Below, piece by piece: positions 1 through 64,000 of a stretch of 64,000 nucleotides of DNA. A program made the translations under genes and the position numbers. The stretch spans positions 248,001-312,000 of the forward strand of contig JAPLKS010000007.1 of assembly GCA_026387915.1 (NCBI GenBank), written 5' to 3'. The DNA comes from Gemmatimonadota bacterium (GTDB lineage Bacteria > Gemmatimonadota > Gemmatimonadetes > Gemmatimonadales > Gemmatimonadaceae). The number at the start of each line of letters is the position of its first letter. The stretch's first letter is position 1. The notes beneath the pieces were generated by a model. The model saw only the letters and a program-made list of their open reading frames with translations, was not told the origin of the DNA and searched no databases.

Positions 1-1490
1 CCGGCAAAACCAAAGGGCAGCGTACCGCCGCGACGGCGCAGGTCCTTGGCGAGCAAACGGAAACCGTCCATCCAGTAGTGACCGCCACCCACGGGGTGCC
101 CGTGGTCCGGATTCCAGCAGACCAAGCTGAGGACGGCTTGGTCCATATAGATGCCGTCGAGTCCGTACTGATGCATCACCGTGTCGGCGATGCCGGCGTA
201 CTTGTCGCGCCAGAACGAGGTGGAAATGTCCATAGTCGCGCACGGCTGCGGATCAAACACATTGTAGACCTCGGTGCGCACTTTCCCGTCGCGCTCACGC
301 ACCGCCCAGCGTTCGGCGTTCTCGCTTTTCCAACTCGGCGTGGGGAGACACCAGAGCCGCTGATTCATATAAACAATCGAATGCAAACCCTTCTGCTTAG
401 CCGCGCGCACGGCCTTCGTGAATGGCTCCGCGCCTTCGCGCGGCGGCAGGTAGTCGGGGAAGCTCGTGTCGTAGGGGCCGTTGTGCCACCAATGCCAGAA
501 CACACTCACCGGCAGCTTGGCGTCGTTCTGTAGAAGGGCCGCGGGGGCGAGCACGGCGTCCGAGCGGCCGCGATTCCATTCCCAGATTCCGGTTTCACGC
601 ACCCACGCGGGGGTACGGCGTGTGGCGAGACGGCTCTCACGTGCCCAGTACTGTTTGGTGCCCCACGCGCGATATCGTTCTGCGGCGTTGAGCCAGTCGC
701 CGTCGATGGCACCTACCAGCGCGTCATAGCTGGTGGCGTAGCTATCGTCGTGCCCAGGGTTCGACGGTAGATGTGTCATCTCAAAGCCCGCCGAACCACC
801 GGGCTCTCCCCAGAGCGCGAACGACTTGCGGTACGCGAGCGTGTCGTTCGCCGCAAAGTACAGCCCACCGGTTGGCGGCGCGGTGAGCGAAATCTCCTGC
901 AGTGAAAGCGCGCCTGGGTAGACCCACTCGATGCGACGTCCCGCAGGCCCAGAACCGGCCAACAACTTTCGCGGATCGCGCGCCATCTGCCCCATCCACT
1001 GCGGCACCACGAGTTGCTCGTGTTCGCCGAGTTTCGCGATGCCCGAGATCCGCGGAAAATGCACGACTTCCACGGGCAGTGCGCGCGTCCCCTCTACGCG
1101 AATGCGCCACGCGGATGTGCTGTCGGCGCGGAGTTGCACCGTGGCAATCACACGCAACGTTGCCGAGCGCGCGAACTGGTCCCAGGTCAGCTCAAGTCCG
1201 CGACTCCCGCTGAGGCGGCGCCACGAAAACCGTCCTGCCTGCGCGGCAGTGACCGGCGCGGCATCTGCAATGTCGAGCGACCAGAGCCCCGTCACGTCGC
1301 GGTCGCCACCGGCGAGCTGCCGCTGGTGCGAATCGGTAAGCGACTGCACATGCCCGTCGGTCGCCGAGAGCGCGAGTCGCAATCCTGGCGAGTCGAGCGC
1401 GGGGGCGCCCTGCTGCGCCGCCGCAGTGGACAGCGCGCCGACCATCAGCGCAACGATGGCGCGCGTGAGTACCCCCGCGCGCGCCCTCAC
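1..1490 (-). CDS. DUF6259-type secreted glycoside-hydrolase-like protein (3' end cut by window)
   Basis: The visible part is 496 residues and continues past the left edge. The GTG start at 1490 overlaps the TGA of the upstream NamZ gene by four bases (GTGA), and this start gives a full Sec signal peptide with predicted cleavage after Ala25 (TAAA|QQG). The nearest ATG, at 1445, would cut the signal peptide in half. The mature protein has a beta-rich N-terminal part and then a barrel-like region with aromatic-rich strands such as VFWHWWHNGPYD, SIVYMNQRLWC and GIYMDQ followed by GHPVGGGHYW, which resembles DUF6259 and related glycosidase-like families. Translational coupling to a muramidase suggests a role in extracytoplasmic glycan breakdown. 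Substrate and activity are unknown, and the family call rests on motif recall only. Confidence 0.7.
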   Translation of the reverse strand, partial: MRARAGVLTRAIVALMVGALSTAAAQQGAPALDSPGLRLALSATDGHVQSLTDSHQRQLAGGDRDVTGLWSLDIADAAPVTAAQAGRFSWRRLSGSRGLELTWDQFARSATLRVIATVQLRADSTSAWRIRVEGTRALPVEVVHFPRISGIAKLGEHEQLVVPQWMGQMARDPRKLLAGSGPAGRRIEWVYPGALSLQEISLTAPPTGGLYFAANDTLAYRKSFALWGEPGGSAGFEMTHLPSNPGHDDSYATSYDALVGAIDGDWLNAAERYRAWGTKQYWARESRLATRRTPAWVRETGIWEWNRGRSDAVLAPAALLQNDAKLPVSVFWHWWHNGPYDTSFPDYLPPREGAEPFTKAVRAAKQKGLHSIVYMNQRLWCLPTPSWKSENAERWAVRERDGKVRTEVYNVFDPQPCATMDISTSFWRDKYAGIADTVMHQYGLDGIYMDQAVLSLVCWNPDHGHPVGGGHYWMDGFRLLAKDLRRRGGTLPFGFA

Positions 1491-2707
1491 TTGTAGATCA
1501 GGTATGGTTTGATTTTCTGTGCGAACAGTTTTTCATCAGCCGCCCAGCGTACGAGCAATGCGTCCACCGTGCCTTGATCGACGGCCATGCGGAGCTGGTC
1601 GGTGCCGCCGAGGCGATCAATGGACTTCTCGCGCCAGGTAAAATCCGCCTTGTGTCGTGCCTGAATCGCCGCGAGCATGCGGATGCCGAGTTCCACGGGG
1701 CGCACGACGTTACGGTCGGTGACGCGCACCTTGATCATCGGAATGGTTTGCCCGCCAAACTTGTAGCCCGCTTCGATGGCACGTGACGTGGAATCGAAGT
1801 GGACGCCTGGCAGTTTGCGCGCATTGAGTTCCGCGGCAATCGCACCGGCATCCGTGAGCCAACTCGCGCCGATCAGCGTAAACGGGTCGTCGGTGCCACG
1901 CCCTTCAGTGGCACTCGTGCCCTCAAAGAGCACCGTGCCTGGGTAGAGCAACGAGGCGTCGAGCGTGCGCAAGTTCGGCGACGGGTTCACCCACGGGATT
2001 CCCGTTTCGTCAAACCACTGCGAGCGCCGATAGTTCTGCATCGGCACCACCATCACCTTGGCGTCGATGAGTTTTTCGCCCACGAGGTACTTGAGCAGTT
2101 CGCCCGGCGTGAGGCCGTAACGCAACGCCACGGGGTGCTGCCCAACGAGCGAGGCAAACTTGGGATCGAGAATATTCCCTTCCACGCGGTCCGCGCGAAT
2201 GGGGTCTGGGCGGTCGAGAATAATGATCGGCTTTTTTGCCGCCGCCGCCATGTTGGCGAGCGTCCACTGGAAGGTGTAGACGCGGGCGCCGACATCCTGA
2301 ATGTCGTAGAGCAGCACATCGACATCCTTCAGCATCTCTGGGGTCGGCACCGACACATCGCCGAAGAGCGAATAAATGGGAACACCAGTCGCCGAATCCA
2401 CCGTGGACGCGACCTTCTCCCCCGCCTTGGCCACACCACGCAGCCCGTGCTCCGGACCAAACAGCGCCGTGAGTTTCACGCCGGGAGCGCGGAAGAGCAG
2501 GTCGATGGTGCTTGTCCCCTTCCGATCACGTCCAGAATGATTGGTCAGGAGCCCAACCCGCTTGCCGCGGATGAGGTGCAGCGAGTCCTTGAGCAAAACC
2601 TCAATCCCCGGCACCACATTGCCCGTGGGCTGGCGGGCCCCCTGTGCGGGAGCGGCGCTGGGGAGGGTGGCAAGGAGCAGAATGAGAGCGGGGATGGTGC
2701 GTCGCAT
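1487..2707 (-). CDS. namZ: DUF1343 exo-beta-N-acetylmuramidase (NamZ/YbbC family)
   Basis: This 406-residue exported protein has a signal peptide ending APA|QG (Gln22 first). It carries the DUF1343 hallmarks in order: GIEVLL, LLTNHSGRDRKG, FGPEHGLRG, LYDIQDVGARVYTF, ILDRPDPI and a C-terminal region around WVNPSPNLR. Characterised members (NamZ, GH171) release N-acetylmuramic acid from the non-reducing end of peptidoglycan fragments. Length is typical for the family. It is the first gene of a two-gene unit with the DUF6259 protein, which begins inside its stop codon. Expected location is periplasm or cell surface. The family is clear; the exact substrate here is inferred. Confidence 0.9.
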   Translation of the reverse strand: MRRTIPALILLLATLPSAAPAQGARQPTGNVVPGIEVLLKDSLHLIRGKRVGLLTNHSGRDRKGTSTIDLLFRAPGVKLTALFGPEHGLRGVAKAGEKVASTVDSATGVPIYSLFGDVSVPTPEMLKDVDVLLYDIQDVGARVYTFQWTLANMAAAAKKPIIILDRPDPIRADRVEGNILDPKFASLVGQHPVALRYGLTPGELLKYLVGEKLIDAKVMVVPMQNYRRSQWFDETGIPWVNPSPNLRTLDASLLYPGTVLFEGTSATEGRGTDDPFTLIGASWLTDAGAIAAELNARKLPGVHFDSTSRAIEAGYKFGGQTIPMIKVRVTDRNVVRPVELGIRMLAAIQARHKADFTWREKSIDRLGGTDQLRMAVDQGTVDALLVRWAADEKLFAQKIKPYLIYK

Positions 2708-2933
2708 GATCGGCGTCCGTTGAGTCCGTGGGTACGGTGAGGGATCTTCAAAAACCGCTCTCGTATTGTATCACCCCCGTCCTCGCTGGGCTATCTTATT
2801 ATCAATTCCCCCTGAGCCCGAGACCGGCATGCCCATTACGCGAGCCAACCTCCATCTCTCCACCGGCGACAGTGAGCGCCGAGTCGGCGCGCGTCACCAG
2901 CCGCCGGGTGACCACGTCGAGAGAAATCCAGGG

Positions 2934-3863
2934 ATGCCGCTCGACCTCGACCTCGTGCTGGCGCAGCACGTCAATAAGAGCGCCGCCGAACGCCGGGCCT
3001 CCACCATTCCCACGCGCCGCACCGTAAAAAAACAGTGGCAGGCCGCGTGGCAGCTGCGCGCGATCACCCTCATTGACCTCACGACACTTTCCGGCGACGA
3101 CACACCCGGCAATGTCCGTCGGCTCTGCGCGAAAGCCATGCATCCGCTGCGCCCCGATCTCCTTAAAGCGCTCGGCGCCGAATCACTGAACGTGACAACC
3201 GGCGCCGTGTGCGTCTATCACGCGCTCGTGCCAACGGCGGTAGACGCACTCAAGGGGAGCAACATTCCGGTCGCCGCTGTGAGTACGGGCTTTCCTGCCG
3301 GTCTCTCACCGTTCTCCACGCGCCTCGCCGAAGTGCGCGAAAGCGTCGCGGCGGGCGCAAAGGAAATCGACATTGTCATCACCCGCGCGCATGTGCTCAC
3401 CGGTGACTGGAACGCGCTCTACGACGAAGTGCAACGATTCCGTGAAGCCTGCGGGCCCGCCCATATGAAAGCCATTCTCGCGACCGGCGATTTGGCCACG
3501 CTCACAAACGTGGCTCGCGCCTCGATGGTCGCCATGATGGCCGGAGCAGATTTCATTAAGACCAGCACCGGGAAAGAAGGAGTCAACGCGACCCTTCCCG
3601 TTTCGCTAGTGATGGTGCGCATGATTCGCGACTACTTCGAGCGCACGGGCTACGCGGTTGGCTACAAACCGGCGGGCGGCATTCGTACAGCGAAAAACGC
3701 ACTGGAATATTTGTATCTCATCAAAGAAGAACTCGGCGACCGCTGGCTCCGCCCCGACTTGTTTCGCTTTGGTGCGAGTGGGCTCCTCACCGACATCGAG
3801 CGCCAGCTCGAGCACTTTACCACCGGGCGCTATGCTGCGGCCCACCGCCAGCCGATGGTATGA
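2934..3863 (+). CDS. deoC: Deoxyribose-phosphate aldolase
   Basis: DeoC cleaves 2-deoxy-D-ribose 5-phosphate to acetaldehyde and glyceraldehyde 3-phosphate in the cytoplasm. The 309-residue product shows the TIM-barrel signatures ITLIDLTTLSGDDT, EIDIVI, the Schiff-base lysine in ADFIKTSTGK (Lys209) and the second active-site lysine in VGYKPAGGIRT. The start is uncertain: ATG at 2934 has a purine-rich GAGAG upstream, while ATG at 2829 would add 35 residues with no family similarity. The stop overlaps the ATG of the aldehyde dehydrogenase gene (ATGA). That pairing suggests the acetaldehyde product, or another aldehyde, is passed on for oxidation. Confidence 0.9.
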   Translation: MPLDLDLVLAQHVNKSAAERRASTIPTRRTVKKQWQAAWQLRAITLIDLTTLSGDDTPGNVRRLCAKAMHPLRPDLLKALGAESLNVTTGAVCVYHALVPTAVDALKGSNIPVAAVSTGFPAGLSPFSTRLAEVRESVAAGAKEIDIVITRAHVLTGDWNALYDEVQRFREACGPAHMKAILATGDLATLTNVARASMVAMMAGADFIKTSTGKEGVNATLPVSLVMVRMIRDYFERTGYAVGYKPAGGIRTAKNALEYLYLIKEELGDRWLRPDLFRFGASGLLTDIERQLEHFTTGRYAAAHRQPMV

Positions 3864-6259
3864 ACACACCTCCTTCCGTTTCCGACATTTTCGCGTCCAT
3901 GGACTACGGCCCATCGCCGGAGAGCGACAAGCCGGCACTCGCCTGGATTGCGGCGCACAACGCGACCTTCGGCCACTTCATCAACGGCGCGTGGACCAAA
4001 CCCAAGGCCACGTTCAACGTGCACAACCCTGCCACGGCAACGGTCATAGCCAAAGTGTCGCAGGGCTCTGCCGCTGACGTAGACGCCGCGGTGGCCGCCG
4101 CCCGCAAAGCGCTCCCCGGCTGGCGTGCGCTGAGCGGCCACGCGCGTGCACGGCACCTGTATGCGCTCGCTCGCGCCATGCAGCGCAACGCACGCCTCTT
4201 CGCCGTGTTAGAGACGCTCGACAACGGCAAGAGTATTCGCGAAACGCGCGACATTGATATTCCGCTCGTTGCGAGGCATTTCTACCACCACGCAGGTTGG
4301 GCACAACTGCTCGAGACCGAATTCCCCGGACACACGGGCGCTGGCGTGGTGGGGCAGATCATTCCGTGGAATTTTCCGTTGCTGATGCTAGCGTGGAAAG
4401 TTGCCCCAGCTCTCGCGGCAGGATGCACCATCGTATTGAAGCCGGCAGAGTTCACACCGCTCACGGCGCTCGCATTTGCGGAGATCGCCGCCGAGGCGGG
4501 GCTGCCCGCTGGTGTACTCAACATCCTCACCGGCGACGGTGCCACCGGCGCAGCGCTTGTGGACCACAAAGGAGTGGACAAACTCGCCTTCACCGGCAGC
4601 ACCGACGTCGGTCGCATCATTCGGAAGGCCACCGCGGGGAGCGGCAAAAAACTTTCGCTCGAACTCGGCGGCAAAAGTCCGTTCATTGTTTTTGAGGATG
4701 CCGATCTCGACAGCGTGGTCGAAGGCGTGGTGGACGCCATCTGGTTCAATCAAGGCCAGGTCTGCTGCGCGGGTTCGCGCTTGTTGATGCAAGAAGGGAT
4801 CGCCGAGCGCCTCGTGGAAAAGCTGCGTGCGCGCATGGAGAAACTCCGCGTCGGTTCTCCGCTCGACAAAGCCGTGGATATGGGTGCGATTGTCGCACCG
4901 GTGCAGCTCGAACGCATTGCCGCGCTCGTTGAGCAGGGGAAGCAAGAAGGCTCCGAGTGCTGGCAGCCGAGCTGGGCGGTGCCGGAAAAAGGCTCGTTCT
5001 TTCCGCCAACGCTGTTCACGAACGTCGCTCCAAGCGCGACGATTGCGCAGGTGGAGATCTTCGGCCCCGTACTCGTGTCAATGACCTTCCGCACGCCCGA
5101 CGAAGCGGTCGCACTGGCCAACAATACGCCCTTCGGACTCGCGGCGAGTGTGTGGAGCGACAATATCAATCTCGCACTCGATATCGCCCCAAAAATCAAA
5201 GCGGGCGTGGTGTGGGTGAACTGCACCAATCTCTTTGATGCGGCCGCTGGCTTTGGTGGCTATCGCGAATCAGGGTACGGACGCGAAGGTGGGCGCGAGG
5301 GGATGTGGGAGTATCTCAAGCCGTCAGCACCGCTGCGCGCTCCGGCAAAGGCTGCCGCAGCGAAAACCAAAGGCAAGGCAGTCGTCGCGGCCAAGAGCCG
5401 AGTTGTAACAGACGTCTCCGTGGGAGTCGACCGCACTTCCAAGCTGTTCATCGGCGGCAAACAAGCGCGCCCTGATTCCGGCTATTCGCTACCCGTCAAA
5501 GGATTCAACGGCGCAGTGATCGGCGAAGTGGGCGAAGGGAGCCGAAAGGATATTCGGAACGCTGTTGAAGCGGCGCGTGGCGCAGCTGGCTCGTGGGCAC
5601 GCGCCTCAGGGCACAACCGCGCACAGATTCTCTACTACATCGCCGAAAATCTCTCGGCGCGCGCCGCCGAGTTTGGCACGCGTATTCGCGCGATGACGGG
5701 TGGCGACGGCGCCGCTGAGGTGGAGGCGAGCATTCGTCGCCTCTTCACCTACGCTGCGTGGGCCGACAAGTGGGACGGCCAGGTGCACCAAACGCCAATC
5801 CGCGGCGTCACGCTGGCCATGAACGAACCGCTCGGCGTCGTTGGCATTGCCGCGCCGGCCGTGTCACCGTTGCTCGGTTGGCTCTCGTACGTCGCACCGG
5901 CGATTGCCTGCGGCAACACGGTGGTCACCGTGCCGAGCGAGTCGCATCCGTTGGCCGTCACCGATTTCTATCAGGTGCTCGAGACGAGCGATGTCCCGGC
6001 TGGCGTGGTGAACATCGTCACCGGGCGCACCGACGAACTCGCCAAGACGCTCGCCGAACACGACGATGTGGACGCCATCTGGTTCAGCGGCAGTCGCGCT
6101 GGCGTCACCGCCTGCGAACTCGCCAGCATCGGCAACATGAAGCAGACGTGGTGCGAGTGGACGCCTCGCGACTGGGCCGACGTGGCCCAGGGCGAGGGTC
6201 GGGCATTCCTGCGTCACGCGACGCAGGTGAAGAACATATGGATTCCCTACGGGGAGTAG
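3860..6259 (+). CDS. Two-domain aldehyde dehydrogenase, ALDH16-like
   Basis: This 799-residue protein has a complete N-terminal aldehyde dehydrogenase domain (about 1-500) with IIPWNFP, general base Glu268 in LELGGKSP and nucleophile Cys302 in GQVCCAGSR. An Ala/Lys-rich linker (about 495-515) leads to a second ALDH-like domain (about 520-799). The second domain keeps the NAD-binding-like half (NEPLGVVGIAAPA, ACGNTVV, PAGVVNIVTG) but ends before any equivalent of the catalytic cysteine loop. That layout and length match the ALDH16 family, in which the second domain is non-catalytic; bacterial members keep an active first domain. Coupling to deoC by a four-base overlap suggests aldehyde oxidation in deoxynucleoside breakdown. 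It oxidises aldehydes with NAD(P)+; the substrate is not known from sequence. Confidence 0.88.
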   Translation: MNTPPSVSDIFASMDYGPSPESDKPALAWIAAHNATFGHFINGAWTKPKATFNVHNPATATVIAKVSQGSAADVDAAVAAARKALPGWRALSGHARARHLYALARAMQRNARLFAVLETLDNGKSIRETRDIDIPLVARHFYHHAGWAQLLETEFPGHTGAGVVGQIIPWNFPLLMLAWKVAPALAAGCTIVLKPAEFTPLTALAFAEIAAEAGLPAGVLNILTGDGATGAALVDHKGVDKLAFTGSTDVGRIIRKATAGSGKKLSLELGGKSPFIVFEDADLDSVVEGVVDAIWFNQGQVCCAGSRLLMQEGIAERLVEKLRARMEKLRVGSPLDKAVDMGAIVAPVQLERIAALVEQGKQEGSECWQPSWAVPEKGSFFPPTLFTNVAPSATIAQVEIFGPVLVSMTFRTPDEAVALANNTPFGLAASVWSDNINLALDIAPKIKAGVVWVNCTNLFDAAAGFGGYRESGYGREGGREGMWEYLKPSAPLRAPAKAAAAKTKGKAVVAAKSRVVTDVSVGVDRTSKLFIGGKQARPDSGYSLPVKGFNGAVIGEVGEGSRKDIRNAVEAARGAAGSWARASGHNRAQILYYIAENLSARAAEFGTRIRAMTGGDGAAEVEASIRRLFTYAAWADKWDGQVHQTPIRGVTLAMNEPLGVVGIAAPAVSPLLGWLSYVAPAIACGNTVVTVPSESHPLAVTDFYQVLETSDVPAGVVNIVTGRTDELAKTLAEHDDVDAIWFSGSRAGVTACELASIGNMKQTWCEWTPRDWADVAQGEGRAFLRHATQVKNIWIPYGE

Positions 6260-7300
6260 CTACGGTTTCCAAATTCTCGAACGAAGCCCCGACACGGGAA
6301 TACGGAACGGATACTGCGCGCTTCCGGTCGTGGAAATCGCGCTGAACGGGTGATCTTTATCGATTTTCACTTCGACGGTTTCTGAAAATACCAGGAAGCC
6401 GTCAGCAATCACCGGCCCGTAATTCCAAATAATTCGGGCCGCAGCGTCCGGATAGCCCTGCTTGTGGTAGTACTCCTCGTTCCACTTCGCATGCGCCTGC
6501 TCCCCCGCCACCCAATCGGCGAGCAGGGCTTTGTCGGCGTCGCTCATTGGCACCTGCCGCACTTCCTGCCCGAAACGCTCAATCTGCATGGCCTTTTTCT
6601 GGCGCGCCCACGCGTCGGTAATCAGCGAGTCTTTGTGGTCAGCAATCCACTCGCGCTGCCAGCGCGCTTCGAGCCGCTGGGCCCAGTACGCGTCGATGCT
6701 CTTGTACAACGCATCGCCGGTGGACGTGCCGTCCACGATCTCTTTGGTGATGCCGCGTTTCCGTAGCATCTCCTCGAACATGCGCTGGCGCACGGCGAAG
6801 GTTGACCCCGCCCCCTGCGTTGCCCGCTGAAACGCCAACCCCGCCTCCCCTTTATCGAAGGCGTTGGTGCCGCGCGTCTTTTTGTAGAGGCGATAGGTAT
6901 TCTCGTCCATCGCCGGCAGCACCACGTAATCGCGGGTGATTTCGAGCGTACTCTTGTACAGCGACACAGCGCCGAGCGCCGTGCCCGCGACCGTTTTGTC
7001 GAGGAGCTTGTCGGCCACCTTTCCGAGCGCCCAATCCACAGCAGCCTGATAGGCTTCGTCATCGCGCGCTTCGGCGGCGAGGGTGTAGAGCTTCACCACC
7101 GTGAGTGCATCAGCGGCAGTCTTGAGAGCGGCCGGAGAATCACCCAGCGCGAGTCCCACGGCGTCCTTGGTCATGCCGGTGCCAGTGGCGATCAAGCGCA
7201 TCACGGAATCGCGCGAAAGTTTTGATGGGTCCTGCGCGTAGAGTGGCGCGGCTAAGAGGTACAGCGCCAGTACGGCGAGCAGCCGGAAACGAGCAGTCAT
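6260..7300 (-). CDS. Secreted protein of unknown function
   Basis: The 346-residue product begins at ATG 7300, which places a hydrophobic signal peptide at the N-terminus with cleavage LYA|QD (Gln23 first). An upstream in-frame ATG would add 17 residues with no signal character. The mature protein is mostly helical and charged, with many Trp residues (AYWAQRLEARWQREWI, WAGEQ-like segment, IIWNYGP), and a C-terminal part rich in beta-forming residues. I do not recognise the family. Its stop codon begins on the base directly after the stop of the convergent ALDH16 gene, so the two coding regions abut with no gap. It lies downstream of tryptophanase on the same strand across a 149-base spacer. 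Confidence 0.75.
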   Translation of the reverse strand: MTARFRLLAVLALYLLAAPLYAQDPSKLSRDSVMRLIATGTGMTKDAVGLALGDSPAALKTAADALTVVKLYTLAAEARDDEAYQAAVDWALGKVADKLLDKTVAGTALGAVSLYKSTLEITRDYVVLPAMDENTYRLYKKTRGTNAFDKGEAGLAFQRATQGAGSTFAVRQRMFEEMLRKRGITKEIVDGTSTGDALYKSIDAYWAQRLEARWQREWIADHKDSLITDAWARQKKAMQIERFGQEVRQVPMSDADKALLADWVAGEQAHAKWNEEYYHKQGYPDAAARIIWNYGPVIADGFLVFSETVEVKIDKDHPFSAISTTGSAQYPFRIPVSGLRSRIWKP

Positions 7301-7449
7301 AAACAGCCTCGCGTGAGGAGCGTTCAGGGGGGAGACTCTGGCTCCCTCCATACTGGCCCACCGTCGGCCACCGCGCAGTCAGAGGCTTCCTGACACAGCA
7401 CCCCTCACGCGGTTACGACGCGCACAGTTCCTCACGCGCGGATGTCGCG

Positions 7450-8841
7450 TTATACCGCGAGGACGCTCTCCGCCACCGGCGCAAACTTGGCCGTAAAGTG
7501 CCGCAGTGCCGACGGCTGCTGCACGATCTTCACGCCGCGAATGTTGTGCTTCACCGAGTGCAGATAGATCAGCACCTCGCACACATAGTCCATATGGCTC
7601 TGCGTGTACACACGCCGCGGGAATGCCAATCGCACAAGCTCGAGCTCCGAGAACTTCTCCGTGGCATCCGGCTGCTTGCCGAACATCACCGATCCAATCT
7701 CACAGGCGCGGATGCCACCCACCGTGTAGAGCGCCACGCTCAGCGCCCAACCCGGATACTCACTTTGCGGAATGTGACTGAGCCAGCTCTTGGCGTCGAG
7801 GTAGAGCGCATGCCCACCAGCGGGTCGCACCGTGGGAATGCCAGCCGCCGTCATCCGCTCCGACAAATACTCAACCGTACGAATGCGATACCGGAGATAG
7901 TCTTCGCTCAGCGCCTCACGGAGCCCCACGGCAATCGCCTCGAGGTCGTACCCCGCCAGTCCGCCGTACGTGGGGAATCCTTCTGTGAGAATCAACGAGT
8001 TGCGGCACCGCTCGGCGAGCGCATCATCGTTCACGGCCAAAAAACCACCGATGTTCGCCATGCCGTCCTTCTTGGCGCTCATCGTGCAACCATCGGCCAA
8101 ACGAAACATCTCCTGCGCAATCTGCATGGGCGTTTTGTCTTCGTAGCCGGGCTCACGCATCTTGATGAACATGGCGTTCTCGGCAAAACGGCAGGCGTCA
8201 ATGATAAACGGCACGCCGAACTGTTTGCACAGCTCGCTCACGCCGCGCACGTTCGCCATGCTCACCGGCTGTCCGCCTTCGGAGTTGTTGGTGACGGTGC
8301 ACATCACCATCGGAATCTGTCCGCGCTTTTCGCGGAGCGTCCGCTCCAGTGCGGCGAGATCCATGTTTCCCTTGAACGGATGCAACGTGGCCGGCTGGTG
8401 CCCCTCAGCAATCGGCAGATTCAGCGCCACGCCGCGGCGGGCTTCGATGTTCGCTCGCGTAGTGTCGAAGTGCGTGTTGTTGGGCACAATCACGCCCTCA
8501 TCCACCATCGCCTGACTCAAAATGTGTTCAGCGGCGCGTCCTTGGTGCGTGGGGATCACATGCTTGAATCCTGTGATCTCGTGCACCGTCTGCTCAAAGG
8601 CAAAGAACGATCGCGCGCCGGCGTACGACTCATCGCCGCGCATCATCCCCGCCCACTGGTAGATGCTCATCGCACCCGTGCCACTGTCGGTGAGCAAGTC
8701 GATCAGCACATCCTCTGCGCGGATCTGAAAGGGATTGTAGTGCGCCACGCGAATCGCGTGCTCGCGTTCCGCCCGGCTCGTCTGCCGAATGGGCTCGACC
8801 GTCTTTATCCGGAACGGTTCGATGATTGTTTTGAATTCCAT
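7450..8841 (-). CDS. tnaA: Tryptophanase (beta-eliminating PLP lyase)
   Basis: The 463-residue protein is a fold-type I PLP enzyme of the tryptophanase / tyrosine phenol-lyase family. It shows THQGRAAE, TNNSEGGQPVSM, DACRFAENA and the PLP-lysine segment MSAKKDGM (Lys257-Lys258, the second being the usual Schiff-base residue). The C-terminal segment reads RACEIGS, as in tryptophanases, where tyrosine phenol-lyases carry an Arg that binds the phenol ring (MERG-type). I therefore prefer tryptophanase: L-tryptophan to indole, pyruvate and ammonia. The last 30 residues (HNIRGVKIV onward) resemble both subfamilies. Start ATG 8841 matches the family N-terminus. No tnaC-like leader or permease lies upstream; the neighbour is a divergent fucosidase gene. 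Confidence 0.82.
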   Translation of the reverse strand: MEFKTIIEPFRIKTVEPIRQTSRAEREHAIRVAHYNPFQIRAEDVLIDLLTDSGTGAMSIYQWAGMMRGDESYAGARSFFAFEQTVHEITGFKHVIPTHQGRAAEHILSQAMVDEGVIVPNNTHFDTTRANIEARRGVALNLPIAEGHQPATLHPFKGNMDLAALERTLREKRGQIPMVMCTVTNNSEGGQPVSMANVRGVSELCKQFGVPFIIDACRFAENAMFIKMREPGYEDKTPMQIAQEMFRLADGCTMSAKKDGMANIGGFLAVNDDALAERCRNSLILTEGFPTYGGLAGYDLEAIAVGLREALSEDYLRYRIRTVEYLSERMTAAGIPTVRPAGGHALYLDAKSWLSHIPQSEYPGWALSVALYTVGGIRACEIGSVMFGKQPDATEKFSELELVRLAFPRRVYTQSHMDYVCEVLIYLHSVKHNIRGVKIVQQPSALRHFTAKFAPVAESVLAV

Positions 8842-9003
8842 ATGGCGAATATACCGCCACCCCCCAAACAATACAGTCGGCTAAATCCGCCTTCTGCGTC
8901 AGCTTACGCCGGAGGCTGAAATGGCGGATATTCGGGACATAGCTGGCGACCCACGTGGGTGCGCTGCGAAGGCGCCACTACCGGCCTGAGGCGACAAGAA
9001 CCG

Positions 9004-10452
9004 ATGAATAACCGAACGTACGTTCGTCCCATCCCCGCCGCGCCACCAGGCGTCAGCCGCCGCGACTTCCTTGCGGCCTCCGGTGCGGCCCTTGGCGCCG
9101 CGCTCCCGTTTGGGTCGTCGCTGCCGGCGTTCGGACGCGGACCCTCGGGTGCGTGGAGCCCAAACCCGCTGTCACGTGTAGCGCCCGACCGCATGGCCTG
9201 GTGGCGCGACGCCCGCTTTGGGATGTTCGTCCATTTCGGTCTCTACTCCATGCTCGGCGGCGAATGGGGTGGACGCACTGACTACGGCGAGTGGATTCGC
9301 AACAATGCTAAGATTCCCATTGATGAATACGAAAAACTGAAAGGCCGCTTCAACCCCGTGCAGTTCGACGCCGATCGCATCGCGCGTCTCGCCGCCGAAG
9401 CGGGGATGAAATACCTAGTGATGACCACCAAGCACCACGACGGCTTCAGTTTGTTCGACACCAAGCTCACCGACTGGAGCATCACGCACACGCCCTACAA
9501 AAAGGACATGATGCGCGTGGTGGCCGACGCCTGTCGCCGGCACGGCGTAAAACCGTGTTGGTATCACTCCATCATGGACTGGCATCACCCCGACTATCTG
9601 CCGCGCCGCGAGTGGGAAGCCGCCGGTCGCCCAGCCAGTGGCGCCGAGTTTAACCGTTTCGTGAAATACCTCCACGGCCAGGTGGAAGAGCTGCTCACCC
9701 ACTACGGCGACATCGGCGTCATGTGGTTCGACGGCGAATGGGAAAGCACCTGGTCGCAGGACCTGGGCGGCGCACTCGCCGAACATGTTCGCAAACTCGC
9801 GCCGAACACGCTCATCAATAGTCGGGTGGCGCCGAGTAAGGCGAATGGTCTCGAGGCACAACTCTCCCGCCCCGCGCTCGGTGACTTTGGCACCCCCGAG
9901 CAGAAAGTACCGGACCGCGGACTCCCCGGCGTCGACTGGGAAAGCTGCATCACCATGAACCAGAACTGGGGCTACAACCGCGCCGACCACGACTTCAAGA
10001 GCGTACCCAAGCTCGTCGGGCTACTTGTGGAAACAGCGTCGAAGGGCGGTAATCTGCTGCTCAACATCGGCCCCACTGGCGAGGGCGCTGTGCCCGCGGA
10101 GAGCATCGAACGCCTCGGCGGGATTGGCCGATGGATGCGGGCGCACAGCGAATCCATCTACGGCACGCAGGCCTCGCCCTTTGACGGGGTGCCGTTCAAG
10201 GCCACGCGGCGGGATCGTCGGCTCTACGCGTTTCTTCCCGAGTGGCCGACGGAGCGCGAGCTGTTACTCCCCGGCGTTCGGTGGTCCGCGGAGCATGTGT
10301 GGATGCTCGGCGATAGCGGCCGGCGGCCGTTGAATGCGAAACTCGAGGACCGCGGTCTTGTGGTCACGCTGCCCGAGAAGCCAAGCGATGCGGTGTGCTC
10401 AGTACTCGCCGTGGAGCTGCCGATGGCCGTACCAGCGACTATCGAGAGCTGA
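9004..10452 (+). CDS. GH29 alpha-L-fucosidase, Tat-exported
   Basis: The 482-residue enzyme starts at ATG 9004, about 10 bases after GAGG, and has a twin-arginine signal (SRRDFL, residues 18-23, then a hydrophobic run). The catalytic barrel follows with WWRDARFGMFVHFGLYS, YLVMTTKHHDGFSLFD, WYHSIMDWHHP and the nucleophile-bearing strand IGVMWFDGEW. LLLNIGPTGEGAVP marks the end of the barrel, followed by a short beta-sandwich. GH29 enzymes release terminal L-fucose from glycans. Export in folded form by Tat is predicted. It faces a second GH29 gene with only ten bases between the stop codons. Confidence 0.9.
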   Translation: MNNRTYVRPIPAAPPGVSRRDFLAASGAALGAALPFGSSLPAFGRGPSGAWSPNPLSRVAPDRMAWWRDARFGMFVHFGLYSMLGGEWGGRTDYGEWIRNNAKIPIDEYEKLKGRFNPVQFDADRIARLAAEAGMKYLVMTTKHHDGFSLFDTKLTDWSITHTPYKKDMMRVVADACRRHGVKPCWYHSIMDWHHPDYLPRREWEAAGRPASGAEFNRFVKYLHGQVEELLTHYGDIGVMWFDGEWESTWSQDLGGALAEHVRKLAPNTLINSRVAPSKANGLEAQLSRPALGDFGTPEQKVPDRGLPGVDWESCITMNQNWGYNRADHDFKSVPKLVGLLVETASKGGNLLLNIGPTGEGAVPAESIERLGGIGRWMRAHSESIYGTQASPFDGVPFKATRRDRRLYAFLPEWPTERELLLPGVRWSAEHVWMLGDSGRRPLNAKLEDRGLVVTLPEKPSDAVCSVLAVELPMAVPATIES

Positions 10453-10462
10453 GGGGCGCGCG

Positions 10463-11920
10463 TTACGCTCGTTCGTGCCGGTGCACGGACAACCGTGAAA
10501 GCCGTACCGGCCCTATCGACGAGCGGAGCGTCACCGAAAGCCCATGTGCCGTCACGGGTTCCATTCGGTGCAAACGCCGATGCCCAATTGTCGTACCGCT
10601 CGCAATCGGCCGCACGGTGTCGTTGATAATCGCCGACACGGTATGCGACTCTACGGTCTGCCCGTGCGCGATCGCCTCTTGCAAGCTCACCACATCGAAC
10701 GTGACCGGCCGGCCGAACGTGACGATGAACTCAACGGAGTCATTCGGCCCGCGTGCCATGAAGTAGCTGTCGGGGTCACGATCCAGTGCCAGCGCAGGCC
10801 GGTAGGCGCGATCAGTCGGCGCACTCGCAGACGCGGTGGCACCAGCGGCGAGATCGTTCTCGAATAGCGCGCGCATTCGCTCGCCAAACTCGGAGAGCGC
10901 CCGCACATCGCGATCGTGCAACGTCCCACTGGTGCTCGGCGGCACATTGAGGAGCAGATTGGCGTTACGACCTACTGAGGAGAAATACAATTCCTCGAGG
11001 TTGTCCGCGCTACGGACCTTTTCGTTTTCGCTCTCGCGCCAAAACCAGCCCGGCCGAATAGACACATCGGCCTCCCCCGGTCGCCACACGGTACCGCTGG
11101 GAATGCCGTGCTGGAGCGCGCTGATAATCTGCGGACCATCGGCGCCTGGGTACGGCACCGCCTCAGGGTCCATAGCGCACCAGTTAGGATCGCCGGCCAC
11201 GCCGCGCTCGTTGCCCATCCAGCGGATATCCGGCCCAGCGTCGCTGAACATCAGCGCATGTGGTTGCAAGCGGCGCACGGTGGCGTGCACGCGCGGCCAA
11301 TCATATTGCTGCCGCTTGCCGTTGGGGCCCTCACCGTTGGCGCCATCGAACCAGACTTCGGTGAGCGGGCCGTAGCGGGTGAGGATTTCGGTGAGTTGCT
11401 GCTCGTAGAAATCGTTGTAGCGCGGCGAATCGCCGTAGCGTGGCTCGTGACGATCCCACGGAGAGAGATAGAGGCCCGCGCCGAGTCCGTCGGCGCGGCA
11501 GGCGTCGGTGAACTCGCGAACGACGTCGCCATCTCCGTTTCTCCATCCACTCGACTTCACCGAATGCGCGGTAGTTTCGGAGGGCCAGAGGCAGAAACCG
11601 TCGTGGTGCTTGGCGGTGAGCACCACGGCCTTGAAGCCCGCCGCCTTTGCCGCTCGCGTCCACTGCCGAGCGTCGAGATTCGTTGGCGCAAAGGAGCGGG
11701 GGTCTTCCTTGCCGTCTCCCCACTCGCGCCCGCTGAAGGTGTTGACGCCGAAGTGGAGGAAGAGCGCGCGTTCCTGGCGCTGCCAGCGGAGCTGATCTGG
11801 GGTAGGGACGGCGTTAACGACGCGACGCGACACGTCCTGGTCCGCACGCAACGCGCGCCCGACAACGACTGCGCCGATCGACGTCGCTGTGCGCAGGAAG
11901 GTTCGACGGTTTAGGGGCAT
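10463..11920 (-). CDS. GH29 alpha-L-fucosidase with C-terminal F5/8-type domain, Tat-exported
   Basis: The start ATG 11920 places a twin-arginine motif at residues 4-9 (NRRTFL), followed by a hydrophobic stretch. The GH29 barrel shows FLHFGVNTF, AVVLTAKHHDGFCLWPS, GLYLSPWDRHEP and the nucleophile strand EVWFDGANGEG. The C-terminal region, about 130 residues, reads as a discoidin / F5/8-type carbohydrate-binding module (DPDSYFMA, VEFIVTFGRPVTFDVVSLQE). The motif set is closer to the GH29-B subgroup (more selective for alpha-1,3/1,4-fucosides) than the facing enzyme. It follows the alpha/beta hydrolase gene by 13 bases, so the two are probably cotranscribed. Confidence 0.88.
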   Translation of the reverse strand: MPLNRRTFLRTATSIGAVVVGRALRADQDVSRRVVNAVPTPDQLRWQRQERALFLHFGVNTFSGREWGDGKEDPRSFAPTNLDARQWTRAAKAAGFKAVVLTAKHHDGFCLWPSETTAHSVKSSGWRNGDGDVVREFTDACRADGLGAGLYLSPWDRHEPRYGDSPRYNDFYEQQLTEILTRYGPLTEVWFDGANGEGPNGKRQQYDWPRVHATVRRLQPHALMFSDAGPDIRWMGNERGVAGDPNWCAMDPEAVPYPGADGPQIISALQHGIPSGTVWRPGEADVSIRPGWFWRESENEKVRSADNLEELYFSSVGRNANLLLNVPPSTSGTLHDRDVRALSEFGERMRALFENDLAAGATASASAPTDRAYRPALALDRDPDSYFMARGPNDSVEFIVTFGRPVTFDVVSLQEAIAHGQTVESHTVSAIINDTVRPIASGTTIGHRRLHRMEPVTAHGLSVTLRSSIGPVRLSRLSVHRHERA

Positions 11921-11933
11921 GCCGAGCGGAGCC

Positions 11934-12959
11934 CTATTTCCCCGCTTTCGCGCCCACCGCAACGGGAGTCGGCGGCGCCGACCGCAGGGTATCCAGCATC
12001 TCGCGCACCGATTGGATCACAAGCTCCGGCCGGTCGCGCTGGATATAGTGGCCGCTGTGCTCGGCGAGGATCCAGCGTCCGCGCGTCGAGCGCGCGACGA
12101 TCTCTTGGTGCATCGCGACCCACTCGCCGTGCATCGAGTCGGCGACGGCTTGCGTGATACCCGGGGCGCGCGGCACCACGTCGGCGGTGAGCGCGATGAG
12201 CGGGAGCGCACCGAACGGCTTCACGTCCCGCTTCACCTCGGCGTTGAAAGCCGAAAGACTGTTGATCAGTTCCGAGGTGTTCGCCATCGCGGCGTCAGTC
12301 GTGGTTCGCGCCGCGATGATCGCCGAGAGCGTGTCGGTGATCCGGGCCTTCGCGACGAGGCGGTCGATCCCGACGAAGTGCAGCGCGGGAAGGCTCCGTA
12401 AGACGAGGAACGCCCACGGAGGCACACCCGCTTTCATCCGGTCCATCTGATCTTCGTGCGATCCATCGACGAGGATCAATCCCGCGACTTCCGTTGGATA
12501 GTGTACCGCGTAATGGCGGATGATCGGCCCGCCGAGCGAGTGCCCGACGAAGAGGTACGGTCCAGGCTCGCCGGAGCGGGCTAGCAGGGTGTGCAGGTCA
12601 GTGATCGCCGCCGTCGGCGTTGGCCGACCGGGAACCGGATCGCTCCACCCCGTGCTGGCGCGGTCGTAAGAACAGGTGCGGCTGAGCGCCGAGAACTGTG
12701 GCTGCACAGAGTGCCACGATGAGAGGCCGAAGTCGCCCGCTCCAGCCTCGAGTATCACCGTCGGCGTGCCGCTACCCGTGCAGTAGAGGTGCATCGATCG
12801 CCCGGGCGCCACCTCGACCATGCGGCCGGGGGCTTTCCACCGCGCGTCGTCGCGCCGGTGGAGGATGCGGGCGTAGACCGCGGTACCGGTCAGCGCCAGA
12901 ACGACACAGGCGGCGCCCCACTTGAAGAGCGTGAACATCACACGAACTAGCGATTTCAT
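11934..12959 (-). CDS. Membrane-anchored alpha/beta hydrolase
   Basis: The 341-residue protein begins at ATG 12959, with GGGAGCTC about eight bases upstream, and has an N-terminal membrane segment (residues 8-26) that probably anchors it in the inner membrane. The alpha/beta-hydrolase fold is shown by the oxyanion region VILEAGAGDFGLSSW, the nucleophile elbow VGHSLGGP and the His-containing AEHSGHYIQRDRPE. SYDRASTGWSDP also fits this fold. Members of this broad family are esterases, lipases or peptidases, so the substrate cannot be assigned. It is probably the first gene of a unit with the downstream GH29 fucosidase, perhaps removing ester groups from the same glycans. Confidence 0.85.
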   Translation of the reverse strand: MKSLVRVMFTLFKWGAACVVLALTGTAVYARILHRRDDARWKAPGRMVEVAPGRSMHLYCTGSGTPTVILEAGAGDFGLSSWHSVQPQFSALSRTCSYDRASTGWSDPVPGRPTPTAAITDLHTLLARSGEPGPYLFVGHSLGGPIIRHYAVHYPTEVAGLILVDGSHEDQMDRMKAGVPPWAFLVLRSLPALHFVGIDRLVAKARITDTLSAIIAARTTTDAAMANTSELINSLSAFNAEVKRDVKPFGALPLIALTADVVPRAPGITQAVADSMHGEWVAMHQEIVARSTRGRWILAEHSGHYIQRDRPELVIQSVREMLDTLRSAPPTPVAVGAKAGK

Positions 12960-13076
12960 GCGCGAGCTCCCAAGAGGAACGAGTGTCGTGCTTCGATGTC
13001 TGCAGCGTGTTTTCCGTGACGCGCTGAAGCCTTGCAACGTCTATCGAGCTTATCTGCACAAACGTATAACTCGCTC

Positions 13077-14273
13077 CTACTGCACCGCGTTGATCATATC
13101 GAAGATCGGCAGATACATCGCGACCACCATGCCGCCCACCACCACGCCGAGGAACACGATCATCACCGGCTCGAGCAGCGAGAGCAACCCGCTCACCGCC
13201 GCGTCCACTTCTTCGTCATAGAAGTCGGCAATCTTCGAGAGCATTTCGTCCAAGCCGCCCGTCTGCTCACCCACGGCGATCATCGAGATCACCATGGGCG
13301 GAAAGACGTTGCTCTTGGCGAGCGGCGCCGAGATCGTATCGCCGCCAGCAATCGAACTGCGGCTCGCCATGATGGCGTCAGAAATCACGCGGTTGCCGGC
13401 CGTCTTCGAGGTAATCTCGAGCCCGTCGAGGATGCTGACGCCGGAGCTAATGAGTGTACCGAGCGTGCGCGTGAAACGGCTCACGGCGCTCTTGCGGAGC
13501 ACGTCGCCGAGGACGGGGGCGTGTAGCATCAGGCGATCGATCATCAGCTGGCCATTGCTCGTGGTGTAATATTTTCGCACAGCCCACTGCGCGGCAAAGC
13601 CGCCAAGACCGAACGCCCACCAGTAGCCCTGCAGCAAGTTCGAGAGCCCGATCACCACGCGCGTCGGGAGCGGCAACGAGAGGCCCACGCTCGCGAACAT
13701 GCTCTGGAACACCGGAATCACGAAAATGAGCAACACGACGATGGCAATCGCCGCCACGCTCATGATGACGCCAGGATAAATCATGGCGCCCTTCACTTTG
13801 CGCACGAGGGCATCGTTCTTTTCCATGAACGTCGCCAAGCGCATAAGAATCGTATCGAGAATACCGCCCGCCTCGCCGGCGGCCACCATGTTCACGTAGA
13901 GGTCGGTAAAGGCGTTCGGGTGCTTCGCGAGTGCGTCGGCCACCGTGTGGCCAGACTCCACGTCAAACACCACCTGCCGCGTGACCGCCGACAGCACCTT
14001 GTTCTCGGTTTGTTTACTCAGGATGTCCAACGCCTGCACCAGCGGCAAACCGGAGTTGATCATCGTCGAGAACTGACGCGTGAAAATCACGATGTCGCGC
14101 ATGGAGATGGCGCCGGTGGTCTTCACCTTCGACTTCGACTGCTCCTCCACCTTCACCACCGTCAAGCGCAGCCGGCGGAGCTGTTGCACGACATCCTCAC
14201 GATTCGCCGCATCAATCGTGGCGGTCTTGAGGTCACCCTTGGCGTCACGCGCCGTATAGGAATAGGTCGGCAT
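13077..14273 (-). CDS. pilC: Type IV pilus / type II secretion inner-membrane platform protein
   Basis: The 398-residue protein starts at ATG 14273, with GGAGAAA seven bases upstream. It opens with the usual short soluble region (YTARDAKGDLKT), followed by two GspF domains (about 70-195 and 275-397), each with FxRQFSTMINSGLPL- or FTRTLGTLISSGVSI-type motifs. Three membrane segments are present, and the C-terminus has the LLEPVMIVFLGVVVGG motif. PilC forms the rotating platform that links the PilB/PilT ATPases to pilin assembly. It is the last of the pilB-pilT-pilC series on this strand. Confidence 0.95.
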   Translation of the reverse strand: MPTYSYTARDAKGDLKTATIDAANREDVVQQLRRLRLTVVKVEEQSKSKVKTTGAISMRDIVIFTRQFSTMINSGLPLVQALDILSKQTENKVLSAVTRQVVFDVESGHTVADALAKHPNAFTDLYVNMVAAGEAGGILDTILMRLATFMEKNDALVRKVKGAMIYPGVIMSVAAIAIVVLLIFVIPVFQSMFASVGLSLPLPTRVVIGLSNLLQGYWWAFGLGGFAAQWAVRKYYTTSNGQLMIDRLMLHAPVLGDVLRKSAVSRFTRTLGTLISSGVSILDGLEITSKTAGNRVISDAIMASRSSIAGGDTISAPLAKSNVFPPMVISMIAVGEQTGGLDEMLSKIADFYDEEVDAAVSGLLSLLEPVMIVFLGVVVGGMVVAMYLPIFDMINAVQ

Positions 14274-14361
14274 TGCTTTCTCCGCTGTCCTCGGAATCTT
14301 CAGGCGCTCGGCTGGTGCCGCTCGCCCACACATTTTCGTTTTTAACTGATCACGGTCAACT

Positions 14362-14409
14362 GAAAACGGTCAACGGTCAACAAACCGCAGTACATCGTTG
14401 ACCGTTTTC
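14362..14409. repeat. 14-bp perfect inverted repeat of the ACGGTCAAC type
   Basis: Arms 14362-14375 (gaaaacggtcaacg) and 14396-14409 (cgttgaccgttttc) are exact reverse complements around a 20-base loop. Extra copies of cggtcaac lie within and beside the left arm. The element sits between pilT and pilC. It could act as an attenuating terminator after pilT or be a dispersed intergenic palindrome. A similar GGTTAAC-based element lies at 45050-45080. Confidence 0.8.
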
Positions 14410-14430
14410 CGTCTTCGGTCCACTACCCCC

Positions 14431-15597
14431 CTACCGCCTCGGCGGCCCACCTTGCACCGGCATCTTCGGCCCCGTCGCATCCCGCGGTGACGTATCGCCT
14501 TCCATTGGCGCTCGGCCAATCATCCGCAAAAACTCGTTTGGATCGCCCGACACGCGCAGACACTCTTCCTCTGCCACCTCGCGCGCCATGTACAACTGAT
14601 ACAGCGAGTCGTTGAGCGTCTGCATGCCGTGCTTCTTGCCGCTCTGCATCGACGAATAAATCTGGTGAATCTTGTCGTCGCGAATCAACGCGCGAATGGC
14701 CTGCGTCACCACCAAAATTTCCGCCGCCATCGCGCGGCCCTTGCCGGCGCGCTTCGGGAGGAGCGTCTGCGTCACGATGCCTTCGAGCACGAACGCTAAC
14801 TGCGAGCGCACTTGCGACTGCTGATGGCTGGGGAATACGTCAATAATGCGGTTGATCGCCTCGGCCGCCGAGTTCGTATGCAGCGTGGCAAAGGCCAAGT
14901 GGCCCGTCTCGGCGATGGTCAGCGCGGCCTGAATGGTCTCGAGGTCGCGCAATTCGCCAATGAGAATCACATCCGGATCTTCGCGCAACGCATACTTGAG
15001 CGCGCTCGAGAACGACTTGGTATCGCTCCCCACTTCGCGTTGGTTGATGATGCAGTTCTGATGCTTGTGAATGAACTCGATGGGGTCTTCGACCGTGATG
15101 ATGTGACCGCGCCGCTCTTTGTTCACTTTGTCGATCAGCGCCGCCAGCGTAGTACTCTTGCCCGAGCCCGTGGGCCCCGTCACCAACACAAGCCCGCGCG
15201 GCTTTTCGGCCATCCGCACGATGGCGTTCGGCAACTGCAGGTCTTCGGCCGTCTTAATGTTGATCGGAATCTGGCGCATCACCATCGACACGCAGCCGCG
15301 CTGCTTGAAGCAGTTGCCGCGAAAGCGGGCAAGCCCCTGGATGCCGAACGAGAAATCGAGCTCATCCTCCATCTCGAAGCGCTTCTTCTGCTGCTCGGTG
15401 AGCACCGAGTACGCCACCTGGAGCGTGTCCTTGGGCGTCAGCACGAACTCGTTCGCCGAGCTGACGATCTCGCCGTCCACGCGCAGCTTGGCGCGTTCAC
15501 CAGCGGTAATGTGCAGGTCAGACGCATTGCGCTCGATCATTTCTTCGAGCAACACACGCAGATTGACCTGGGACTGGGGGGCTGCCGGTACCGTCAT
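14431..15597 (-). CDS. pilT: Pilus retraction ATPase
   Basis: The 388-residue AAA-type ATPase powers type IV pilus retraction for twitching and DNA uptake. It shows the N-terminal PAS-like region (ASDLHITAGERAKLRVDGEI), Walker A GPTGSGKST, the Asp box ITVEDPIEF, Walker B VILIGELRD and the His box GHLAFATLHTNSA. The AIRALIRDDKIHQIYSSMQ segment near the C-terminus is characteristic of PilT rather than PilB. The C-terminal tail (about 25 residues, Pro/Arg-rich) is an extension. It lies 27 bases downstream of pilB. Confidence 0.95.
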   Translation of the reverse strand: MTVPAAPQSQVNLRVLLEEMIERNASDLHITAGERAKLRVDGEIVSSANEFVLTPKDTLQVAYSVLTEQQKKRFEMEDELDFSFGIQGLARFRGNCFKQRGCVSMVMRQIPINIKTAEDLQLPNAIVRMAEKPRGLVLVTGPTGSGKSTTLAALIDKVNKERRGHIITVEDPIEFIHKHQNCIINQREVGSDTKSFSSALKYALREDPDVILIGELRDLETIQAALTIAETGHLAFATLHTNSAAEAINRIIDVFPSHQQSQVRSQLAFVLEGIVTQTLLPKRAGKGRAMAAEILVVTQAIRALIRDDKIHQIYSSMQSGKKHGMQTLNDSLYQLYMAREVAEEECLRVSGDPNEFLRMIGRAPMEGDTSPRDATGPKMPVQGGPPRR

Positions 15598-15624
15598 GAT
15601 TCGAGTCTATGGGGATAGAGGAAC

Positions 15625-17457
15625 TTAGGCACTCGTCTCTCGGATGACTTGTTCGAGCGTCGTCACACCCTTCAGAACTTTCAGCCAGCCGTCCATGCGC
15701 AACGTCAGCATGCCGCCGTCCACCGCGCACTCACGAATTTCGGCGGCGCCCACATTCTGCAACACGAGCTTTCGCAGCGCCGGCGTCATGGTCATCACTT
15801 CGTACAAACCCTGACGCCCCTTGGTGCCGCTGCCACTGCACTGTTCGCACCCACGACCGCGGTAGAATGGCAGTTCGCCGATCGTCGTATCGAGCGACAA
15901 GTTCACCAAGAAGGGCGCCGCGTCCTTGGTGGCGTTCTTCTTGGCGCCATCGAGTGCGACCTCATTGAACCGCAGCTCGCGCAACGTCGTCGTACGCGTC
16001 ACCTTGGCGGCATCGAGCTCGAGATCGTCCGGAGTGTACTTCTCTTTGCAATTGCCACACACGCGGCGCACAAGACGCTGCGCCAGCACCAGATTGAGCG
16101 CGGAGCTGACATTGAACGGCTCGAGCCCCATGTCCATCAAACGCGTTACCGTTTCCGGCGCCGAGTTGGTATGGAGCGTGGAGAGCACCATGTGCCCCGT
16201 GAGCGCGGCCTTGATGGCAATGCCGCCGGTCTCAAGATCGCGAATCTCACCCACCATGATGATGTTCGGGTCCTGCCGCAGAAACGCTTTGAGCGCTGCC
16301 GCGAACGTCATCCCGATTTCATTGCGCACGAGCACCTGATTGATGCCGTAGATGTTGTACTCCACGGGATCTTCGGCGGTCATGATGTTCGTGTCGATCG
16401 AGTTGACCTTCGACAGACACGAATACAGGGTGGTGGTTTTGCCCGAACCCGTGGGGCCAGTGACGAGCACCATCCCGTAGGGGTTCGACACCGCCTCCAT
16501 GATTTCTTTTTCGGCGTGCGGCTCAATGCCGAACTTCTCGAGATCGAGCGTCAGGTTGCCCTTATCGAGAATTCGGAGCACGACCTTCTCGCCGAAAATC
16601 GTCGGCAGGGTGCTCACGCGGTAATCGATAACCTTCTTGCCCATCTTGAGCTTGATGCGCCCGTCCTGCGGCACGCGACGCTCGGCGATATTGAGCGCGC
16701 TCATAATCTTGAAGCGTGACACCAGCGCCGCCTGCATCTTCTTGGGCGGCTTCATGATTTCGGTGAGTTCACCATCAATGCGGTAGCGCACGCGAATGTC
16801 GTGCTCAAAGCATTCAAAGTGAATGTCGCTCGCGCCCTTCTTCACGGCATCGGTCAACAACGCGTTGATGAGCTTCACAACCGGCGCTTCATCCATCTGC
16901 GCGGCCAGCGCGGCGCTGTTGTCCTCTTCCTTGGTCGTCTCTACGACTTCGAGATCTTCCTCCGTCTCCATGTCCGCAATGTCGTCGAGCAACGACGACA
17001 TCTGCGTGTCGGCTGCCTCGAAGATCTTCTCGAGCGCGTTGCGGAGCGTGAACTCTCCAGCAATCACGGGGAAGATGTCGTAGCGCGTGATGAACTTGAG
17101 GTCGTCGATCACCGCGAAGTTCGTGGGATCGGCCATCGCGACGGTCAGCGTGCGCCCGTCGCGCTTGAGCGGCAGCACCAAGTTTTTCAGCGCCAAGTCC
17201 GCCGGGATCATCTTCACGATCTTCGGGTCGAACTCGAACTTGGAGAGATCCACCGCCTGCATTTTGTACTGGCGCGCCAGCGTGCGGATGAGGTCGATTT
17301 CTTGAATCGCCCCAGCCTTCACGAGGTTGTAGCCCACACGCGACCCACTGGAGCGCTGTTCGAGTAGCGCCGCATCAAGTTGGTCGCGCGAAATCAGCCC
17401 CTCTTTGAGGAGGAGGTCGCCAATGCGTTCACCAGAGGTCGCTACGGGAGATGCCAT
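15625..17457 (-). CDS. pilB: Type IV pilus assembly ATPase
   Basis: The 610-residue ATPase (from ATG 17457; an in-frame ATG at 17505 would add 16 residues) powers pilus extension. It has a T2SSE_N / MshEN-type N-terminal domain (RIGDLLLKEGLISRDQL, then VDLSKFEFDPKIVKMIP), a linker, and a GspE core with Walker A GPTGSGKTT, TAEDPVEYNI, Walker B IIMVGEIRD and STLHTNSAPE. Two zinc-binding CxxC pairs (VCGNC and EQCSG) are visible in the C-terminal third, as usual for PilB. It comes before pilT and pilC in the same direction and probably forms an operon with them. Confidence 0.95.
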   Translation of the reverse strand: MASPVATSGERIGDLLLKEGLISRDQLDAALLEQRSSGSRVGYNLVKAGAIQEIDLIRTLARQYKMQAVDLSKFEFDPKIVKMIPADLALKNLVLPLKRDGRTLTVAMADPTNFAVIDDLKFITRYDIFPVIAGEFTLRNALEKIFEAADTQMSSLLDDIADMETEEDLEVVETTKEEDNSAALAAQMDEAPVVKLINALLTDAVKKGASDIHFECFEHDIRVRYRIDGELTEIMKPPKKMQAALVSRFKIMSALNIAERRVPQDGRIKLKMGKKVIDYRVSTLPTIFGEKVVLRILDKGNLTLDLEKFGIEPHAEKEIMEAVSNPYGMVLVTGPTGSGKTTTLYSCLSKVNSIDTNIMTAEDPVEYNIYGINQVLVRNEIGMTFAAALKAFLRQDPNIIMVGEIRDLETGGIAIKAALTGHMVLSTLHTNSAPETVTRLMDMGLEPFNVSSALNLVLAQRLVRRVCGNCKEKYTPDDLELDAAKVTRTTTLRELRFNEVALDGAKKNATKDAAPFLVNLSLDTTIGELPFYRGRGCEQCSGSGTKGRQGLYEVMTMTPALRKLVLQNVGAAEIRECAVDGGMLTLRMDGWLKVLKGVTTLEQVIRETSA

Positions 17458-17581
17458 CTGACTCTTAAGGCTCGCTGTCGGGCGTACGGGAGCCGGAGCC
17501 AGCACATCTATAGAGATAGTGCGTGCACTGGCCCGGATTTGTGAAGCTGTCCGGCGGCAAGAGTCGTGTCAAGGACGCGCG

Positions 17582-18397
17582 TCACGGTCGCACTCCACCG
17601 TGCCCCGCCCCCCTCCTTCGCGACTCTCCCGCACCCTCCTGACGGGGTGCCAGCGAAAACGTCACGAGCGGCTGAAGTCGCTCCGCCAGTCGAGCTCCGA
17701 CCCCTCGTACCCGCCGCAGCCCTTCGATCGACCCGAATGGCCCTCGGACTGCCCGGTCCGCCACAATCGCCCGAGCCAGCGCGCTGTTTACATAGGGGAG
17801 GCGCTCGATGTCCGACACGCCGGCGATGTCCAGATCGACGCTCGGCCGAGCGGGCGAGAGCGGCACCACACCCCCCGAGGTGAAGGCCCGAATCTCGCTA
17901 CGGCGGGCCTGATCGCGGGCTCGAATCGCCGACCCCGCACGCGCCTCAGCTTCCGCCGACCACTCTGCCGCCGTCCAGCGGGCGGAATCCTCTCGCGCCA
18001 TGCGCCGGCGGTAGGCCGCCCGCGGGTCACGGTCGGCGGTGGATTCCGGGGGTTGGACTACAGCCGAGCCCCGTCGCCGGCTGGTTGAGGAGGCACCGGA
18101 CTCGTCCGCTCCGGCGAACGGATTGGTGCGTCTGCGGCCGGACGCCCGAGCCGCGTCGCGGGACGTACCGACGGTGTCCGCCCCTCTCCGGCCGCGACCA
18201 CCCGCTCGTGGGCGCCTCCCCCCGCCCGCCGCGACCGCCGAATCGACCGCCTCGATCTGACGAGCCAAGGCCTCGCCGCCTGACGCCAAAACAGGCGCCC
18301 GCTCGGCCTTCCATTCGCGCCAGCCTCGCGCGGTGACTCCCAGCGCGGCGAGGCTGGCCAGAAAAATCAGCGCTTTGCGCTCTCCCGGTGTCGGCAT
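17582..18397 (-). CDS. Helix-hairpin-helix protein, ComEA-like, membrane-anchored
   Basis: The 271-residue protein from ATG 18397 has an N-terminal membrane segment (residues 9-24), then a long low-complexity Ala/Arg/Gly/Glu region. At the C-terminus is a helix-hairpin-helix domain (VDLDIAGVSDIERLPYV, then AIVADRAVRGPFGSIEGLRRVRGVGARLAERL). That tail resembles ComEA, the DNA receptor used in natural transformation, although the usual N-A/V-N-T opening is degenerate. It lies directly upstream of pilB-pilT-pilC, which fits a role in pilus-linked DNA uptake. It could also be a general HhH membrane protein. Confidence 0.75.
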   Translation of the reverse strand: MPTPGERKALIFLASLAALGVTARGWREWKAERAPVLASGGEALARQIEAVDSAVAAGGGRRPRAGGRGRRGADTVGTSRDAARASGRRRTNPFAGADESGASSTSRRRGSAVVQPPESTADRDPRAAYRRRMAREDSARWTAAEWSAEAEARAGSAIRARDQARRSEIRAFTSGGVVPLSPARPSVDLDIAGVSDIERLPYVNSALARAIVADRAVRGPFGSIEGLRRVRGVGARLAERLQPLVTFSLAPRQEGAGESRRRGAGHGGVRP

Positions 18398-18459
18398 GGC
18401 ACGAGCATACCGCGCAAGCGCCAACCCATTGTCACCAAAACCCCGCACGCGCCATCGCG

Positions 18460-19419
18460 CTAACGCACCAACGCCACCGCTACATCCCCCACCACCTTCA
18501 ACGACTTCGCCGAGAGCTTGTCCATCGTGTCGTTGGTCGTGTGATGGTAGTTCGGCCCGCCCGAACGCGACTGCTCGTTGGGATACTCGAGGTCGATCAC
18601 GTCAATCACGCGCAACCCGGCACGAATCAGCGGAATGTGATCGTCCGTGATCGTGTCGCCGACGCGTGGACTGAAGTACTCCTCGTAGCCCATCTCCTTG
18701 GCCTGCGCCCACACACGCTGCACCACTTCTGGCGCGGCCTTTATCGAATTCACCTCCTGAAGCATTCGCAGCTCTTTGTCGCCAATCATATCAAAGAGCA
18801 CGCCGAACATTGGCGTGTAATCGGGCGACGGCAGATGCGTGGCGAAATACTCTGAGCCAATCAGCACGTCCACATCTGGCGGACCAAACTCGCCCCAGTC
18901 CTCGCCGTCTACGAAAAGCAGGTCCACGCCGACATTGGGCGGCAGACGCTTGAGTTCGTCGGCCAGCGCGAGGAACAAGCCAACACCGCTCGCGCCGTCA
19001 TTCGCGCCGTCAAAAGGCTTCGTGCGATTGGATTCAATCGGGTCAGAGTCCGCCACGGGGCGCGTGTCCCAGTGCGTCACATACAACACGCGATTCTTTT
19101 CGTTAGGTCGAAAGCGCGCAAAGATATTGCGCATCGGCAACTTTCGTCCGTCGGCCGTGGTGTGCGTCCACGTTTGCTCCAGCACCGTATCGGCCGTGGC
19201 ACGCAACCGTGCCACCATCCAATCACCGGCTTTGCGCGCAGCGTCGGTGCCGGGAATGCGTGGGCCAAACGCGACGTTCTGCCGCGCATAGCTCAGCGCA
19301 GAATCGGCGTTGAACTTGGTCGATGCGCTCGAGGATGACGCCTTGTCTCCGCCGCCGCACGCCGCCGAGAGGAGCGCGAGGAGTCCGAGGCCACGCGCGA
19401 GGGCTGTGTGTTTGGTCAC
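18460..19419 (-). CDS. M28-family glutaminyl-cyclase-like lipoprotein
   Basis: The GTG start at 19419 overlaps the sprA stop by four bases. The 319-residue product has a lipobox (LSAAC, Cys21), so it is probably a lipoprotein on the periplasmic side of a membrane. The zinc-hydrolase core shows THWDTRP, FDGANDGASGVG, FVDGEDWGEF, FDMIGDKEL, TDDHIPLIRAG and HHTTNDTMD. The DGEDW, DDHIP and HTTND series is what distinguishes glutaminyl-peptide cyclotransferases from aminopeptidases within M28. The predicted reaction is cyclisation of N-terminal Gln to pyroglutamate. All eight Sec-signal proteins in this window are predicted to expose Gln at their mature N-terminus, which supports this. An aminopeptidase is the alternative. 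Confidence 0.8.
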   Translation of the reverse strand: MTKHTALARGLGLLALLSAACGGGDKASSSSASTKFNADSALSYARQNVAFGPRIPGTDAARKAGDWMVARLRATADTVLEQTWTHTTADGRKLPMRNIFARFRPNEKNRVLYVTHWDTRPVADSDPIESNRTKPFDGANDGASGVGLFLALADELKRLPPNVGVDLLFVDGEDWGEFGPPDVDVLIGSEYFATHLPSPDYTPMFGVLFDMIGDKELRMLQEVNSIKAAPEVVQRVWAQAKEMGYEEYFSPRVGDTITDDHIPLIRAGLRVIDVIDLEYPNEQSRSGGPNYHHTTNDTMDKLSAKSLKVVGDVAVALVR

Positions 19420-22400
19420 CGCAGTTCTCCGGCATAAAAGGCAATTTGAAGCACCGCCGACAACACAATCTGCGTGATACGGCGGTTGAGGTTCGTGTCA
19501 AAGGTCACGATGTGGGCGCTCTGCAATGAGAACGTGAGGTTCTCGTCCACGCTCGTGTCTGCATTCAACGTAATGGCCCGACGGCCGTTGTCGGCGAGCC
19601 GACTGCGCGTGCCATTCGCCAAGTCGCTGATCAGCCAAGTGCTCGCCGCCTGCTGCTGCCAGCCGAACCGCGCGCGCAATGGGCTGCGCAGCTCCCACGC
19701 GGCGGGGAGCGGGAAAGTGCGCGAGAGGTCTGCTACAAACTCTCGGGTCTTGCTGTCAGCAATCGTGCCGGGGAGCGAGTCCAGTCGGTACGTCGTCCCC
19801 ACAGTGACCGACCCGCGCAAATGTCCAGGCTCGGCGAACTCCACATTTGCCCCGAGCGGATAACTCAGCGTGCGCGACGTGCGCACATCACTGGGCGACC
19901 CCAGCACGGTACCCGGCATCAGCGAACGCTGCTTGGTGAGCGCGAGTCGCGCCGACCAGCCGATGGTCGTAATCCAATCCTCGAGCAGGCGCGGGTGCAT
20001 GGTCGCGCGCAGGGTGATATCGGGAAGGGTGAGTTGCTCACCATCCACCACCGTCTCGCTCTGATCGGCGCGACGCAGCCAGTTGCGCGACGCCACGCGC
20101 CGCGTGGACGCATCGAGCGTCAGTCCCGCCGGCAAGCGCAAGCCGGTGTGCAACGCGATCTGCGCATTGCTCCCGGCCGTCGTCGCCATACGATCGTGAT
20201 CGCGCAGGTAGCTGTCGAGCCCCGACAATCCAAACTGATAGCCCAATCCCGGCGTGAACGGCGTGCCGTCAAACGCGGAGGTGAGCGACCGATTGTACGT
20301 CACGTCGATCGGCAGCAGCGTATTGAACACACGCGCGCGATGCGCCGAGTCGGTGACCCAACTGGCCGCAATGCGCGCGAGGTCCACCTGCGCACCACTG
20401 TTGAGTTGTTGCAGCGCGGTAATGCGGCGCGGCAAACGATACACGCCAATGGAGTCTTGCTCGCGCAGAATGTTCGGCGAGTTCGGGTCACGCAGCAACC
20501 CATAACTCGTAATCAACTCCGCGCGCGGCCGCAGCCAGCCGCGCAACTGAGGCACAAAGCGATAATTGGAACTCACGTAGCGTTCGCGTTCGAGCCCTTG
20601 AATACCGAACAGCGAGGTCCGCTCCGCCGTGGCGGTGGCCGTGCGCAATGAGGTATCGCCAAAGGCACGAAGGTCGCGACTCGACGCCACTTCCCAGCGC
20701 GCGTCCAGTGCATCGAACGGACGAAGTTCCAGCGACGCCGAGTTGCGCCAGAGATTCGTGAGGCCGTTGACGGTGCGCGCGGTGTCCGTGAGGGCGTCGG
20801 CGGGCTTGGTAAAGCTGGACCGTGAATCGTCACCCTTGGCGTAGTTGGCACTCAACCGGAACGCCGCCGGCGACGCGCGATATTGGGCCCCGCGCAGTTC
20901 CTGCACCATTTCCGAATTCGCCATCCAGGCCGGCAACCCGGAGAGCGCCTGCTCCCACCAGCGCGGCATCGCGCGGCGCTCACTTTCACCGGCGCCCACG
21001 AGCCAGTCCACGCCCGCCGTGAACATGGCGCTGTGACCGCTCTGGAACTCCGACTGCTGCGTGCCCGTGTTCATCGCCGACGTCACGACAATGTTATTCA
21101 CAATGGGCGCGAGCCAACCGCTTTCGAGCGGCGTCGCACGCCGAAGTGAGAGCGCGACCGTCGTCACATCGGCCCGCGGCGAACGGAGCCCCGCGATTTG
21201 ATCGGCTTTGATATCGGAGCGCGTAATGAAGTTCTGCGTGTTGGCCGTCGACGAATGCGTCACGGTCATCGGCATCGACAAGCCAAGCCCCGGCGCCACG
21301 CGGTCGAGGCGCACGGTTGAACTCACGTCGAGCGTATTGTCGCTCACATTGGTCGGCACTTCGGCGAGTTGCCGGAAATTCGGATCGCGGTGCGAGAGCG
21401 CCATGTGCATGGTGCCCAAGTCTGCGGCCGCCACGTCAAAGCCCACGTGCCCGGCATACCCTGGCGTATTCACGACATTCGCGAGACGAATGTCGTCCAC
21501 CCACACTTCGAGCGTGTCGCCGGCAAGAATGCGGCTCGCGCCGACGCCGCCGGAATCCACGCGCACAATGCCGACGGCGAGTTCCTGCACTGCCGCCAGA
21601 TTGGGCGGACTCACCGCTGGGTCCACCGTGTACACGATATAGCCATCCGCACAGGCGGCACGCCGACGCGACGACTGACCGAGCGGTATGCCGCTCGCCA
21701 CGATGAGCACCGAATCCACGCCCGTGCACGAAATGGAGTCGGGGCGATTTTGCAGATACGAGTTTTGCAGCTTCGCACGCAACGCAATGAGCTTATCGAA
21801 ATCCACCCGCACTTCGGGGAGCCAAGTGGCTTGTCCGCTCCCCGAGTTCACGGGCGTGCGGTACGCATAGAAGTTGTCGGCGTCGCGTCCGATCTTCACA
21901 TAGAACTGCAGTTCGCCGTTCTGCCCCCAGCCATTGCCGCGGCCACGCGCCCAGGCGCGCAGCTCCTTGTATTGCTGAAAATTCCGTGCGCCCTCAGGAA
22001 ACCGATAATACGCTTCGGCGCGTTCGTACTTGCCGAGCTGAGTGGCCGTCAGCCGCAACGAGCGTTCGTTGATCACGAGACGCTGGTTCTGCACACCCGT
22101 CACCCGAATGTCTGCCTGATCGACGACGCCTGGCGGCGACTCATAGATCAGACCGCTCACGCTGTCTTTGTCCTGCGTGCCAATGGTGCTCGCGAGCACC
22201 GTGCCAAACGATGACCGCTCGCCACCAATGCCAGCCACCGAGCGGTCAGAGCGGCGTAGCCAGGGCGCGCCACGCAGCTTGAGTCCGGCAATCGGCGTCT
22301 GACTGAATGCGTTATCCGGCAGCGCCTCGCCCGAGATCATCGTCAGTCGCATCGCCCGCACACGGCGGACGAGCGGACCACCATTGATTGTGTCCATCGG

Positions 22401-25400
22401 CGCGGCAAACGGCAGACGCACGAACACCCAGCAGACACTGTGCGGCGTGCCCGCGGTATCTACCGGCGAACTGTCGCACCCGCCAACGCGTGAATACGCC
22501 TTGGAGTCGGACAGGTCCACGACGTAGCGGAACAACCGCTCTTGCTCGCGCTGCGCCGAATCAAAGTTGAGCACGGCGTCGTTATCAATATCCCATTCGT
22601 CGAGTCGCCCGTTGTGCACCGTGCAGTTGTTCTTGGTGTCACCAATTAGGGCGAGCCGCGTGTTGGTGCGAGAGCACACCGGGAAATTCACCAGCGTCCC
22701 TGCGCTGTCAGGCGACGCGAACAAGAGCCGCGGCACCACGTCGCCAGGGAGACCGTTGTCGTTCTTCTCCACGTTGAACGCGCGCGAGAACGGATCGCGC
22801 TCCGTCTGCAACGTGTCGCGACCATAGATCGCGCGCCCCGAGAAAATGGAATCCGCGTTGAATCCGCTCCCCGTCACGAGCAACTGGGTGGGGCCAATCG
22901 CCACCGTGTTCTCGGACACATCGCCCACGTCAAAGACAAACACCGGATTCTGCCGACGGCGCGCAGCGGCCGTGTCCACGCGCACCCAAAATTCAAGATT
23001 GTCTACGCGCGAGAGATCCGCCCCCGCCGCACCGAGCGACTGGCGAATCGAACGCCACCGTCGGCCGCTCGGCGCGCCAGAAATGTGCCACTGATATTTG
23101 TTCTTCACGTCGCGGTACGCGCCGCCCACCGACAGCGGGTACAGCGTCAGCCAGAGCACATTCTCCGGCGCTTGTAGGACGCCGTTGGTCACATTCACCA
23201 GCGGATCAATCTGACTCAGCGTCCAGGTGACCGGCGTGCCAAGCCCCGACGCGCCATTGTTCTGCCAAGCGAGTGTAGAGGCGCGTTGCAGGTCGAGCGT
23301 GAACGAACCACCCACGCGCGCCGCGAGCTTGCGACCGAGCGCAGGCTGACTCGAGTACTGCCAGTTGGGGTCGAGTAGCGTGAGGCTTGTCACGCCAGCA
23401 TCGCCCTCAAATGCTTCGAGATACGCCTGCGACGACGCGCCGAACTGCGGCCGGCTCATCGCCACCTCTGCCTCCACACGCAACCGCGACGGCACCTTGG
23501 CATTCACACCCTTGAGCGCGCCGAGCGCCCGCGAGAGCCCCGGCGCGTCAAACGAAAACCCACTATTCAGCCCAGCAATAAACGATGACTGACTCTCATA
23601 GCCCAGCGTCGGTCGCGTCAGGTTGGTCCCCTGCCGCTGACCGATCGCCATAAAGTTTACATCGCCATTCCGAAATGGCAGCGACGACGCAAAGCCCACA
23701 ATCGACGTCGGCGTACTCGGCGCAAACGTCGGATTTTCTTCGAAGCGCGCCGTCACGGTGCGTGGGCGCGCAAAAAGCGAATCGGGATGCAAAAAGGTGA
23801 CGATGCCGATTTCGTATTCAATCGAATAATCACGATCGCGCTTGAGCGCACTGCCGTCGTCGAGCGTCAGATGCTCGGAGAACGGACGAATCTGACTCAC
23901 ACCCAAGGCGAGGGTGGAGTTGCCCGAACCACCGTCCGACTGATACGACAACCGCAGGCGATACACACTCTGCGGGTGCTGCGCCGAATACAAATACTCA
24001 CTCGGCGCTGTATAAATCGCGTCGTTGGCTGGGTTCCCCGCTGGCTGCGCGAATCCCGCGCGCGCAAAAGGCTGCAGCGACGGAAACACCACAAAACGAT
24101 CGGCCGCCACACGCGTACTGGCCGAAAGGCCAATGGCGGCGACGGGATCGCCAGGGCGCGGCCAGAGTCGGTTTTCTCCGTCGAAGGACGACGGATTGGA
24201 GAACTGCGCCAGCCCGTACAGTTGCAGAAAACTCGCGGCGTTGCCGGCGAGCGGCTTTTCCTGCGAGTAGGTAGCGCCGGTGAAGATGCCAAGCGAGACA
24301 GTTTCGCGCTGCACGTCGTCGCCCCCCACGCGGTACACCGAGCGAATTTCGCGCGCGAACGCGGCGTCACCGGGGCGCACATTCGGATCCCACAGCAGGC
24401 TCGCGTACTGCTCGCGCGCGGTGTACGACACATCGGGCGTGCCGCCTGTGGTGGTGAGCGTGGTGTCGCGGCCATTGAGGCGTACGGTGTAGGCCACCAC
24501 AAGTCGCTCCGACGACGGCGAGAGCGGCTGCCGCAAAAACACCCAGAGCTGCGACGGGTCCACCACGTAATCGACGTTCTCGCGCAGGAGCTCGTACACC
24601 TGACCACGGCGCGACGAGGGATCGCCGATCAGACGGAACTGCGGGCCATTGGGGTTTGACGGCTGACCGCCGATCAACAGTCGGTAGAGCGCGACCTTTA
24701 CCGGCCGCAATGAATCTGGGAGCGCGGCCGCCAACTGCCGGAGGCGACCCCCGTTGAGAATGTCGATGTTCGGGTAGCCGCCGAGTCGGCGCGGATCCAC
24801 CGTAAAGAAGAATCGGCGCGCTTCCACTTCGTAGTCGCTCACGTCGCGCGTCACCGATTGACGCGACCCCGCAGCGCCAACGGTGTAGCGCCGGTCGCGC
24901 ACAATATTCCCCGACTGCTGCGCCACAATGCCGCGCATACCGAGACGACCAAACTGCGCCACCGCCTGCACCCCGTAGTTCCCCTGCGGAATGCCACTGC
25001 TAATAAAGCGGCTGGCCGGCGCCTCAAACGCCACATTGCCGACGTCCACCCGCTGCAACCACTCGCCCTTTTTCCCCTCGTAATAGAGCGAGAGGTTGTT
25101 CGACGCGGTCACCATCTCGCGCTTGGAGTCGTAATCCATGTTCACGTGAATGCGGTCGGCCACCGTGCCGCCCGTTTTCACGTCGAACTGAAAGTTGAAA
25201 TCCGGGCGGAAGCCGTTATTGCACCCCGTGGTACCGCTCACAAAGAAGCTCGTCACGCACCGTTCGTTGGTGGTGCGGTTGAGCTTGCTCTCCAAGCGCG
25301 CATTCAGCCGGAACCCGAGGTCAGAGCCCGGTCCGAACACCGATGCGGCCCCCGGGAGTGCCGGTTTGAGGGCACTGCGCCCCGCGGCGGAATCCGCGCG

Positions 25401-25520
25401 GAGCTTGAGGCTGTCCCCACGCGCCTTGACCGAATCCGCCCCCGCCTGAGCGCCCAAAAGGCGCGCGGCGACGACGAAAAGGAGGGCGAGGGAAAGGCGG
25501 AGGGGTGGCAGTGGGCGCAC
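19416..25520 (-). CDS. sprA: SprA-family giant outer-membrane protein
   Basis: The product is about 2,034 residues. GTG 25520 is preferred because AGGG lies five bases upstream; TTG 25523 is also possible. A signal peptide ends LLGA|QA (Gln first). The sequence is beta-rich throughout and resembles SprA/Sov, the 36-strand translocon of the type IX secretion system. Shared features include the region around YEGKKGEWLQRVDVGNVAFE, the FISSG and FGRLGMRGIVAQQSG segments, the repeated LRVEAEV/FSFDAPG strands, and a C-terminus of alternating strands ending YAGELR. Bacteroidota SprA is longer (about 2,400 residues). A GTGA overlap joins it to the glutaminyl-cyclase-like gene. It probably acts in protein export across the outer membrane, but no other T9SS component is in view. 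Confidence 0.82.
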   Translation of the reverse strand: MRPLPPLRLSLALLFVVAARLLGAQAGADSVKARGDSLKLRADSAAGRSALKPALPGAASVFGPGSDLGFRLNARLESKLNRTTNERCVTSFFVSGTTGCNNGFRPDFNFQFDVKTGGTVADRIHVNMDYDSKREMVTASNNLSLYYEGKKGEWLQRVDVGNVAFEAPASRFISSGIPQGNYGVQAVAQFGRLGMRGIVAQQSGNIVRDRRYTVGAAGSRQSVTRDVSDYEVEARRFFFTVDPRRLGGYPNIDILNGGRLRQLAAALPDSLRPVKVALYRLLIGGQPSNPNGPQFRLIGDPSSRRGQVYELLRENVDYVVDPSQLWVFLRQPLSPSSERLVVAYTVRLNGRDTTLTTTGGTPDVSYTAREQYASLLWDPNVRPGDAAFAREIRSVYRVGGDDVQRETVSLGIFTGATYSQEKPLAGNAASFLQLYGLAQFSNPSSFDGENRLWPRPGDPVAAIGLSASTRVAADRFVVFPSLQPFARAGFAQPAGNPANDAIYTAPSEYLYSAQHPQSVYRLRLSYQSDGGSGNSTLALGVSQIRPFSEHLTLDDGSALKRDRDYSIEYEIGIVTFLHPDSLFARPRTVTARFEENPTFAPSTPTSIVGFASSLPFRNGDVNFMAIGQRQGTNLTRPTLGYESQSSFIAGLNSGFSFDAPGLSRALGALKGVNAKVPSRLRVEAEVAMSRPQFGASSQAYLEAFEGDAGVTSLTLLDPNWQYSSQPALGRKLAARVGGSFTLDLQRASTLAWQNNGASGLGTPVTWTLSQIDPLVNVTNGVLQAPENVLWLTLYPLSVGGAYRDVKNKYQWHISGAPSGRRWRSIRQSLGAAGADLSRVDNLEFWVRVDTAAARRRQNPVFVFDVGDVSENTVAIGPTQLLVTGSGFNADSIFSGRAIYGRDTLQTERDPFSRAFNVEKNDNGLPGDVVPRLLFASPDSAGTLVNFPVCSRTNTRLALIGDTKNNCTVHNGRLDEWDIDNDAVLNFDSAQREQERLFRYVVDLSDSKAYSRVGGCDSSPVDTAGTPHSVCWVFVRLPFAAPMDTINGGPLVRRVRAMRLTMISGEALPDNAFSQTPIAGLKLRGAPWLRRSDRSVAGIGGERSSFGTVLASTIGTQDKDSVSGLIYESPPGVVDQADIRVTGVQNQRLVINERSLRLTATQLGKYERAEAYYRFPEGARNFQQYKELRAWARGRGNGWGQNGELQFYVKIGRDADNFYAYRTPVNSGSGQATWLPEVRVDFDKLIALRAKLQNSYLQNRPDSISCTGVDSVLIVASGIPLGQSSRRRAACADGYIVYTVDPAVSPPNLAAVQELAVGIVRVDSGGVGASRILAGDTLEVWVDDIRLANVVNTPGYAGHVGFDVAAADLGTMHMALSHRDPNFRQLAEVPTNVSDNTLDVSSTVRLDRVAPGLGLSMPMTVTHSSTANTQNFITRSDIKADQIAGLRSPRADVTTVALSLRRATPLESGWLAPIVNNIVVTSAMNTGTQQSEFQSGHSAMFTAGVDWLVGAGESERRAMPRWWEQALSGLPAWMANSEMVQELRGAQYRASPAAFRLSANYAKGDDSRSSFTKPADALTDTARTVNGLTNLWRNSASLELRPFDALDARWEVASSRDLRAFGDTSLRTATATAERTSLFGIQGLERERYVSSNYRFVPQLRGWLRPRAELITSYGLLRDPNSPNILREQDSIGVYRLPRRITALQQLNSGAQVDLARIAASWVTDSAHRARVFNTLLPIDVTYNRSLTSAFDGTPFTPGLGYQFGLSGLDSYLRDHDRMATTAGSNAQIALHTGLRLPAGLTLDASTRRVASRNWLRRADQSETVVDGEQLTLPDITLRATMHPRLLEDWITTIGWSARLALTKQRSLMPGTVLGSPSDVRTSRTLSYPLGANVEFAEPGHLRGSVTVGTTYRLDSLPGTIADSKTREFVADLSRTFPLPAAWELRSPLRARFGWQQQAASTWLISDLANGTRSRLADNGRRAITLNADTSVDENLTFSLQSAHIVTFDTNLNRRITQIVLSAVLQIAFYAGELR

Positions 25521-25665
25521 CAAAGCCCTGGTTCAGGGTATCTACCACCTTGCCTGAAGGTGGTCGCCGAGTGGAATATACGACTAGCTCAAGACGCTAC
25601 AACCCTTTGTGGTATGCGGAGTTCCTGCCTTTTCGCGGCCTCCGCCCGCCCCCTGCCCTTCCCGC

Positions 25666-27174
25666 TTGAAAATCGTCACCAAGTACATCCTCAAAGAGCA
25701 CGTGGGACCGCTGGTGTTCGCCCTCTCGGCGCTCACCTCGCTCCTTCTGTTGAATTACGTCGCCAAACGGTTTGGCGAGCTCGTCGGCAAGGGGCTGCCG
25801 GGGAACGTGATCGCGGAGTTTATGCTCCTGTCGATCCCGTTCACCATCGCCATGACCCTGCCGATGGCCGTGCTCGTGGCCACCCTCCACGCCTTTAGCC
25901 GGATGGCGGCCGAAAACGAGATTACGGCGTTCAAGGCCAGTGGGGTCTCGATGCGTCGGCTCATGGTGCCGGTGATTGTGGTGGCCAGTTTCCTGACGCT
26001 CGGCATGGTCGCGTTCAACGACCAAGTGCTCCCCGCCGCCAACCACCGGCTCAGTACGCTCTCCAACGACATCGCGCGCAAAAAGCCGACATTCGCACTG
26101 CGTGAGCAGGTGATCAACGAGGTCGTGGCTGGCCGCCTCTTTTTGCGGGCCGCGCACCTGACGCGCAGCTCCAGCCAGATGCGCGACGTCACCATTTTTG
26201 ACTTGACCGACCCGCAGCGCCGACGCACTGTCCGCGCCGACAGCGGCACGCTCGCCCTGTCCAACGACGGGCGCGACCTGATGCTCACGCTGTACACGGG
26301 GAACGTGATTGAGCTCGCCCCGAACGAAACCCCCACGCGGTTGCAGCGCAATTTCTTCCGCATCAACCACGTGCGCGTCCGCGGCATTGGCAACAGCCTC
26401 GAACGCGATACCGTGGGCGGCGAGAAAGGCGACCGCGAAATGACCATATGTGAACTCGACCGCAAAGTGCGGCGCGCGGGATTCGTGCGCGACAGCGCGT
26501 TCGCGCAGCTCAAGCGGCTCGACCCCGCCGAATACAAAAAGACCCCGCGCCGCCCAATCTCGCGCGGTATGGGCAATGTGTACTGCGGCTTGGTCTACTG
26601 GTGGACCGATCTCCGCTTGGTGAAAACCGCGCACGCCGCCGCGATGGCTCAGAAACCAGCGCCGCCCGCTGACGACTCCAACACCCCACGCCCACTCCCC
26701 CCTTCGGCGGGAGTCCTTCAACTCACCCCCGAAGTGATGGGGGACGCCTCCACCCGTTCCGTCCTCGCCGAGCAAGTGAAGATCTCCATCGCGCAGGCGC
26801 AAGCGATGATCGACGGCAATCAGGTGGAAATCGAAAAGAAGTTTGCCATTTCGTTCGCGTGCGTGATTTTCGTGCTGCTCGGCGCCCCCGTCGCGCTGCG
26901 CTTTCCGCGCGGGGGCGTTGGCATGACCATCGGCGTGAGCCTCGGCGTGTTCGGCCTCTACTACGTCGGCCTGATTGCCGGCGAAGATCTCGCGCGGCGC
27001 GGTATGATCTCGGCGTTCTGGGCCATGTGGACGGCGAATATCATTTTCTTTCTCGCTGGAGCCGTGCTCACCGCTCGCCTCGGTCACGAGGGCACCACGA
27101 GCCGCGGCAGTGAGACCGGCGAGTGGTGGGGACGGTTGATGGACCGCGTGCGCCGTCGGGAGCGTGCCGCATGA
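25666..27174 (+). CDS. lptF: LptF/LptG-family LPS export permease (first copy)
   Basis: The protein is a YjgP/YjgQ permease with three membrane segments at each end and a periplasmic beta-jellyroll between them. The best start is TTG 25666, giving KIVTKYILKEHV as in the family; GTG 25609 would add 19 Pro/Ala-rich residues. There is no clear ribosome-binding site for either. At 502 residues it is longer than usual (about 360), because of an insertion around residues 265-400 that includes ISRGMGNVYCGLVYWW and a Pro-rich stretch. With LptG it forms the transmembrane part of the LptB2FG exporter that moves lipopolysaccharide to the outer membrane. Its stop overlaps the next start (ATGA). Confidence 0.88.
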   Translation: MKIVTKYILKEHVGPLVFALSALTSLLLLNYVAKRFGELVGKGLPGNVIAEFMLLSIPFTIAMTLPMAVLVATLHAFSRMAAENEITAFKASGVSMRRLMVPVIVVASFLTLGMVAFNDQVLPAANHRLSTLSNDIARKKPTFALREQVINEVVAGRLFLRAAHLTRSSSQMRDVTIFDLTDPQRRRTVRADSGTLALSNDGRDLMLTLYTGNVIELAPNETPTRLQRNFFRINHVRVRGIGNSLERDTVGGEKGDREMTICELDRKVRRAGFVRDSAFAQLKRLDPAEYKKTPRRPISRGMGNVYCGLVYWWTDLRLVKTAHAAAMAQKPAPPADDSNTPRPLPPSAGVLQLTPEVMGDASTRSVLAEQVKISIAQAQAMIDGNQVEIEKKFAISFACVIFVLLGAPVALRFPRGGVGMTIGVSLGVFGLYYVGLIAGEDLARRGMISAFWAMWTANIIFFLAGAVLTARLGHEGTTSRGSETGEWWGRLMDRVRRRERAA

Positions 27175-28265
27175 AACGCCGCTTCGTCAAGCCGCTCGAC
27201 AAATACGTCTTCACCGAGTTCCTGAAGATTCTCGCCGCCACGACGCTCGGCTTTCCGATTCTCGTGACGGTGGTGGACATCACCGAGAAGCTCGACAAGT
27301 ACCTCGCCCGCAAGCTCACGCTCGCGCACATCATGGAAGCGTACGTGTACAACGTGCCGTACACGATGGGGCTCGTGCTCCCCGCCGCCGTGCTCTTTGC
27401 GACCGTGTTTGCGATTGGCGGCTTCACGCGCCATTCGGAGATCACGGCGGCCAAGGCGAGCGGCATCAGCTTTCACCGGTTCATCGCGCCCATCGCCTTT
27501 GGATCGGCGATCGCCACGGTACTCGGCCTGCTACTCGCTATTGTGACGCCCGATGCCAACCGGACGCGCGACGAACTCCTCGGCGAAAAACGCGCCGACA
27601 TGGAAAGCCGCTTCAACTTTACCTTTGCTGCCGAAGCCAAGGAAGCGCGAACGTACACCATTACCAACGCCGACCGGAATCGTGGGCTCCTCGAAGGAGT
27701 AACCATCGAACGAAAGGGAACCGGCGAGGCCTATCCCTCGTACGTCATTAGTGGCCGCATCGCGAACTACTCCAAGCGGCGCCAGAACTGGACGCTGCAT
27801 CAGGGCGCGCTGCACATCTTTGGCGACGATTCCTCGAACTTCACGATGGCCTTCGACTCTCTGCGCGATCAACATTTCAAGGAACTCCCCGCGTACTTGA
27901 TGTCGAATCCGCGCGCCCCAGACGAAATGGGGTTCGCGGAGCTCAAGAATTACATCAAGGCCATGGAGCGCTCCGGCGGCGACGTGAAGCAACTGCGCGT
28001 CGAGCGCATGCTCAAGATCGCGATTCCCGTGACGTGCATGATCATCATGATCTTCGGCGCACCGCTGGCCACCAGCAATCAGCGTGGCGGAGCGGCGTAC
28101 GGCATCGGCGTGAGCCTCGCCGTCACGGTGGTGTTCCTCATGTCGGTTCAGCTCACACAGGCCATTGGCGCCAAGGGAATCGTGATGCCTGAACTGGCGG
28201 CGTGGATTCCGTGCATCATCTTCGGGGTGGCGGGCACCGTGCTTCTCGCCCGCGTGCGCACGTGA
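27171..28265 (+). CDS. lptG: LptF/LptG-family LPS export permease (second copy)
   Basis: The 364-residue product starts with KRRFVKPLDKYVFTEFLKIL, typical of the family, and has the expected six membrane segments (three N-terminal, three C-terminal) around a periplasmic domain. The motif EITAAKASGISF matches the coupling-helix region also seen in the first copy (EITAFKASGVSM). It is the partner of the preceding permease, and the adjacent order lptF-lptG is common. The start overlaps the lptF stop and the stop overlaps the mlaE start, so the four genes are probably translated in coupled fashion. The ATPase LptB is not in the window. Confidence 0.9.
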   Translation: MKRRFVKPLDKYVFTEFLKILAATTLGFPILVTVVDITEKLDKYLARKLTLAHIMEAYVYNVPYTMGLVLPAAVLFATVFAIGGFTRHSEITAAKASGISFHRFIAPIAFGSAIATVLGLLLAIVTPDANRTRDELLGEKRADMESRFNFTFAAEAKEARTYTITNADRNRGLLEGVTIERKGTGEAYPSYVISGRIANYSKRRQNWTLHQGALHIFGDDSSNFTMAFDSLRDQHFKELPAYLMSNPRAPDEMGFAELKNYIKAMERSGGDVKQLRVERMLKIAIPVTCMIIMIFGAPLATSNQRGGAAYGIGVSLAVTVVFLMSVQLTQAIGAKGIVMPELAAWIPCIIFGVAGTVLLARVRT

Positions 28266-29104
28266 CCCAACCTCCCGTGACCTACCGCGAGACCGAGACC
28301 TTCCCCGTGTTCCAACGCGGGGGCATCCACTTCTTTCGCCGGATGTCGAAGTTCTCGCTGGGCTTTCTCTCCGGCGTTGGCCAGCGCGTGCTGTTCCTGC
28401 GCGAGCTGTGGCGCGCGCTGTCAGAGCCAAAAACATATTTGCCGCACGTCATTCCGCAGATGCGCGCGATCGGCGTGGATTCCGTGCCGCTCACGATCAT
28501 GGTGGCGGCGTTCATTGGCGGCGTGATTTCGCTGCAGATTCGCTATCAGCTCTTCCCTGGCATTCAGCTGTCGATCGTTGGCCTCTCGGTGCGACAGATC
28601 GTCATTCTCGAGACCGGCCCACTGCTCACCGGACTCGTGCTCGCGGGGCGCGTCGGCGCCAAGATGACCGCGGAAATCGGCACGATGCGCGTCACGGAGC
28701 AGATTGACGCCCTCGAGACGTTGGCCTACGACCCCGTCGCATTCCTGATTGTGCCGCGCATTATCGCCGCCGTGTTGATGCTCCCGATTCTCGCGATTAT
28801 TGCCGACCTGTTTGGTGTCTTTGCCGGCATGGGCGCCGCCGTATTTCTCACGGACGTCCAGATGTCGCAGTTCCTCGATGGTGTTCGACTAGGGTTCGAC
28901 CAGTTCCAGGTGACATACAGCCTGATCAAAGCCACACTATTTGGCGCCGCCATCGCGTACCTCTGTACCTATGAGGGTTACGTGACCGAGGCCGGCGCCG
29001 AGGGCGTTGGCAAGAGCACGGCCAAGGCGGTCGTGATCTCGTCCGTGTGGATTCTCGTTCTCGATGCCTTTACCGCCGTTCTCCTCGCACCGTACCTGCA
29101 GTAA
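28262..29104 (+). CDS. mlaE: MlaE-type ABC permease for lipid transport
   Basis: The GTG start at 28262 overlaps the lptG stop (GTGA). The 280-residue product is a MlaE/permease-family protein (DUF140) with a soluble N-terminus and about five membrane segments. Conserved motifs are VIPQMRAIGVDSVPLTIMVAAFIGG, ILETGPLLTGLVLAGRVGAKMTAEIGTMRVTEQIDALE and the YVTEAGAEGVGKSTAKAVV tail. MlaE works with an MCE protein (MlaD) and the ATPase MlaF to move phospholipids between inner and outer membranes. MlaF is missing from this operon and must be encoded elsewhere. Its TAA overlaps the mlaD ATG by one base. Confidence 0.93.
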   Translation: MTQPPVTYRETETFPVFQRGGIHFFRRMSKFSLGFLSGVGQRVLFLRELWRALSEPKTYLPHVIPQMRAIGVDSVPLTIMVAAFIGGVISLQIRYQLFPGIQLSIVGLSVRQIVILETGPLLTGLVLAGRVGAKMTAEIGTMRVTEQIDALETLAYDPVAFLIVPRIIAAVLMLPILAIIADLFGVFAGMGAAVFLTDVQMSQFLDGVRLGFDQFQVTYSLIKATLFGAAIAYLCTYEGYVTEAGAEGVGKSTAKAVVISSVWILVLDAFTAVLLAPYLQ

Positions 29105-29985
29105 TGAAACGACGCGACGAAGTACTCGTAGGCTTGACCGCGACCGTGGCGATTATCGCGCTGATGATCGGCTCCCTCTGGCTCGCCCGTGGCGGACTCC
29201 AAAAGGGGTATCCGCTGTTTGCCAAGTTCACCTGGGGCGCCGGCCTCAAAGAAGGACAGCCGGTGCTGCTGGCGGGCGTGAACGTGGGCTACGTGGAGTC
29301 GGTGGATCTCCGGTCAGACGGTCTGCTCATTGTGAAGATGCGCGTGCGCTCCAACTACCACGTGCCCGTGGGCTCCACGGCGACCATCGAGCCCAACGGC
29401 TTCTTTGGAGACCAGCTCGTGGCGCTGCACCCAACGCGTCCCAATCCGAAAACCTTCCAGCCCAATGACACGCTGCTCTCGGGCCGCCCCACGCCGCTCC
29501 TCGGCGACGTCCTGGCTCGCCTCGATACCGTGATGGGCCATGTGTCCGTGCTCACGCAGGGGCTCCGCAAGGAGCTTGTGGACAAGAACGGACTGGCCGA
29601 CATCCACCAGACGGTCACCAACGCGTCCGCACTCCTCGACCAGCTCTCCGCCGTTGCCAAGCGCCAGAACGAGGAGCTCAGCCGCACGCAGGCCGCGCTT
29701 CGTCGCGTGGTCAATGCCGTGGATTCCGTGAAGGTGGATTCCACCATCAAGGCGCTGGCTGGCGCAGCCACGAGCGTCAAATCGCTGGCCTCCGATCTGC
29801 GTGAGACCACCGGCAAACTCAACGTCACGCTCGCCAAGCTCAACGACGGCGATGGCTCGGCGTCGAAGCTCCTCAACGACCCCAAGCTCTACAACGATGT
29901 GCGCTCGCTGGTCACGCGGCTCGATTCGCTGACGGCGGAGTTCAAGGCGAACCCGCGGAAGTTCATTAAGCTGAGCATCTTCTAG
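29104..29985 (+). CDS. mlaD: MCE-domain protein, MlaD-like
   Basis: The 293-residue protein has one N-terminal membrane helix (residues 9-25), an MCE domain (about 35-120, with GLKEGQPVLLAGVNVGYV and the FFGDQLVAL strand) and a long helical coiled-coil tail (about 150-290, with YNDVRSLVTRLDSLTAEF). MCE proteins form hexameric rings that carry lipid between membranes. The tail is longer than in E. coli MlaD and closer to needle- or tube-forming MCE proteins. It is the last gene of the lptF-lptG-mlaE-mlaD unit and is followed within 20 bases by a strong terminator. Confidence 0.93.
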   Translation: MKRRDEVLVGLTATVAIIALMIGSLWLARGGLQKGYPLFAKFTWGAGLKEGQPVLLAGVNVGYVESVDLRSDGLLIVKMRVRSNYHVPVGSTATIEPNGFFGDQLVALHPTRPNPKTFQPNDTLLSGRPTPLLGDVLARLDTVMGHVSVLTQGLRKELVDKNGLADIHQTVTNASALLDQLSAVAKRQNEELSRTQAALRRVVNAVDSVKVDSTIKALAGAATSVKSLASDLRETTGKLNVTLAKLNDGDGSASKLLNDPKLYNDVRSLVTRLDSLTAEFKANPRKFIKLSIF

Positions 29986-30004
29986 CGCAACCGCAGGACG
30001 CAGA

Positions 30005-30048
30005 CGAAGAAACGCCCGGGCAGCTTTCGCTGCCCGGGCGTTTCTTCG
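30005..30048. terminator. Bidirectional intrinsic terminator
   Basis: A perfect 20-base stem pairs 30005-30024 with 30029-30048 around a four-base loop (tttc). The stem has a GC core (gcccgggc) flanked by aagaaa on the left and tttctt on the right, so a U-rich tail would be made in either direction. It lies between the convergent ends of mlaD and the TonB-dependent receptor gene and should stop transcription from both. Confidence 0.9.
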
Positions 30049-30065
30049 TACGGCCTACGCGTGCT

Positions 30066-33000
30066 TTAGAACGTGTACTTCAGCGAGAACTGCATGCGGT
30101 AGCTGGACGCCGCATTCTGATCGCTGGCGAAGAAGAACGTCGGGCTGAAGGTGTACTTGGCCCGGGCACCGAGTCCGCCGGCACCGAGTCCGTCCTTCGT
30201 GATCATCGAGCCCGCTTCCTTCGACGAATACGAGAGCAGGTTCGTCGAGCCGAAGCCAGACGAGGGGTAGGAACCCCACGCGCGGTTGAGCAAGTTGGCG
30301 AAGTTGAACACGTCCCACTGGATCAGGAGGTTGTTCAGTTCCGTCTTCTCTGCACCCTTCCACAGCCCACCGATCAGTTTGCCAACGCGCTGGCGAACCG
30401 AGAGGTTGACCGTGTGGTGGAACGGTTCGGTGCAGCTGTTGCGCTTCATGATCGTGCCCACCTGAGTGGCCAGGCAGTGGTTGTTCTTGATGAACGAGTC
30501 GAGCGCATCCTGCTGCTGGGCAATGGTGACCGACCCGTTGGCCACGAAGATGATTTCGCTGGAGTCGCGCACGTTCTTCGGCACATAGATGTTGTCGTTG
30601 CCGATGCCGTCGCCGTTCATGTCGCCGCTCGACGAACCACCATACGTGTAGTGGAAGCGCTGGCCGCTCTCGCCGATGTAGATGAGCGAGATGTCCGTGC
30701 CCGTCGGCTGGAACGTGTACGACGAGTTGAACACAATACGGTGAGGCGTTTCGAAGATGGAGTGACCAAGATCCATCACGTTCTGCGCCACATTGCCGTA
30801 CGACTTGCCGAACTGGTACTGCGACACGGTCGTGGACGACGTAAGGCTCTGCACGTCACGGGCGACCGTGTACGTATAGAACAGCGAGGCCTCGAAGTTG
30901 TCGGCGTAGCGGCGCGTGAGCCCGCCCGTCAACTGATACGAGTAATCCTTGCTCGAGTTGGTGATTTCATACACCTGCGTCTTGCTGTACCCGCCGCTCG
31001 TCGTGGCGGTGGTCGGGTTGTACGTGCCGCCCACGCGCACCTGGTTCAGCGGCGCCGGGCCGTACATCACGCGGCCGTAGCGATCCACACCCTGCGGACC
31101 AGACAACGCGATGTTCTGATAGAAGAGCTGATTCAAGCCCATCGAGTACAGCCCTTCGAACGTCGCCACGTAGCCGTTACCAAGGTCACGGTCGTAGCCG
31201 AGCGTGAAGCGCGAGCTCTGCGGGAACTTGAGATCCTTGGACGCGAGGTCGACTTCCGAACCCGCGGCGGCCGTGAGGCCGCTGCCGGCGCACGCCGTCG
31301 GCGGCGAGGACACGGCACCAGCGCTGAACACCGGCGGCTTGTTCGTGGTGTTGTTGCAGGTCAGCTGAGCGTAGCCCGAGAGACCGGAGTTCTGGTACTC
31401 GTTGGACATCCACACAAAGGCCGGCTGGCCAGTGAAGATGCCCCAGCCGCCGCGCAGCTGATTGCGACCGTCGCCCGTCACGTCCCAGTTGAAGCCGATA
31501 CGCGGCGCGACCTGCCAGTTGCCACTCGGCAGCTGGGTGGTGTTGCGCTTGAGCGTGTCGAGAATGCTCTGATTGAGCGGCGGCGCATCGTCAAAGAACG
31601 ACGCATCGGCGCGCAGACCGTAGCTCACCGTGAGGCGGTTGGTCGGCGTCCATTCGTCCTGCAGATAGAAGCTGTGCGTCCGCTGATGGAAGCGCACCGC
31701 ACCGTCGGTGCCAGCCGCAGCCGGCACACCAACCTGATACGACGACGCGACCGGCGAACCGCCGCAGGTGGCGCAGGTGCCCGCGAGCGAGTCGAGCGAG
31801 TTGAACTGCCAGAAGCCGTAGCGGTTCTGACCAAACAAGTTGCGGACCTTGAACCACTGGTTCTGCGTGCCGATCGTGACGCGGTGATCGGCGCCCATCG
31901 GAATCACGAGATTTTCCGTGATTTCGTACACGTCCTGATCGAGCTGGTTCGCCTGCGACGAGCGCTCAGCGCCCGACACCAGGGAAACCGCCGTGGTCGT
32001 GCGGGCCTGCACCTGCGGGGTCGTGTTCGGAATGAACGTCACGCGCGCATCGCGAATGTGCGTCAGGCCGAGGTAGAGTTCGTTGTACGCGCCGTTATTG
32101 AACGCGCTCTTGAGCTGTGCCACCCACGCGCTCTTGTCGGACTTGAACGTGTAGCCGTTGTCGCTGAGGGCAAAGAGACCCGTCGAGCCGCGGCTGAACA
32201 CGTCCTGTTCGGCGTGGCCGTAGTTCTCACGCAACGTAAGCGTGGAGTTGAACGGCAGGCCGTGGATGTCGATACGAGCGAAGAGGTTCTTGAGCGGGTT
32301 GATGTTCCCGCGGGCGTCGCCGTTGCCAGCCTTGATGCCGAGCGGCGAGAGCAGCCCCTGGAAGCGCGAGAGATCGGTGCCCGACGGGATCTGCGACACC
32401 GTGAAGGGTCCGCCCATGAACGGGCCCGTTGCCGGGTTGCCCTGTTCCTGGAACTCGGGGTTGATAAAGAAGAACACCTTGTTCTTGATGATCGGACCGC
32501 CGAGCGTCACACCGTACTGCGACTGACGATACCAGCCGAGGAACGACTGCTTGCGCGTCCACGACGAGTCGCGATAGTAGCCGTACATGCTGCCGGTGAA
32601 CTGGTTGCCACCGCTCTTCGTCACGGCGTTCACGAGCAGGCCGGAGAAGTTGCCGTAGCGCACATCGTACGGCGAGAGCAACACCTGATACTGCTTGACC
32701 GACTCAATGCCGATCGACTTACCGCCAGCCTGACCGCCAGGCTGACCCGTGGACCCAAGACCGAACATATCCTTTTCGGTCGAGCCGTCGATCTGAATGT
32801 TGTTGTAGCGGTTGTTGGCGCCGGCGCCCGAAAGACCCGGGCCAGAGCTCGAAACCTGCGGCGTCAACGTCACGAAGTCCGTGAAGTTGCGGTTCAGCGT
32901 CGGAAGGCGACGCATCGCCGAATCGGTGATCGTCGTGCCGACGCCGGTCTTTGACTGCGTGATCACGGCGTCCGCCGTCACCACCACGTTGACTTCGGTC

Positions 33001-33356
33001 AGGAGCGCAGCCTGCGCCTTGAGCGAAATATCCACGCGCGTCGTCTGGCCAACCGTTACCGTCTGATCGCCGCGCGTCACCGGCGAAAAGCCGATGCGAC
33101 GCACCGTCACCGCGTAGCCGGCGCCGACTTCGAGACCGAGGACGACATAACGTCCGTCGGGACTCGTTGCCGAGCCACGCACGATTCCAGTCTCCTTGTT
33201 GGTGACCTGAACCTGGGCGGCATCAACGGGATTCCCTGTAGCATCAGTCACGCGACCAGCGATCGTGCCGGTGGTGACCTGTGCGCTCACGCTAGTCGCA
33301 AACGTCGCCACTGCGACGAGCGCGACGAGCAGCGCGTTCCAACGAAACTTGACCAT
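30066..33356 (-). CDS. TonB-dependent receptor with carboxypeptidase-regulatory domain (Oar-like)
   Basis: The 1,096-residue outer-membrane protein starts at ATG 33356 and has a signal peptide ending SVSA|QV (Gln first). An N-terminal CarboxypepD-reg beta-sandwich (about 26-115, TIAGRVTDATGNPVDAAQVQV) precedes the plug (TDSAMRRLPTLNRNFTDFV, then NNIQIDG) and a large beta-barrel that ends with the terminal Phe typical of porin-type barrels (SLKYTF). There is no evident TonB box. This architecture matches the Oar-like receptors common in FCB bacteria and Myxococcota. The imported ligand is unknown; no cognate SusD gene is adjacent. Its own promoter region lies at 33357-33437. Confidence 0.93.
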   Translation of the reverse strand: MVKFRWNALLVALVAVATFATSVSAQVTTGTIAGRVTDATGNPVDAAQVQVTNKETGIVRGSATSPDGRYVVLGLEVGAGYAVTVRRIGFSPVTRGDQTVTVGQTTRVDISLKAQAALLTEVNVVVTADAVITQSKTGVGTTITDSAMRRLPTLNRNFTDFVTLTPQVSSSGPGLSGAGANNRYNNIQIDGSTEKDMFGLGSTGQPGGQAGGKSIGIESVKQYQVLLSPYDVRYGNFSGLLVNAVTKSGGNQFTGSMYGYYRDSSWTRKQSFLGWYRQSQYGVTLGGPIIKNKVFFFINPEFQEQGNPATGPFMGGPFTVSQIPSGTDLSRFQGLLSPLGIKAGNGDARGNINPLKNLFARIDIHGLPFNSTLTLRENYGHAEQDVFSRGSTGLFALSDNGYTFKSDKSAWVAQLKSAFNNGAYNELYLGLTHIRDARVTFIPNTTPQVQARTTTAVSLVSGAERSSQANQLDQDVYEITENLVIPMGADHRVTIGTQNQWFKVRNLFGQNRYGFWQFNSLDSLAGTCATCGGSPVASSYQVGVPAAAGTDGAVRFHQRTHSFYLQDEWTPTNRLTVSYGLRADASFFDDAPPLNQSILDTLKRNTTQLPSGNWQVAPRIGFNWDVTGDGRNQLRGGWGIFTGQPAFVWMSNEYQNSGLSGYAQLTCNNTTNKPPVFSAGAVSSPPTACAGSGLTAAAGSEVDLASKDLKFPQSSRFTLGYDRDLGNGYVATFEGLYSMGLNQLFYQNIALSGPQGVDRYGRVMYGPAPLNQVRVGGTYNPTTATTSGGYSKTQVYEITNSSKDYSYQLTGGLTRRYADNFEASLFYTYTVARDVQSLTSSTTVSQYQFGKSYGNVAQNVMDLGHSIFETPHRIVFNSSYTFQPTGTDISLIYIGESGQRFHYTYGGSSSGDMNGDGIGNDNIYVPKNVRDSSEIIFVANGSVTIAQQQDALDSFIKNNHCLATQVGTIMKRNSCTEPFHHTVNLSVRQRVGKLIGGLWKGAEKTELNNLLIQWDVFNFANLLNRAWGSYPSSGFGSTNLLSYSSKEAGSMITKDGLGAGGLGARAKYTFSPTFFFASDQNAASSYRMQFSLKYTF

Positions 33357-33397
33357 GATTTAATTACCTGCCGAAAGGGGTGGCTTTCCGTCGTTAC

Positions 33398-33425
33398 AAT
33401 TTACCCCTTTGGGCGCCGCGGTCAA
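33398..33425 (-). promoter_or_regulatory. Candidate promoter for the TonB-dependent receptor gene
   Basis: Read on the minus strand, TTGACC (33425-33420) is followed after 16 bases by TAAATT (33403-33398), about 40 bases upstream of the start codon. The pair is close to a housekeeping -35/-10 arrangement and lies in the only AT-rich part of this spacer. It is a pattern match only. Confidence 0.4.
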
Positions 33426-33437
33426 ACCTTATAAAGT

Positions 33438-33481
33438 AAAGGTCCAGTCACGCCCTGTCTGGCAGCGTAACTGGACCCTTT
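33438..33481 (-). terminator. Terminator after the APC permease gene
   Basis: Arms aaaggtccagtcacgc (33438-33453) and gcgtaactggaccctt (33465-33480) pair with one bulge and one mismatch. On the minus strand the hairpin follows the permease stop at 33509 and ends with CCTTTACTTT. It separates the permease from the receptor gene downstream. Confidence 0.6.
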
Positions 33482-33508
33482 AGCATTACCTATCGGTACG
33501 GCGTTACG

Positions 33509-34873
33509 TCACAACGCCTTTTTCCCAACCGTTAGGTAGTACACGGGCACCCCCAAAGCGACCACGCCAAGCACCCCAAGAGTGCTCCACCGGCTATCGG
33601 GCTGGACCACGGCATTCCCCAGCAAATAGAGCACCGAGGCAATGAACAGCAGCGGCACAAACGGGTAGAGCGGCACCCGGAATGTGGGGGAGTAACTGGG
33701 TTTCCGCCTAAGACGGAAGATCGACGCCACCGCCAACAGATAAAACGGCAGAAAGGCGGTCACAAAAGCGTTCGCCAGCTGCTCAAAGGTCCAAAACAGG
33801 ACGAAGGCCATGCCGAGTCCCGCCGTGAGCGCGATGGCCACATACGGCGTCTCGAACTTGGGGTGCACCTTGGCCACTTGCTTGAAAAACAGCCCGTCCT
33901 CGGCCATCGCAAAAAAGACCCGCGGACTCGTAAAGAGCACGGTATTGAGCGTGCCGAAGGTCGAGAGCATCACCGTAATGGACACAAACGCCACACCGGC
34001 CGGGCCAATCACCACTTGGGCCACATCGGCGGCGACGAGTTTGGAGTGCCGCATCGTTTCAATCGGGAGCACCGCCATGTAGGCGAGGTTCGCCGCCAGA
34101 TAAATCGCAATCACGGCCAGCGTTCCACCAATCAGCGCCCGCGGCAGATTGCGGCCAGGGTTCATCACTTCGCCGGCGTTATAGCTCAAATCGGCCCAGC
34201 CGTCGAACGCCCAGAGCGTAGAGACCAGCGCCAGCCCAAACATCGGCAGCGTAAAACTCCCGCTCGGCACGGCGGGGGTGAAGTTGGACACGCCATTCAT
34301 GGGCAGTCCAATGGCGAACGCCGCAATGATGATGAATAGCAACCCGCCATACTTGGCCGCGACCGTGACATTGCTCACCGTCGAGGCAAATCGCACCCCG
34401 ACGTAGTTGAACGCCCCCGTGAGACCAATGGCCACCGCCGCCACCCACCGCACATGCCACATGTGCTCGTCAGCGCTGGGGTTGTAGCCGAGCACGCGGA
34501 AGAGATACTCAGAGAACGTGATGGCAATGGCGCCCAACGACGCCGCGCGGATCATCACCACCTGCCCCCAGCCAAACAGAAAGCCGGCGAGCCGCCCCCA
34601 CCCATCGCGGCAAAACACGTACACACCACCGGTATACGGCAGCGCGCTTGCCACTTCGGCGAGCGTCAGCGCTCCGCAAATGGCGAAAATGCCGCCCGCC
34701 ACCCAGACCGCGATCAGCGGGAGCGGGCCGGGAAGTTTGTCGGCAATGCCGGCGGGCAAGCGAAAGATGCCCGAGCCGATGGTCGAGCCAATAACGACGG
34801 CGAGCGCGCTCCAGATGCCCAGCCGGCGCTGCAGCTGCGCGCGGGGGGCGGTTTCCGAGGGGGACGTGGGCAT
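33509..34873 (-). CDS. APC-superfamily amino acid permease
   Basis: The 454-residue transporter, from ATG 34873, has about twelve membrane segments. The first carries the unwound-helix motif IGSTIGSGIFRLP and the third YTGGVYVFCRDGWG, both typical of the amino acid-polyamine-organocation superfamily (LAT/YfnA-type). WADLSYNAGEVMNPGRNLPRA and FFAMAEDGLFFKQVAKVHPKFETPYVA are further family motifs. It probably moves amino acids across the inner membrane by proton symport or exchange; the substrate is not deducible. A hairpin at 33438-33481 should end its transcript. Confidence 0.9.
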   Translation of the reverse strand: MPTSPSETAPRAQLQRRLGIWSALAVVIGSTIGSGIFRLPAGIADKLPGPLPLIAVWVAGGIFAICGALTLAEVASALPYTGGVYVFCRDGWGRLAGFLFGWGQVVMIRAASLGAIAITFSEYLFRVLGYNPSADEHMWHVRWVAAVAIGLTGAFNYVGVRFASTVSNVTVAAKYGGLLFIIIAAFAIGLPMNGVSNFTPAVPSGSFTLPMFGLALVSTLWAFDGWADLSYNAGEVMNPGRNLPRALIGGTLAVIAIYLAANLAYMAVLPIETMRHSKLVAADVAQVVIGPAGVAFVSITVMLSTFGTLNTVLFTSPRVFFAMAEDGLFFKQVAKVHPKFETPYVAIALTAGLGMAFVLFWTFEQLANAFVTAFLPFYLLAVASIFRLRRKPSYSPTFRVPLYPFVPLLFIASVLYLLGNAVVQPDSRWSTLGVLGVVALGVPVYYLTVGKKAL

Positions 34874-35029
34874 CGGGGAATCGTACGGCACCGAACGCGC
34901 CGACGCGAGAGGGGCGCCGCGATTCTGCCACACCCCCAAATGGCGGATGGACGACCATCACCGTTGAGTTACACCCGACGTAAGGCGACCTTTCCAGCAC
35001 AATGACACGACACCTCGCAGGCCACCGCA

Positions 35030-35281
35030 ATGGCTGACGCAATGGCTGACGCAATCTTCTGGATCGCGACCGTCGCGATTGGACTTTCGCAACTTCTCAT
35101 TCTGCGCTCGACCTGGCGCGGCATGCGGCAGGGGGTGGGCAGCACACACCCGGTACGAGAGTGGTCCTTTGCAATCGGGCCCGCGTTTGTACTCCTGTTG
35201 CTCCTCGCGGCCACCTACCAACAGATCCATCCCGAGGTCCTGCACCTGAAGGCCGTGACCCCAGCAGGGCCGCGCGCATGA
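35030..35281 (+). CDS. Small membrane protein coupled to cyoE
   Basis: The 83-residue product has two hydrophobic segments (about 9-22 and 48-62) separated by a basic stretch (RSTWRGMRQGV), so it is probably a two-helix inner-membrane protein. Its TGA overlaps the cyoE ATG (ATGA). The first 25 bases contain a tandem 12-bp duplication (gcaatggctgac) that creates two in-frame ATG codons at 35030 and 35042; either may be used. I do not recognise the family. Its position and coupling suggest a link to haem O/A synthesis or cytochrome oxidase assembly. Confidence 0.65.
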   Translation: MADAMADAIFWIATVAIGLSQLLILRSTWRGMRQGVGSTHPVREWSFAIGPAFVLLLLLAATYQQIHPEVLHLKAVTPAGPRA

Positions 35282-36210
35282 CCGGCAAACCGCTCGCACC
35301 GCTCCCGCCGCTCCCACCGCTCCCACCGCTCCCGCCGCCGGCCGACCGCTCTTTTAGCGCCGACCTGCTGTCGCTCACCAAGCCGCGCATCATCTCGCTG
35401 TTGCTGGTCACGACCGTCGCCCCGATGTACGTCGCGGGCTCTCCGAGTTGGCTGACCGTGCTCATCGTGACCGTGGGTGGCTACTTGATGGCCGGCGGGG
35501 CGAACGCCGTGAACATGTATTTTGACAGCGACATTGACGACGTGATGGTGCGCACCCGTCTCCGTCCGATTCCCAGCGGCCGCATGTCGCCGCGTGCGGT
35601 GATGGCGTTTGGCGTGGCCATCGCCACGGGCGCCACTTGGTTGCTCGCGCACTTTGTGAACGTGCTCACCGCGGCACTCGCGCTGGCGGGCTTCTATTTC
35701 TACGTCTTTATCTACACGCGCTGGCTCAAACGCAGTTCGCCCCAGAACATCGTCATTGGCGGCGCCGCAGGGGCCTTCCCGCCCCTCGTTGGATGGGCCG
35801 CCGTCACCGGACGCCTCGACCTCACCGCCGCCTATCTCTTTTTGATTGTGTTCTATTGGACGCCGCCGCATTTCTGGGCACTCGCGCTCAATAAACAGCG
35901 CGATTACGGCAATGCAGGCGTGCCGATGGCGCCGCTCGTGTGGGGCGAGCAACAGACCATCGTGCAGATGCTCTGGTACTCCGTGCTTCTGGTGGCGCTC
36001 ACGGTGCTGCCGGTGTGCTTCGGCGCGTTCGGTATGGTCTACCTCGTGAGCGCACTCATCTTGGGCGCACTCTTTATGAAGGGCGCGCTTCACGTGTACG
36101 CGGAGCGGGTCACGGGGAACTGGGTGCGCGCGAGCTGGTGGCTCTACAAATACTCGCTGCTCTACCTCGCGTTGCTGTTCCTCGCGATGGCCGTGGATCG
36201 CCACCTGTAA
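35278..36210 (+). CDS. cyoE: Protohaem IX farnesyltransferase (haem O synthase)
   Basis: The 310-residue UbiA-family enzyme attaches a farnesyl group to haem b to make haem O for terminal oxidases. It has about nine membrane helices, the prenyl-diphosphate-binding motif NAVNMYFDSDIDDVMVRTRLRP and the second Asp-type loop FYWTPPHFWALAL with NKQRDYGNAGVPM. The N-terminus contains a run of Pro-Leu-Pro repeats (about residues 6-20) from a 9-bp unit at 35293-35340 before the first helix; this is not part of the family core. The last 49 bases overlap the end of the convergent APC permease gene. Confidence 0.93.
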   Translation: MTGKPLAPLPPLPPLPPLPPPADRSFSADLLSLTKPRIISLLLVTTVAPMYVAGSPSWLTVLIVTVGGYLMAGGANAVNMYFDSDIDDVMVRTRLRPIPSGRMSPRAVMAFGVAIATGATWLLAHFVNVLTAALALAGFYFYVFIYTRWLKRSSPQNIVIGGAAGAFPPLVGWAAVTGRLDLTAAYLFLIVFYWTPPHFWALALNKQRDYGNAGVPMAPLVWGEQQTIVQMLWYSVLLVALTVLPVCFGAFGMVYLVSALILGALFMKGALHVYAERVTGNWVRASWWLYKYSLLYLALLFLAMAVDRHL

Positions 36211-37490
36211 ACGAGCACGCCCACCCCGAGCATCGCCGTTCCCACCAGCGACATCGCGAGCGCTGAGACGTACGCGCTCACAATGCCCACCGCCGCGCAC
36301 GCCACAAAAAACGCGGGCATCCACGGATAGCCGAGCACGCGGTACGGCCGAGCGAGCTCGGGCCGCGTGCGTCGCAACACGAACACGCTCGCCGCGCCGA
36401 GACCAAAGAAGATCCAGTCGGCAAAGACCACGCCTGAGAGCAGCGTGCCAATCTGACCGCGCGTCGCAAACAGCAGCACAAGACTCCAACCGCCAAGCAA
36501 CATCAGCGCCACATGCGGTGAGCCAAAGCGCGGATGCACCTTCGCGGCCGACGCGAGGAACGCGCCATCTCGGCCCAACGCATAGAGCACGCGCGCGTTG
36601 GTGAGCAACGCCACATTCACAAAGCCGAAAATCGAGAGCATGGCGGCGATCGTGATGGCCGTGGCCCCGCGCGCGCCCACAAATCGCTGCGCCGCATCGG
36701 CGGCCACCGCTTGGCTCGCCGCCACGCCGTCGCGCCCAAGCGCCTTGAGATACACGAGATTCGCGCCGAGGTAGATCGCAATGACGAGCAGAATACCAAT
36801 CGTGAGCGCGCGCGGCAGCGTACGGGCGGGGTCGCGAATCTCGCCCGCCACCATGTTCGTTTGCTGCCAGCCGCCAATGGTGAACAGCACCGCCACAAAT
36901 GCCGCAGCAAGCCCACTCGCGAGCGGTGGCGCTGCTGGCGGCTGAGCAATAGGCGTCGGCGCTCCCGTCACCACAACGGCACCCACAATAATCAGCGTGG
37001 CGAGCGCGAAGATTTTTGAAATCGTAAAGACGTTCGCCGTGACCGTGCCAGGCTTCACGCCTAGATAGTTCGTGATTGTGAGGAGCGTGATCGTGATCGC
37101 CGCCACACCAAGGCGTCCACCAACGGCCTCGAGTGGTACGAAGCGCTCGAGATAGCCGGCAAAGCCCATCGCGACGGCAGCGATGGCACCGCTCGCGATC
37201 AGCAACAGTGTCATCCAGCCGAGCAGAAACGCCGGGAGTTTCCCGAACGCCTCGCGCACGTACACGTATGCTCCGCCCGCTTCGGGCATCATTGCGCCGA
37301 GTTCGGCGTAGGTGAGCGCACCCGCGAGCGCCACCACACCACCGAGCGTCCAGATGCCCAGCACCCACGCACCTGAGGGGAGTGCCCGCGCGGTTTCAGC
37401 AGGGGTGAAGAATATGCCGCTGCCAATGATGCCGCCCACCACGAGCAGCGACGCCGAGAAGAGCCCCAACTCCCTGCGCAACGAGCTCAT
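36162..37490 (-). CDS. APC-superfamily amino acid permease
   Basis: The 442-residue transporter starts at ATG 37490 with GGAG eight bases before it. Twelve membrane segments are visible, with the helix 1 motif GGIIGSGIFFTP and the segment MMPEAGGAYVYVREAFG. GEIRDPARTLPRAL and VLYALGRDGAFLASAAKVHPRFGSPHVAL are also family signatures. It is distinct from the permease at 33509-34873. Its 3' end overlaps cyoE by 49 bases in antisense, so the last residues (VYRWRSTAIARNSNAR) may be a recent extension. Substrate unknown. Confidence 0.9.
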   Translation of the reverse strand: MSSLRRELGLFSASLLVVGGIIGSGIFFTPAETARALPSGAWVLGIWTLGGVVALAGALTYAELGAMMPEAGGAYVYVREAFGKLPAFLLGWMTLLLIASGAIAAVAMGFAGYLERFVPLEAVGGRLGVAAITITLLTITNYLGVKPGTVTANVFTISKIFALATLIIVGAVVVTGAPTPIAQPPAAPPLASGLAAAFVAVLFTIGGWQQTNMVAGEIRDPARTLPRALTIGILLVIAIYLGANLVYLKALGRDGVAASQAVAADAAQRFVGARGATAITIAAMLSIFGFVNVALLTNARVLYALGRDGAFLASAAKVHPRFGSPHVALMLLGGWSLVLLFATRGQIGTLLSGVVFADWIFFGLGAASVFVLRRTRPELARPYRVLGYPWMPAFFVACAAVGIVSAYVSALAMSLVGTAMLGVGVLVYRWRSTAIARNSNAR

Positions 37491-37578
37491 GTGCGATGCT
37501 CCGCTGGAGGAACGACCGGACGGCGGACGACGATTCGCCTCGATGATGCGACACCGCGCATGCCGCGGTGGGACGACG

Positions 37579-38757
37579 TCAGACGACGATCAAATCGTGC
37601 TGCGTCACCTGCGGCGTGATGAGCAGGCCATCCTCACCGATGTAGCCGTTGACCTCGCTGCGCACGCCGATCTCGCCGGGAATGTAGACACCTGGCTCAA
37701 TGGAAAAGCCGACGCCCGGAATGAGCAGTCGCGTTTCGCGCGTTTCGAGATTGTCGAGGTTTGGCCCCGAGCCATGAATGGCGCGCGCGTCGATGGAGTG
37801 TCCGGTGCGATGCGTGAAGTACGGACCAAAGCCCGCGCGTTCAATAACCGCGCGCGCCGCATCGTCGGCATCGGCGCCGCGAATGGGGGCGCCGGCGGCA
37901 ATGCGATCGCGCACGAGCGTTTCGGCGGCCACGCGCGCGTCGCGAACGGCGGTCCATACGTCGAGTAACCGCGCCGAGGGCTCCCCAATGCAGCCCATCC
38001 ACGTTTGATCGGCGTACGGGCAGTTGGGCTCCATCGCCCAGAGGTCAATGAGAATGGTGTCGCCCATCACGAGGGCGCGCGGCGCGGCGGCCGAGGGTTC
38101 GTAGTGCGGATTGGCCGCATTCGCCCCCGCCGACACATTGGGGCCGTGGTCGGTGGACAAGCCATGCGCTGCGAATTGTTCGCGCAACCAGAACATGAGA
38201 TCGTGTTCGTGCAGCGGCGCGCCGGCACGCGCGGCCGCACCGGCGCGAGCAAAGGCCTCGTGCGCGAAGCTTGCAATCAACTCGGACGCACGCAGGTGCG
38301 CGGCGAGCTGCGGCGGCGTCCACACCGCAAAAAAGCGCGAAACGAGATCCGCCGAGGTGAGCACATCGGCGCCGGCGGCGCGCACCATTTCCAACACGCC
38401 AGCCGGCACACGATCCACGACCGGCACGGCATCGCCCGGTGAGTACTCCATCAGCACGCGCTTCCCCGCCACGAGCGACGCAAGATCGCTTTCGAAGGTG
38501 CGCCACGAGGCGTACACGCGGCGCTCCCACGCGGCGGGCCAATGCGACCATTGCAACTGCTCAATCGCGTGCGTGATCGCCACCGGCGTGCCATGCACCG
38601 GTACCCAGAGAAAGACGCGGCGCGACACCATCCCCGTGAGCCGCATGAACGACTGCGCGATGGGGTTGCACCCGCGAAAATCGTAGAGCAACCAGCCGTC
38701 CGCGCCGGCGTCGGCCACCGCGCTCTGAATGTCAGCGAGTGTGTCGGGAGTGAGCAC
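37579..38757 (-). CDS. M24-family metallopeptidase (Xaa-Pro peptidase-like)
   Basis: The 392-residue protein starts at GTG 38757, supported by AAAGGAG eight bases upstream. An N-terminal creatinase-type domain (about 1-140) precedes the pita-bread catalytic domain. The five metal ligands are visible in order: Asp in ILIDLWA, Asp in ADQTWMG, His in HRTGHSID, Glu in SIEPGVYI and Glu in VRSEVNGYI. Such enzymes remove N-terminal residues before proline or process dipeptides in the cytoplasm. It lies downstream of the V4R-like gene with 18 bases between them, so cotranscription is likely. Confidence 0.92.
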   Translation of the reverse strand: MLTPDTLADIQSAVADAGADGWLLYDFRGCNPIAQSFMRLTGMVSRRVFLWVPVHGTPVAITHAIEQLQWSHWPAAWERRVYASWRTFESDLASLVAGKRVLMEYSPGDAVPVVDRVPAGVLEMVRAAGADVLTSADLVSRFFAVWTPPQLAAHLRASELIASFAHEAFARAGAAARAGAPLHEHDLMFWLREQFAAHGLSTDHGPNVSAGANAANPHYEPSAAAPRALVMGDTILIDLWAMEPNCPYADQTWMGCIGEPSARLLDVWTAVRDARVAAETLVRDRIAAGAPIRGADADDAARAVIERAGFGPYFTHRTGHSIDARAIHGSGPNLDNLETRETRLLIPGVGFSIEPGVYIPGEIGVRSEVNGYIGEDGLLITPQVTQHDLIVV

Positions 38758-38775
38758 GCGTGTCTCCTTTGACGC

Positions 38776-39405
38776 TCAGCGAGCGCCGATTGGGCGCCAT
38801 TCCGCGCGCCATTCACAGGTGCCTTCACCCCGACTCACGCACCGCACCTGGTCCACCGCCCCGACCCCTCCGACCAGCAACTGCATCAGTTCACGCAGCG
38901 CCGACTCGTAGTAGGCGCAGCCTGCTTGGCGCGGCGCCGCATCGAGGGTCACCGAACCGCGCACGTCGAGCAGGATGGTCGAGCCCACGCGCCGCACGGT
39001 GCCCGCGAGATACCGCACGCAGACGCGTCGCGCGTGACGCAACGCAATGGGGCGCGAGAGGAGCGCCGGCAGTGAGAGCATCAAGCGGCGCGTGATCGGC
39101 GAGATCGTACGATACGACTGGCGCGCCAACAGCCGACCGGCCTCCCGAAACACCGCCTCCGCGTCGGGACGGCGTCCAATGAGGGTGGCAAGCGCCACCG
39201 CCTCATCAAACGTCGCGCGTTGATTCCGCTTGACCGCATCGCTGTACCGCCGGATTTGCGCCAACACCGTGTCGCTCAGCCCGAGCCGCTTGTTGCGGAG
39301 CTCGTGCACGAACTCGGTGTCCAACTCGCCCGTGGGCAGGTCCACCGTGCGGACCGCTTCGAGCAGACTCAGCGGCAGAAGCGGATCGACGGTTACGGGA
39401 GGCAT
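38776..39405 (-). CDS. V4R-domain-like protein of unknown function
   Basis: The 209-residue soluble protein has no signal peptide. The second half suggests a V4R / haem-NO-binding-like fold: AGRLLARQSY, then GCAYYESALRELMQLLVGG and the closing motif VRCVSRGEGTCEW, similar to the C..RGD..C.W signature of V4R domains. A relation to the myxobacterial TIGR02265 family is also possible. These domains bind small hydrophobic ligands in some cases. It is divergent from the DUF92 gene and upstream of the M24 peptidase gene. The domain assignment is by eye and tentative. Confidence 0.55.
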   Translation of the reverse strand: MPPVTVDPLLPLSLLEAVRTVDLPTGELDTEFVHELRNKRLGLSDTVLAQIRRYSDAVKRNQRATFDEAVALATLIGRRPDAEAVFREAGRLLARQSYRTISPITRRLMLSLPALLSRPIALRHARRVCVRYLAGTVRRVGSTILLDVRGSVTLDAAPRQAGCAYYESALRELMQLLVGGVGAVDQVRCVSRGEGTCEWRAEWRPIGAR

Positions 39406-39580
39406 CAGGGCGGCAATGGGCGAGGGAAGCTGGCTCCGAGCAAATTACAGTGGGGAGAGCGACGCGACCAGCGGCACACTAACTTTCGCTCGGGTGCTAT
39501 CGTACATGTGCGCCTCCCTCGGACGCGCACGCTCGAAAGAGTTGGACGACAGACGGGAGTCTCGTATCGACCACGCTATC

Positions 39581-40390
39581 ATGACTCGGCTTCTCGCGGG
39601 CGCTTTCGTCGCAGCGCTTTTTGCCGCGCGCGGACGCGTGACGGGCTCGCTCGACGTCACCGGTCAGTGGGCCGCGTTTGCCGTCGGTACGCTTGCCACG
39701 GCGGCCGGGTGGGGATTCGCCATGACGCTCGTTGCGTACTTTGTTGCGGCGGACGCCCTCACGCGGTGGAAAGCCGAAGAAAAACGGCTCCGCACTGCGG
39801 GTATCACCCCGCACATCGAGACGCGGGACGGCGTGCAAGTGCTCATCAACGGAGGGATGTTCGTGCTGTGCGCGATGCTCGCGGCGCAGCACGCGAACTC
39901 CCGCTGGGTGCTGGCCGCGATCGGTGCGCTTGCGGCCGCGTCGGCCGACACGTGGGCCACCGAAATCGGAACATTCTGGGGCGGACGGCCCTCCTCGATT
40001 TTGTCAGGACGGCCACTCGCAGTCGGCATGTCGGGAGGCGTCACCTTCGCGGGATCGCTCGGCGGCATCGGAGGCGCGCTGTTGGTCGCGGTAGTCGGCG
40101 CGTGGTCGTGTGGGCTCCGTGACTGGGCCACCATTGTCATCTTCACCGCGGCGGGCACGATCGGCATGCTGGCGGACTCACTCGTCGGCGCGGCACTGCA
40201 AGCCAAGCGCTACTGCGACCGCTGCCGCGAATGGACGGAGCGGCGCGTGCATCCGTGCGGGTATCGAACCAAACATGCGGCGGGGTTCTACTGGATGACC
40301 AACGACCTCGTGAACTTCATTGCCACCCTGAGCGGCGCCGCGTCGAGTGTCCTACTCGCCCGTTGGCTCTTGCCCATGCTGTCCGCATGA
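39581..40390 (+). CDS. DUF92 membrane protein (VTE6/phytyl-phosphate-kinase-like)
   Basis: The 269-residue protein has about six membrane helices and the DUF92 motifs ASADTWATEIG, DSLVGAALQAKRYC and TNDLVNFIATLSG. Plant members of this family (VTE6) phosphorylate phytyl phosphate to phytyl diphosphate; the function of bacterial members is mostly unproven. The start is not certain: ATG 39581 fits the family N-terminus but has no clear Shine-Dalgarno sequence. A longer open frame upstream looks non-coding. Its stop overlaps the flavin reductase start (ATGA). Confidence 0.88.
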   Translation: MTRLLAGAFVAALFAARGRVTGSLDVTGQWAAFAVGTLATAAGWGFAMTLVAYFVAADALTRWKAEEKRLRTAGITPHIETRDGVQVLINGGMFVLCAMLAAQHANSRWVLAAIGALAAASADTWATEIGTFWGGRPSSILSGRPLAVGMSGGVTFAGSLGGIGGALLVAVVGAWSCGLRDWATIVIFTAAGTIGMLADSLVGAALQAKRYCDRCREWTERRVHPCGYRTKHAAGFYWMTNDLVNFIATLSGAASSVLLARWLLPMLSA

Positions 40391-40872
40391 CGACGCCCAT
40401 CGATGCCGCCACCTTCCGCCGCACCCTGGGCGCGTTTGCGACGGGCGTGACCATTGTCACCGTGCGCGATGCCGCCGGCGAGGACCACGGTATGACGGTC
40501 AGTGCCTTTTCCTCGCTGAGTCTCAGCCCGCCGCTCGTGCTCGTGTGCATCGATCATGCGGCCACGTTTGCCCCGCAGGTCGCGGAGGCGCACCACATTG
40601 GCGTGAGCGTCCTCGGCGACACGCAGCAGGCGCTCTCCCAGCAATTCGCACAGTCCGGCGCGGTGCGGTTCGAAGGCGTGGACGTAGTGCGCGGCCTGAC
40701 CGGAGTGCCGCTAGTGGTGGGCGCCATCGCCCAACTCGAAGGACGGATTACCGCACGACACGACGAAGGCGATCACACCATCATCATCGCGGAAATCGTG
40801 GCTGCCGCCTCGACCAACGGCGCACCGTTGCTCTACTATCGTGGGCAGTACCGTCGCCTCGCCGCCGAGTAG
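40387..40872 (+). CDS. Flavin reductase-like FMN-binding protein
   Basis: The 161-residue protein is a short-chain flavin reductase domain (split beta-barrel). FRRTLGAFATGVTIVTV, the FMN-binding MTVSAFSSLSLSPPLVLVCID and the IGVSVLG segment are classic. Such enzymes reduce FMN or FAD with NAD(P)H, often to feed a two-component monooxygenase. No monooxygenase gene is in view. It is translationally coupled to the DUF92 gene, which suggests the two act on a common, unknown pathway. Confidence 0.92.
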   Translation: MTTPIDAATFRRTLGAFATGVTIVTVRDAAGEDHGMTVSAFSSLSLSPPLVLVCIDHAATFAPQVAEAHHIGVSVLGDTQQALSQQFAQSGAVRFEGVDVVRGLTGVPLVVGAIAQLEGRITARHDEGDHTIIIAEIVAAASTNGAPLLYYRGQYRRLAAE

Positions 40873-40896
40873 CGCGCTTACACCTTTCAGTCCCCC

Positions 40897-41529
40897 ATGC
40901 CGATGAGCGAACTCGAACTGGATCGCGAGCGCGTCATTCAAACACTGTGCGCGCACTATGCAAACGATCACCTGTCCACACAGGAGCTCGAGGTGCGCTT
41001 TGACAGCGCCTACAAGGCCGAGAGCCGCGCCGAGTTGCAGCGCTTGGTCGTGAGTCTGCCCGCGTTGCCCGACACGGTGCCACCGCCGGAGCCGCTGCAC
41101 GGCATGCTGTTCACCGGGGATACCCAAGTGCCGGAACGCCGCCATGTGGTGGTGATGTCGGAACTCAATAAGCGCGGCATGTGGGTGCCGCCACGCCGCA
41201 CGGTGGTACGCACCGTGATGGGTTCGGTCCGGTTCGACCTCCGGGAAGCGCGCCTTGCCCCCGGCATCACCGAGTTCGACGTCACGGTGGTCATGGGCGA
41301 GGTGAAGTTTCTCGTGCCGCCGGGCGTGGCCGTCGAATGCGATGGCAACGCGTTTATGGGCGTGTTCGACGATCAGCAGTCGGGGCCGGTGGACCCCCAG
41401 GCGCCCGTGGTCCGTATTACAGGCATGGCCGTGATGGGTGTCGTCGAGGTGAAGACGCGGCTCCCGCGCGAGAGCGCGCTCGAAGCATGGCGCCAGCGGA
41501 TGCTCGGGCGCGGCTCGTCGCGTTCCTAG
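40897..41529 (+). CDS. DUF1707 and LiaF-like C-terminal domain protein
   Basis: The 210-residue soluble protein has a DUF1707 (SHOCT-like) helical N-terminus (ERVIQTLCAHYANDHLSTQELEVRFD, about 8-60). A beta-helical LiaF/cell-wall-active-antibiotic-response C-terminal domain follows (about 105-200, with VRTVMGSVRFDLREA, VVMGEVKFLVPPGVAVECDGNAFMGVF). LiaF-type domains act in envelope stress sensing in Firmicutes; here there are no membrane segments or LiaRS neighbours. ATG 40897 or 40903 could be the start. It is 24 bases after the flavin reductase gene. Confidence 0.88.
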   Translation: MPMSELELDRERVIQTLCAHYANDHLSTQELEVRFDSAYKAESRAELQRLVVSLPALPDTVPPPEPLHGMLFTGDTQVPERRHVVVMSELNKRGMWVPPRRTVVRTVMGSVRFDLREARLAPGITEFDVTVVMGEVKFLVPPGVAVECDGNAFMGVFDDQQSGPVDPQAPVVRITGMAVMGVVEVKTRLPRESALEAWRQRMLGRGSSRS

Positions 41530-41571
41530 CCCCCGGTCAGCGCGAGCCGCCCACCACCAGCACGCCCGCGA

Positions 41572-42108
41572 TCAGGCCGCGCCGTACTTGGCGTCGTACC
41601 GCGCGATGCTTTCGGTGATGACCTGCATCGCCACGTCGCTCTTTTCCCAGCCGAGGATCTCGACGCGCTTTCCCTCGAGATCTTTGTAGATCTGGAAGAA
41701 ATGCTCCACTTCTTTGAGGAAGTGCTGTGCGATGTCGGCGATGTCGAAAAACTCCTCGCTGTGCGGGTCGTGGGCCGGCACTGCGAGGATTTTGTCGTCG
41801 GGCTCCCCTTTGTCGAGCATCTTGAGCACGCCAATCGGGCGCACGTCGATCAGGCAGCCCGTAAAGGTCGGCTCATTGATGCGGACCAACACATCGAGCG
41901 GGTCGCCATCCTCGTGCAGCGTGCGGGGAATGAGCCCGTAGTCGCTCGGGTAGTTGACCGCGGAGTACAGCACGCGGTCGAGCTTGAACAGCCCGCTCTC
42001 TTTGTCGAGTTCGTACTTGTTGCGGCTCCCGCCGGGAATCTCGATGACGGCGGTGACGACTTCGGGGGGATTCTCCCCCGGGGAGAGTTCGTGCCAGTAG
42101 TGGATCAT
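41572..42108 (-). CDS. ppa: Inorganic pyrophosphatase
   Basis: The 178-residue family I pyrophosphatase hydrolyses PPi to phosphate in the cytoplasm, pulling biosynthetic reactions forward. It shows VIEIPGGSRNKYELD, YSAVNYPSDYGLIPRTLHEDGDPLDVLV (the signature with three Mg-binding Asp residues) and DDKILAVP. Length is normal. It converges on the DUF1707 gene with 42 bases between stops. The gene stands alone. Confidence 0.97.
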   Translation of the reverse strand: MIHYWHELSPGENPPEVVTAVIEIPGGSRNKYELDKESGLFKLDRVLYSAVNYPSDYGLIPRTLHEDGDPLDVLVRINEPTFTGCLIDVRPIGVLKMLDKGEPDDKILAVPAHDPHSEEFFDIADIAQHFLKEVEHFFQIYKDLEGKRVEILGWEKSDVAMQVITESIARYDAKYGAA

Positions 42109-42152
42109 ACGATGAACGGTACACGCACCAGCGGCGGCGCGAAACGGTGACG

Positions 42153-42329
42153 CTAGTTCTTCCGCAGGTCGCGGATGGCGCGTACCACCTGTGCCATAAA
42201 GCCTGGGCGACGCGATTCTTTGGGCGCCGGCTCGCTCGCCGGCACGTACACGCCACCGCTCCAGCGACCGCCGGGCCGCTCGGTGGTCCGGTACGCGGCC
42301 TCTTGATGGTCCGTCCAGAAATTTGCCAT
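42153..42329 (-). CDS. 58-residue protein coupled to the STAS gene
   Basis: This small gene starts at ATG 42329, three bases after the STAS stop. GGAGGAC lies ten bases upstream, inside the end of the STAS gene. It encodes 58 residues: a polar N-terminus (ANFWTDHQEAAYRTTERPGG), a Pro/Glu-rich middle and a basic amphipathic end (FMAQVVRAIRDLRKN). I do not recognise it. The strong ribosome-binding site and tight spacing make it a real gene that probably works with the STAS protein. Confidence 0.7.
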   Translation of the reverse strand: MANFWTDHQEAAYRTTERPGGRWSGGVYVPASEPAPKESRRPGFMAQVVRAIRDLRKN

Positions 42330-42332
42330 GCG

Positions 42333-42641
42333 TCAGTCCTCCATCTCAAAGAGGTATTCGAGCTTGGTCAGCTCCAGCATCTGCTGCACCCCGAGCGAGG
42401 CGCGGCGCAGTCGCACGGCCACCATCCGCTCCCTTGCGCGCTTCTGAAGCAACACCAGCACCCCGAGCCCACTGGCGTCGATTTCGACGGTCCCGGTGAG
42501 ATCGACAACGATGCGCGTGGCATTTGCCACGAGTATGCGCTCTAAGTGCTCAAGCGAGGCGCGACGAAACTCGAGCCGCGTGTCGGCGACGAGTCGTGAC
42601 GGCGCGTTCAGGGTAACGTGCTGAAGTTCTGTTGATAGCAT
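42333..42641 (-). CDS. STAS-domain anti-sigma-factor antagonist
   Basis: The 102-residue protein is a lone STAS domain of the SpoIIAA type. IVVDLTGTVEIDASGLGVLVLLQKRA carries the phosphorylatable Ser57 (DASGLG). In known systems an unphosphorylated antagonist binds an anti-sigma kinase and frees a sigma factor; phosphorylation breaks this. No kinase, phosphatase or sigma gene lies nearby. AGGAGC lies upstream of ATG 42641. It is the first gene of a pair with the 58-residue protein. Confidence 0.9.
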   Translation of the reverse strand: MLSTELQHVTLNAPSRLVADTRLEFRRASLEHLERILVANATRIVVDLTGTVEIDASGLGVLVLLQKRARERMVAVRLRRASLGVQQMLELTKLEYLFEMED

Positions 42642-43071
42642 CGATCAAGCTCCTGGGGTGGCAAAACCGTGCGATGTACACCCAGATGCTGTGCGAGAAC
42701 CATGCCATCTCAGCCAAGTTTATAACTCGTTGTCTACAAAGAAGTTACACTGCTATCACATTATGATGCTTCCCGCGCATTGCACGCGGCGCTGGTTCCA
42801 TCGCATCTTGCGCGACGGTGTCTATTTTCTTGCTGTTTCAACGCGAGCACGAATCGTCACATCGCCTGCGTTTGTGTATTCTTGCTGAACAGAAGCGTTC
42901 AAAGTGTGGATTGGTGTGATTTCCCGGCCGACTCATATCGGTGCCTCCCCGCGGGAACGTGCGCCGAAGCGCCGAGCGGCGGTTGAAGAACGCCTGCCGG
43001 ACGGTGCCAACGCCGTATGCCCGTGCTAACGTATTGATGACGTGCCCTTCCGCCTTGGAGCCTGCACCACA
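42642..43071. other. 430-base divergent intergenic region with an AT-rich patch
   Basis: This is the longest gene-free stretch in the window, between the divergent STAS and acs genes. Positions 42717-42775 form its most AT-rich part (tataactcgttgtct, then ttacactgctatcacattatg) and probably hold promoter elements for one or both genes. I see no convincing RNA gene, repeat or terminator. Short open frames here do not look coding. Confidence 0.55.
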
Positions 43072-45033
43072 ATGAGTGACATCGACGTTCTGCTCACCGA
43101 AAATCGGTCGTTCCCGCCGTCAGCGGAATTCAGCGCTACGGCTCATATCAACGCACCGGATGTCGTGGCCGAAGCCGAGCGTGACCCTGAGGCGTTCTGG
43201 GCACGGATGGCGGACGAACTCGAGTGGATCACACCATACCAGCGCGTCCTCGATTGGAAGCCGCCGCACGCACAGTGGTTTACGGGCGGACAGTTGAACG
43301 TCAGTGCCAACTGCCTCGACCGTCACGTGCGGGGGCCGAACCGGAACCGCGCGGCCATCATCTGGGAAGGTGAACCGGGCGACACGCGCACCCTCACCTA
43401 CTGGGACCTGTACCGCGATGTTCAGAAGTTCGCGAATGTCCTCAAGTCACTCGGGGTGCGCAAAGGTGATCGGGTGGGGATCTACCTGCCGCTCGTGCCA
43501 GAAGCGGCCATCGCGATGCTGGCGTGCGCGCGGATTGGCGCCATTCACAGCGTGGTGTTCGGTGGGTTCTCGCCGGAATCGCTGAGCGACCGCATGAACG
43601 ACGCGAGGGCCAAGGTCATCATCACGGCAGACGGCGGCTATCGCCGTGGCCAGGTGGTGCCGCTCAAACGCAACACGGACAAGGCGCTGGAGAGCACGAC
43701 GACCGTCGAGCATGTGATCGTCGTGCAACGGCGTCCGGGCGGACTCGGCGACGAATCGTTTGCCGACATGCAGGAGGGGCGCGACCACTGGTACCATCGT
43801 CTGATGCAGCACGCCGCGCAGACATGCGAGCCGGAACCGATGGACGCCGAAGATGTGCTCTTCATTCTATATACGTCTGGCACCACCGGTAAACCGAAGG
43901 GGATTGTCCACTCGACGGCCGGCTATCTCACCGGTGTCACCGCGACCACGAAGCTCGTCTTTGACCTCAAGCCATCGGATGTGTTTTGGTGCACCGCCGA
44001 TGTGGGTTGGATTACTGGCCACTCCTATTTGGTGTACGGCCCGCTCTCCAATGGCGCGACGTGCGTGATGTACGAGGGCGCGCCTGACTGGCCCGAGCGC
44101 GACCGGTTCTGGGACATCTGCGAGCGACGCGGCGTGACGATTCTCTACACCGCCCCAACGGCGATTCGCGCGTTCATGAAGTGGGGCGACGAGTGGCCGG
44201 CCAAACACGATCTCTCGCAGCTCCGCCTGCTCGGCACGGTCGGTGAGCCGATTAACCCAGAAGCGTGGATGTGGTATCACCACAAGATTGGCGGCGCGCG
44301 TTGCCCGATTGTGGATACGTGGTGGCAAACGGAGACGGGAGCGATCGTCATTTCGCCGTTGCCGGGGCTCACGGCCACTAAACCGGGAAGCGCGACGATG
44401 CCCCTGCCGGGCTACACGGCGGCGCTGCTCGACTCACTCGGCGAAGTCATTGCGAAGGGCGGCGGGCTGCTCGCGCTCACCAAGCCGTGGCCATCGATGC
44501 TCCGCACCATCTGGGAAGACGACGCGCGGTATGTGCAGACGTATTTCTCGAAGTGGGAGGGGCGCCCAGATCTGTATTTTCCAGGCGACGGCGCCAAGCG
44601 CGACGATGACGGCTTCTACTGGATTCTTGGGCGCGTGGACGACGTGCTCAATGTGGCCGGCCATCGCATTGGCACCATGGAAGTGGAGAGTGCGCTGGTG
44701 GAGCATCCCTCGGTGGCTGAGGCGGCGGTCGTCGGCAAAACGCACGAGGTAAAGGGCCAAGCGATTGCCGCGTTCGTGACGCTGCGCGAAGGGTTCCATA
44801 AATCGACGGAACTGCGCGACGACCTGCGCGAGTTCGTGGCGCAGAAGATCGGCGCGCTGGCGCGGCCGGACGACATCATCTTTAGCGCCGATCTCCCCAA
44901 GACGCGCTCAGGGAAGATCATGCGACGATTGCTGCGCGATATTGCCGAAGGGCGGGCGCTGGGGGACACGACGACGTTGGCGGATCCGTCGGTGGTGGCG
45001 TCGTTGAAGGAGCAGTACGAAGACAAGGAGTGA
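43072..45033 (+). CDS. acs: Acetyl-CoA synthetase
   Basis: The 653-residue AMP-forming ligase makes acetyl-CoA from acetate, ATP and CoA. Motifs in order: [18 protein letters not shown] (P-loop-like A3), [31 protein letters not shown] (A5), [30 protein letters not shown] (A8 hinge) and [14 protein letters not shown], whose Lys is the acetylation-controlled residue. ATG 43072 has TTGGAG upstream and gives the usual N-terminus. The acetate it uses could come from ALDH-type oxidation of acetaldehyde, though those genes are far away. It lies alone between a long spacer and a repeat region. Confidence 0.97.
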
Positions 45034-45049
45034 CCTCTACAGCCGTTCA

Positions 45050-45080
45050 CGGTTAACGGTAAACGGTTAACCGTTAACCG
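45050..45080. repeat. GGTTAAC inverted repeat after acs
   Basis: The 11-base arms 45050-45060 (cggttaacggt) and 45070-45080 (accgttaaccg) are exact reverse complements around nine bases that hold one more cggtta half-unit. The element follows the acs stop by 17 bases. It has no U-run and so is only a weak terminator candidate. It resembles the ACGGTCAAC palindrome at 14362-14409. Confidence 0.8.
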
Positions 45081-45106
45081 CTTACCACGCAGGCCTTCCG
45101 GCCATC

Positions 45107-45142
45107 GTATCCGAGTATCCGAGTATCCGAGTATCCGAATAC
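45107..45142. repeat. Tandem repeat, 8-bp unit GTATCCGA, four copies
   Basis: Four perfect head-to-tail copies of gtatccga run from 45107 to 45138 and end in atac. The array lies 25 bases upstream of the 121-residue gene at 45167, inside its likely promoter. It could vary in copy number by slippage. Confidence 0.85.
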
Positions 45143-45166
45143 GCCCCTGTATCGTCATTAGAGACC

Positions 45167-45532
45167 ATGTTCGATAAACTGCTCCCCGAGTCCCTGTTCC
45201 CCCGCAAGCTTCCGCCGGCGTCTGATCGCCGGTTGCGGCTGGCGCACGCGCGTGCGGAAGAAGCGATCGCGCGGGCGCACGTTGAGAATGCGCTGACATT
45301 CGTCGACACGCTCGCCGAGGCCATGACATTTGACCGGGCGATCGACACGTATGTTCGCGTGATGGGCGTGCCGGAGCCGATGGCGAGCACGATTGTCACG
45401 CGGGTGCTCGTGGTACTGGGGCAGGAGCTCCTGCCAGCGCGGCGCGCGGTAGAGCCGCAACCCGAAGGGATGCGGCCCAAACTGCGGCTGGCCGACGCGT
45501 CGAACCGCGCGGGGTCTACGAAGCAGGCGTAG
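45167..45532 (+). CDS. Small soluble protein of unknown function
   Basis: The 121-residue product has no membrane segment or signal. It is helical and Ala/Arg-rich (RRLRLAHARAEEAIARAHVENAL), with a conserved-looking middle (TFDRAIDTYVRVMGVPEPMASTIVTRVLVVLGQELL). I do not recognise it. Support for its being real: AGAG just before ATG 45167, no better frame in the region, and a strong palindrome directly after its stop. The tandem repeat at 45107-45142 lies in its upstream region. Confidence 0.6.
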   Translation: MFDKLLPESLFPRKLPPASDRRLRLAHARAEEAIARAHVENALTFVDTLAEAMTFDRAIDTYVRVMGVPEPMASTIVTRVLVVLGQELLPARRAVEPQPEGMRPKLRLADASNRAGSTKQA

Positions 45533-45534
45533 CC

Positions 45535-45564
45535 GCTCGGGCGAGCCGCGCGGCTCGCCCGAGC
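45535..45564. terminator. GC-rich palindrome, probable bidirectional terminator
   Basis: Arms 45535-45548 (gctcgggcgagccg) and 45551-45564 are perfect reverse complements, two bases apart. It lies between the convergent ends of the 121-residue gene and the VKOR gene. There is no U-run, so it may work as a transcription roadblock or 3'-end stabiliser instead. Confidence 0.6.
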
Positions 45565-45576
45565 CAAGTGCGTCGG

Positions 45577-46008
45577 CTACGCGGCGTCTGCGCGGTACTC
45601 GCGCCAGTCGAGCAAGGCGAGCGCAAAGAGCGCGCAGGTGATGAGGGCACTCACCACGCAGTAGCGGCAGATGGCGTGCAGCTCAAAGACCTCGAAGTAG
45701 GTCAGGAACCCCGAGAACGCCACGCCAAAGCCGGTGAGCGCCAGCAGAAGCGCGCTTGGCGCACGCGACTCTATCCAGCGATCGAGCGTGCCGGCGGTAG
45801 CCACCGCGAAGGTGCTCAGGTAGAAGCCGAGCCCCCACACGGCAATCGGGAAACCGAAGAGCGTGGACCATTTACTGGTCTGCACGATTTCGCACTCGCC
45901 GGTGCCACACGCGAGATGGCCGATGTAGCCGAGCTTGTAGAGCGTGAGGTAGAGCGCGAGGAAGGCGCCCGCGAGTGCGAGCGCCGACACGGCCATCCGC
46001 TTACTCAC
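45577..46008 (-). CDS. Vitamin K epoxide reductase (VKOR) family protein
   Basis: The 143-residue inner-membrane protein has four to five helices. It carries the loop cysteines Cys34 and Cys39 (HLACGTGECE), the following Ser in QTSKWSTLFGFP, and the active CxxC Cys114-Cys117 (AICRYCVVS). Bacterial VKORs do the job of DsbB: they reoxidise a periplasmic DsbA-like protein and pass electrons to quinone. The GTG start overlaps the stop of the DsbA-family gene (GTGA), which makes the pair explicit. Confidence 0.93.
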   Translation of the reverse strand: MSKRMAVSALALAGAFLALYLTLYKLGYIGHLACGTGECEIVQTSKWSTLFGFPIAVWGLGFYLSTFAVATAGTLDRWIESRAPSALLLALTGFGVAFSGFLTYFEVFELHAICRYCVVSALITCALFALALLDWREYRADAA

Positions 46009-46736
46009 TTCTTGGCGTCCGTCTTTTTAGCGTCCGCCTTCGGGGCGAGTCCCTTCCGCGCGAGTTCGTCGTCGACGAGCGCTTTGAACTTGTCGTACGG
46101 CAGATCGCCACTGTACAGCTTGTCGCCAATAATGAACGTCGGGGTGCCATCCACGCGGCGCGCCTGCGCTTCGGCGGCGTTCCCCTTGATGCGCGGGATC
46201 ATGCGCTGCGAGTCGTAGCACTCCTCAAACTTCTTGACGTCGAGGCCGAGTTCCTTGGCGTAGCCGACCATCGCACCCTTCGGCTTTGTGGTGGCCGCGG
46301 TATTCCATTCGGTCTGGCCGGCAAAGATGCGGTCATGCATGGCCAGAAACTGATTTTGTTCGTTGGCGCACGCGGCGGCGTTCGAGGCTGCCCAAGTGTT
46401 CTTGTGCATGGGGAGCGGAAAATCGTAGAAGCGGATAGCCACCGTGCCGGGCTCAATGAGGCGCTGACGAATGTCCGGCTCGCTCACCTGCGCAAAGGAG
46501 CCGCAGAGCGGGCATTCGAAGTCGGCAAACTCAATCACCTGCACCGGCGCGTCTTCGCGGCCGACGAGGTAACTCTGCGCCTTGGCGATCGGGATGGTGT
46601 CGTCGAACTTGATGACCTGCGACTGCGAGGCGCTGGTGACGAGGTAGCCGATCACGCCGACGCCCACCACGGCGATGCCGACGAGAATCCCCACAAACGA
46701 CTGGTTCTTGGTCTTCTGCACGGACTTCTTCGCCAC
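46005..46736 (-). CDS. DsbA-family thiol-disulfide oxidoreductase
   Basis: The 243-residue protein is anchored by an N-terminal helix (residues 14-34) with a periplasmic thioredoxin-like domain. Active-site Cys75-Pro-Leu-Cys78 lies in FADFECPLCGSF and the cis-Pro loop in GTPTFIIGD. The C-terminus is Lys/Ala/Asp-rich (ADAKKTDAKK). It should form disulfides in exported proteins, with the coupled VKOR as its oxidant. GTG 46736 follows GAGAGGAA. The anchor and fold resemble BdbD/Thioredoxin_4 proteins. Confidence 0.93.
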   Translation of the reverse strand: MAKKSVQKTKNQSFVGILVGIAVVGVGVIGYLVTSASQSQVIKFDDTIPIAKAQSYLVGREDAPVQVIEFADFECPLCGSFAQVSEPDIRQRLIEPGTVAIRFYDFPLPMHKNTWAASNAAACANEQNQFLAMHDRIFAGQTEWNTAATTKPKGAMVGYAKELGLDVKKFEECYDSQRMIPRIKGNAAEAQARRVDGTPTFIIGDKLYSGDLPYDKFKALVDDELARKGLAPKADAKKTDAKK

Positions 46737-46853
46737 GTATTCCTCTCAGTCAGTTGGGCAGATGCTGCTGGCGGCGCCGGATCGGCGCCTTGGTTTGTTC
46801 TGGGTGGAAGCTAGCGCCACTGAGAGCCGCGTGACAGGTTGCACCCGTCTCCC

Positions 46854-47699
46854 GTGACCGACTCCCTTCGCATTCCTGTGGGCCCCGGCGCCCTGCATGT
46901 CGCCCGCTTCGGCTTTGGCGATCGGGCCGTCGTCTTTGTACACGGGTTTGGGACGTCGAGTTTCCTCTGGCGCGCGGTCGCGCCGGCGCTGCCGCTGGGC
47001 CAAGTCACCGCGTACGCAGTGGATCTCTTCGGCCACGGCGAGTCGGATCGCGCCGCAGAGGCCGACTACGGCATCACCGCGCAGGCGGCGTATCTCGATC
47101 AGGCGCTCACGGTGCTGCGCGTCTCGAGCGCGGATGTCGTGGCACTCGACGTGGGATGTGCGGTGGCGCTGGCGCTGGCCGCCCGACGCCCCGCGCGCGT
47201 TCGCTCACTCGTGCTGATCAACCCCGTGGACCCCGCGGCACCTCGCGCCGACGACTTGGCGCTCCTGCAGCGGTTGGCGGCCCGCAACCTGTTTGACGCT
47301 TCGCGAGGACAAATGGGCGCACGGCTCCTGCTCGCACCGCTGCTCGAGCAGGGGGTGACGGATGCCGCGCACATGCCTGAGGCGCTCGTCCTCCGCTACC
47401 TCGCGCCGTTCGTTGGGAGCGAAGGGACGCGGCAACTCCTGGCCATCGCCCGGGCGATCAACGACCGCGCCCTGCGGGGCGTAGAATGGGAGCGGGTGAG
47501 CGCCCCGACGTTGGTGATTCGGGGCGAACGGGACCCTTGGGTGCCAGAGGCGGTGTCCTCCCAGCTGGCGGCTCGACTCCCAGACGGCACGCTGCGTCGG
47601 ATTCCTCAGGCATCGCGTCTGGTGCCTGAAGATGCACCCGAGGAACTCGCGGCCCTACTGGTTGAGTGGGTTACTCAACGCCAAAAGGATACCGAGTAA
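46854..47699 (+). CDS. Alpha/beta hydrolase-fold protein with altered catalytic residues
   Basis: The 281-residue protein keeps the fold markers VFVHGFGTSSFLW (oxyanion), VDLFGHGESD and LVIRGERDPWVP. The nucleophile elbow, normally G-x-S-x-G, reads VVALDVGCAVAL, putting Asp at the nucleophile position as in haloalkane dehalogenases and epoxide hydrolases. The C-terminal segment reads PQASRLVPEDAPEEL, where family members have GH before the same xxPExAPE motif, so the catalytic His seems to be Arg or Ser. It may be inactive, act as a binding protein, or use another mechanism. Start GTG 46854 is a guess; TTG 46839 is possible. Confidence 0.8.
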   Translation: MTDSLRIPVGPGALHVARFGFGDRAVVFVHGFGTSSFLWRAVAPALPLGQVTAYAVDLFGHGESDRAAEADYGITAQAAYLDQALTVLRVSSADVVALDVGCAVALALAARRPARVRSLVLINPVDPAAPRADDLALLQRLAARNLFDASRGQMGARLLLAPLLEQGVTDAAHMPEALVLRYLAPFVGSEGTRQLLAIARAINDRALRGVEWERVSAPTLVIRGERDPWVPEAVSSQLAARLPDGTLRRIPQASRLVPEDAPEELAALLVEWVTQRQKDTE

Positions 47700-47720
47700 C
47701 CCTAGGATTCGGGCCTCGGA

Positions 47721-47749
47721 TTGGTTATTTTTATCAGGATAGCTTTAAA
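47721..47749 (+). promoter_or_regulatory. Candidate promoter for the 89-residue gene
   Basis: TTGGTT (47721-47726) and TTTAAA (47744-47749) are separated by 17 bases in an AT-rich patch. The expected transcription start lies within about ten bases of ATG 47766, so the mRNA would have almost no leader. This fits the absence of a Shine-Dalgarno sequence. Pattern match only. Confidence 0.35.
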
Positions 47750-47765
47750 CCTTAAGCCCGTATAA

Positions 47766-48035
47766 ATGAGCCATAAGAAGACAATCAGAGCCCCGCGCCG
47801 TGCGAGTGTCGAACCGACGCCCATGGACCAGGCTCGGGACGAGTTGTTTCAGCACATCATGCGGTGCGACGTTCAGGGTTCCGACCCCGAGCACCAGAAG
47901 GAATGGTTCGACGAGACAATGGCATACATGGCCGAGCGGTATTTTGAACTTGCCGCCACGGACCTCGCCGGTCTCCGCACGCTGGGCGAGCGGTTCGCAC
48001 AGCCTGCCAAGACGAACCAAGCGATTTCGGCGTAG
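47766..48035 (+). CDS. Small acidic protein of unknown function
   Basis: The 89-residue protein has a basic N-terminus (SHKKTIRAPRRASVEPTP) and a helical acidic middle (DQARDELFQHIMRCDVQGSDPEHQKEWFDETMAYMAERYFELAA split across two helices). It has no membrane segment. I do not recognise it. It has its own candidate promoter upstream and its own intrinsic terminator 12 bases after the stop, so it is probably a single-gene unit. No ribosome-binding site is visible, which suggests a near-leaderless mRNA. Confidence 0.72.
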   Translation: MSHKKTIRAPRRASVEPTPMDQARDELFQHIMRCDVQGSDPEHQKEWFDETMAYMAERYFELAATDLAGLRTLGERFAQPAKTNQAISA

Positions 48036-48047
48036 CAACGGTTTTAG

Positions 48048-48079
48048 AAACGGGGATGCCAACTGGCTTCCCCGTTTTT
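48048..48079 (+). terminator. Intrinsic terminator of the 89-residue gene
   Basis: The stem aaacgggga (48048-48056) pairs with tccccgttt (48069-48077), extended inside by gcc/ggc across a t-t mismatch with an aact loop, and is followed by a T run (gtttttc). It lies 12 bases after the stop codon at 48035. Confidence 0.85.
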
Positions 48080-48162
48080 CGTTCGCCGCGACGCTTCTGG
48101 GTTTCCACCGCCGACGGCGTCCCCCGCCGGGATTCGCCGCGCCGCGCCCGTACCCGAGTGCG

Positions 48163-48690
48163 TTATCGCGCGCTGTTCCGCGCACGTCGTAGCACCATCC
48201 CGACGCGCACGCCGCCACCAAGCCCCAGTTCAACGGCTGGGCGCCACCCGCCGCGCACGGGTCCTTCGATGCCAGCCACCAGCAGCAGATAGCCCTGCGC
48301 CCGCTCGCGCTCGGACCACCGGAGCGATACGCCGCCCCCGCCGTAGTAGCCCCACGGAAGTTCGCCAAAAGGGTCGAGCAGAAAACGTGTGGTGGCGTCG
48401 ACGCGAGCTGAGCTGCTCGCGCGACCGTTGTTCCAATCGCCTCCGGCCGCGGCATCAACGGCGATGCGTGCGTAGTAGCCGGCGCTCAGGATGAACCCCG
48501 CACCCAGTTCGAGCGCCGGTGCGCCACGCACCAGAAGGTCGGCTCTGAGCTCCGGTTGGAAGTCGGCGCCAATGGTCGGCGCCTGCTGCGCGAGAGCCGT
48601 ACCGGCGAAACTGAGGAGAGCCAGCAGCGCCAGCAGCGATACTCCCACACGCGGCGCTCGCCTCGCACCCCCTGTGACGCGCCTACCCAC
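48163..48690 (-). CDS. Secreted beta-rich protein, possible outer-membrane barrel
   Basis: The 175-residue product starts at GTG 48690, overlapping the upstream phosphatidyltransferase gene by eight bases. The signal peptide ends TALA|QQ (Gln35 first). The mature part alternates polar and hydrophobic residues with many Gly and aromatic residues (LELGAGFILSAGYYARIAVDAAAG, WGYYGGGGVSLRW, YLLLVAGIEG), which fits a small eight-strand outer-membrane barrel. It ends with Arg-rich residues rather than the usual Phe. Function unknown. Confidence 0.7.
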   Translation of the reverse strand: MGRRVTGGARRAPRVGVSLLALLALLSFAGTALAQQAPTIGADFQPELRADLLVRGAPALELGAGFILSAGYYARIAVDAAAGGDWNNGRASSSARVDATTRFLLDPFGELPWGYYGGGGVSLRWSERERAQGYLLLVAGIEGPVRGGWRPAVELGLGGGVRVGMVLRRARNSAR

Positions 48691-49213
48691 GGGCCCGCGC
48701 CCGATGCAACGCCCAGGTGTAGTCGATAACGGAATAGACGGACGCCACGCCGATGAGGGCCAAGGACCAGGGGACCAGCGCGGGGCGCAAGAAGACGAAG
48801 GCGAGGGTCGCCAACTGGAGCACCGTGACCACCTTGCCGCTCTGCCGCGCGACGAACGTCACTTTGCGCAAACTCGGCATCACGCGCGCGGTGAGGAACC
48901 CTACGGCGGTCATGAAGTCGCGGAGAATGAAGATGGCATACTGCCAGGTCCCGATCACATCGTCGAAGAGCAGCGAGCAGACGGCGGCGAACACGAAGAA
49001 GCGGTCGGCGACGGGGTCGATGAGCGCCCCCCACCGGCTCGTGGTGCCGCGGGTGCGCGCGATGTAGCCGTCGAGGAAATCGGTCACACCGGCGGCCGCG
49101 ATAAGCGCGAGACGCACGTCGGTGTCCTTCCACAAGACGAACGCGGCGGCGAACGCCAGTCGCGAGAGCGAGATGACGTTCGGGAGCGTCGCGAGCGAGT
49201 CGCCCTTCTTCAT
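48683..49213 (-). CDS. CDP-alcohol phosphatidyltransferase
   Basis: The 176-residue membrane enzyme carries the exact family motif D-G-x2-A-R-x8-G-x3-D-x3-D (Asp48, Gly49, Ala52, Arg53, Gly62, Asp66, Asp70) and about five helices. These enzymes swap CMP on a CDP-linked lipid for an alcohol such as glycerol 3-phosphate. Its size and its LPNVISLSRLAFA start resemble PgsA (phosphatidylglycerophosphate synthase), but cardiolipin- or inositol-type activity cannot be excluded. There is no good Shine-Dalgarno sequence; its promoter must lie in the 95-base divergent spacer. Confidence 0.9.
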   Translation of the reverse strand: MKKGDSLATLPNVISLSRLAFAAAFVLWKDTDVRLALIAAAGVTDFLDGYIARTRGTTSRWGALIDPVADRFFVFAAVCSLLFDDVIGTWQYAIFILRDFMTAVGFLTARVMPSLRKVTFVARQSGKVVTVLQLATLAFVFLRPALVPWSLALIGVASVYSVIDYTWALHRARARG

Positions 49214-49308
49214 AGTGCGTTGAAGCTAGACGGCGGCGGACGCGCTTGCCAGCGTTGCACGCGCGCTCTAGCTTCGCCCGTAGTCCCTCCTGCCCCGGAT
49301 CTACGCCC

Positions 49309-49773
49309 ATGGCTGACGTCACCGACCTGCTGCGGCATGTCGCCATTTTCAAGGATCTCGACGACGGCGAACTCGCCCGCGTCGCCGAGGTATGTCGCCC
49401 GCAAGAGTATGTAAGCGGCGAGTATGTCTTCCGTGAGGGGGAGCCTGGCAATCGGCTGTACTTGATAGTGCTGGGGGAGGTGCGCATCAGCCGCAACATT
49501 CCCGGCAGCGGAGAGGAAGCGCTGGCGGTGCTCAAGGCGGGCGCCCTATTTGGCGAGATGTCGGTGTTCGACCGCAGCGAGCGCTCCACCGATGCGATCT
49601 CCAATGGCGGCACCCGCTGCCTCACGATCTCGCGACCGGACTTTGAACTGCTGCTCGACTTCAATCGCGAACTCGCGCACAAAGTGCTCTGGTCGTGCGT
49701 GCGCGTCCTCTCGATGCGCCTGCGATCGACGAACGACTCACTGCGTTCGTTCCTCGCGATGAGCATGTTCTAG
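49309..49773 (+). CDS. Cyclic-nucleotide-binding domain protein
   Basis: The 154-residue protein is a single cNMP-binding domain (CRP-like) without a DNA-binding helix-turn-helix. FREGEPGNRLYLIVLGEVRIS and the phosphate-binding cassette FGEMSVFDRSERSTDA are clear; the Arg in the cassette is kept. The tail after residue 115 is a C-helix (NRELAHKVLWSCVRVLSMRLR). It could sense cAMP or cGMP and act on a partner protein. It is the first gene of a run of four, 26 bases before the SAM-decarboxylase-like gene. Confidence 0.9.
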   Translation: MADVTDLLRHVAIFKDLDDGELARVAEVCRPQEYVSGEYVFREGEPGNRLYLIVLGEVRISRNIPGSGEEALAVLKAGALFGEMSVFDRSERSTDAISNGGTRCLTISRPDFELLLDFNRELAHKVLWSCVRVLSMRLRSTNDSLRSFLAMSMF

Positions 49774-49799
49774 CCTCTCGCCCTCCGCGAGGCCACCGC

Positions 49800-50156
49800 A
49801 TGACCCAACCGCTCGGCGTGCCCCTCCTCGTCCACCGCACCGCAGACTTCCGCGGCGTGGCGGCCGCGTTGTTGCGCGACGCCTCGGCGCTCTCCGGCTT
49901 GATGTTGAGTGCGGCCGGAGCGGCGGGGCTTTCCACGGCGGAGCCACCGCTCGTGCGCACGCTACCGCGCGACGGCGTGGCCGCCGTGTTGCTGCTCGAC
50001 ATTGGGCACGTCACCGTACACACGGTACCCGCACGCGAGCTGCTCCTGCTCGACTTGCTGCTGCCGCAGGGACGCGATCCCCAGAAGGCGGTGGACGTCT
50101 TTGCCCGTCGTTTGGGAGTGGCAGAGGCTCGGCCTGGTCGACTGGAACGCGGGTGA
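49800..50156 (+). CDS. SAM-decarboxylase-fold protein without the pyruvoyl serine
   Basis: The 118-residue protein from ATG 49800 (GAGG eight bases upstream) resembles the bacterial S-adenosylmethionine decarboxylase proenzyme: LLVHRTADFRG, a middle GVAAVLLL strand, GHVTVHTVP and DPQKAVDVFARRLG. In true enzymes this region reads ESHLTIHTWPE, and the Ser becomes the pyruvoyl cofactor after self-cleavage. Here that position is Gly69 (DIGHVTVHT), and the later TCG cysteine is also missing (LLLPQGRDP). It therefore cannot self-process in the usual way and may be a non-catalytic ligand-binding protein. Its TGA overlaps the next GTG. Confidence 0.68.
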   Translation: MTQPLGVPLLVHRTADFRGVAAALLRDASALSGLMLSAAGAAGLSTAEPPLVRTLPRDGVAAVLLLDIGHVTVHTVPARELLLLDLLLPQGRDPQKAVDVFARRLGVAEARPGRLERG

Positions 50157-51571
50157 GTCGTCCGGCGCTGGCGTACGTCGCGCTTCTGGTGATCGGCGCC
50201 GCCTGGAATGTGATCGAGGGCAGTCGTGCCGCGCAGTCACTCAAGCTTACGCGGCTGCATCGCACGCTCGCCGCGCTCGTGGCGTTCTTGACCGTGCCGG
50301 CATTGCTCGTCTGGGTGGCGGCGCACGCCGCGGAAACCGCGCGTGCTGTGCACATCATCCACCCGCTGCTCGCGGTGGTCGCACTCCTCGCGTTGCTGTT
50401 GGCGATTACGGCGGCGGTGACGCGACGCACGCACTGGCTGGTGGCGCTGCCGGTGGCGGCGTGGAACGCCGTGGTGCTCTGTACGGCGTCTGTCACCATT
50501 GCTGGAGCGCGCACGGCATTGCCGTGGGAACTGCAGGCTGTGGCCGTGGCGCACGCGAGTGCACTGGCGCATTGGCTTGGACCGATCACGCTTGTCGGTG
50601 CGTGGCTCGCCCCGATGCCCCTGGTGATCGGCGCGGCGAGCGATGCCGGCGCGATGCGGCGCGCGGCGCAGTACGTGCTGGCGGTGTGCGCGGCGGCGGT
50701 CGTGACGGTGGTGGCACTCGCCTATCCACCCGCACTCGAGGCCACCGCGAGCTATGCGCCGTTTGGTGCTACACGCCCTGAGTCACCGAGCGCGAGTCCG
50801 TTCGTCACCGCGCTCTCGATTCTCCCGGAAGTGCGCGCGGTCCCGTCGGCCACGGCGTTGCGCGCCGACCTTGAGCTCGCGGACACGCTCGGCGTTGGCG
50901 CGCTATTTGTGCGTGTTGCCAAGGGCGGAGGCACGGCGGCCGCCCTCGACTCGTTGCAACGGGCGTTGGAGCCCGCACGTCGCGACTCCACGCTGTTGAT
51001 GGTGTCGATTGCTCCTGCGGAGCGCGACGTGGAAGCGGTCATGCGTCGGCTCCGTCCGGACTATCTCGTGCTCCGCGACGTTCGCACCGTTGCCGACGCT
51101 CGCGAGGCCGCGACGTTGGCGCATCGCCTACGGCCGGCGACGCACGTGGCGTTACTGGTGCGCGGCGACAACGCGAGCGACGCGGCGATGGTGACGGACG
51201 CTGGGGGATTCGGCATTGACGCCGTCTTGCTCTCGCTCACGCCCAGCGTGCGCGGCGCGCGGCGCGATGCGGACGGACTTGCCGCCCTCGACGGTTGGAT
51301 GGCGCGCGCCACATTGCCGCGCGAGTACTGGGTGCTCGCGGAAGGTGCACCGCTCACCTTTGGGGAGTCGGCGCAGCGGCGACTCCTTCACCACGTGTTG
51401 GCGTGGGCGGCGGCGCGCGCTGGGGTGCGGGGGGTCGTCGTGGCGCAGGCGGGCGACTACGACCGCGTCACAGGACTCCGCGCTGCGAATGGACGCTGGC
51501 GTCCTGCGGTCGCCGATCTGCAACAGCTCATTCTCTCGTTGTCCGAACCCTTCATCTCCCCCACGCCATGA
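50153..51571 (+). CDS. Polytopic membrane protein with extracytoplasmic barrel-like domain
   Basis: The 472-residue protein starts at GTG 50153, overlapping the previous stop. The first 200 residues hold about six to seven membrane helices with His residues in or near helices (HRTL, HIIHPLLA, HASALAHWLG). The rest (about 215-470) is soluble and has the alternating beta-alpha pattern of a TIM barrel: LELADTLGVGALFVRV, LRPDYLVLRDV, ATHVALLVRGD, YWVLAEGAPLTFGE, VRGVVVAQAGDYDR. It is suggestive of a glycoside-hydrolase-like domain. I do not recognise the family. Its TGA overlaps the DUF2461 start. Confidence 0.8.
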   Translation: MSRPALAYVALLVIGAAWNVIEGSRAAQSLKLTRLHRTLAALVAFLTVPALLVWVAAHAAETARAVHIIHPLLAVVALLALLLAITAAVTRRTHWLVALPVAAWNAVVLCTASVTIAGARTALPWELQAVAVAHASALAHWLGPITLVGAWLAPMPLVIGAASDAGAMRRAAQYVLAVCAAAVVTVVALAYPPALEATASYAPFGATRPESPSASPFVTALSILPEVRAVPSATALRADLELADTLGVGALFVRVAKGGGTAAALDSLQRALEPARRDSTLLMVSIAPAERDVEAVMRRLRPDYLVLRDVRTVADAREAATLAHRLRPATHVALLVRGDNASDAAMVTDAGGFGIDAVLLSLTPSVRGARRDADGLAALDGWMARATLPREYWVLAEGAPLTFGESAQRRLLHHVLAWAAARAGVRGVVVAQAGDYDRVTGLRAANGRWRPAVADLQQLILSLSEPFISPTP

Positions 51572-52296
51572 CGCCGGCGATCCAGCTCTTCACCGCCGAA
51601 ACCCTCACGTTTCTGCGCGCCCTCAAACGCAACAACCGTCGCGAATGGTTTGAGGAAAATCGCCCGCGCTACGAACGTGCCGTCCTCACACCGCTCCGGG
51701 CCCTCGCCGAAGAACTCGACGTGCGCTTTGCCACGCTGGCGCCGGAGTTTGTGGGCGACCGCAAGCGTTCGCTCTTCCGCATTCATCGCGATGTGCGCTT
51801 TAGCAAAGACAAATCCCCGTACAAAACTCACGCCGCGCTCTGGGTCTTCCACCGATCGCCGGGACGCGGCGTGGGCAAGGAAATCGATGGCGGCGCGGGA
51901 TTTTACTTTCACATCGAGCCGGGCGCGTCCATGGTGGCAGCGGGACTCTGGATGCCGCCGCGCCACCTCCTCACCAAAGTGCGCGAACATTTCGATGCCG
52001 ACCTCAAAGGCTGGGAGCGTGCCGTGCTCGCCCCTGCCTTCCGCAAACGCTTCGGCGGTCTGACCGACGACGAGCCGGGCGTGTTGCTCAAACGGTTGCC
52101 GCGCGGCTACGAGGAAGGGCACGCCGCCGAACGATGGCTGCGCTTCAACTCGTTTACGGTGGGCCGCAGCTATTCCGACAAGGACGTGCTATCACCGCGC
52201 GTGGTGGACACGGCCATGAAGGACTACACCGCGATGCTCCCGATGGTGCGCTGGCTCAACCGAGCGCTCGGATTCCTGCCGGCGTCATCACGATAG
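51568..52296 (+). CDS. DUF2461 (TIGR02453) protein
   Basis: The 242-residue cytoplasmic protein matches DUF2461: LKRNNRREWFEENRPRYE, FRIHRDVRFSKDKSPYKTHAA and FYFHIEPGASMVAAGLWMP are its hallmarks. The biochemical role of this widespread family is unknown. ATG 51568 overlaps the previous gene's stop (ATGA). It closes the four-gene unit that starts with the cNMP-binding protein. The M16 peptidase gene converges on it 48 bases downstream. Confidence 0.93.
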   Translation: MTPAIQLFTAETLTFLRALKRNNRREWFEENRPRYERAVLTPLRALAEELDVRFATLAPEFVGDRKRSLFRIHRDVRFSKDKSPYKTHAALWVFHRSPGRGVGKEIDGGAGFYFHIEPGASMVAAGLWMPPRHLLTKVREHFDADLKGWERAVLAPAFRKRFGGLTDDEPGVLLKRLPRGYEEGHAAERWLRFNSFTVGRSYSDKDVLSPRVVDTAMKDYTAMLPMVRWLNRALGFLPASSR

Positions 52297-52344
52297 CGGT
52301 TCGCGCCCACGAGCACCGTGCGCGGGACGCGACCCGGCGTGGTC

Positions 52345-54990
52345 TCAGCCGCCGCGCCCGCGCACGATTCCTTCAATACGCCGAGCCGGATCAAACCAGC
52401 GTCGCGCTGCAGCACGCATATCGCGTGCGGTCACGTGCCGGATGCGCGTTTCGTAGTCCGCGAGCTCCTTGAGCGAATGGCCAAAGAGCCACGCGTCGGC
52501 CATATCGCCAGCCACGGCGCCGCCGCTCTCCCGATGAATGGCCCACGATCCAAGCGCATACCGTTTGGCATGCGTGAGCTCGTCGTCGGTGACGTCTGCT
52601 TCACAAAAGCGCGCGAACTGCGCAAGCAAACCGTCGCGCGCCGCCATTTCCTTTTCCGGCGACATCGCGATGTACGCGGCGAATGCACCAGCTCGGTAGC
52701 GCGGCACGGCGGAGGCCATCACGGTGTAGGCGAGCGACTGCCGTTCGCGGAGCTCCGAAAAGAAACGACCGCCGAGGCCGCTGGCGACGCCGGCGAGCAT
52801 CGCGGCGTCGAATCGGGATTCATCACCGCGCGAGGCGCCCGGAAAGAGCATCGCCAGCGCGCTCTGCGACTTGTCGCGGGGATCAGCACGTTCCACCGCG
52901 GCCGTTGGCCAAGGCGGCGGCGCTGTTGTGTTCCCTGTAGCGGGCGAAAGCGACCCAAAGTACCGAGCGACCATCGAGGCCACATCGTCAGGATCCGCAT
53001 CGGCCACACACACGAGTACACCGGGCGCTTCGAGCGCCTGCGCCGCGTGCCAGCGATGCAGCGCGTCGGAATCAATAGCACGCACGCTCTCTGCGGTCCC
53101 CAACACGGACCGTCCGTAGGAATCCCCTTCCCACGCGGCGCTTGTGGCGAGCGCGATCGGCCAGCGGTACATGTCGTCGCGCAACGACGCGATGTTGGCC
53201 AGCGCCACCGCACGTTCAGACTCCAGTGCCGACGCACCATAGGACGGACGCTGTACCACATCCGCCAGCAACTCGGCGGCCTCCTCGAGTCGGCGCGCCG
53301 GCACGGAGATGGTCCACTGAAAGCCGTCAGCGTTCGCGGCCGCCGATAACACGCCGCCCAAATATTCACTATCCTCGGCAATCCGCTCGGCGGTCCGTCG
53401 TGCGGTTCCCTTCAGTGACGTGCGCGCCATCAGCGTGGTGATGCCGCTATTGGCCGCCGTTTCGTCGGTCGCGCCGCCGCGCACGAACCACCCGAAGTAG
53501 CCGATGGAGCCCGGATGCCGCTGCACGAGCAAGGGCACGCCGCTCGCGGTGCGGAAGATGTGGACGCCTGCTTCTTCGCGCTCAAACACCCAGCCGCGTG
53601 CGCCGGGCACCGGCGTGGGAGACGGCGGCCGACCAATCGCGCTCAGCGACTCGGGCGTTTGCGCATTCAGTTGGCCAAGCATGTCGGCGGCGCTCGAGGC
53701 AAAGGCGGATGCCGCGGACGGGCGGTACGCAACGACGGCCGCGCGCTCGGGCGCGAGCCAGCGTTGGGCCACGTCGGTCACAGCGGCGGCATCCACCGCC
53801 AGCATGCGCTCGACGTAGTCGGAGCCCATCTGCCAATCGCCGAGCAGTTCCCACGCGGCGAGGTGATTGGCTTGCCCTTCCATCGTCTCACAGCGCCGGA
53901 GCCACGCGGCCTCGAGCACGCGACGCGCACGTAACACTTCGTGCGCCGTCACATCGCCGTCGCGCACGCGCCGCACTTGATCCCACGCGGCGCCGAGTGC
54001 GGCAACGCTGCTGTCGGCGCGCGCGGCAGCGTGCACAATGAAGACGCCGAGATCGGTGGGCGTGTAGTTGTTGGCGGAGATGGAGGACGCGAGGCGGCGC
54101 TCGCGCACCGCGCGGTACAACCGCGATGCGCGTCCGCCGCCGAGCAACGTGGCAAGGACGTCGAGGGCCGGGGTGTCCGGGTGATCGGTGCCTGGCGTGC
54201 GCCAGCCCATCAACAGTTCCGCTTGGGCGACGTCACCGTGAAACTCGTGGTACCGAAATGCCTCGACGGACGCGGTTGGCTCGTCCGCGCCAGGCGTGCG
54301 CCGCACGACACCGTCTGGAATCCGGCCATAGTGCTGCTCCACCAGCGCGATGGCCTCGGCGGGATCCACATCGCCGACGACCGCGAGCACGGTGTTGGAC
54401 GGGCGATAGTAGTTGCGATAAAACCGCACCAAGTCATCGCGGGTAAAAGCGCGGAGCGCGTCCTCACGCCCCATGCGCCACCGGCGAATGCGATGCACGT
54501 CGTGCAGTTTTTCGAACAGCGTCTCCGTGGCCAGCGACGCGGGGTTGTCGTGTTTGCGCTTGACCTCTTCGATAATCACTTCGAGTTCGCGCGCGAGTTC
54601 GCCGGCATCAATCACCGAGTTCGCGTAGGCGTCGGCTTGCACCGCAATCCCCGCCGCGAGCCCCGAGGACGGCAGCACCGTGTAATAGTGCGTGTGATCG
54701 TAGATCGTGCCGGCGTTGAGATAGCCGCCGCTCGCTTTGGTTTCGCGCGCGATTTGTCCCACGCCGCGCGTGGGGGTCCCCTTGAAGTACATATGTTCGA
54801 GGACGTGCGCGATGCCGACCTGCGCGTCGGTTTCGTCGAAGTAGCCGGCCTTGACGTAGGTCACGATTGCCACGACCGGCGCGCGCCGATCGCGGCGCAC
54901 GAGCACGCGCAATCCGTTGGCGAGCGTCGTGCGGTGCACCGAGTCCGGCGCGATGACACTGTCCAGCAGGCGGGGGGCCGGCTTTGTCAT
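52345..54990 (-). CDS. Double-domain M16 zinc peptidase
   Basis: The 881-residue protein starts at ATG 54990, overlapping the ABC permease stop (ATGA). The first M16 half carries the zinc site HVLEHMYFKGT (inverted HxxEH) with the downstream Glu in VIIEEVKRKHDNP. The second half (about 440-880) keeps the fold (FRTASGVPLLVQRHPGSIGYFGWFV, GLGGRFFSELRERQSLAYTV) but no zinc site, as in other clamshell M16 enzymes. There is no signal peptide, so it probably acts in the cytoplasm. Linkage to an ABC transporter suggests trimming or degrading an exported or imported peptide. Confidence 0.93.
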   Translation of the reverse strand: MTKPAPRLLDSVIAPDSVHRTTLANGLRVLVRRDRRAPVVAIVTYVKAGYFDETDAQVGIAHVLEHMYFKGTPTRGVGQIARETKASGGYLNAGTIYDHTHYYTVLPSSGLAAGIAVQADAYANSVIDAGELARELEVIIEEVKRKHDNPASLATETLFEKLHDVHRIRRWRMGREDALRAFTRDDLVRFYRNYYRPSNTVLAVVGDVDPAEAIALVEQHYGRIPDGVVRRTPGADEPTASVEAFRYHEFHGDVAQAELLMGWRTPGTDHPDTPALDVLATLLGGGRASRLYRAVRERRLASSISANNYTPTDLGVFIVHAAARADSSVAALGAAWDQVRRVRDGDVTAHEVLRARRVLEAAWLRRCETMEGQANHLAAWELLGDWQMGSDYVERMLAVDAAAVTDVAQRWLAPERAAVVAYRPSAASAFASSAADMLGQLNAQTPESLSAIGRPPSPTPVPGARGWVFEREEAGVHIFRTASGVPLLVQRHPGSIGYFGWFVRGGATDETAANSGITTLMARTSLKGTARRTAERIAEDSEYLGGVLSAAANADGFQWTISVPARRLEEAAELLADVVQRPSYGASALESERAVALANIASLRDDMYRWPIALATSAAWEGDSYGRSVLGTAESVRAIDSDALHRWHAAQALEAPGVLVCVADADPDDVASMVARYFGSLSPATGNTTAPPPWPTAAVERADPRDKSQSALAMLFPGASRGDESRFDAAMLAGVASGLGGRFFSELRERQSLAYTVMASAVPRYRAGAFAAYIAMSPEKEMAARDGLLAQFARFCEADVTDDELTHAKRYALGSWAIHRESGGAVAGDMADAWLFGHSLKELADYETRIRHVTARDMRAAARRWFDPARRIEGIVRGRGG

Positions 54991-55736
54991 CGCTGCAACG
55001 ATCCTCGTCGCAGCGCGATCCATCCCACCAACCATGCCCCGGCTCCGTATCCTACCACGAGCCAGAACTTCGACAGATCAATCGGTTGGCCACTGTACAG
55101 TGCGCCGCGCGTTTGATCGAGCGCCTGAGCCGGCGGCAACACGCGCGCCAACACCGCCACCCAGCTCGGCACCGCGTCATTGGCCGTCGCGGAGAGTTGC
55201 TGCGTAATGGTCGCCGCGAGATACGACACCATCAGCACGCCACCGTCAAACCGCGTGAGTGCACCGAGGGCAAGGCCGATGCCGCCGAGCAACACCCACG
55301 TGAGTGCCGCCGCCTGCACGGCGCCCCACACCGACACGTGCGTGGTCGCAAGGCCCCACCCCCAGGCCAACACGCCAAACAGTGCCACGAATGCCGCGCC
55401 ATGCAGCAGCATCGCCTGCAAGTAATAGCGATCCATGGCCACCGGCTTGGAGAACAGAAAACGGAAATGTCCTTTCTGCCGATCTCCAGAGAGCAACCCG
55501 ACGACGGCGAAATACGCGCCGAGCGGAAGGAAGTTCGTGATGGTGTTCAGAAACATTTGCTTCGCGAAATTCTGCCCGTCGGGCGAGGTCCAGAAGTTTG
55601 GCCCCGCGTTGTGGGTCATGCCAAAGCGCGGGATGGCGGCGAGCATCAGCACGAGAAAAAATGGCAGCGCGCCGCGCTGCATCAGGTAGTCGCCCACCTG
55701 ATAACGCGCATACCGTGCGATCCTGAACGGGCTCAT
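54987..55736 (-). CDS. ABC-2-type transporter permease
   Basis: The 249-residue protein has six membrane segments and resembles NosY/ABC-2 permeases (MSPFRIARYARYQV at the N-terminus, LSGDRQKGHFRFLFSKPVAMDRYYL after the second helix, LLGGIGLALGALTR). It works with the ATPase encoded just upstream, whose stop overlaps its ATG. Its own stop overlaps the M16 peptidase start. The substrate is unknown. Confidence 0.88.
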   Translation of the reverse strand: MSPFRIARYARYQVGDYLMQRGALPFFLVLMLAAIPRFGMTHNAGPNFWTSPDGQNFAKQMFLNTITNFLPLGAYFAVVGLLSGDRQKGHFRFLFSKPVAMDRYYLQAMLLHGAAFVALFGVLAWGWGLATTHVSVWGAVQAAALTWVLLGGIGLALGALTRFDGGVLMVSYLAATITQQLSATANDAVPSWVAVLARVLPPAQALDQTRGALYSGQPIDLSKFWLVVGYGAGAWLVGWIALRRGSLQR

Positions 55737-56644
55737 GCGGGGGTCCCCACGGCAGAATGAAAGGCCCGCTCCAGCGCACTCTCACTCGGCACCAGTGCGG
55801 TCACGAGCGTTCCCTCGGCGATGGCCGCGGTGAGGGCCGTATTTAACTCGAGCACGCTGATGATCGGCACCACAATCTCGCCGTTGCCCTCCAGCGCGGC
55901 GCCGGGGAGCCGCGCCAACAAGGCGTCTGCGCCCGCGGCAACACGAATACGGAAGGCCATGCGGTCGGGGGTCACGCCCCCGCCCTTCACTTCAACGATG
56001 CGCTGAATGCGCCCCTTGTCGATAATGGCCACACGATCAGCGAGCCGTTCGAGTTCATCGAGATTGTGCGAGGCGATAATGATCGTGCGGTCGGGCCGCC
56101 GCAGCTGGATGACGAGATCACGAAACTTTTGCGTCCACACGGGATCGAGCCCGTGCGTGGGTTCGTCAAAAATGACCACCCGTGCATCGAGCAGCAGCGC
56201 TTGCGCGAGTCCGAGGCGCTGAAAGTTTCCCTTGGAGAGCGCCTTGAGCCGCTTGCCGCGATGCTCACCAATGGCGAGCGCCTCGACCACGCGATCCACT
56301 TCGGCGTCGAGCCGATCGGCCGACACGCCGGAGAGGACCGCGAGACGGTACAATGCGGAGTTGAGGGTCCAGTACGGCGGCAGCGCCATTAGTTCGGGCA
56401 GGTAACTCACGCCGGAGCGCTCGACATAGCGCCGCGGGGCGAGCCCGTCGATGGTGATGGTGCCGCGCGTCGGTTGGAGAAAACCGAGCATCAGCGCGAG
56501 CAACGTGCTTTTGCCCGCGCCGTTGGGGCCCGCGATACCGAGGATTTCTCCCGCGCCAATCTCGAGCGTCACGTCCTGCACGGCGTGCACTGGTTTGCCG
56601 AACGGCGAGCGATACGTCTTGGCGACGTCCCGGAGGACGATCAT
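55733..56644 (-). CDS. ABC transporter ATP-binding protein
   Basis: The 303-residue ATPase starts at ATG 56644 with AGAGGAGC six bases upstream. It shows Walker A GPNGAGKST, Q-loop region SYLPELMALPP, signature LSKGNFQRLGLAQAL (LSKGN in place of LSGGQ, common in this subfamily), Walker B VVIFDEPTHGLDP and the switch His in IIASHNLDE. A C-terminal domain of about 85 residues follows. It energises the adjacent ABC-2 permease, to which it is translationally coupled. Confidence 0.93.
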   Translation of the reverse strand: MIVLRDVAKTYRSPFGKPVHAVQDVTLEIGAGEILGIAGPNGAGKSTLLALMLGFLQPTRGTITIDGLAPRRYVERSGVSYLPELMALPPYWTLNSALYRLAVLSGVSADRLDAEVDRVVEALAIGEHRGKRLKALSKGNFQRLGLAQALLLDARVVIFDEPTHGLDPVWTQKFRDLVIQLRRPDRTIIIASHNLDELERLADRVAIIDKGRIQRIVEVKGGGVTPDRMAFRIRVAAGADALLARLPGAALEGNGEIVVPIISVLELNTALTAAIAEGTLVTALVPSESALERAFHSAVGTPA

Positions 56645-56678
56645 GAGGCTCCTCTGGGAGACGAAGGGCGAGCGCGCG

Positions 56679-57785
56679 TCAGCTGACGATCCGCAGGAGG
56701 CCGGCGTCGGCGCAGTCGCGGACAAAACTTTCGGTCGTAGTGGTGGAAATCAAATGTCCGGTCAGCGACAACCCACGTCGCGATTCGTTCTGCATGTACT
56801 CCTCGATGGTTTGACCGCTGGACATCGAGTGCTCGCGGAGCTGCTCGACGATCTCGTCCCACGAGCCGTCGTAGCTGCGTCCATCGCGCCCCACCACGTG
56901 ATGCACGACGGCCTGCTTTTGCTCACCGAGGTCGGCCAGCAGCGCGCCGAACAGCTCGAGCTGCCCGCGCGCCTCCTGTTCGTCGGCGTTTTCGGCGGCC
57001 CGTTCGATTTCACTCAGCATCTCGTCAATTGCGTCCTGATCGCCCGTGAGTTCGGCAAGCCGCTCGTCCCAAATTTTGAGCGACGGGTCGTTGTCCGAGA
57101 GATGATACGTGCTTTTGCGCAGTTCCACGAGTCGCCAGATCCCTAACTCGTCCCAGTGATCCTCCGGCAACGTGCGCTCAAAGTGGTACAACGCCGTGTC
57201 GAAATCACCGCGGTCGAACAGGAGGTTCCCGAGATAAATGCGGGCCTCGCTGAATTCGGGGTCGATCTGTAGCACCCGACGAAGCGCATCGATGGCAACA
57301 TCATCATTGCCGAGGCGGTGCTCAACATAGCCGATCATCGCTCGGCCTTCGACGTGATCCGGTTCTTGCTGTATCGCCACGTTGAGAAACTGTTTGGCCT
57401 CTTCCATCATGCCGTCACGGAAGAGCGCGCGACCGACCTGTAGCATCAGCTCGACATCGTCCTGATAGCCAAGTTCCAGAATGCGCTGGAAGGCTTTGCT
57501 GGCGCCGCTGGTCTGACCGAACTTGAGCAGCGTCTCCCCGAGGCCGGCGAGCGCGTCTTCGTGATCGGGATCGAGCACGAGCGATTCCTCGAAACTCCGA
57601 CGCGCCCACGCGAACTCGTCGCGCGCGAGACGCGCATAGCCGACGCCGACGTGGAGCTCTACCGCATTGGGGTAGAGGGCAAGCCCTTCGCGGAGCGTTG
57701 AGAGCGCTTCGTCGTAGTTGCCCTCGTTATACAGCTCATGCGCGCGCTCGTCATACTCTTCGGAACTGAGAAACGGAGAGGGCAT
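56679..57785 (-). CDS. Tetratricopeptide-repeat protein
   Basis: The 368-residue soluble protein starts at ATG 57785 with GGAGGTCGG upstream. About six TPR units fill residues 8-220 (for example ELYNEGNYDEALSTLREGL, GNLLFDRGDFDTALYHFERTL). The C-terminal part (about 225-368) is acidic and helical, with a segment on ESRRGLSLTGHLIS that is not TPR-like. It probably acts as a scaffold. It lies 34 bases upstream of the ABC ATPase gene and may belong to that operon. Confidence 0.9.
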   Translation of the reverse strand: MPSPFLSSEEYDERAHELYNEGNYDEALSTLREGLALYPNAVELHVGVGYARLARDEFAWARRSFEESLVLDPDHEDALAGLGETLLKFGQTSGASKAFQRILELGYQDDVELMLQVGRALFRDGMMEEAKQFLNVAIQQEPDHVEGRAMIGYVEHRLGNDDVAIDALRRVLQIDPEFSEARIYLGNLLFDRGDFDTALYHFERTLPEDHWDELGIWRLVELRKSTYHLSDNDPSLKIWDERLAELTGDQDAIDEMLSEIERAAENADEQEARGQLELFGALLADLGEQKQAVVHHVVGRDGRSYDGSWDEIVEQLREHSMSSGQTIEEYMQNESRRGLSLTGHLISTTTTESFVRDCADAGLLRIVS

Positions 57786-57862
57786 TGCCGGACCGACCTC
57801 CAGCTCAGAGTAGTAATGAGCAACCTAACAACAGGTGCAGGGGACTTTCAATACACCAACCC

Positions 57863-58783
57863 TCACGCCGACCGTGCCCCCAGTTCCACCGCGATGGCAG
57901 CGGCCAACGACGCATTGGCCTCGAGGAGGGCTAGGTTGGCTTGCAACGACCGGCCCCCAGTGGCCCGTTCGACTGCGGCGAGCAAAAATGGGGTGACCTG
58001 CGCGCCACGGATTCCGGCCGCTCGCGCCTCGGCGAGCGCGGCCGTCACGGCAGCATCCACCTCACGACCATCCAGCGCCTCACGCGCCGGTGGTGCCTGC
58101 ACCACCAGCAAGGCAGACGGTCGCCCGAGCGCAATCTGCGCCTGGAACGTATCGGCAATCCGCGCCACGCTCGTTGTGGAAGCGGACAACGCGAGTCCTG
58201 TGTGGCGGGTAAAAAACCCCGGAAACTCATCGGTCTCGTAGCCGATGACGGTCACGCCGAGCGTTTCGAGCCGCTCCACGGTGGCCGGAAGGTCGAGGAT
58301 GGACTTGGCGCCCGCGCAAACCGTGATGACCGGCGACCGTGACAGCTCGAGCAGGTCGGCCGATTCGTCGAAGGGCGCCTCGCGGTGCACCCCTCCGATG
58401 CCGCCCGTCGCGAACACGCGGAGCTGCGCTTCGGTGCAAAGTGCGAGCGTGGCCGCAACGGTTGTTGCACCGTCGGCACCCGTGGCGACGGCCCAAGGGA
58501 GGTCGCGGGCGGACACCTTTTGCACACCATCTCGGCAGAGAAAGCGCTCGAGATCAGCGCCGTCGAGGCCGATGGTCGGCACGCCGCGCACGACGGCCGT
58601 TATCGCTGGCACCGCGCCGCGTACGGCAACTGCGGTGCGCATACGCTCGTCCGCCTGCCGATTGGCGGGCTCGGGCAACCCCTGCGCGAGCACGGAGCTT
58701 TCGAGCGCCACCACGGGCGCGCCGCTCTGACGGGCGGCGGCGACGGCCTCGGAGAGGCGCACGATGGGTGGGATAGGACTCAC
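57863..58783 (-). CDS. psuG: Pseudouridine-5'-phosphate glycosidase
   Basis: The 306-residue enzyme breaks the C-C glycosidic bond of pseudouridine 5'-phosphate to give uracil and ribose 5-phosphate. Motifs: VVALESSVLAQGLP, VPAITAVVRGVPTIGL, FATGGIGGVHR, VITVCAGAKSILDLPATVERLETLGV and YETDEFPGF, all typical of PsuG. Start is GTG 58783. The usual partner kinase PsuK is not adjacent. It stands alone between the TPR gene and a small protein gene. Confidence 0.95.
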   Translation of the reverse strand: MSPIPPIVRLSEAVAAARQSGAPVVALESSVLAQGLPEPANRQADERMRTAVAVRGAVPAITAVVRGVPTIGLDGADLERFLCRDGVQKVSARDLPWAVATGADGATTVAATLALCTEAQLRVFATGGIGGVHREAPFDESADLLELSRSPVITVCAGAKSILDLPATVERLETLGVTVIGYETDEFPGFFTRHTGLALSASTTSVARIADTFQAQIALGRPSALLVVQAPPAREALDGREVDAAVTAALAEARAAGIRGAQVTPFLLAAVERATGGRSLQANLALLEANASLAAAIAVELGARSA

Positions 58784-58841
58784 GCTAGGTCGAGAGGGAC
58801 GGCGTGGCGTTCCGAACCCGGAACGCGATGCCGTCGGCTGA

Positions 58842-59069
58842 TCAGGCGTTGTCGAACTCTTCGGCCTTTCGCGTGCCCACCAGTTCGCGCTCGCGCGCGT
58901 CGGGGTCGAAGACGGCCAGCAACTTCACGGTCTCGCCGGCATAGACGTCGAACGATTTCCCGACGCCGCGCTTGACGACGATTTCGTGGCCGTCTTCAAA
59001 GCGCATCACGACGTTGGGATAATCAGTGTTGACGTACTGCTTGCGAAGTTTTTCCGGGGTCGGCGGCAT
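58842..59069 (-). CDS. Small protein of unknown function
   Basis: The 75-residue product has no signal or membrane segment. It is beta-rich in the middle (NVVMRFEDGHEIVVKRGVGKSFDVYAGETVKLLAVFDP) and charged at both ends. I do not recognise it. It lies 58 bases upstream of psuG, in the same direction, so cotranscription is possible. ATG 59069 has no strong ribosome-binding site. Confidence 0.65.
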   Translation of the reverse strand: MPPTPEKLRKQYVNTDYPNVVMRFEDGHEIVVKRGVGKSFDVYAGETVKLLAVFDPDARERELVGTRKAEEFDNA

Positions 59070-59161
59070 AGGACTCTGGTGAAGGGGAGGCGTAGTCGAA
59101 TGTTACGCGCGTCGACGAGACGAGGCCAGTCGCGGCCACGTCGGATGCGCCGGCCGCGCCA

Positions 59162-60493
59162 TCAGGTGGACGCGACCTGCTTGCGGCGGAACAGGTAGAG
59201 CACCGCGCCGACCGCGAGCGTGCCCCCAACGGCGCGCATTTCCTCGGCCGTCGCGCTCCGCAACAGGAACAGGATGACGAGCACGCTCAGCCACGGCACC
59301 ACGGCGCCGCCGGGCACGCGGAAGGGGACGCCGACTTCCTGCACGTTGCGCCGGCGCAGCTCAAAGGCGGCCACGCTACACAGGCCGTACAACAGCAGTG
59401 CCGAAATGTTCGAGAGCACCGCCAGCGACTGAAAACTTCCCGACAGTGCCAGGAGCGTCACTGCCACGGCATGGGCGTAAATGGCGTTGGCCGGGACATG
59501 CGTGCGGGCGTCCACTTTCGCGAAGAAGGCCGGCAGATATCCGTCGCGAGCAAACGCAAAGAGCGCGCGCGGCATGGCGAGCATCATGCCCGTGAGGTAG
59601 CCGAACATCGACACCGCGGCGCCGATCATCAGCAGGAACCCACCGACGGGCCCAAGCGCGACGCGCGCGGCGGCGGCGAGCGGCGCATCCGTGTGCGTGG
59701 GGAGCGACGCGCCGAGCACGCCCTGCGCCACCACCTGCACCACGACGTAGAGCAGCGTAATCGCAATCATCGCCAATGCGATCGCACGCGGCACCGTACG
59801 CGCAGGATCACGCACTTCGCCGCTCGGCACCAGCGCGCTTTCGATGCCTGAGAATGCAAAGACGAGGACGATGGAGGTCCGCCCGATATCCGCAACCGAG
59901 GGCATGGCCGGCCACACTAGATTCGCCGACGTCATCACGAAGGCGCCCGACACCACGAACACCAGCAACGGCAGCAACTTGGCGACGGTGGCGATTTCAA
60001 TGAGGCGCGCGCCCTGCTGTACGCCGCGCGAGTTGATAAAGGCAAAGAGTGCAAAAACGCTCACGATCATCACGACGCGCGCCACGCCAATGCCAATGCC
60101 CGGCACGAGCGCGTTGAGCGCCTGCGCAAAAAGGCTGGCGACCGCGGCGTGCGCGATGGTGCCGAGCATCCAGAGCAGCACGTTACTGAGGTAGCCCACG
60201 AAGGGGCCGAAGACGCGCCCCACATACATGTAGGGGCCACCCGTGAGGGCGACGCGGCTTCCCGCCTCCGCAAAGCACATCACGATGAGTCCAAAGGCCA
60301 CGGCGCACACGAGATATGCGAGTGGCGCGGCAGCACCCAGCGTGGCCGCGACGATGGCCGGGACCACAAAAATGCCCCCGCCGACGGTGACGTTTACGAT
60401 GCTCGCCGCGAGGGGGCGTACCCCCAGCGATCGCTGGAGCGCGCGCTCGCCCGACGGGCCCGACGGAATGGGTGTGGTGTCTTGATCTGGCAC
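59162..60493 (-). CDS. APC-superfamily amino acid permease
   Basis: The 443-residue transporter is read from GTG 60493, with AAGAG seven bases upstream. The frame stays open for another 585 bases upstream, but that stretch overlaps two real genes on the other strand and looks non-coding. Twelve membrane segments are visible, with VNVTVGGGIFVVPAIVA, GGPYMYVGRVFGP and GEVRDPARTVPRAI. It resembles LAT/cationic amino acid transporters. It is the third APC permease of the window; the substrate is unknown. Confidence 0.9.
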   Translation of the reverse strand: MPDQDTTPIPSGPSGERALQRSLGVRPLAASIVNVTVGGGIFVVPAIVAATLGAAAPLAYLVCAVAFGLIVMCFAEAGSRVALTGGPYMYVGRVFGPFVGYLSNVLLWMLGTIAHAAVASLFAQALNALVPGIGIGVARVVMIVSVFALFAFINSRGVQQGARLIEIATVAKLLPLLVFVVSGAFVMTSANLVWPAMPSVADIGRTSIVLVFAFSGIESALVPSGEVRDPARTVPRAIALAMIAITLLYVVVQVVAQGVLGASLPTHTDAPLAAAARVALGPVGGFLLMIGAAVSMFGYLTGMMLAMPRALFAFARDGYLPAFFAKVDARTHVPANAIYAHAVAVTLLALSGSFQSLAVLSNISALLLYGLCSVAAFELRRRNVQEVGVPFRVPGGAVVPWLSVLVILFLLRSATAEEMRAVGGTLAVGAVLYLFRRKQVAST

Positions 60494-60587
60494 GCGGCGC
60501 TCTTGTTGGGAGAGGAGCAGCAAAGGTATCCTCTTGAACAGCAGGATGCACCGCGTCCATGCTCTCACGCTTTTCGGAGTCTTTCCC

Positions 60588-60998
60588 ATGCGCCCACTGT
60601 CTGCCTGTCTTTTGTTTGCGCTCGTCGCGACCGCGCACCTCGACGCGCAATCCACCACGACTTCGAACACGACAGCCGTCACGCCCAGCGCCGCGACCGC
60701 CACCAGTACTCCGACGGAACACGTCGTCGCCACGCCATCCGCCAATGTTGCCGAGCCAATCGCGACGCGCCCAGCGGGTCCGTCGCTCGCCAGCGAACGC
60801 ATTGGACTCACGGAAGCGGCGCCGGCGCTGACGCCGCCAGCTCCGCGCCGCACCGACACGTCGCGCAATCGCGCGCTGATGATCGTCGGTGGGGCGGCGC
60901 TCGTCGTGGGCGCGGTGATCCGCGGGACGCCCGGCACGTTGGTGATGTTGGGCGGAGCCGTGACCGGCTTGTACGGGCTGTACAAATTCCTCGAGTGA
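60588..60998 (+). CDS. Secreted protein with Thr/Ala-rich region and C-terminal membrane segment
   Basis: The 136-residue product starts at ATG 60588 with GGAG eight bases upstream. The signal peptide ends HLDA|QS (Gln21 first). A low-complexity Thr/Ser/Ala/Pro stretch (about 22-90) follows, then a Gly-rich hydrophobic segment (RALMIVGGAALVVGAVI, then LVMLGGAVTGLYGLYKFLE) that looks like one or two membrane or glycine-zipper helices. Its TGA overlaps the GTG of the patatin gene. Function unknown. Confidence 0.75.
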   Translation: MRPLSACLLFALVATAHLDAQSTTTSNTTAVTPSAATATSTPTEHVVATPSANVAEPIATRPAGPSLASERIGLTEAAPALTPPAPRRTDTSRNRALMIVGGAALVVGAVIRGTPGTLVMLGGAVTGLYGLYKFLE

Positions 60999-62125
60999 TT
61001 GACCATCGCCCGCTTCCCCGCCTCCCCGAGCGCCTCGCGCTGGTACTCGGCGGCGGCGGGCTTAAGGGCTTCGCCCACATCGGCGTGTTTCAGGCGCTCG
61101 AGGAACGCGGCGTGCGCCCGTCACTGGTGTCGGGGACGAGCATCGGTGCGCTGATCGCGGCTGCATACGCGGGCGGCATGCCCGTGGCAGAGATGAAGAA
61201 GCACGCGTTGAGCCTCTCGCGCAAAGATTTATTTCGCATTGATCACATGCACATGGTGACGCGTCGCATGCTGTCACCGTCGCTGTATCTCGAGGCGCCG
61301 CTGCAGGACGTGATTGACGCCATCGTGCCGGCCACGACGTTTCGGCAACTCGACATCCCGCTCCTCGTGAATACGGTGGATATTGAGCGAGGGTCGCAGG
61401 TGGTGTGGGGGCTGCCTGGCCTGCAAGACGTGTCGGTCGCGGACGCCGTGTATGCGTCGTGCGCACTCCCAGGATTCTTTCCGCCGCGCACCATAAAGGG
61501 GCATACCTGTGTGGACGGCGGTGTGATGGACAACCTCCCCGTCGGCGTGTCTATGCAGGGAATGGATGCGATGATCGGCGTAGACGTTGGAAGCACGAGT
61601 CTGGCAGCGGCGCGGCGGATTAAAGAAAAAGGATTCGCGGCCATCTACATGCGCGCGGCGCAGACCATGATGAAGTCGCTGCAGACCTCGCAGCTCGCCA
61701 ATTGGGCGGGGCCGCCACTGCTACTCGTGCGCCCCGCCGTGTGGCACTTCAACTGGTTTAACTTCACGCACACCGAGCGCATCATCCAACTCGGATACGA
61801 GGCTGCGCACGACGCCCTCGACCGTGCCGGGGAATCGCTGCTGGCAACCGGCGGTGTCTACCCGATCCGCCGCTTGGAGCTGAGCGTAGACCGTGAGCGT
61901 TGCATTGGATGCCGCCTGTGCGCCGTCATGGCACCGGACATCATGGAAATGGACGTCTCGGGAAAAGCACGCGTCGTCACCCCCGATGTGGAATGGTCGC
62001 GAGCCGACGGCGATTTTGTGCACCAGTGCCCGACCGACGCCATTGGCGTCACCGTCGTCGAAGGCGACCTCCGCCGCACCACCATGGAGTTCCAGACCCT
62101 CGACCCCCACCCCGACGCCGACTGA
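60995..62125 (+). CDS. Patatin-like phospholipase fused to a ferredoxin domain
   Basis: The 376-residue protein starts at GTG 60995, overlapping the previous stop. Residues 13-290 are a patatin domain of the RssA/bacterial type: glycine-rich oxyanion LVLGGGGLKGFAHIG, nucleophile Ser49 in GTSIG, ASCALPGFFPP and the catalytic Asp in VDGGVMDNLP. From about residue 295 there is a ferredoxin-like tail with Cys303-x2-Cys306-x2-Cys309 and Cys345-Pro (CIGCRLC, then HQCPTDAI), enough to hold one [4Fe-4S] cluster. No signal peptide is present, so it is cytoplasmic. The patatin part should hydrolyse acyl esters; the cluster may sense or need redox state. The fusion itself is unusual. Confidence 0.9.
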   Translation: MIDHRPLPRLPERLALVLGGGGLKGFAHIGVFQALEERGVRPSLVSGTSIGALIAAAYAGGMPVAEMKKHALSLSRKDLFRIDHMHMVTRRMLSPSLYLEAPLQDVIDAIVPATTFRQLDIPLLVNTVDIERGSQVVWGLPGLQDVSVADAVYASCALPGFFPPRTIKGHTCVDGGVMDNLPVGVSMQGMDAMIGVDVGSTSLAAARRIKEKGFAAIYMRAAQTMMKSLQTSQLANWAGPPLLLVRPAVWHFNWFNFTHTERIIQLGYEAAHDALDRAGESLLATGGVYPIRRLELSVDRERCIGCRLCAVMAPDIMEMDVSGKARVVTPDVEWSRADGDFVHQCPTDAIGVTVVEGDLRRTTMEFQTLDPHPDAD

Positions 62126-62254
62126 CGCGCGGCGCTGGCGGCGGTCGGAACGGCGCCTGTCGAACGGGTCGACGGGCTCCGCCGTATTGACGGAGGACGG
62201 ACTGGACGCCATGTACTTGTGATCTCAATGAGCCCGCCTTTTTTGGAGGACGTG

Positions 62255-64000
62255 ATGCGATCGATGCTCTCCCGCGTATGGCCCCTACTCCTCGCCGCCC
62301 CACTCGCGGCGCAATCGGCCAAACGGCCGATGACCTTCCTAGATGTTCAGGACATGCGACAGGCCAGCGCACCCGCCGTGAGTCCCGATGGCAAATGGGG
62401 GCTCTATACGATCTCCACGCCGGACTGGAAGCAGGCGCGTCGGCAGTCGGACGTCTATTTGGTAAGCCTGCAGGACGGGTTGCCCTCCACGCGGCAGCTC
62501 ACCTTTAGCAAGGACAAAGACGAACTCTCGCCGCGGTGGGCGCCGGACGGAGGCTTTGTGTTCGCCTCCAACCGTGACACGCCAACGGCGGCGGGCGCGG
62601 CCGCACCGGCCGCAGGTCGCGGTGGTGGCGCAGGAGCGGGCGGCGCGGGCGGCGGCAATCAGCTGTACTACATGCGCGCCGACGGCGGCGAAGCACGGAA
62701 GATCACCGACGCCACGGGCGGCGTAGGACAGTTCCAGTTTACCCGCGACGGCAAATGGTTGCTCTTTACCGGCGGTCGCGCCGAGACGCAGCAACTGTGG
62801 GCCGTTCCCGGCGGCGCGCTCGACGCACCAGCCGTGCAACTCACGCGTCACCCGACGCCGGTGGGTCAGTGGCAGCTCTCGAAGGACGGCACCAAGCTGT
62901 TCTTCCTCGCGCCCGACACCACGCTCACCGACGAACGCCGCCGCACGGATGCCCACTTCGGCGTGATGATCCGCAACGCCGAAACGCCGCGCGTGCACCT
63001 GTGGATGCTCGACCTCGCGTCGCGCGCCACCAAGCGGCTCACGAGCGACTCGTCGTATAGCGTCACCGGCATCACGATGTCTGACGACGCCAAGTGGGTG
63101 GGGTTCAACGCCACGCGCGATGACCGCTTCTACCGCGGCACCACCGACGAGCGCGACGCGAGCGAGCTCTACCTGCTCGACGTCGGCACCGGCAAGGTCG
63201 AACGGCTCACGAACAACGTGGACATCGGCGAGAGCGCCCTCAGCTTCTCCCCCGACGGGCAGACCATCGCCTTCAGCGCCGAAGACGACTTCAAAATGAT
63301 GAAGAACCGCAAGCTCTATGTGCGCCCCATTGGCGGCGGCACATGGCGCAAGCTTGGCATGGGCTGGGACGGCAATGTGAACGCCGGCTGGTGGAGTGCG
63401 GATTCCAAGACGGTCTATTTCAACGAAGGATGGCGTGCCACCGCCCAGCTCTTCTCGGTGGATGTGGCGAGCGGCAAAGTCACACAGCTCACCGACCTGC
63501 GCGCGTCGATCTCCGTCAACCGCGATGAGACGAGCGGCGCCCTGCTCATCAACTACACGGACCCCAGCACTCCGCCGTCATCGTACACGGCACCGCTCGC
63601 CCAGATCGGCAACAAGAGCGCGTGGGTGCGACTCACCAAGCCCAATCCGCAGGCCGACGGCTTTGCACTCGGCGAAGAAGAAGAGACCTGCTGGAAAAGC
63701 GCCGACGGTGCGCAGGCCTGCGGCGTGCTCCTCAAGCCGGTTGGCTACCAGAAGGGCACGCGCTACCCGCTGATCGTGGCGATTCACGGCGGTCCGGCCG
63801 CGGCCGATATGCTCACGTTCAACGGCGGGTACGGCGCCCAGATCTATGCGGGTGCTGGTTATGCCGTGCTCATGCCGAACTATCGGAACTCCACGCAATA
63901 CGGCGAAAAGTTCAAGACCGAAAGCCAGGGTGACTACTTCACCAAGGGCTACAACGACATTATGACTGGCGTGGATCAGCTCATCAAGGATGGCCTGGTT
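62255..64000 (+). CDS. S9-family serine peptidase, DPP-like (3' end cut by window)
   Basis: The reading frame stays open to the right edge (582 codons visible). ATG 62255 follows GGAGGA by four bases and gives a signal peptide ending APLAA|QS (Gln20 first). The visible part is the beta-propeller domain with YTIS and SPDGK-type repeats (VSPDGKWGLYTI, FTRDGKWLLFTGG, FSPDGQTIAFSAEDDF) and the beginning of the alpha/beta-hydrolase domain (PLIVAIHGGP, then MPNYRNSTQYGEKF). A Gly/Ala-rich insertion lies at about residues 110-130. The catalytic Ser, Asp and His are beyond the edge. It probably degrades peptides outside the inner membrane. Confidence 0.92.
   Translation, partial: MRSMLSRVWPLLLAAPLAAQSAKRPMTFLDVQDMRQASAPAVSPDGKWGLYTISTPDWKQARRQSDVYLVSLQDGLPSTRQLTFSKDKDELSPRWAPDGGFVFASNRDTPTAAGAAAPAAGRGGGAGAGGAGGGNQLYYMRADGGEARKITDATGGVGQFQFTRDGKWLLFTGGRAETQQLWAVPGGALDAPAVQLTRHPTPVGQWQLSKDGTKLFFLAPDTTLTDERRRTDAHFGVMIRNAETPRVHLWMLDLASRATKRLTSDSSYSVTGITMSDDAKWVGFNATRDDRFYRGTTDERDASELYLLDVGTGKVERLTNNVDIGESALSFSPDGQTIAFSAEDDFKMMKNRKLYVRPIGGGTWRKLGMGWDGNVNAGWWSADSKTVYFNEGWRATAQLFSVDVASGKVTQLTDLRASISVNRDETSGALLINYTDPSTPPSSYTAPLAQIGNKSAWVRLTKPNPQADGFALGEEEETCWKSADGAQACGVLLKPVGYQKGTRYPLIVAIHGGPAAADMLTFNGGYGAQIYAGAGYAVLMPNYRNSTQYGEKFKTESQGDYFTKGYNDIMTGVDQLIKDGLV

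Follow-up and report, generated by a model that had tools for sequence, protein, structure and literature searches.

Glutamine at the start of exported proteins and a predicted glutaminyl cyclase in Gemmatimonadota: a probable Q-rule outside the Bacteroidota

The closest known parallel is the Q-rule of the Bacteroidetes (Bacteroidota), under which most exported proteins begin with glutamine (Gln). On average, 71% of the signal peptidase I (SPI) substrates in this phylum have Gln at +1, and in P. gingivalis the rule is an essential, proteome-wide N-terminal modification. Two unrelated types of glutaminyl cyclase (QC) are found there, the animal type in 574 cases and the plant type in 507, with both present in 63 (PMC5837995). 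The rule has been described as applying to “not the entire FCB group” and as occurring “exclusively in the Bacteroidetes phylum” (PMC5837995; PMC10653852). The Gemmatimonadota lay outside the scope of these papers (Bochtler et al. 2018, PMC5837995; mBio 2023, PMC10653852), and no report of a Q-rule or of pyroglutamate at mature N-termini in Gemmatimonadota was found among openly licensed papers.

The Gemmatimonadota resemble the Bacteroidetes in several ways. Gln comes right after the SPI site in most exported proteins, a QC is a lipoprotein, and two unrelated QC types seldom occur together. They differ in belonging to another phylum, in having some lineages that show Gln at +1 without either QC, and in that cyclisation is deduced here from sequence. 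A Bacteroidota-like Q-rule, pyroglutamate formation included, is the best explanation of the observations below and a probable one. The window, that is, the whole 64,000-nucleotide stretch of DNA that was analysed (G000:C7:248001-312000), lies in a Gemmatimonadota source genome of 3.58 Mb in 23 contigs. Its relevant features are the following.

18460-19419, minus strand: M28 type II glutaminyl cyclase (P0001), predicted lipoprotein, LLSAA|C (phmmer, model, active-site residues)
19416-25523, minus strand: SprA-like outer-membrane translocon, LGA|QA, site 25457 minus (TIGR04189, 585 bits)
17582-18448, minus strand: helix-hairpin-helix (HHH, ComEA-like) protein, conserved neighbour downstream of the QC (PF12836, synteny)
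15625-17505, minus strand: PilB-like type II/IV secretion ATPase, conserved neighbour (PF00437, synteny)
25666-27174, plus strand: LptF/LptG permease, directly adjoining the QC in SprA-less genomes (PF03739, synteny)
3-1475, minus strand: DUF6259 protein, signal peptide TAAA|QQ, site 1427 minus (PF19773)
1487-2707, minus strand: NamZ exo-beta-N-acetylmuramidase, signal peptide APA|QG, site 2653 minus (PF07075, PF20732)
6260-7351, minus strand: exported protein, LYA|QD, site 7243 minus, no Pfam family matched
30066-33356, minus strand: TonB-dependent-receptor-like outer-membrane protein, VSA|QV, site 33290 minus (PF25183, PF13620)
48163-48690, minus strand: small exported protein, ALA|QQ, no Pfam family matched
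60534-60998, plus strand: small exported protein, LDA|QS, site 60639 plus, no Pfam family matched
62255-64000, plus strand: S9/DPP-IV-like peptidase, LAA|QS, site 62303 plus, runs off the window (PF00326, PF00930)

A preliminary description of the window had named eight proteins in which an A-type cleavage motif precedes Gln, and all eight are present in the context of exported proteins. Seven of its exact strings lie near ORF starts, and the eighth (ALA|QQ) was read directly. As it had also said, the eight differ in function, with Pfam placing NamZ, DUF6259, the TonB-like barrel, and the S9 peptidase in unrelated families. The check that it proposed, the +1 residue of the genome against background, was carried out on 852 kb of the source genome, window included. 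Candidates had to have one membrane span, a basic n-region, and a hydrophobic core; lipoproteins were excluded, and all Gln+1 counts rest on a home-made signal-peptide finder other than SignalP. A first predictor, blind to +1, underestimates Gln since it bars charged c-region residues (e.g., ARA|Q, LRA|Q), so it was replaced by a motif count, in which [AVSTGLI]-X-A is located in the c-region and the following residue tallied, all +1 letters being weighted alike.

By this count, Gln stands straight after the motif in 98 of the 179 candidates, against 24.6±4.1 (maximum 34) in shuffled sequences. The counts of other residues at +1 equal or come close to those in shuffled sequences (A 69 vs 67, S 31 vs 28, P 38 vs 27), and the position itself is special, since Gln at +1 to +6 past the motif numbers 98, 33, 35, 17, 29, and 43. 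With the window proteins removed, the count is still 94/168. Even the predictor blind to +1 put Gln there in 39 of 100 proteins, compared to 4% Gln at +4 to +20, and many of its misses, when read by eye, have a Gln site a few residues on. The EM estimate of Gln at +1 in this genome is 0.89 (0.73-0.92). All EM figures come from a run with -3 and -1 fixed, as free EM over-fitted small sets; the EM posteriors use Gln themselves, so the 110/114 obtained from them is non-independent. A control of multi-pass membrane proteins (n=22) was too small to be useful. The claim that Gln begins every exported protein was too strong: the enrichment is far above chance, but some exported proteins elsewhere lack it. 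Likewise, the two Tat proteins of the window had been said not to follow the pattern. Those at 9004-10452 and 10466-11920 in the window have no Gln after the likely site, but this is no rule, as three Tat-like N-termini in the sample (L092:1694, L056:10764, L078:15361) do have Gln after an A-type site.

In Gemmatimonadota, the Gln+1 signal is genuine and extends across the phylum. It was counted in kin genomes, so the data are non-independent, at 37/72 (shuffled 9.8) where there is a type I cyclase only and at 28/56 (shuffled 7.3) where there is a type II QC without SprA; the f7/g44 and f9 genomes were left out. Homologues of the exported proteins mostly retain Gln+1 from genome to genome, and SprA has it in all seven copies read from seven other Gemmatimonadota. 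The same motif count gave 35/101 (shuffled 6.4; EM 0.70) for Bacteroidota loci, 3/35 (shuffled 2.8; EM 0.09) for E. coli, 8/48 (shuffled 2.7) for Sinorhizobium pSymB, and 25/125 (EM 0.24) for the pooled Proteobacteria. The megaplasmid of Cupriavidus metallidurans, a betaproteobacterium (L202, L206-L209), is moderate in Gln+1, with 15/47 (shuffled 4.9).

The M28 lipoprotein had been read as bearing QC motifs, and it is indeed QC-like in sequence and predicted structure and in its active-site signature, which its M28 paralogues lack. On these grounds it is very probably a glutaminyl cyclase of the bacteroidal type (type II). In phmmer searches P0001 matched bacteroidal QCs at 1e-55 to 1e-64 (3e-64 to PdQC 3tc8, 2e-61 to PgQC 6qql), with 36-41% identity, and its best aminopeptidase match was 7e-8. 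Modelling, suggested as a way to tell a cyclase from an aminopeptidase, gave an AlphaFold structure (pLDDT 86.8) nearest to the bacteroidal QCs (6qql; TfQC 6qro; BtQC 7d1d/e) at Z 42-43, with TfQC at 43; the QCs of Fimbriiglobus and an Acidobacteriales bacterium came at Z 36-38 and human and fly QCs, together with the peptidase LapB, near Z 29-31. The M28 fold by itself fails to separate QC from peptidase, since LapB (5gne, Z 29.4) scores beside human QC.

The Zn ligands D141, D174, and H293 (PgD149, PgD183, and PgH299) and the catalytic E173 (HsE201) are invariant in 68 QC sequences, and P0001 shares with the bacteroidal QCs an E/D/D network in which D210 (human D248) is kept and D259 corresponds to human D305. 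The hydrogen-bond network with HsD305 sets QCs apart from M28 peptidases, in which the Asp is not known to occur. D174 and D259 are found in all 68 QCs, and D259 in none of 44 other M28 copies from the source genome and the QC-less genomes; these were compared by alignment, a regex for QC-like motifs having proved useless. In the QC set the third ligand is Asp, the Zn Asp is followed by Gly, and D259 is present, whereas the other copies, like the aminopeptidase YwaD, share the fold and most metal ligands but have Glu as third ligand, Asn or Asp after the Zn Asp, and mostly Ser or Thr at the D259 position. Only bacteroidal QCs are reported to have the Asp equivalent to D174 (PMC7948796), and the network containing human D305 is reported to be needed for catalysis (PMC10435661).

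P0001 also departs from the bacteroidal enzymes. Val replaces PgW193, His replaces PgW298, no residue corresponds to PgF294, and the insertion loop is shorter. Since His at the PgW298 position is also seen in Cytophagia-type Bacteroidota QCs (L021-L028, L031), this aromatic was not taken as defining. Both groups share the lipobox (SAA|C in P0001), which most Gemmatimonadota QCs carry, but the latter form their own branch in the tree (support 0.95), with their gene in a neighbourhood of lptFG, sprA, HHH, and pilB.

Another cyclase takes the place of this one in many relatives. Among 121 Gemmatimonadota genomes, the type II QC is found in 85, the unrelated type I cyclase (PF05096) in 42, both in 13, and neither in 7. 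The two replace one another (Fisher 1e-11, indicative only, as the genomes are related), and do so within family f5 as well (96 genomes: 49 type II, 31 type I, 6 both, 22 neither; Fisher 2e-5). The type I copies of genus g4 that were read at the N-terminus have a lipobox. Such replacement of unrelated enzymes independently supports cyclisation as their common job. In family f5, neither cyclase was found in any sampled member of g42 (3/3) or g91 (5/5) (G034, G095, G156, G160, G169, G175, G183, and G187). Assembly gaps were discarded as the cause, every sampled member being without both families. Nor was a QC signature found in the M28 copies aligned from G034, G095, G035, G160, and G169 (a few G160 and G169 copies excluded). 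Gln+1 persists without the enzymes: the QC-less G034, G035, and G092 together have it in 42/101 (shuffled 9.4), and G034, the sole g42/g91 member measured, in 22/50. Thus, Gln+1 has no strict need of a known QC. These lineages may have a third cyclase, or a habit that outlived its enzyme, or Gln+1 for another cause. It is possible, although less likely than not, that a third, unrecognised cyclase acts there or that Gln (or spontaneous pyroglutamate) was functional before the enzyme; if so, the Q-rule would be ancestral to a wider group, and the cyclases would have joined later and been exchanged repeatedly.

The cyclase-less genomes also lend weight to a different account, in which Gln+1 is a preference of the lineage’s signal peptides or signal peptidase (a LepB subsite, charge, or folding), most Gln N-termini are left uncyclised or form pyroglutamate spontaneously, and QC has few substrates. 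The Gln+1 of Cupriavidus and the scattered high Q-values outside the Bacteroidetes (PMC5837995) fit it too. However, at least one of the two unrelated, interchanging cyclase families, many members of which have a lipobox, is kept by 114 of the 121 genomes, a retention that would make little sense for a marginal reaction. Gln+1 is also slightly lower in the QC-less genomes than in the source genome (p=0.046), a difference that is non-significant against QC-bearing members of their own family. This account is therefore unlikely, with some chance left to it. Far less probable is an aminopeptidase role for the M28 lipoprotein, in which it would trim mature N-termini and its link with Gln would be a coincidence. 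Family membership, the undiscriminating fold, and the replaced PgW298 aromatic are compatible with it, but the top matches are all bacteroidal QCs (E 1e-61 vs 1e-7 for peptidases), and it is set apart from all 44 other M28 copies by its third-ligand Asp, a Gly following the Zn Asp, and D259 in place of Ser or Thr.

The least credible account, largely refuted and given hardly any chance, makes QC and SprA a single outer-membrane export system in which pyroglutamate is required for transport. The preliminary description had linked the Gln+1 modification to outer-membrane export through SprA, and what it noted about the genes themselves is sound. The GTG of the QC lies within a 4-nt overlap with the end of sprA (ctgcgGTGAcc), and a search for the pair in relatives, which it had proposed, found sprA directly ahead of qc in 22 of 30 QC loci. 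The link itself does not stand, since each gene has been lost independently from a fixed block, lptF (reversed) followed by sprA, qc, HHH, and pilB. In all eight SprA-less loci examined, the QC is in place beside lptF/lptG, with lptF where sprA would stand; in genus g4, SprA is kept with HHH next to it, and the QC is missing at exactly that spot. Families f5 and f9 have sprA and qc at separate places, and Gln+1 occurs independently of SprA. The translocon is shared with the type IX secretion system (T9SS), but profile searches found the GldM/PorM motor in 0 of 13 Gemmatimonadota, namely the source genome and 12 relatives (the same model was positive in 2 of 2 Bacteroidota), and there is at most one weak T9SS CTD match per genome. 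The Gemmatimonadota SprA may be a translocon that works alone, driven in another way or carrying other cargo. SprA is one among many Gln+1 proteins, a neighbour and probable substrate of the QC rather than its partner. The authors of the Q-rule argue against a role of pyroglutamate in T9SS sorting (PMC5837995), and the Gemmatimonadota data likewise argue that the cap is unrelated to SprA or such sorting. SprA was found in 88 of the 121 genomes.

The favoured explanation, a Q-rule in Gemmatimonadota, would work as follows. Signal peptidase I would cut Sec preproteins after an A-X-A-type motif, baring an N-terminal Gln in most. A membrane-anchored periplasmic lipoprotein QC, of type II/M28 in the source genome and a type I beta-propeller in other Gemmatimonadota, would then turn this Gln into pyroglutamate. 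Of the proteome-wide modification proposed for the lineage, the Gln+1 pattern and the type II QC lipoprotein are thus in hand, while cyclisation itself is what we infer from them. A second phylum with a Q-rule and the same choice of two cyclases would matter because its lineages have variously lost SprA, one cyclase or the other, or both. These are natural experiments on the reason for capping exported proteins with pyroglutamate. The cap may shield mature proteins from aminopeptidases and dipeptidyl-peptidases, which are numerous in the source genome. There are 25 M28-domain matches in its 3.6 Mb, and with so many putative exopeptidases an N-terminal cap could be of use.
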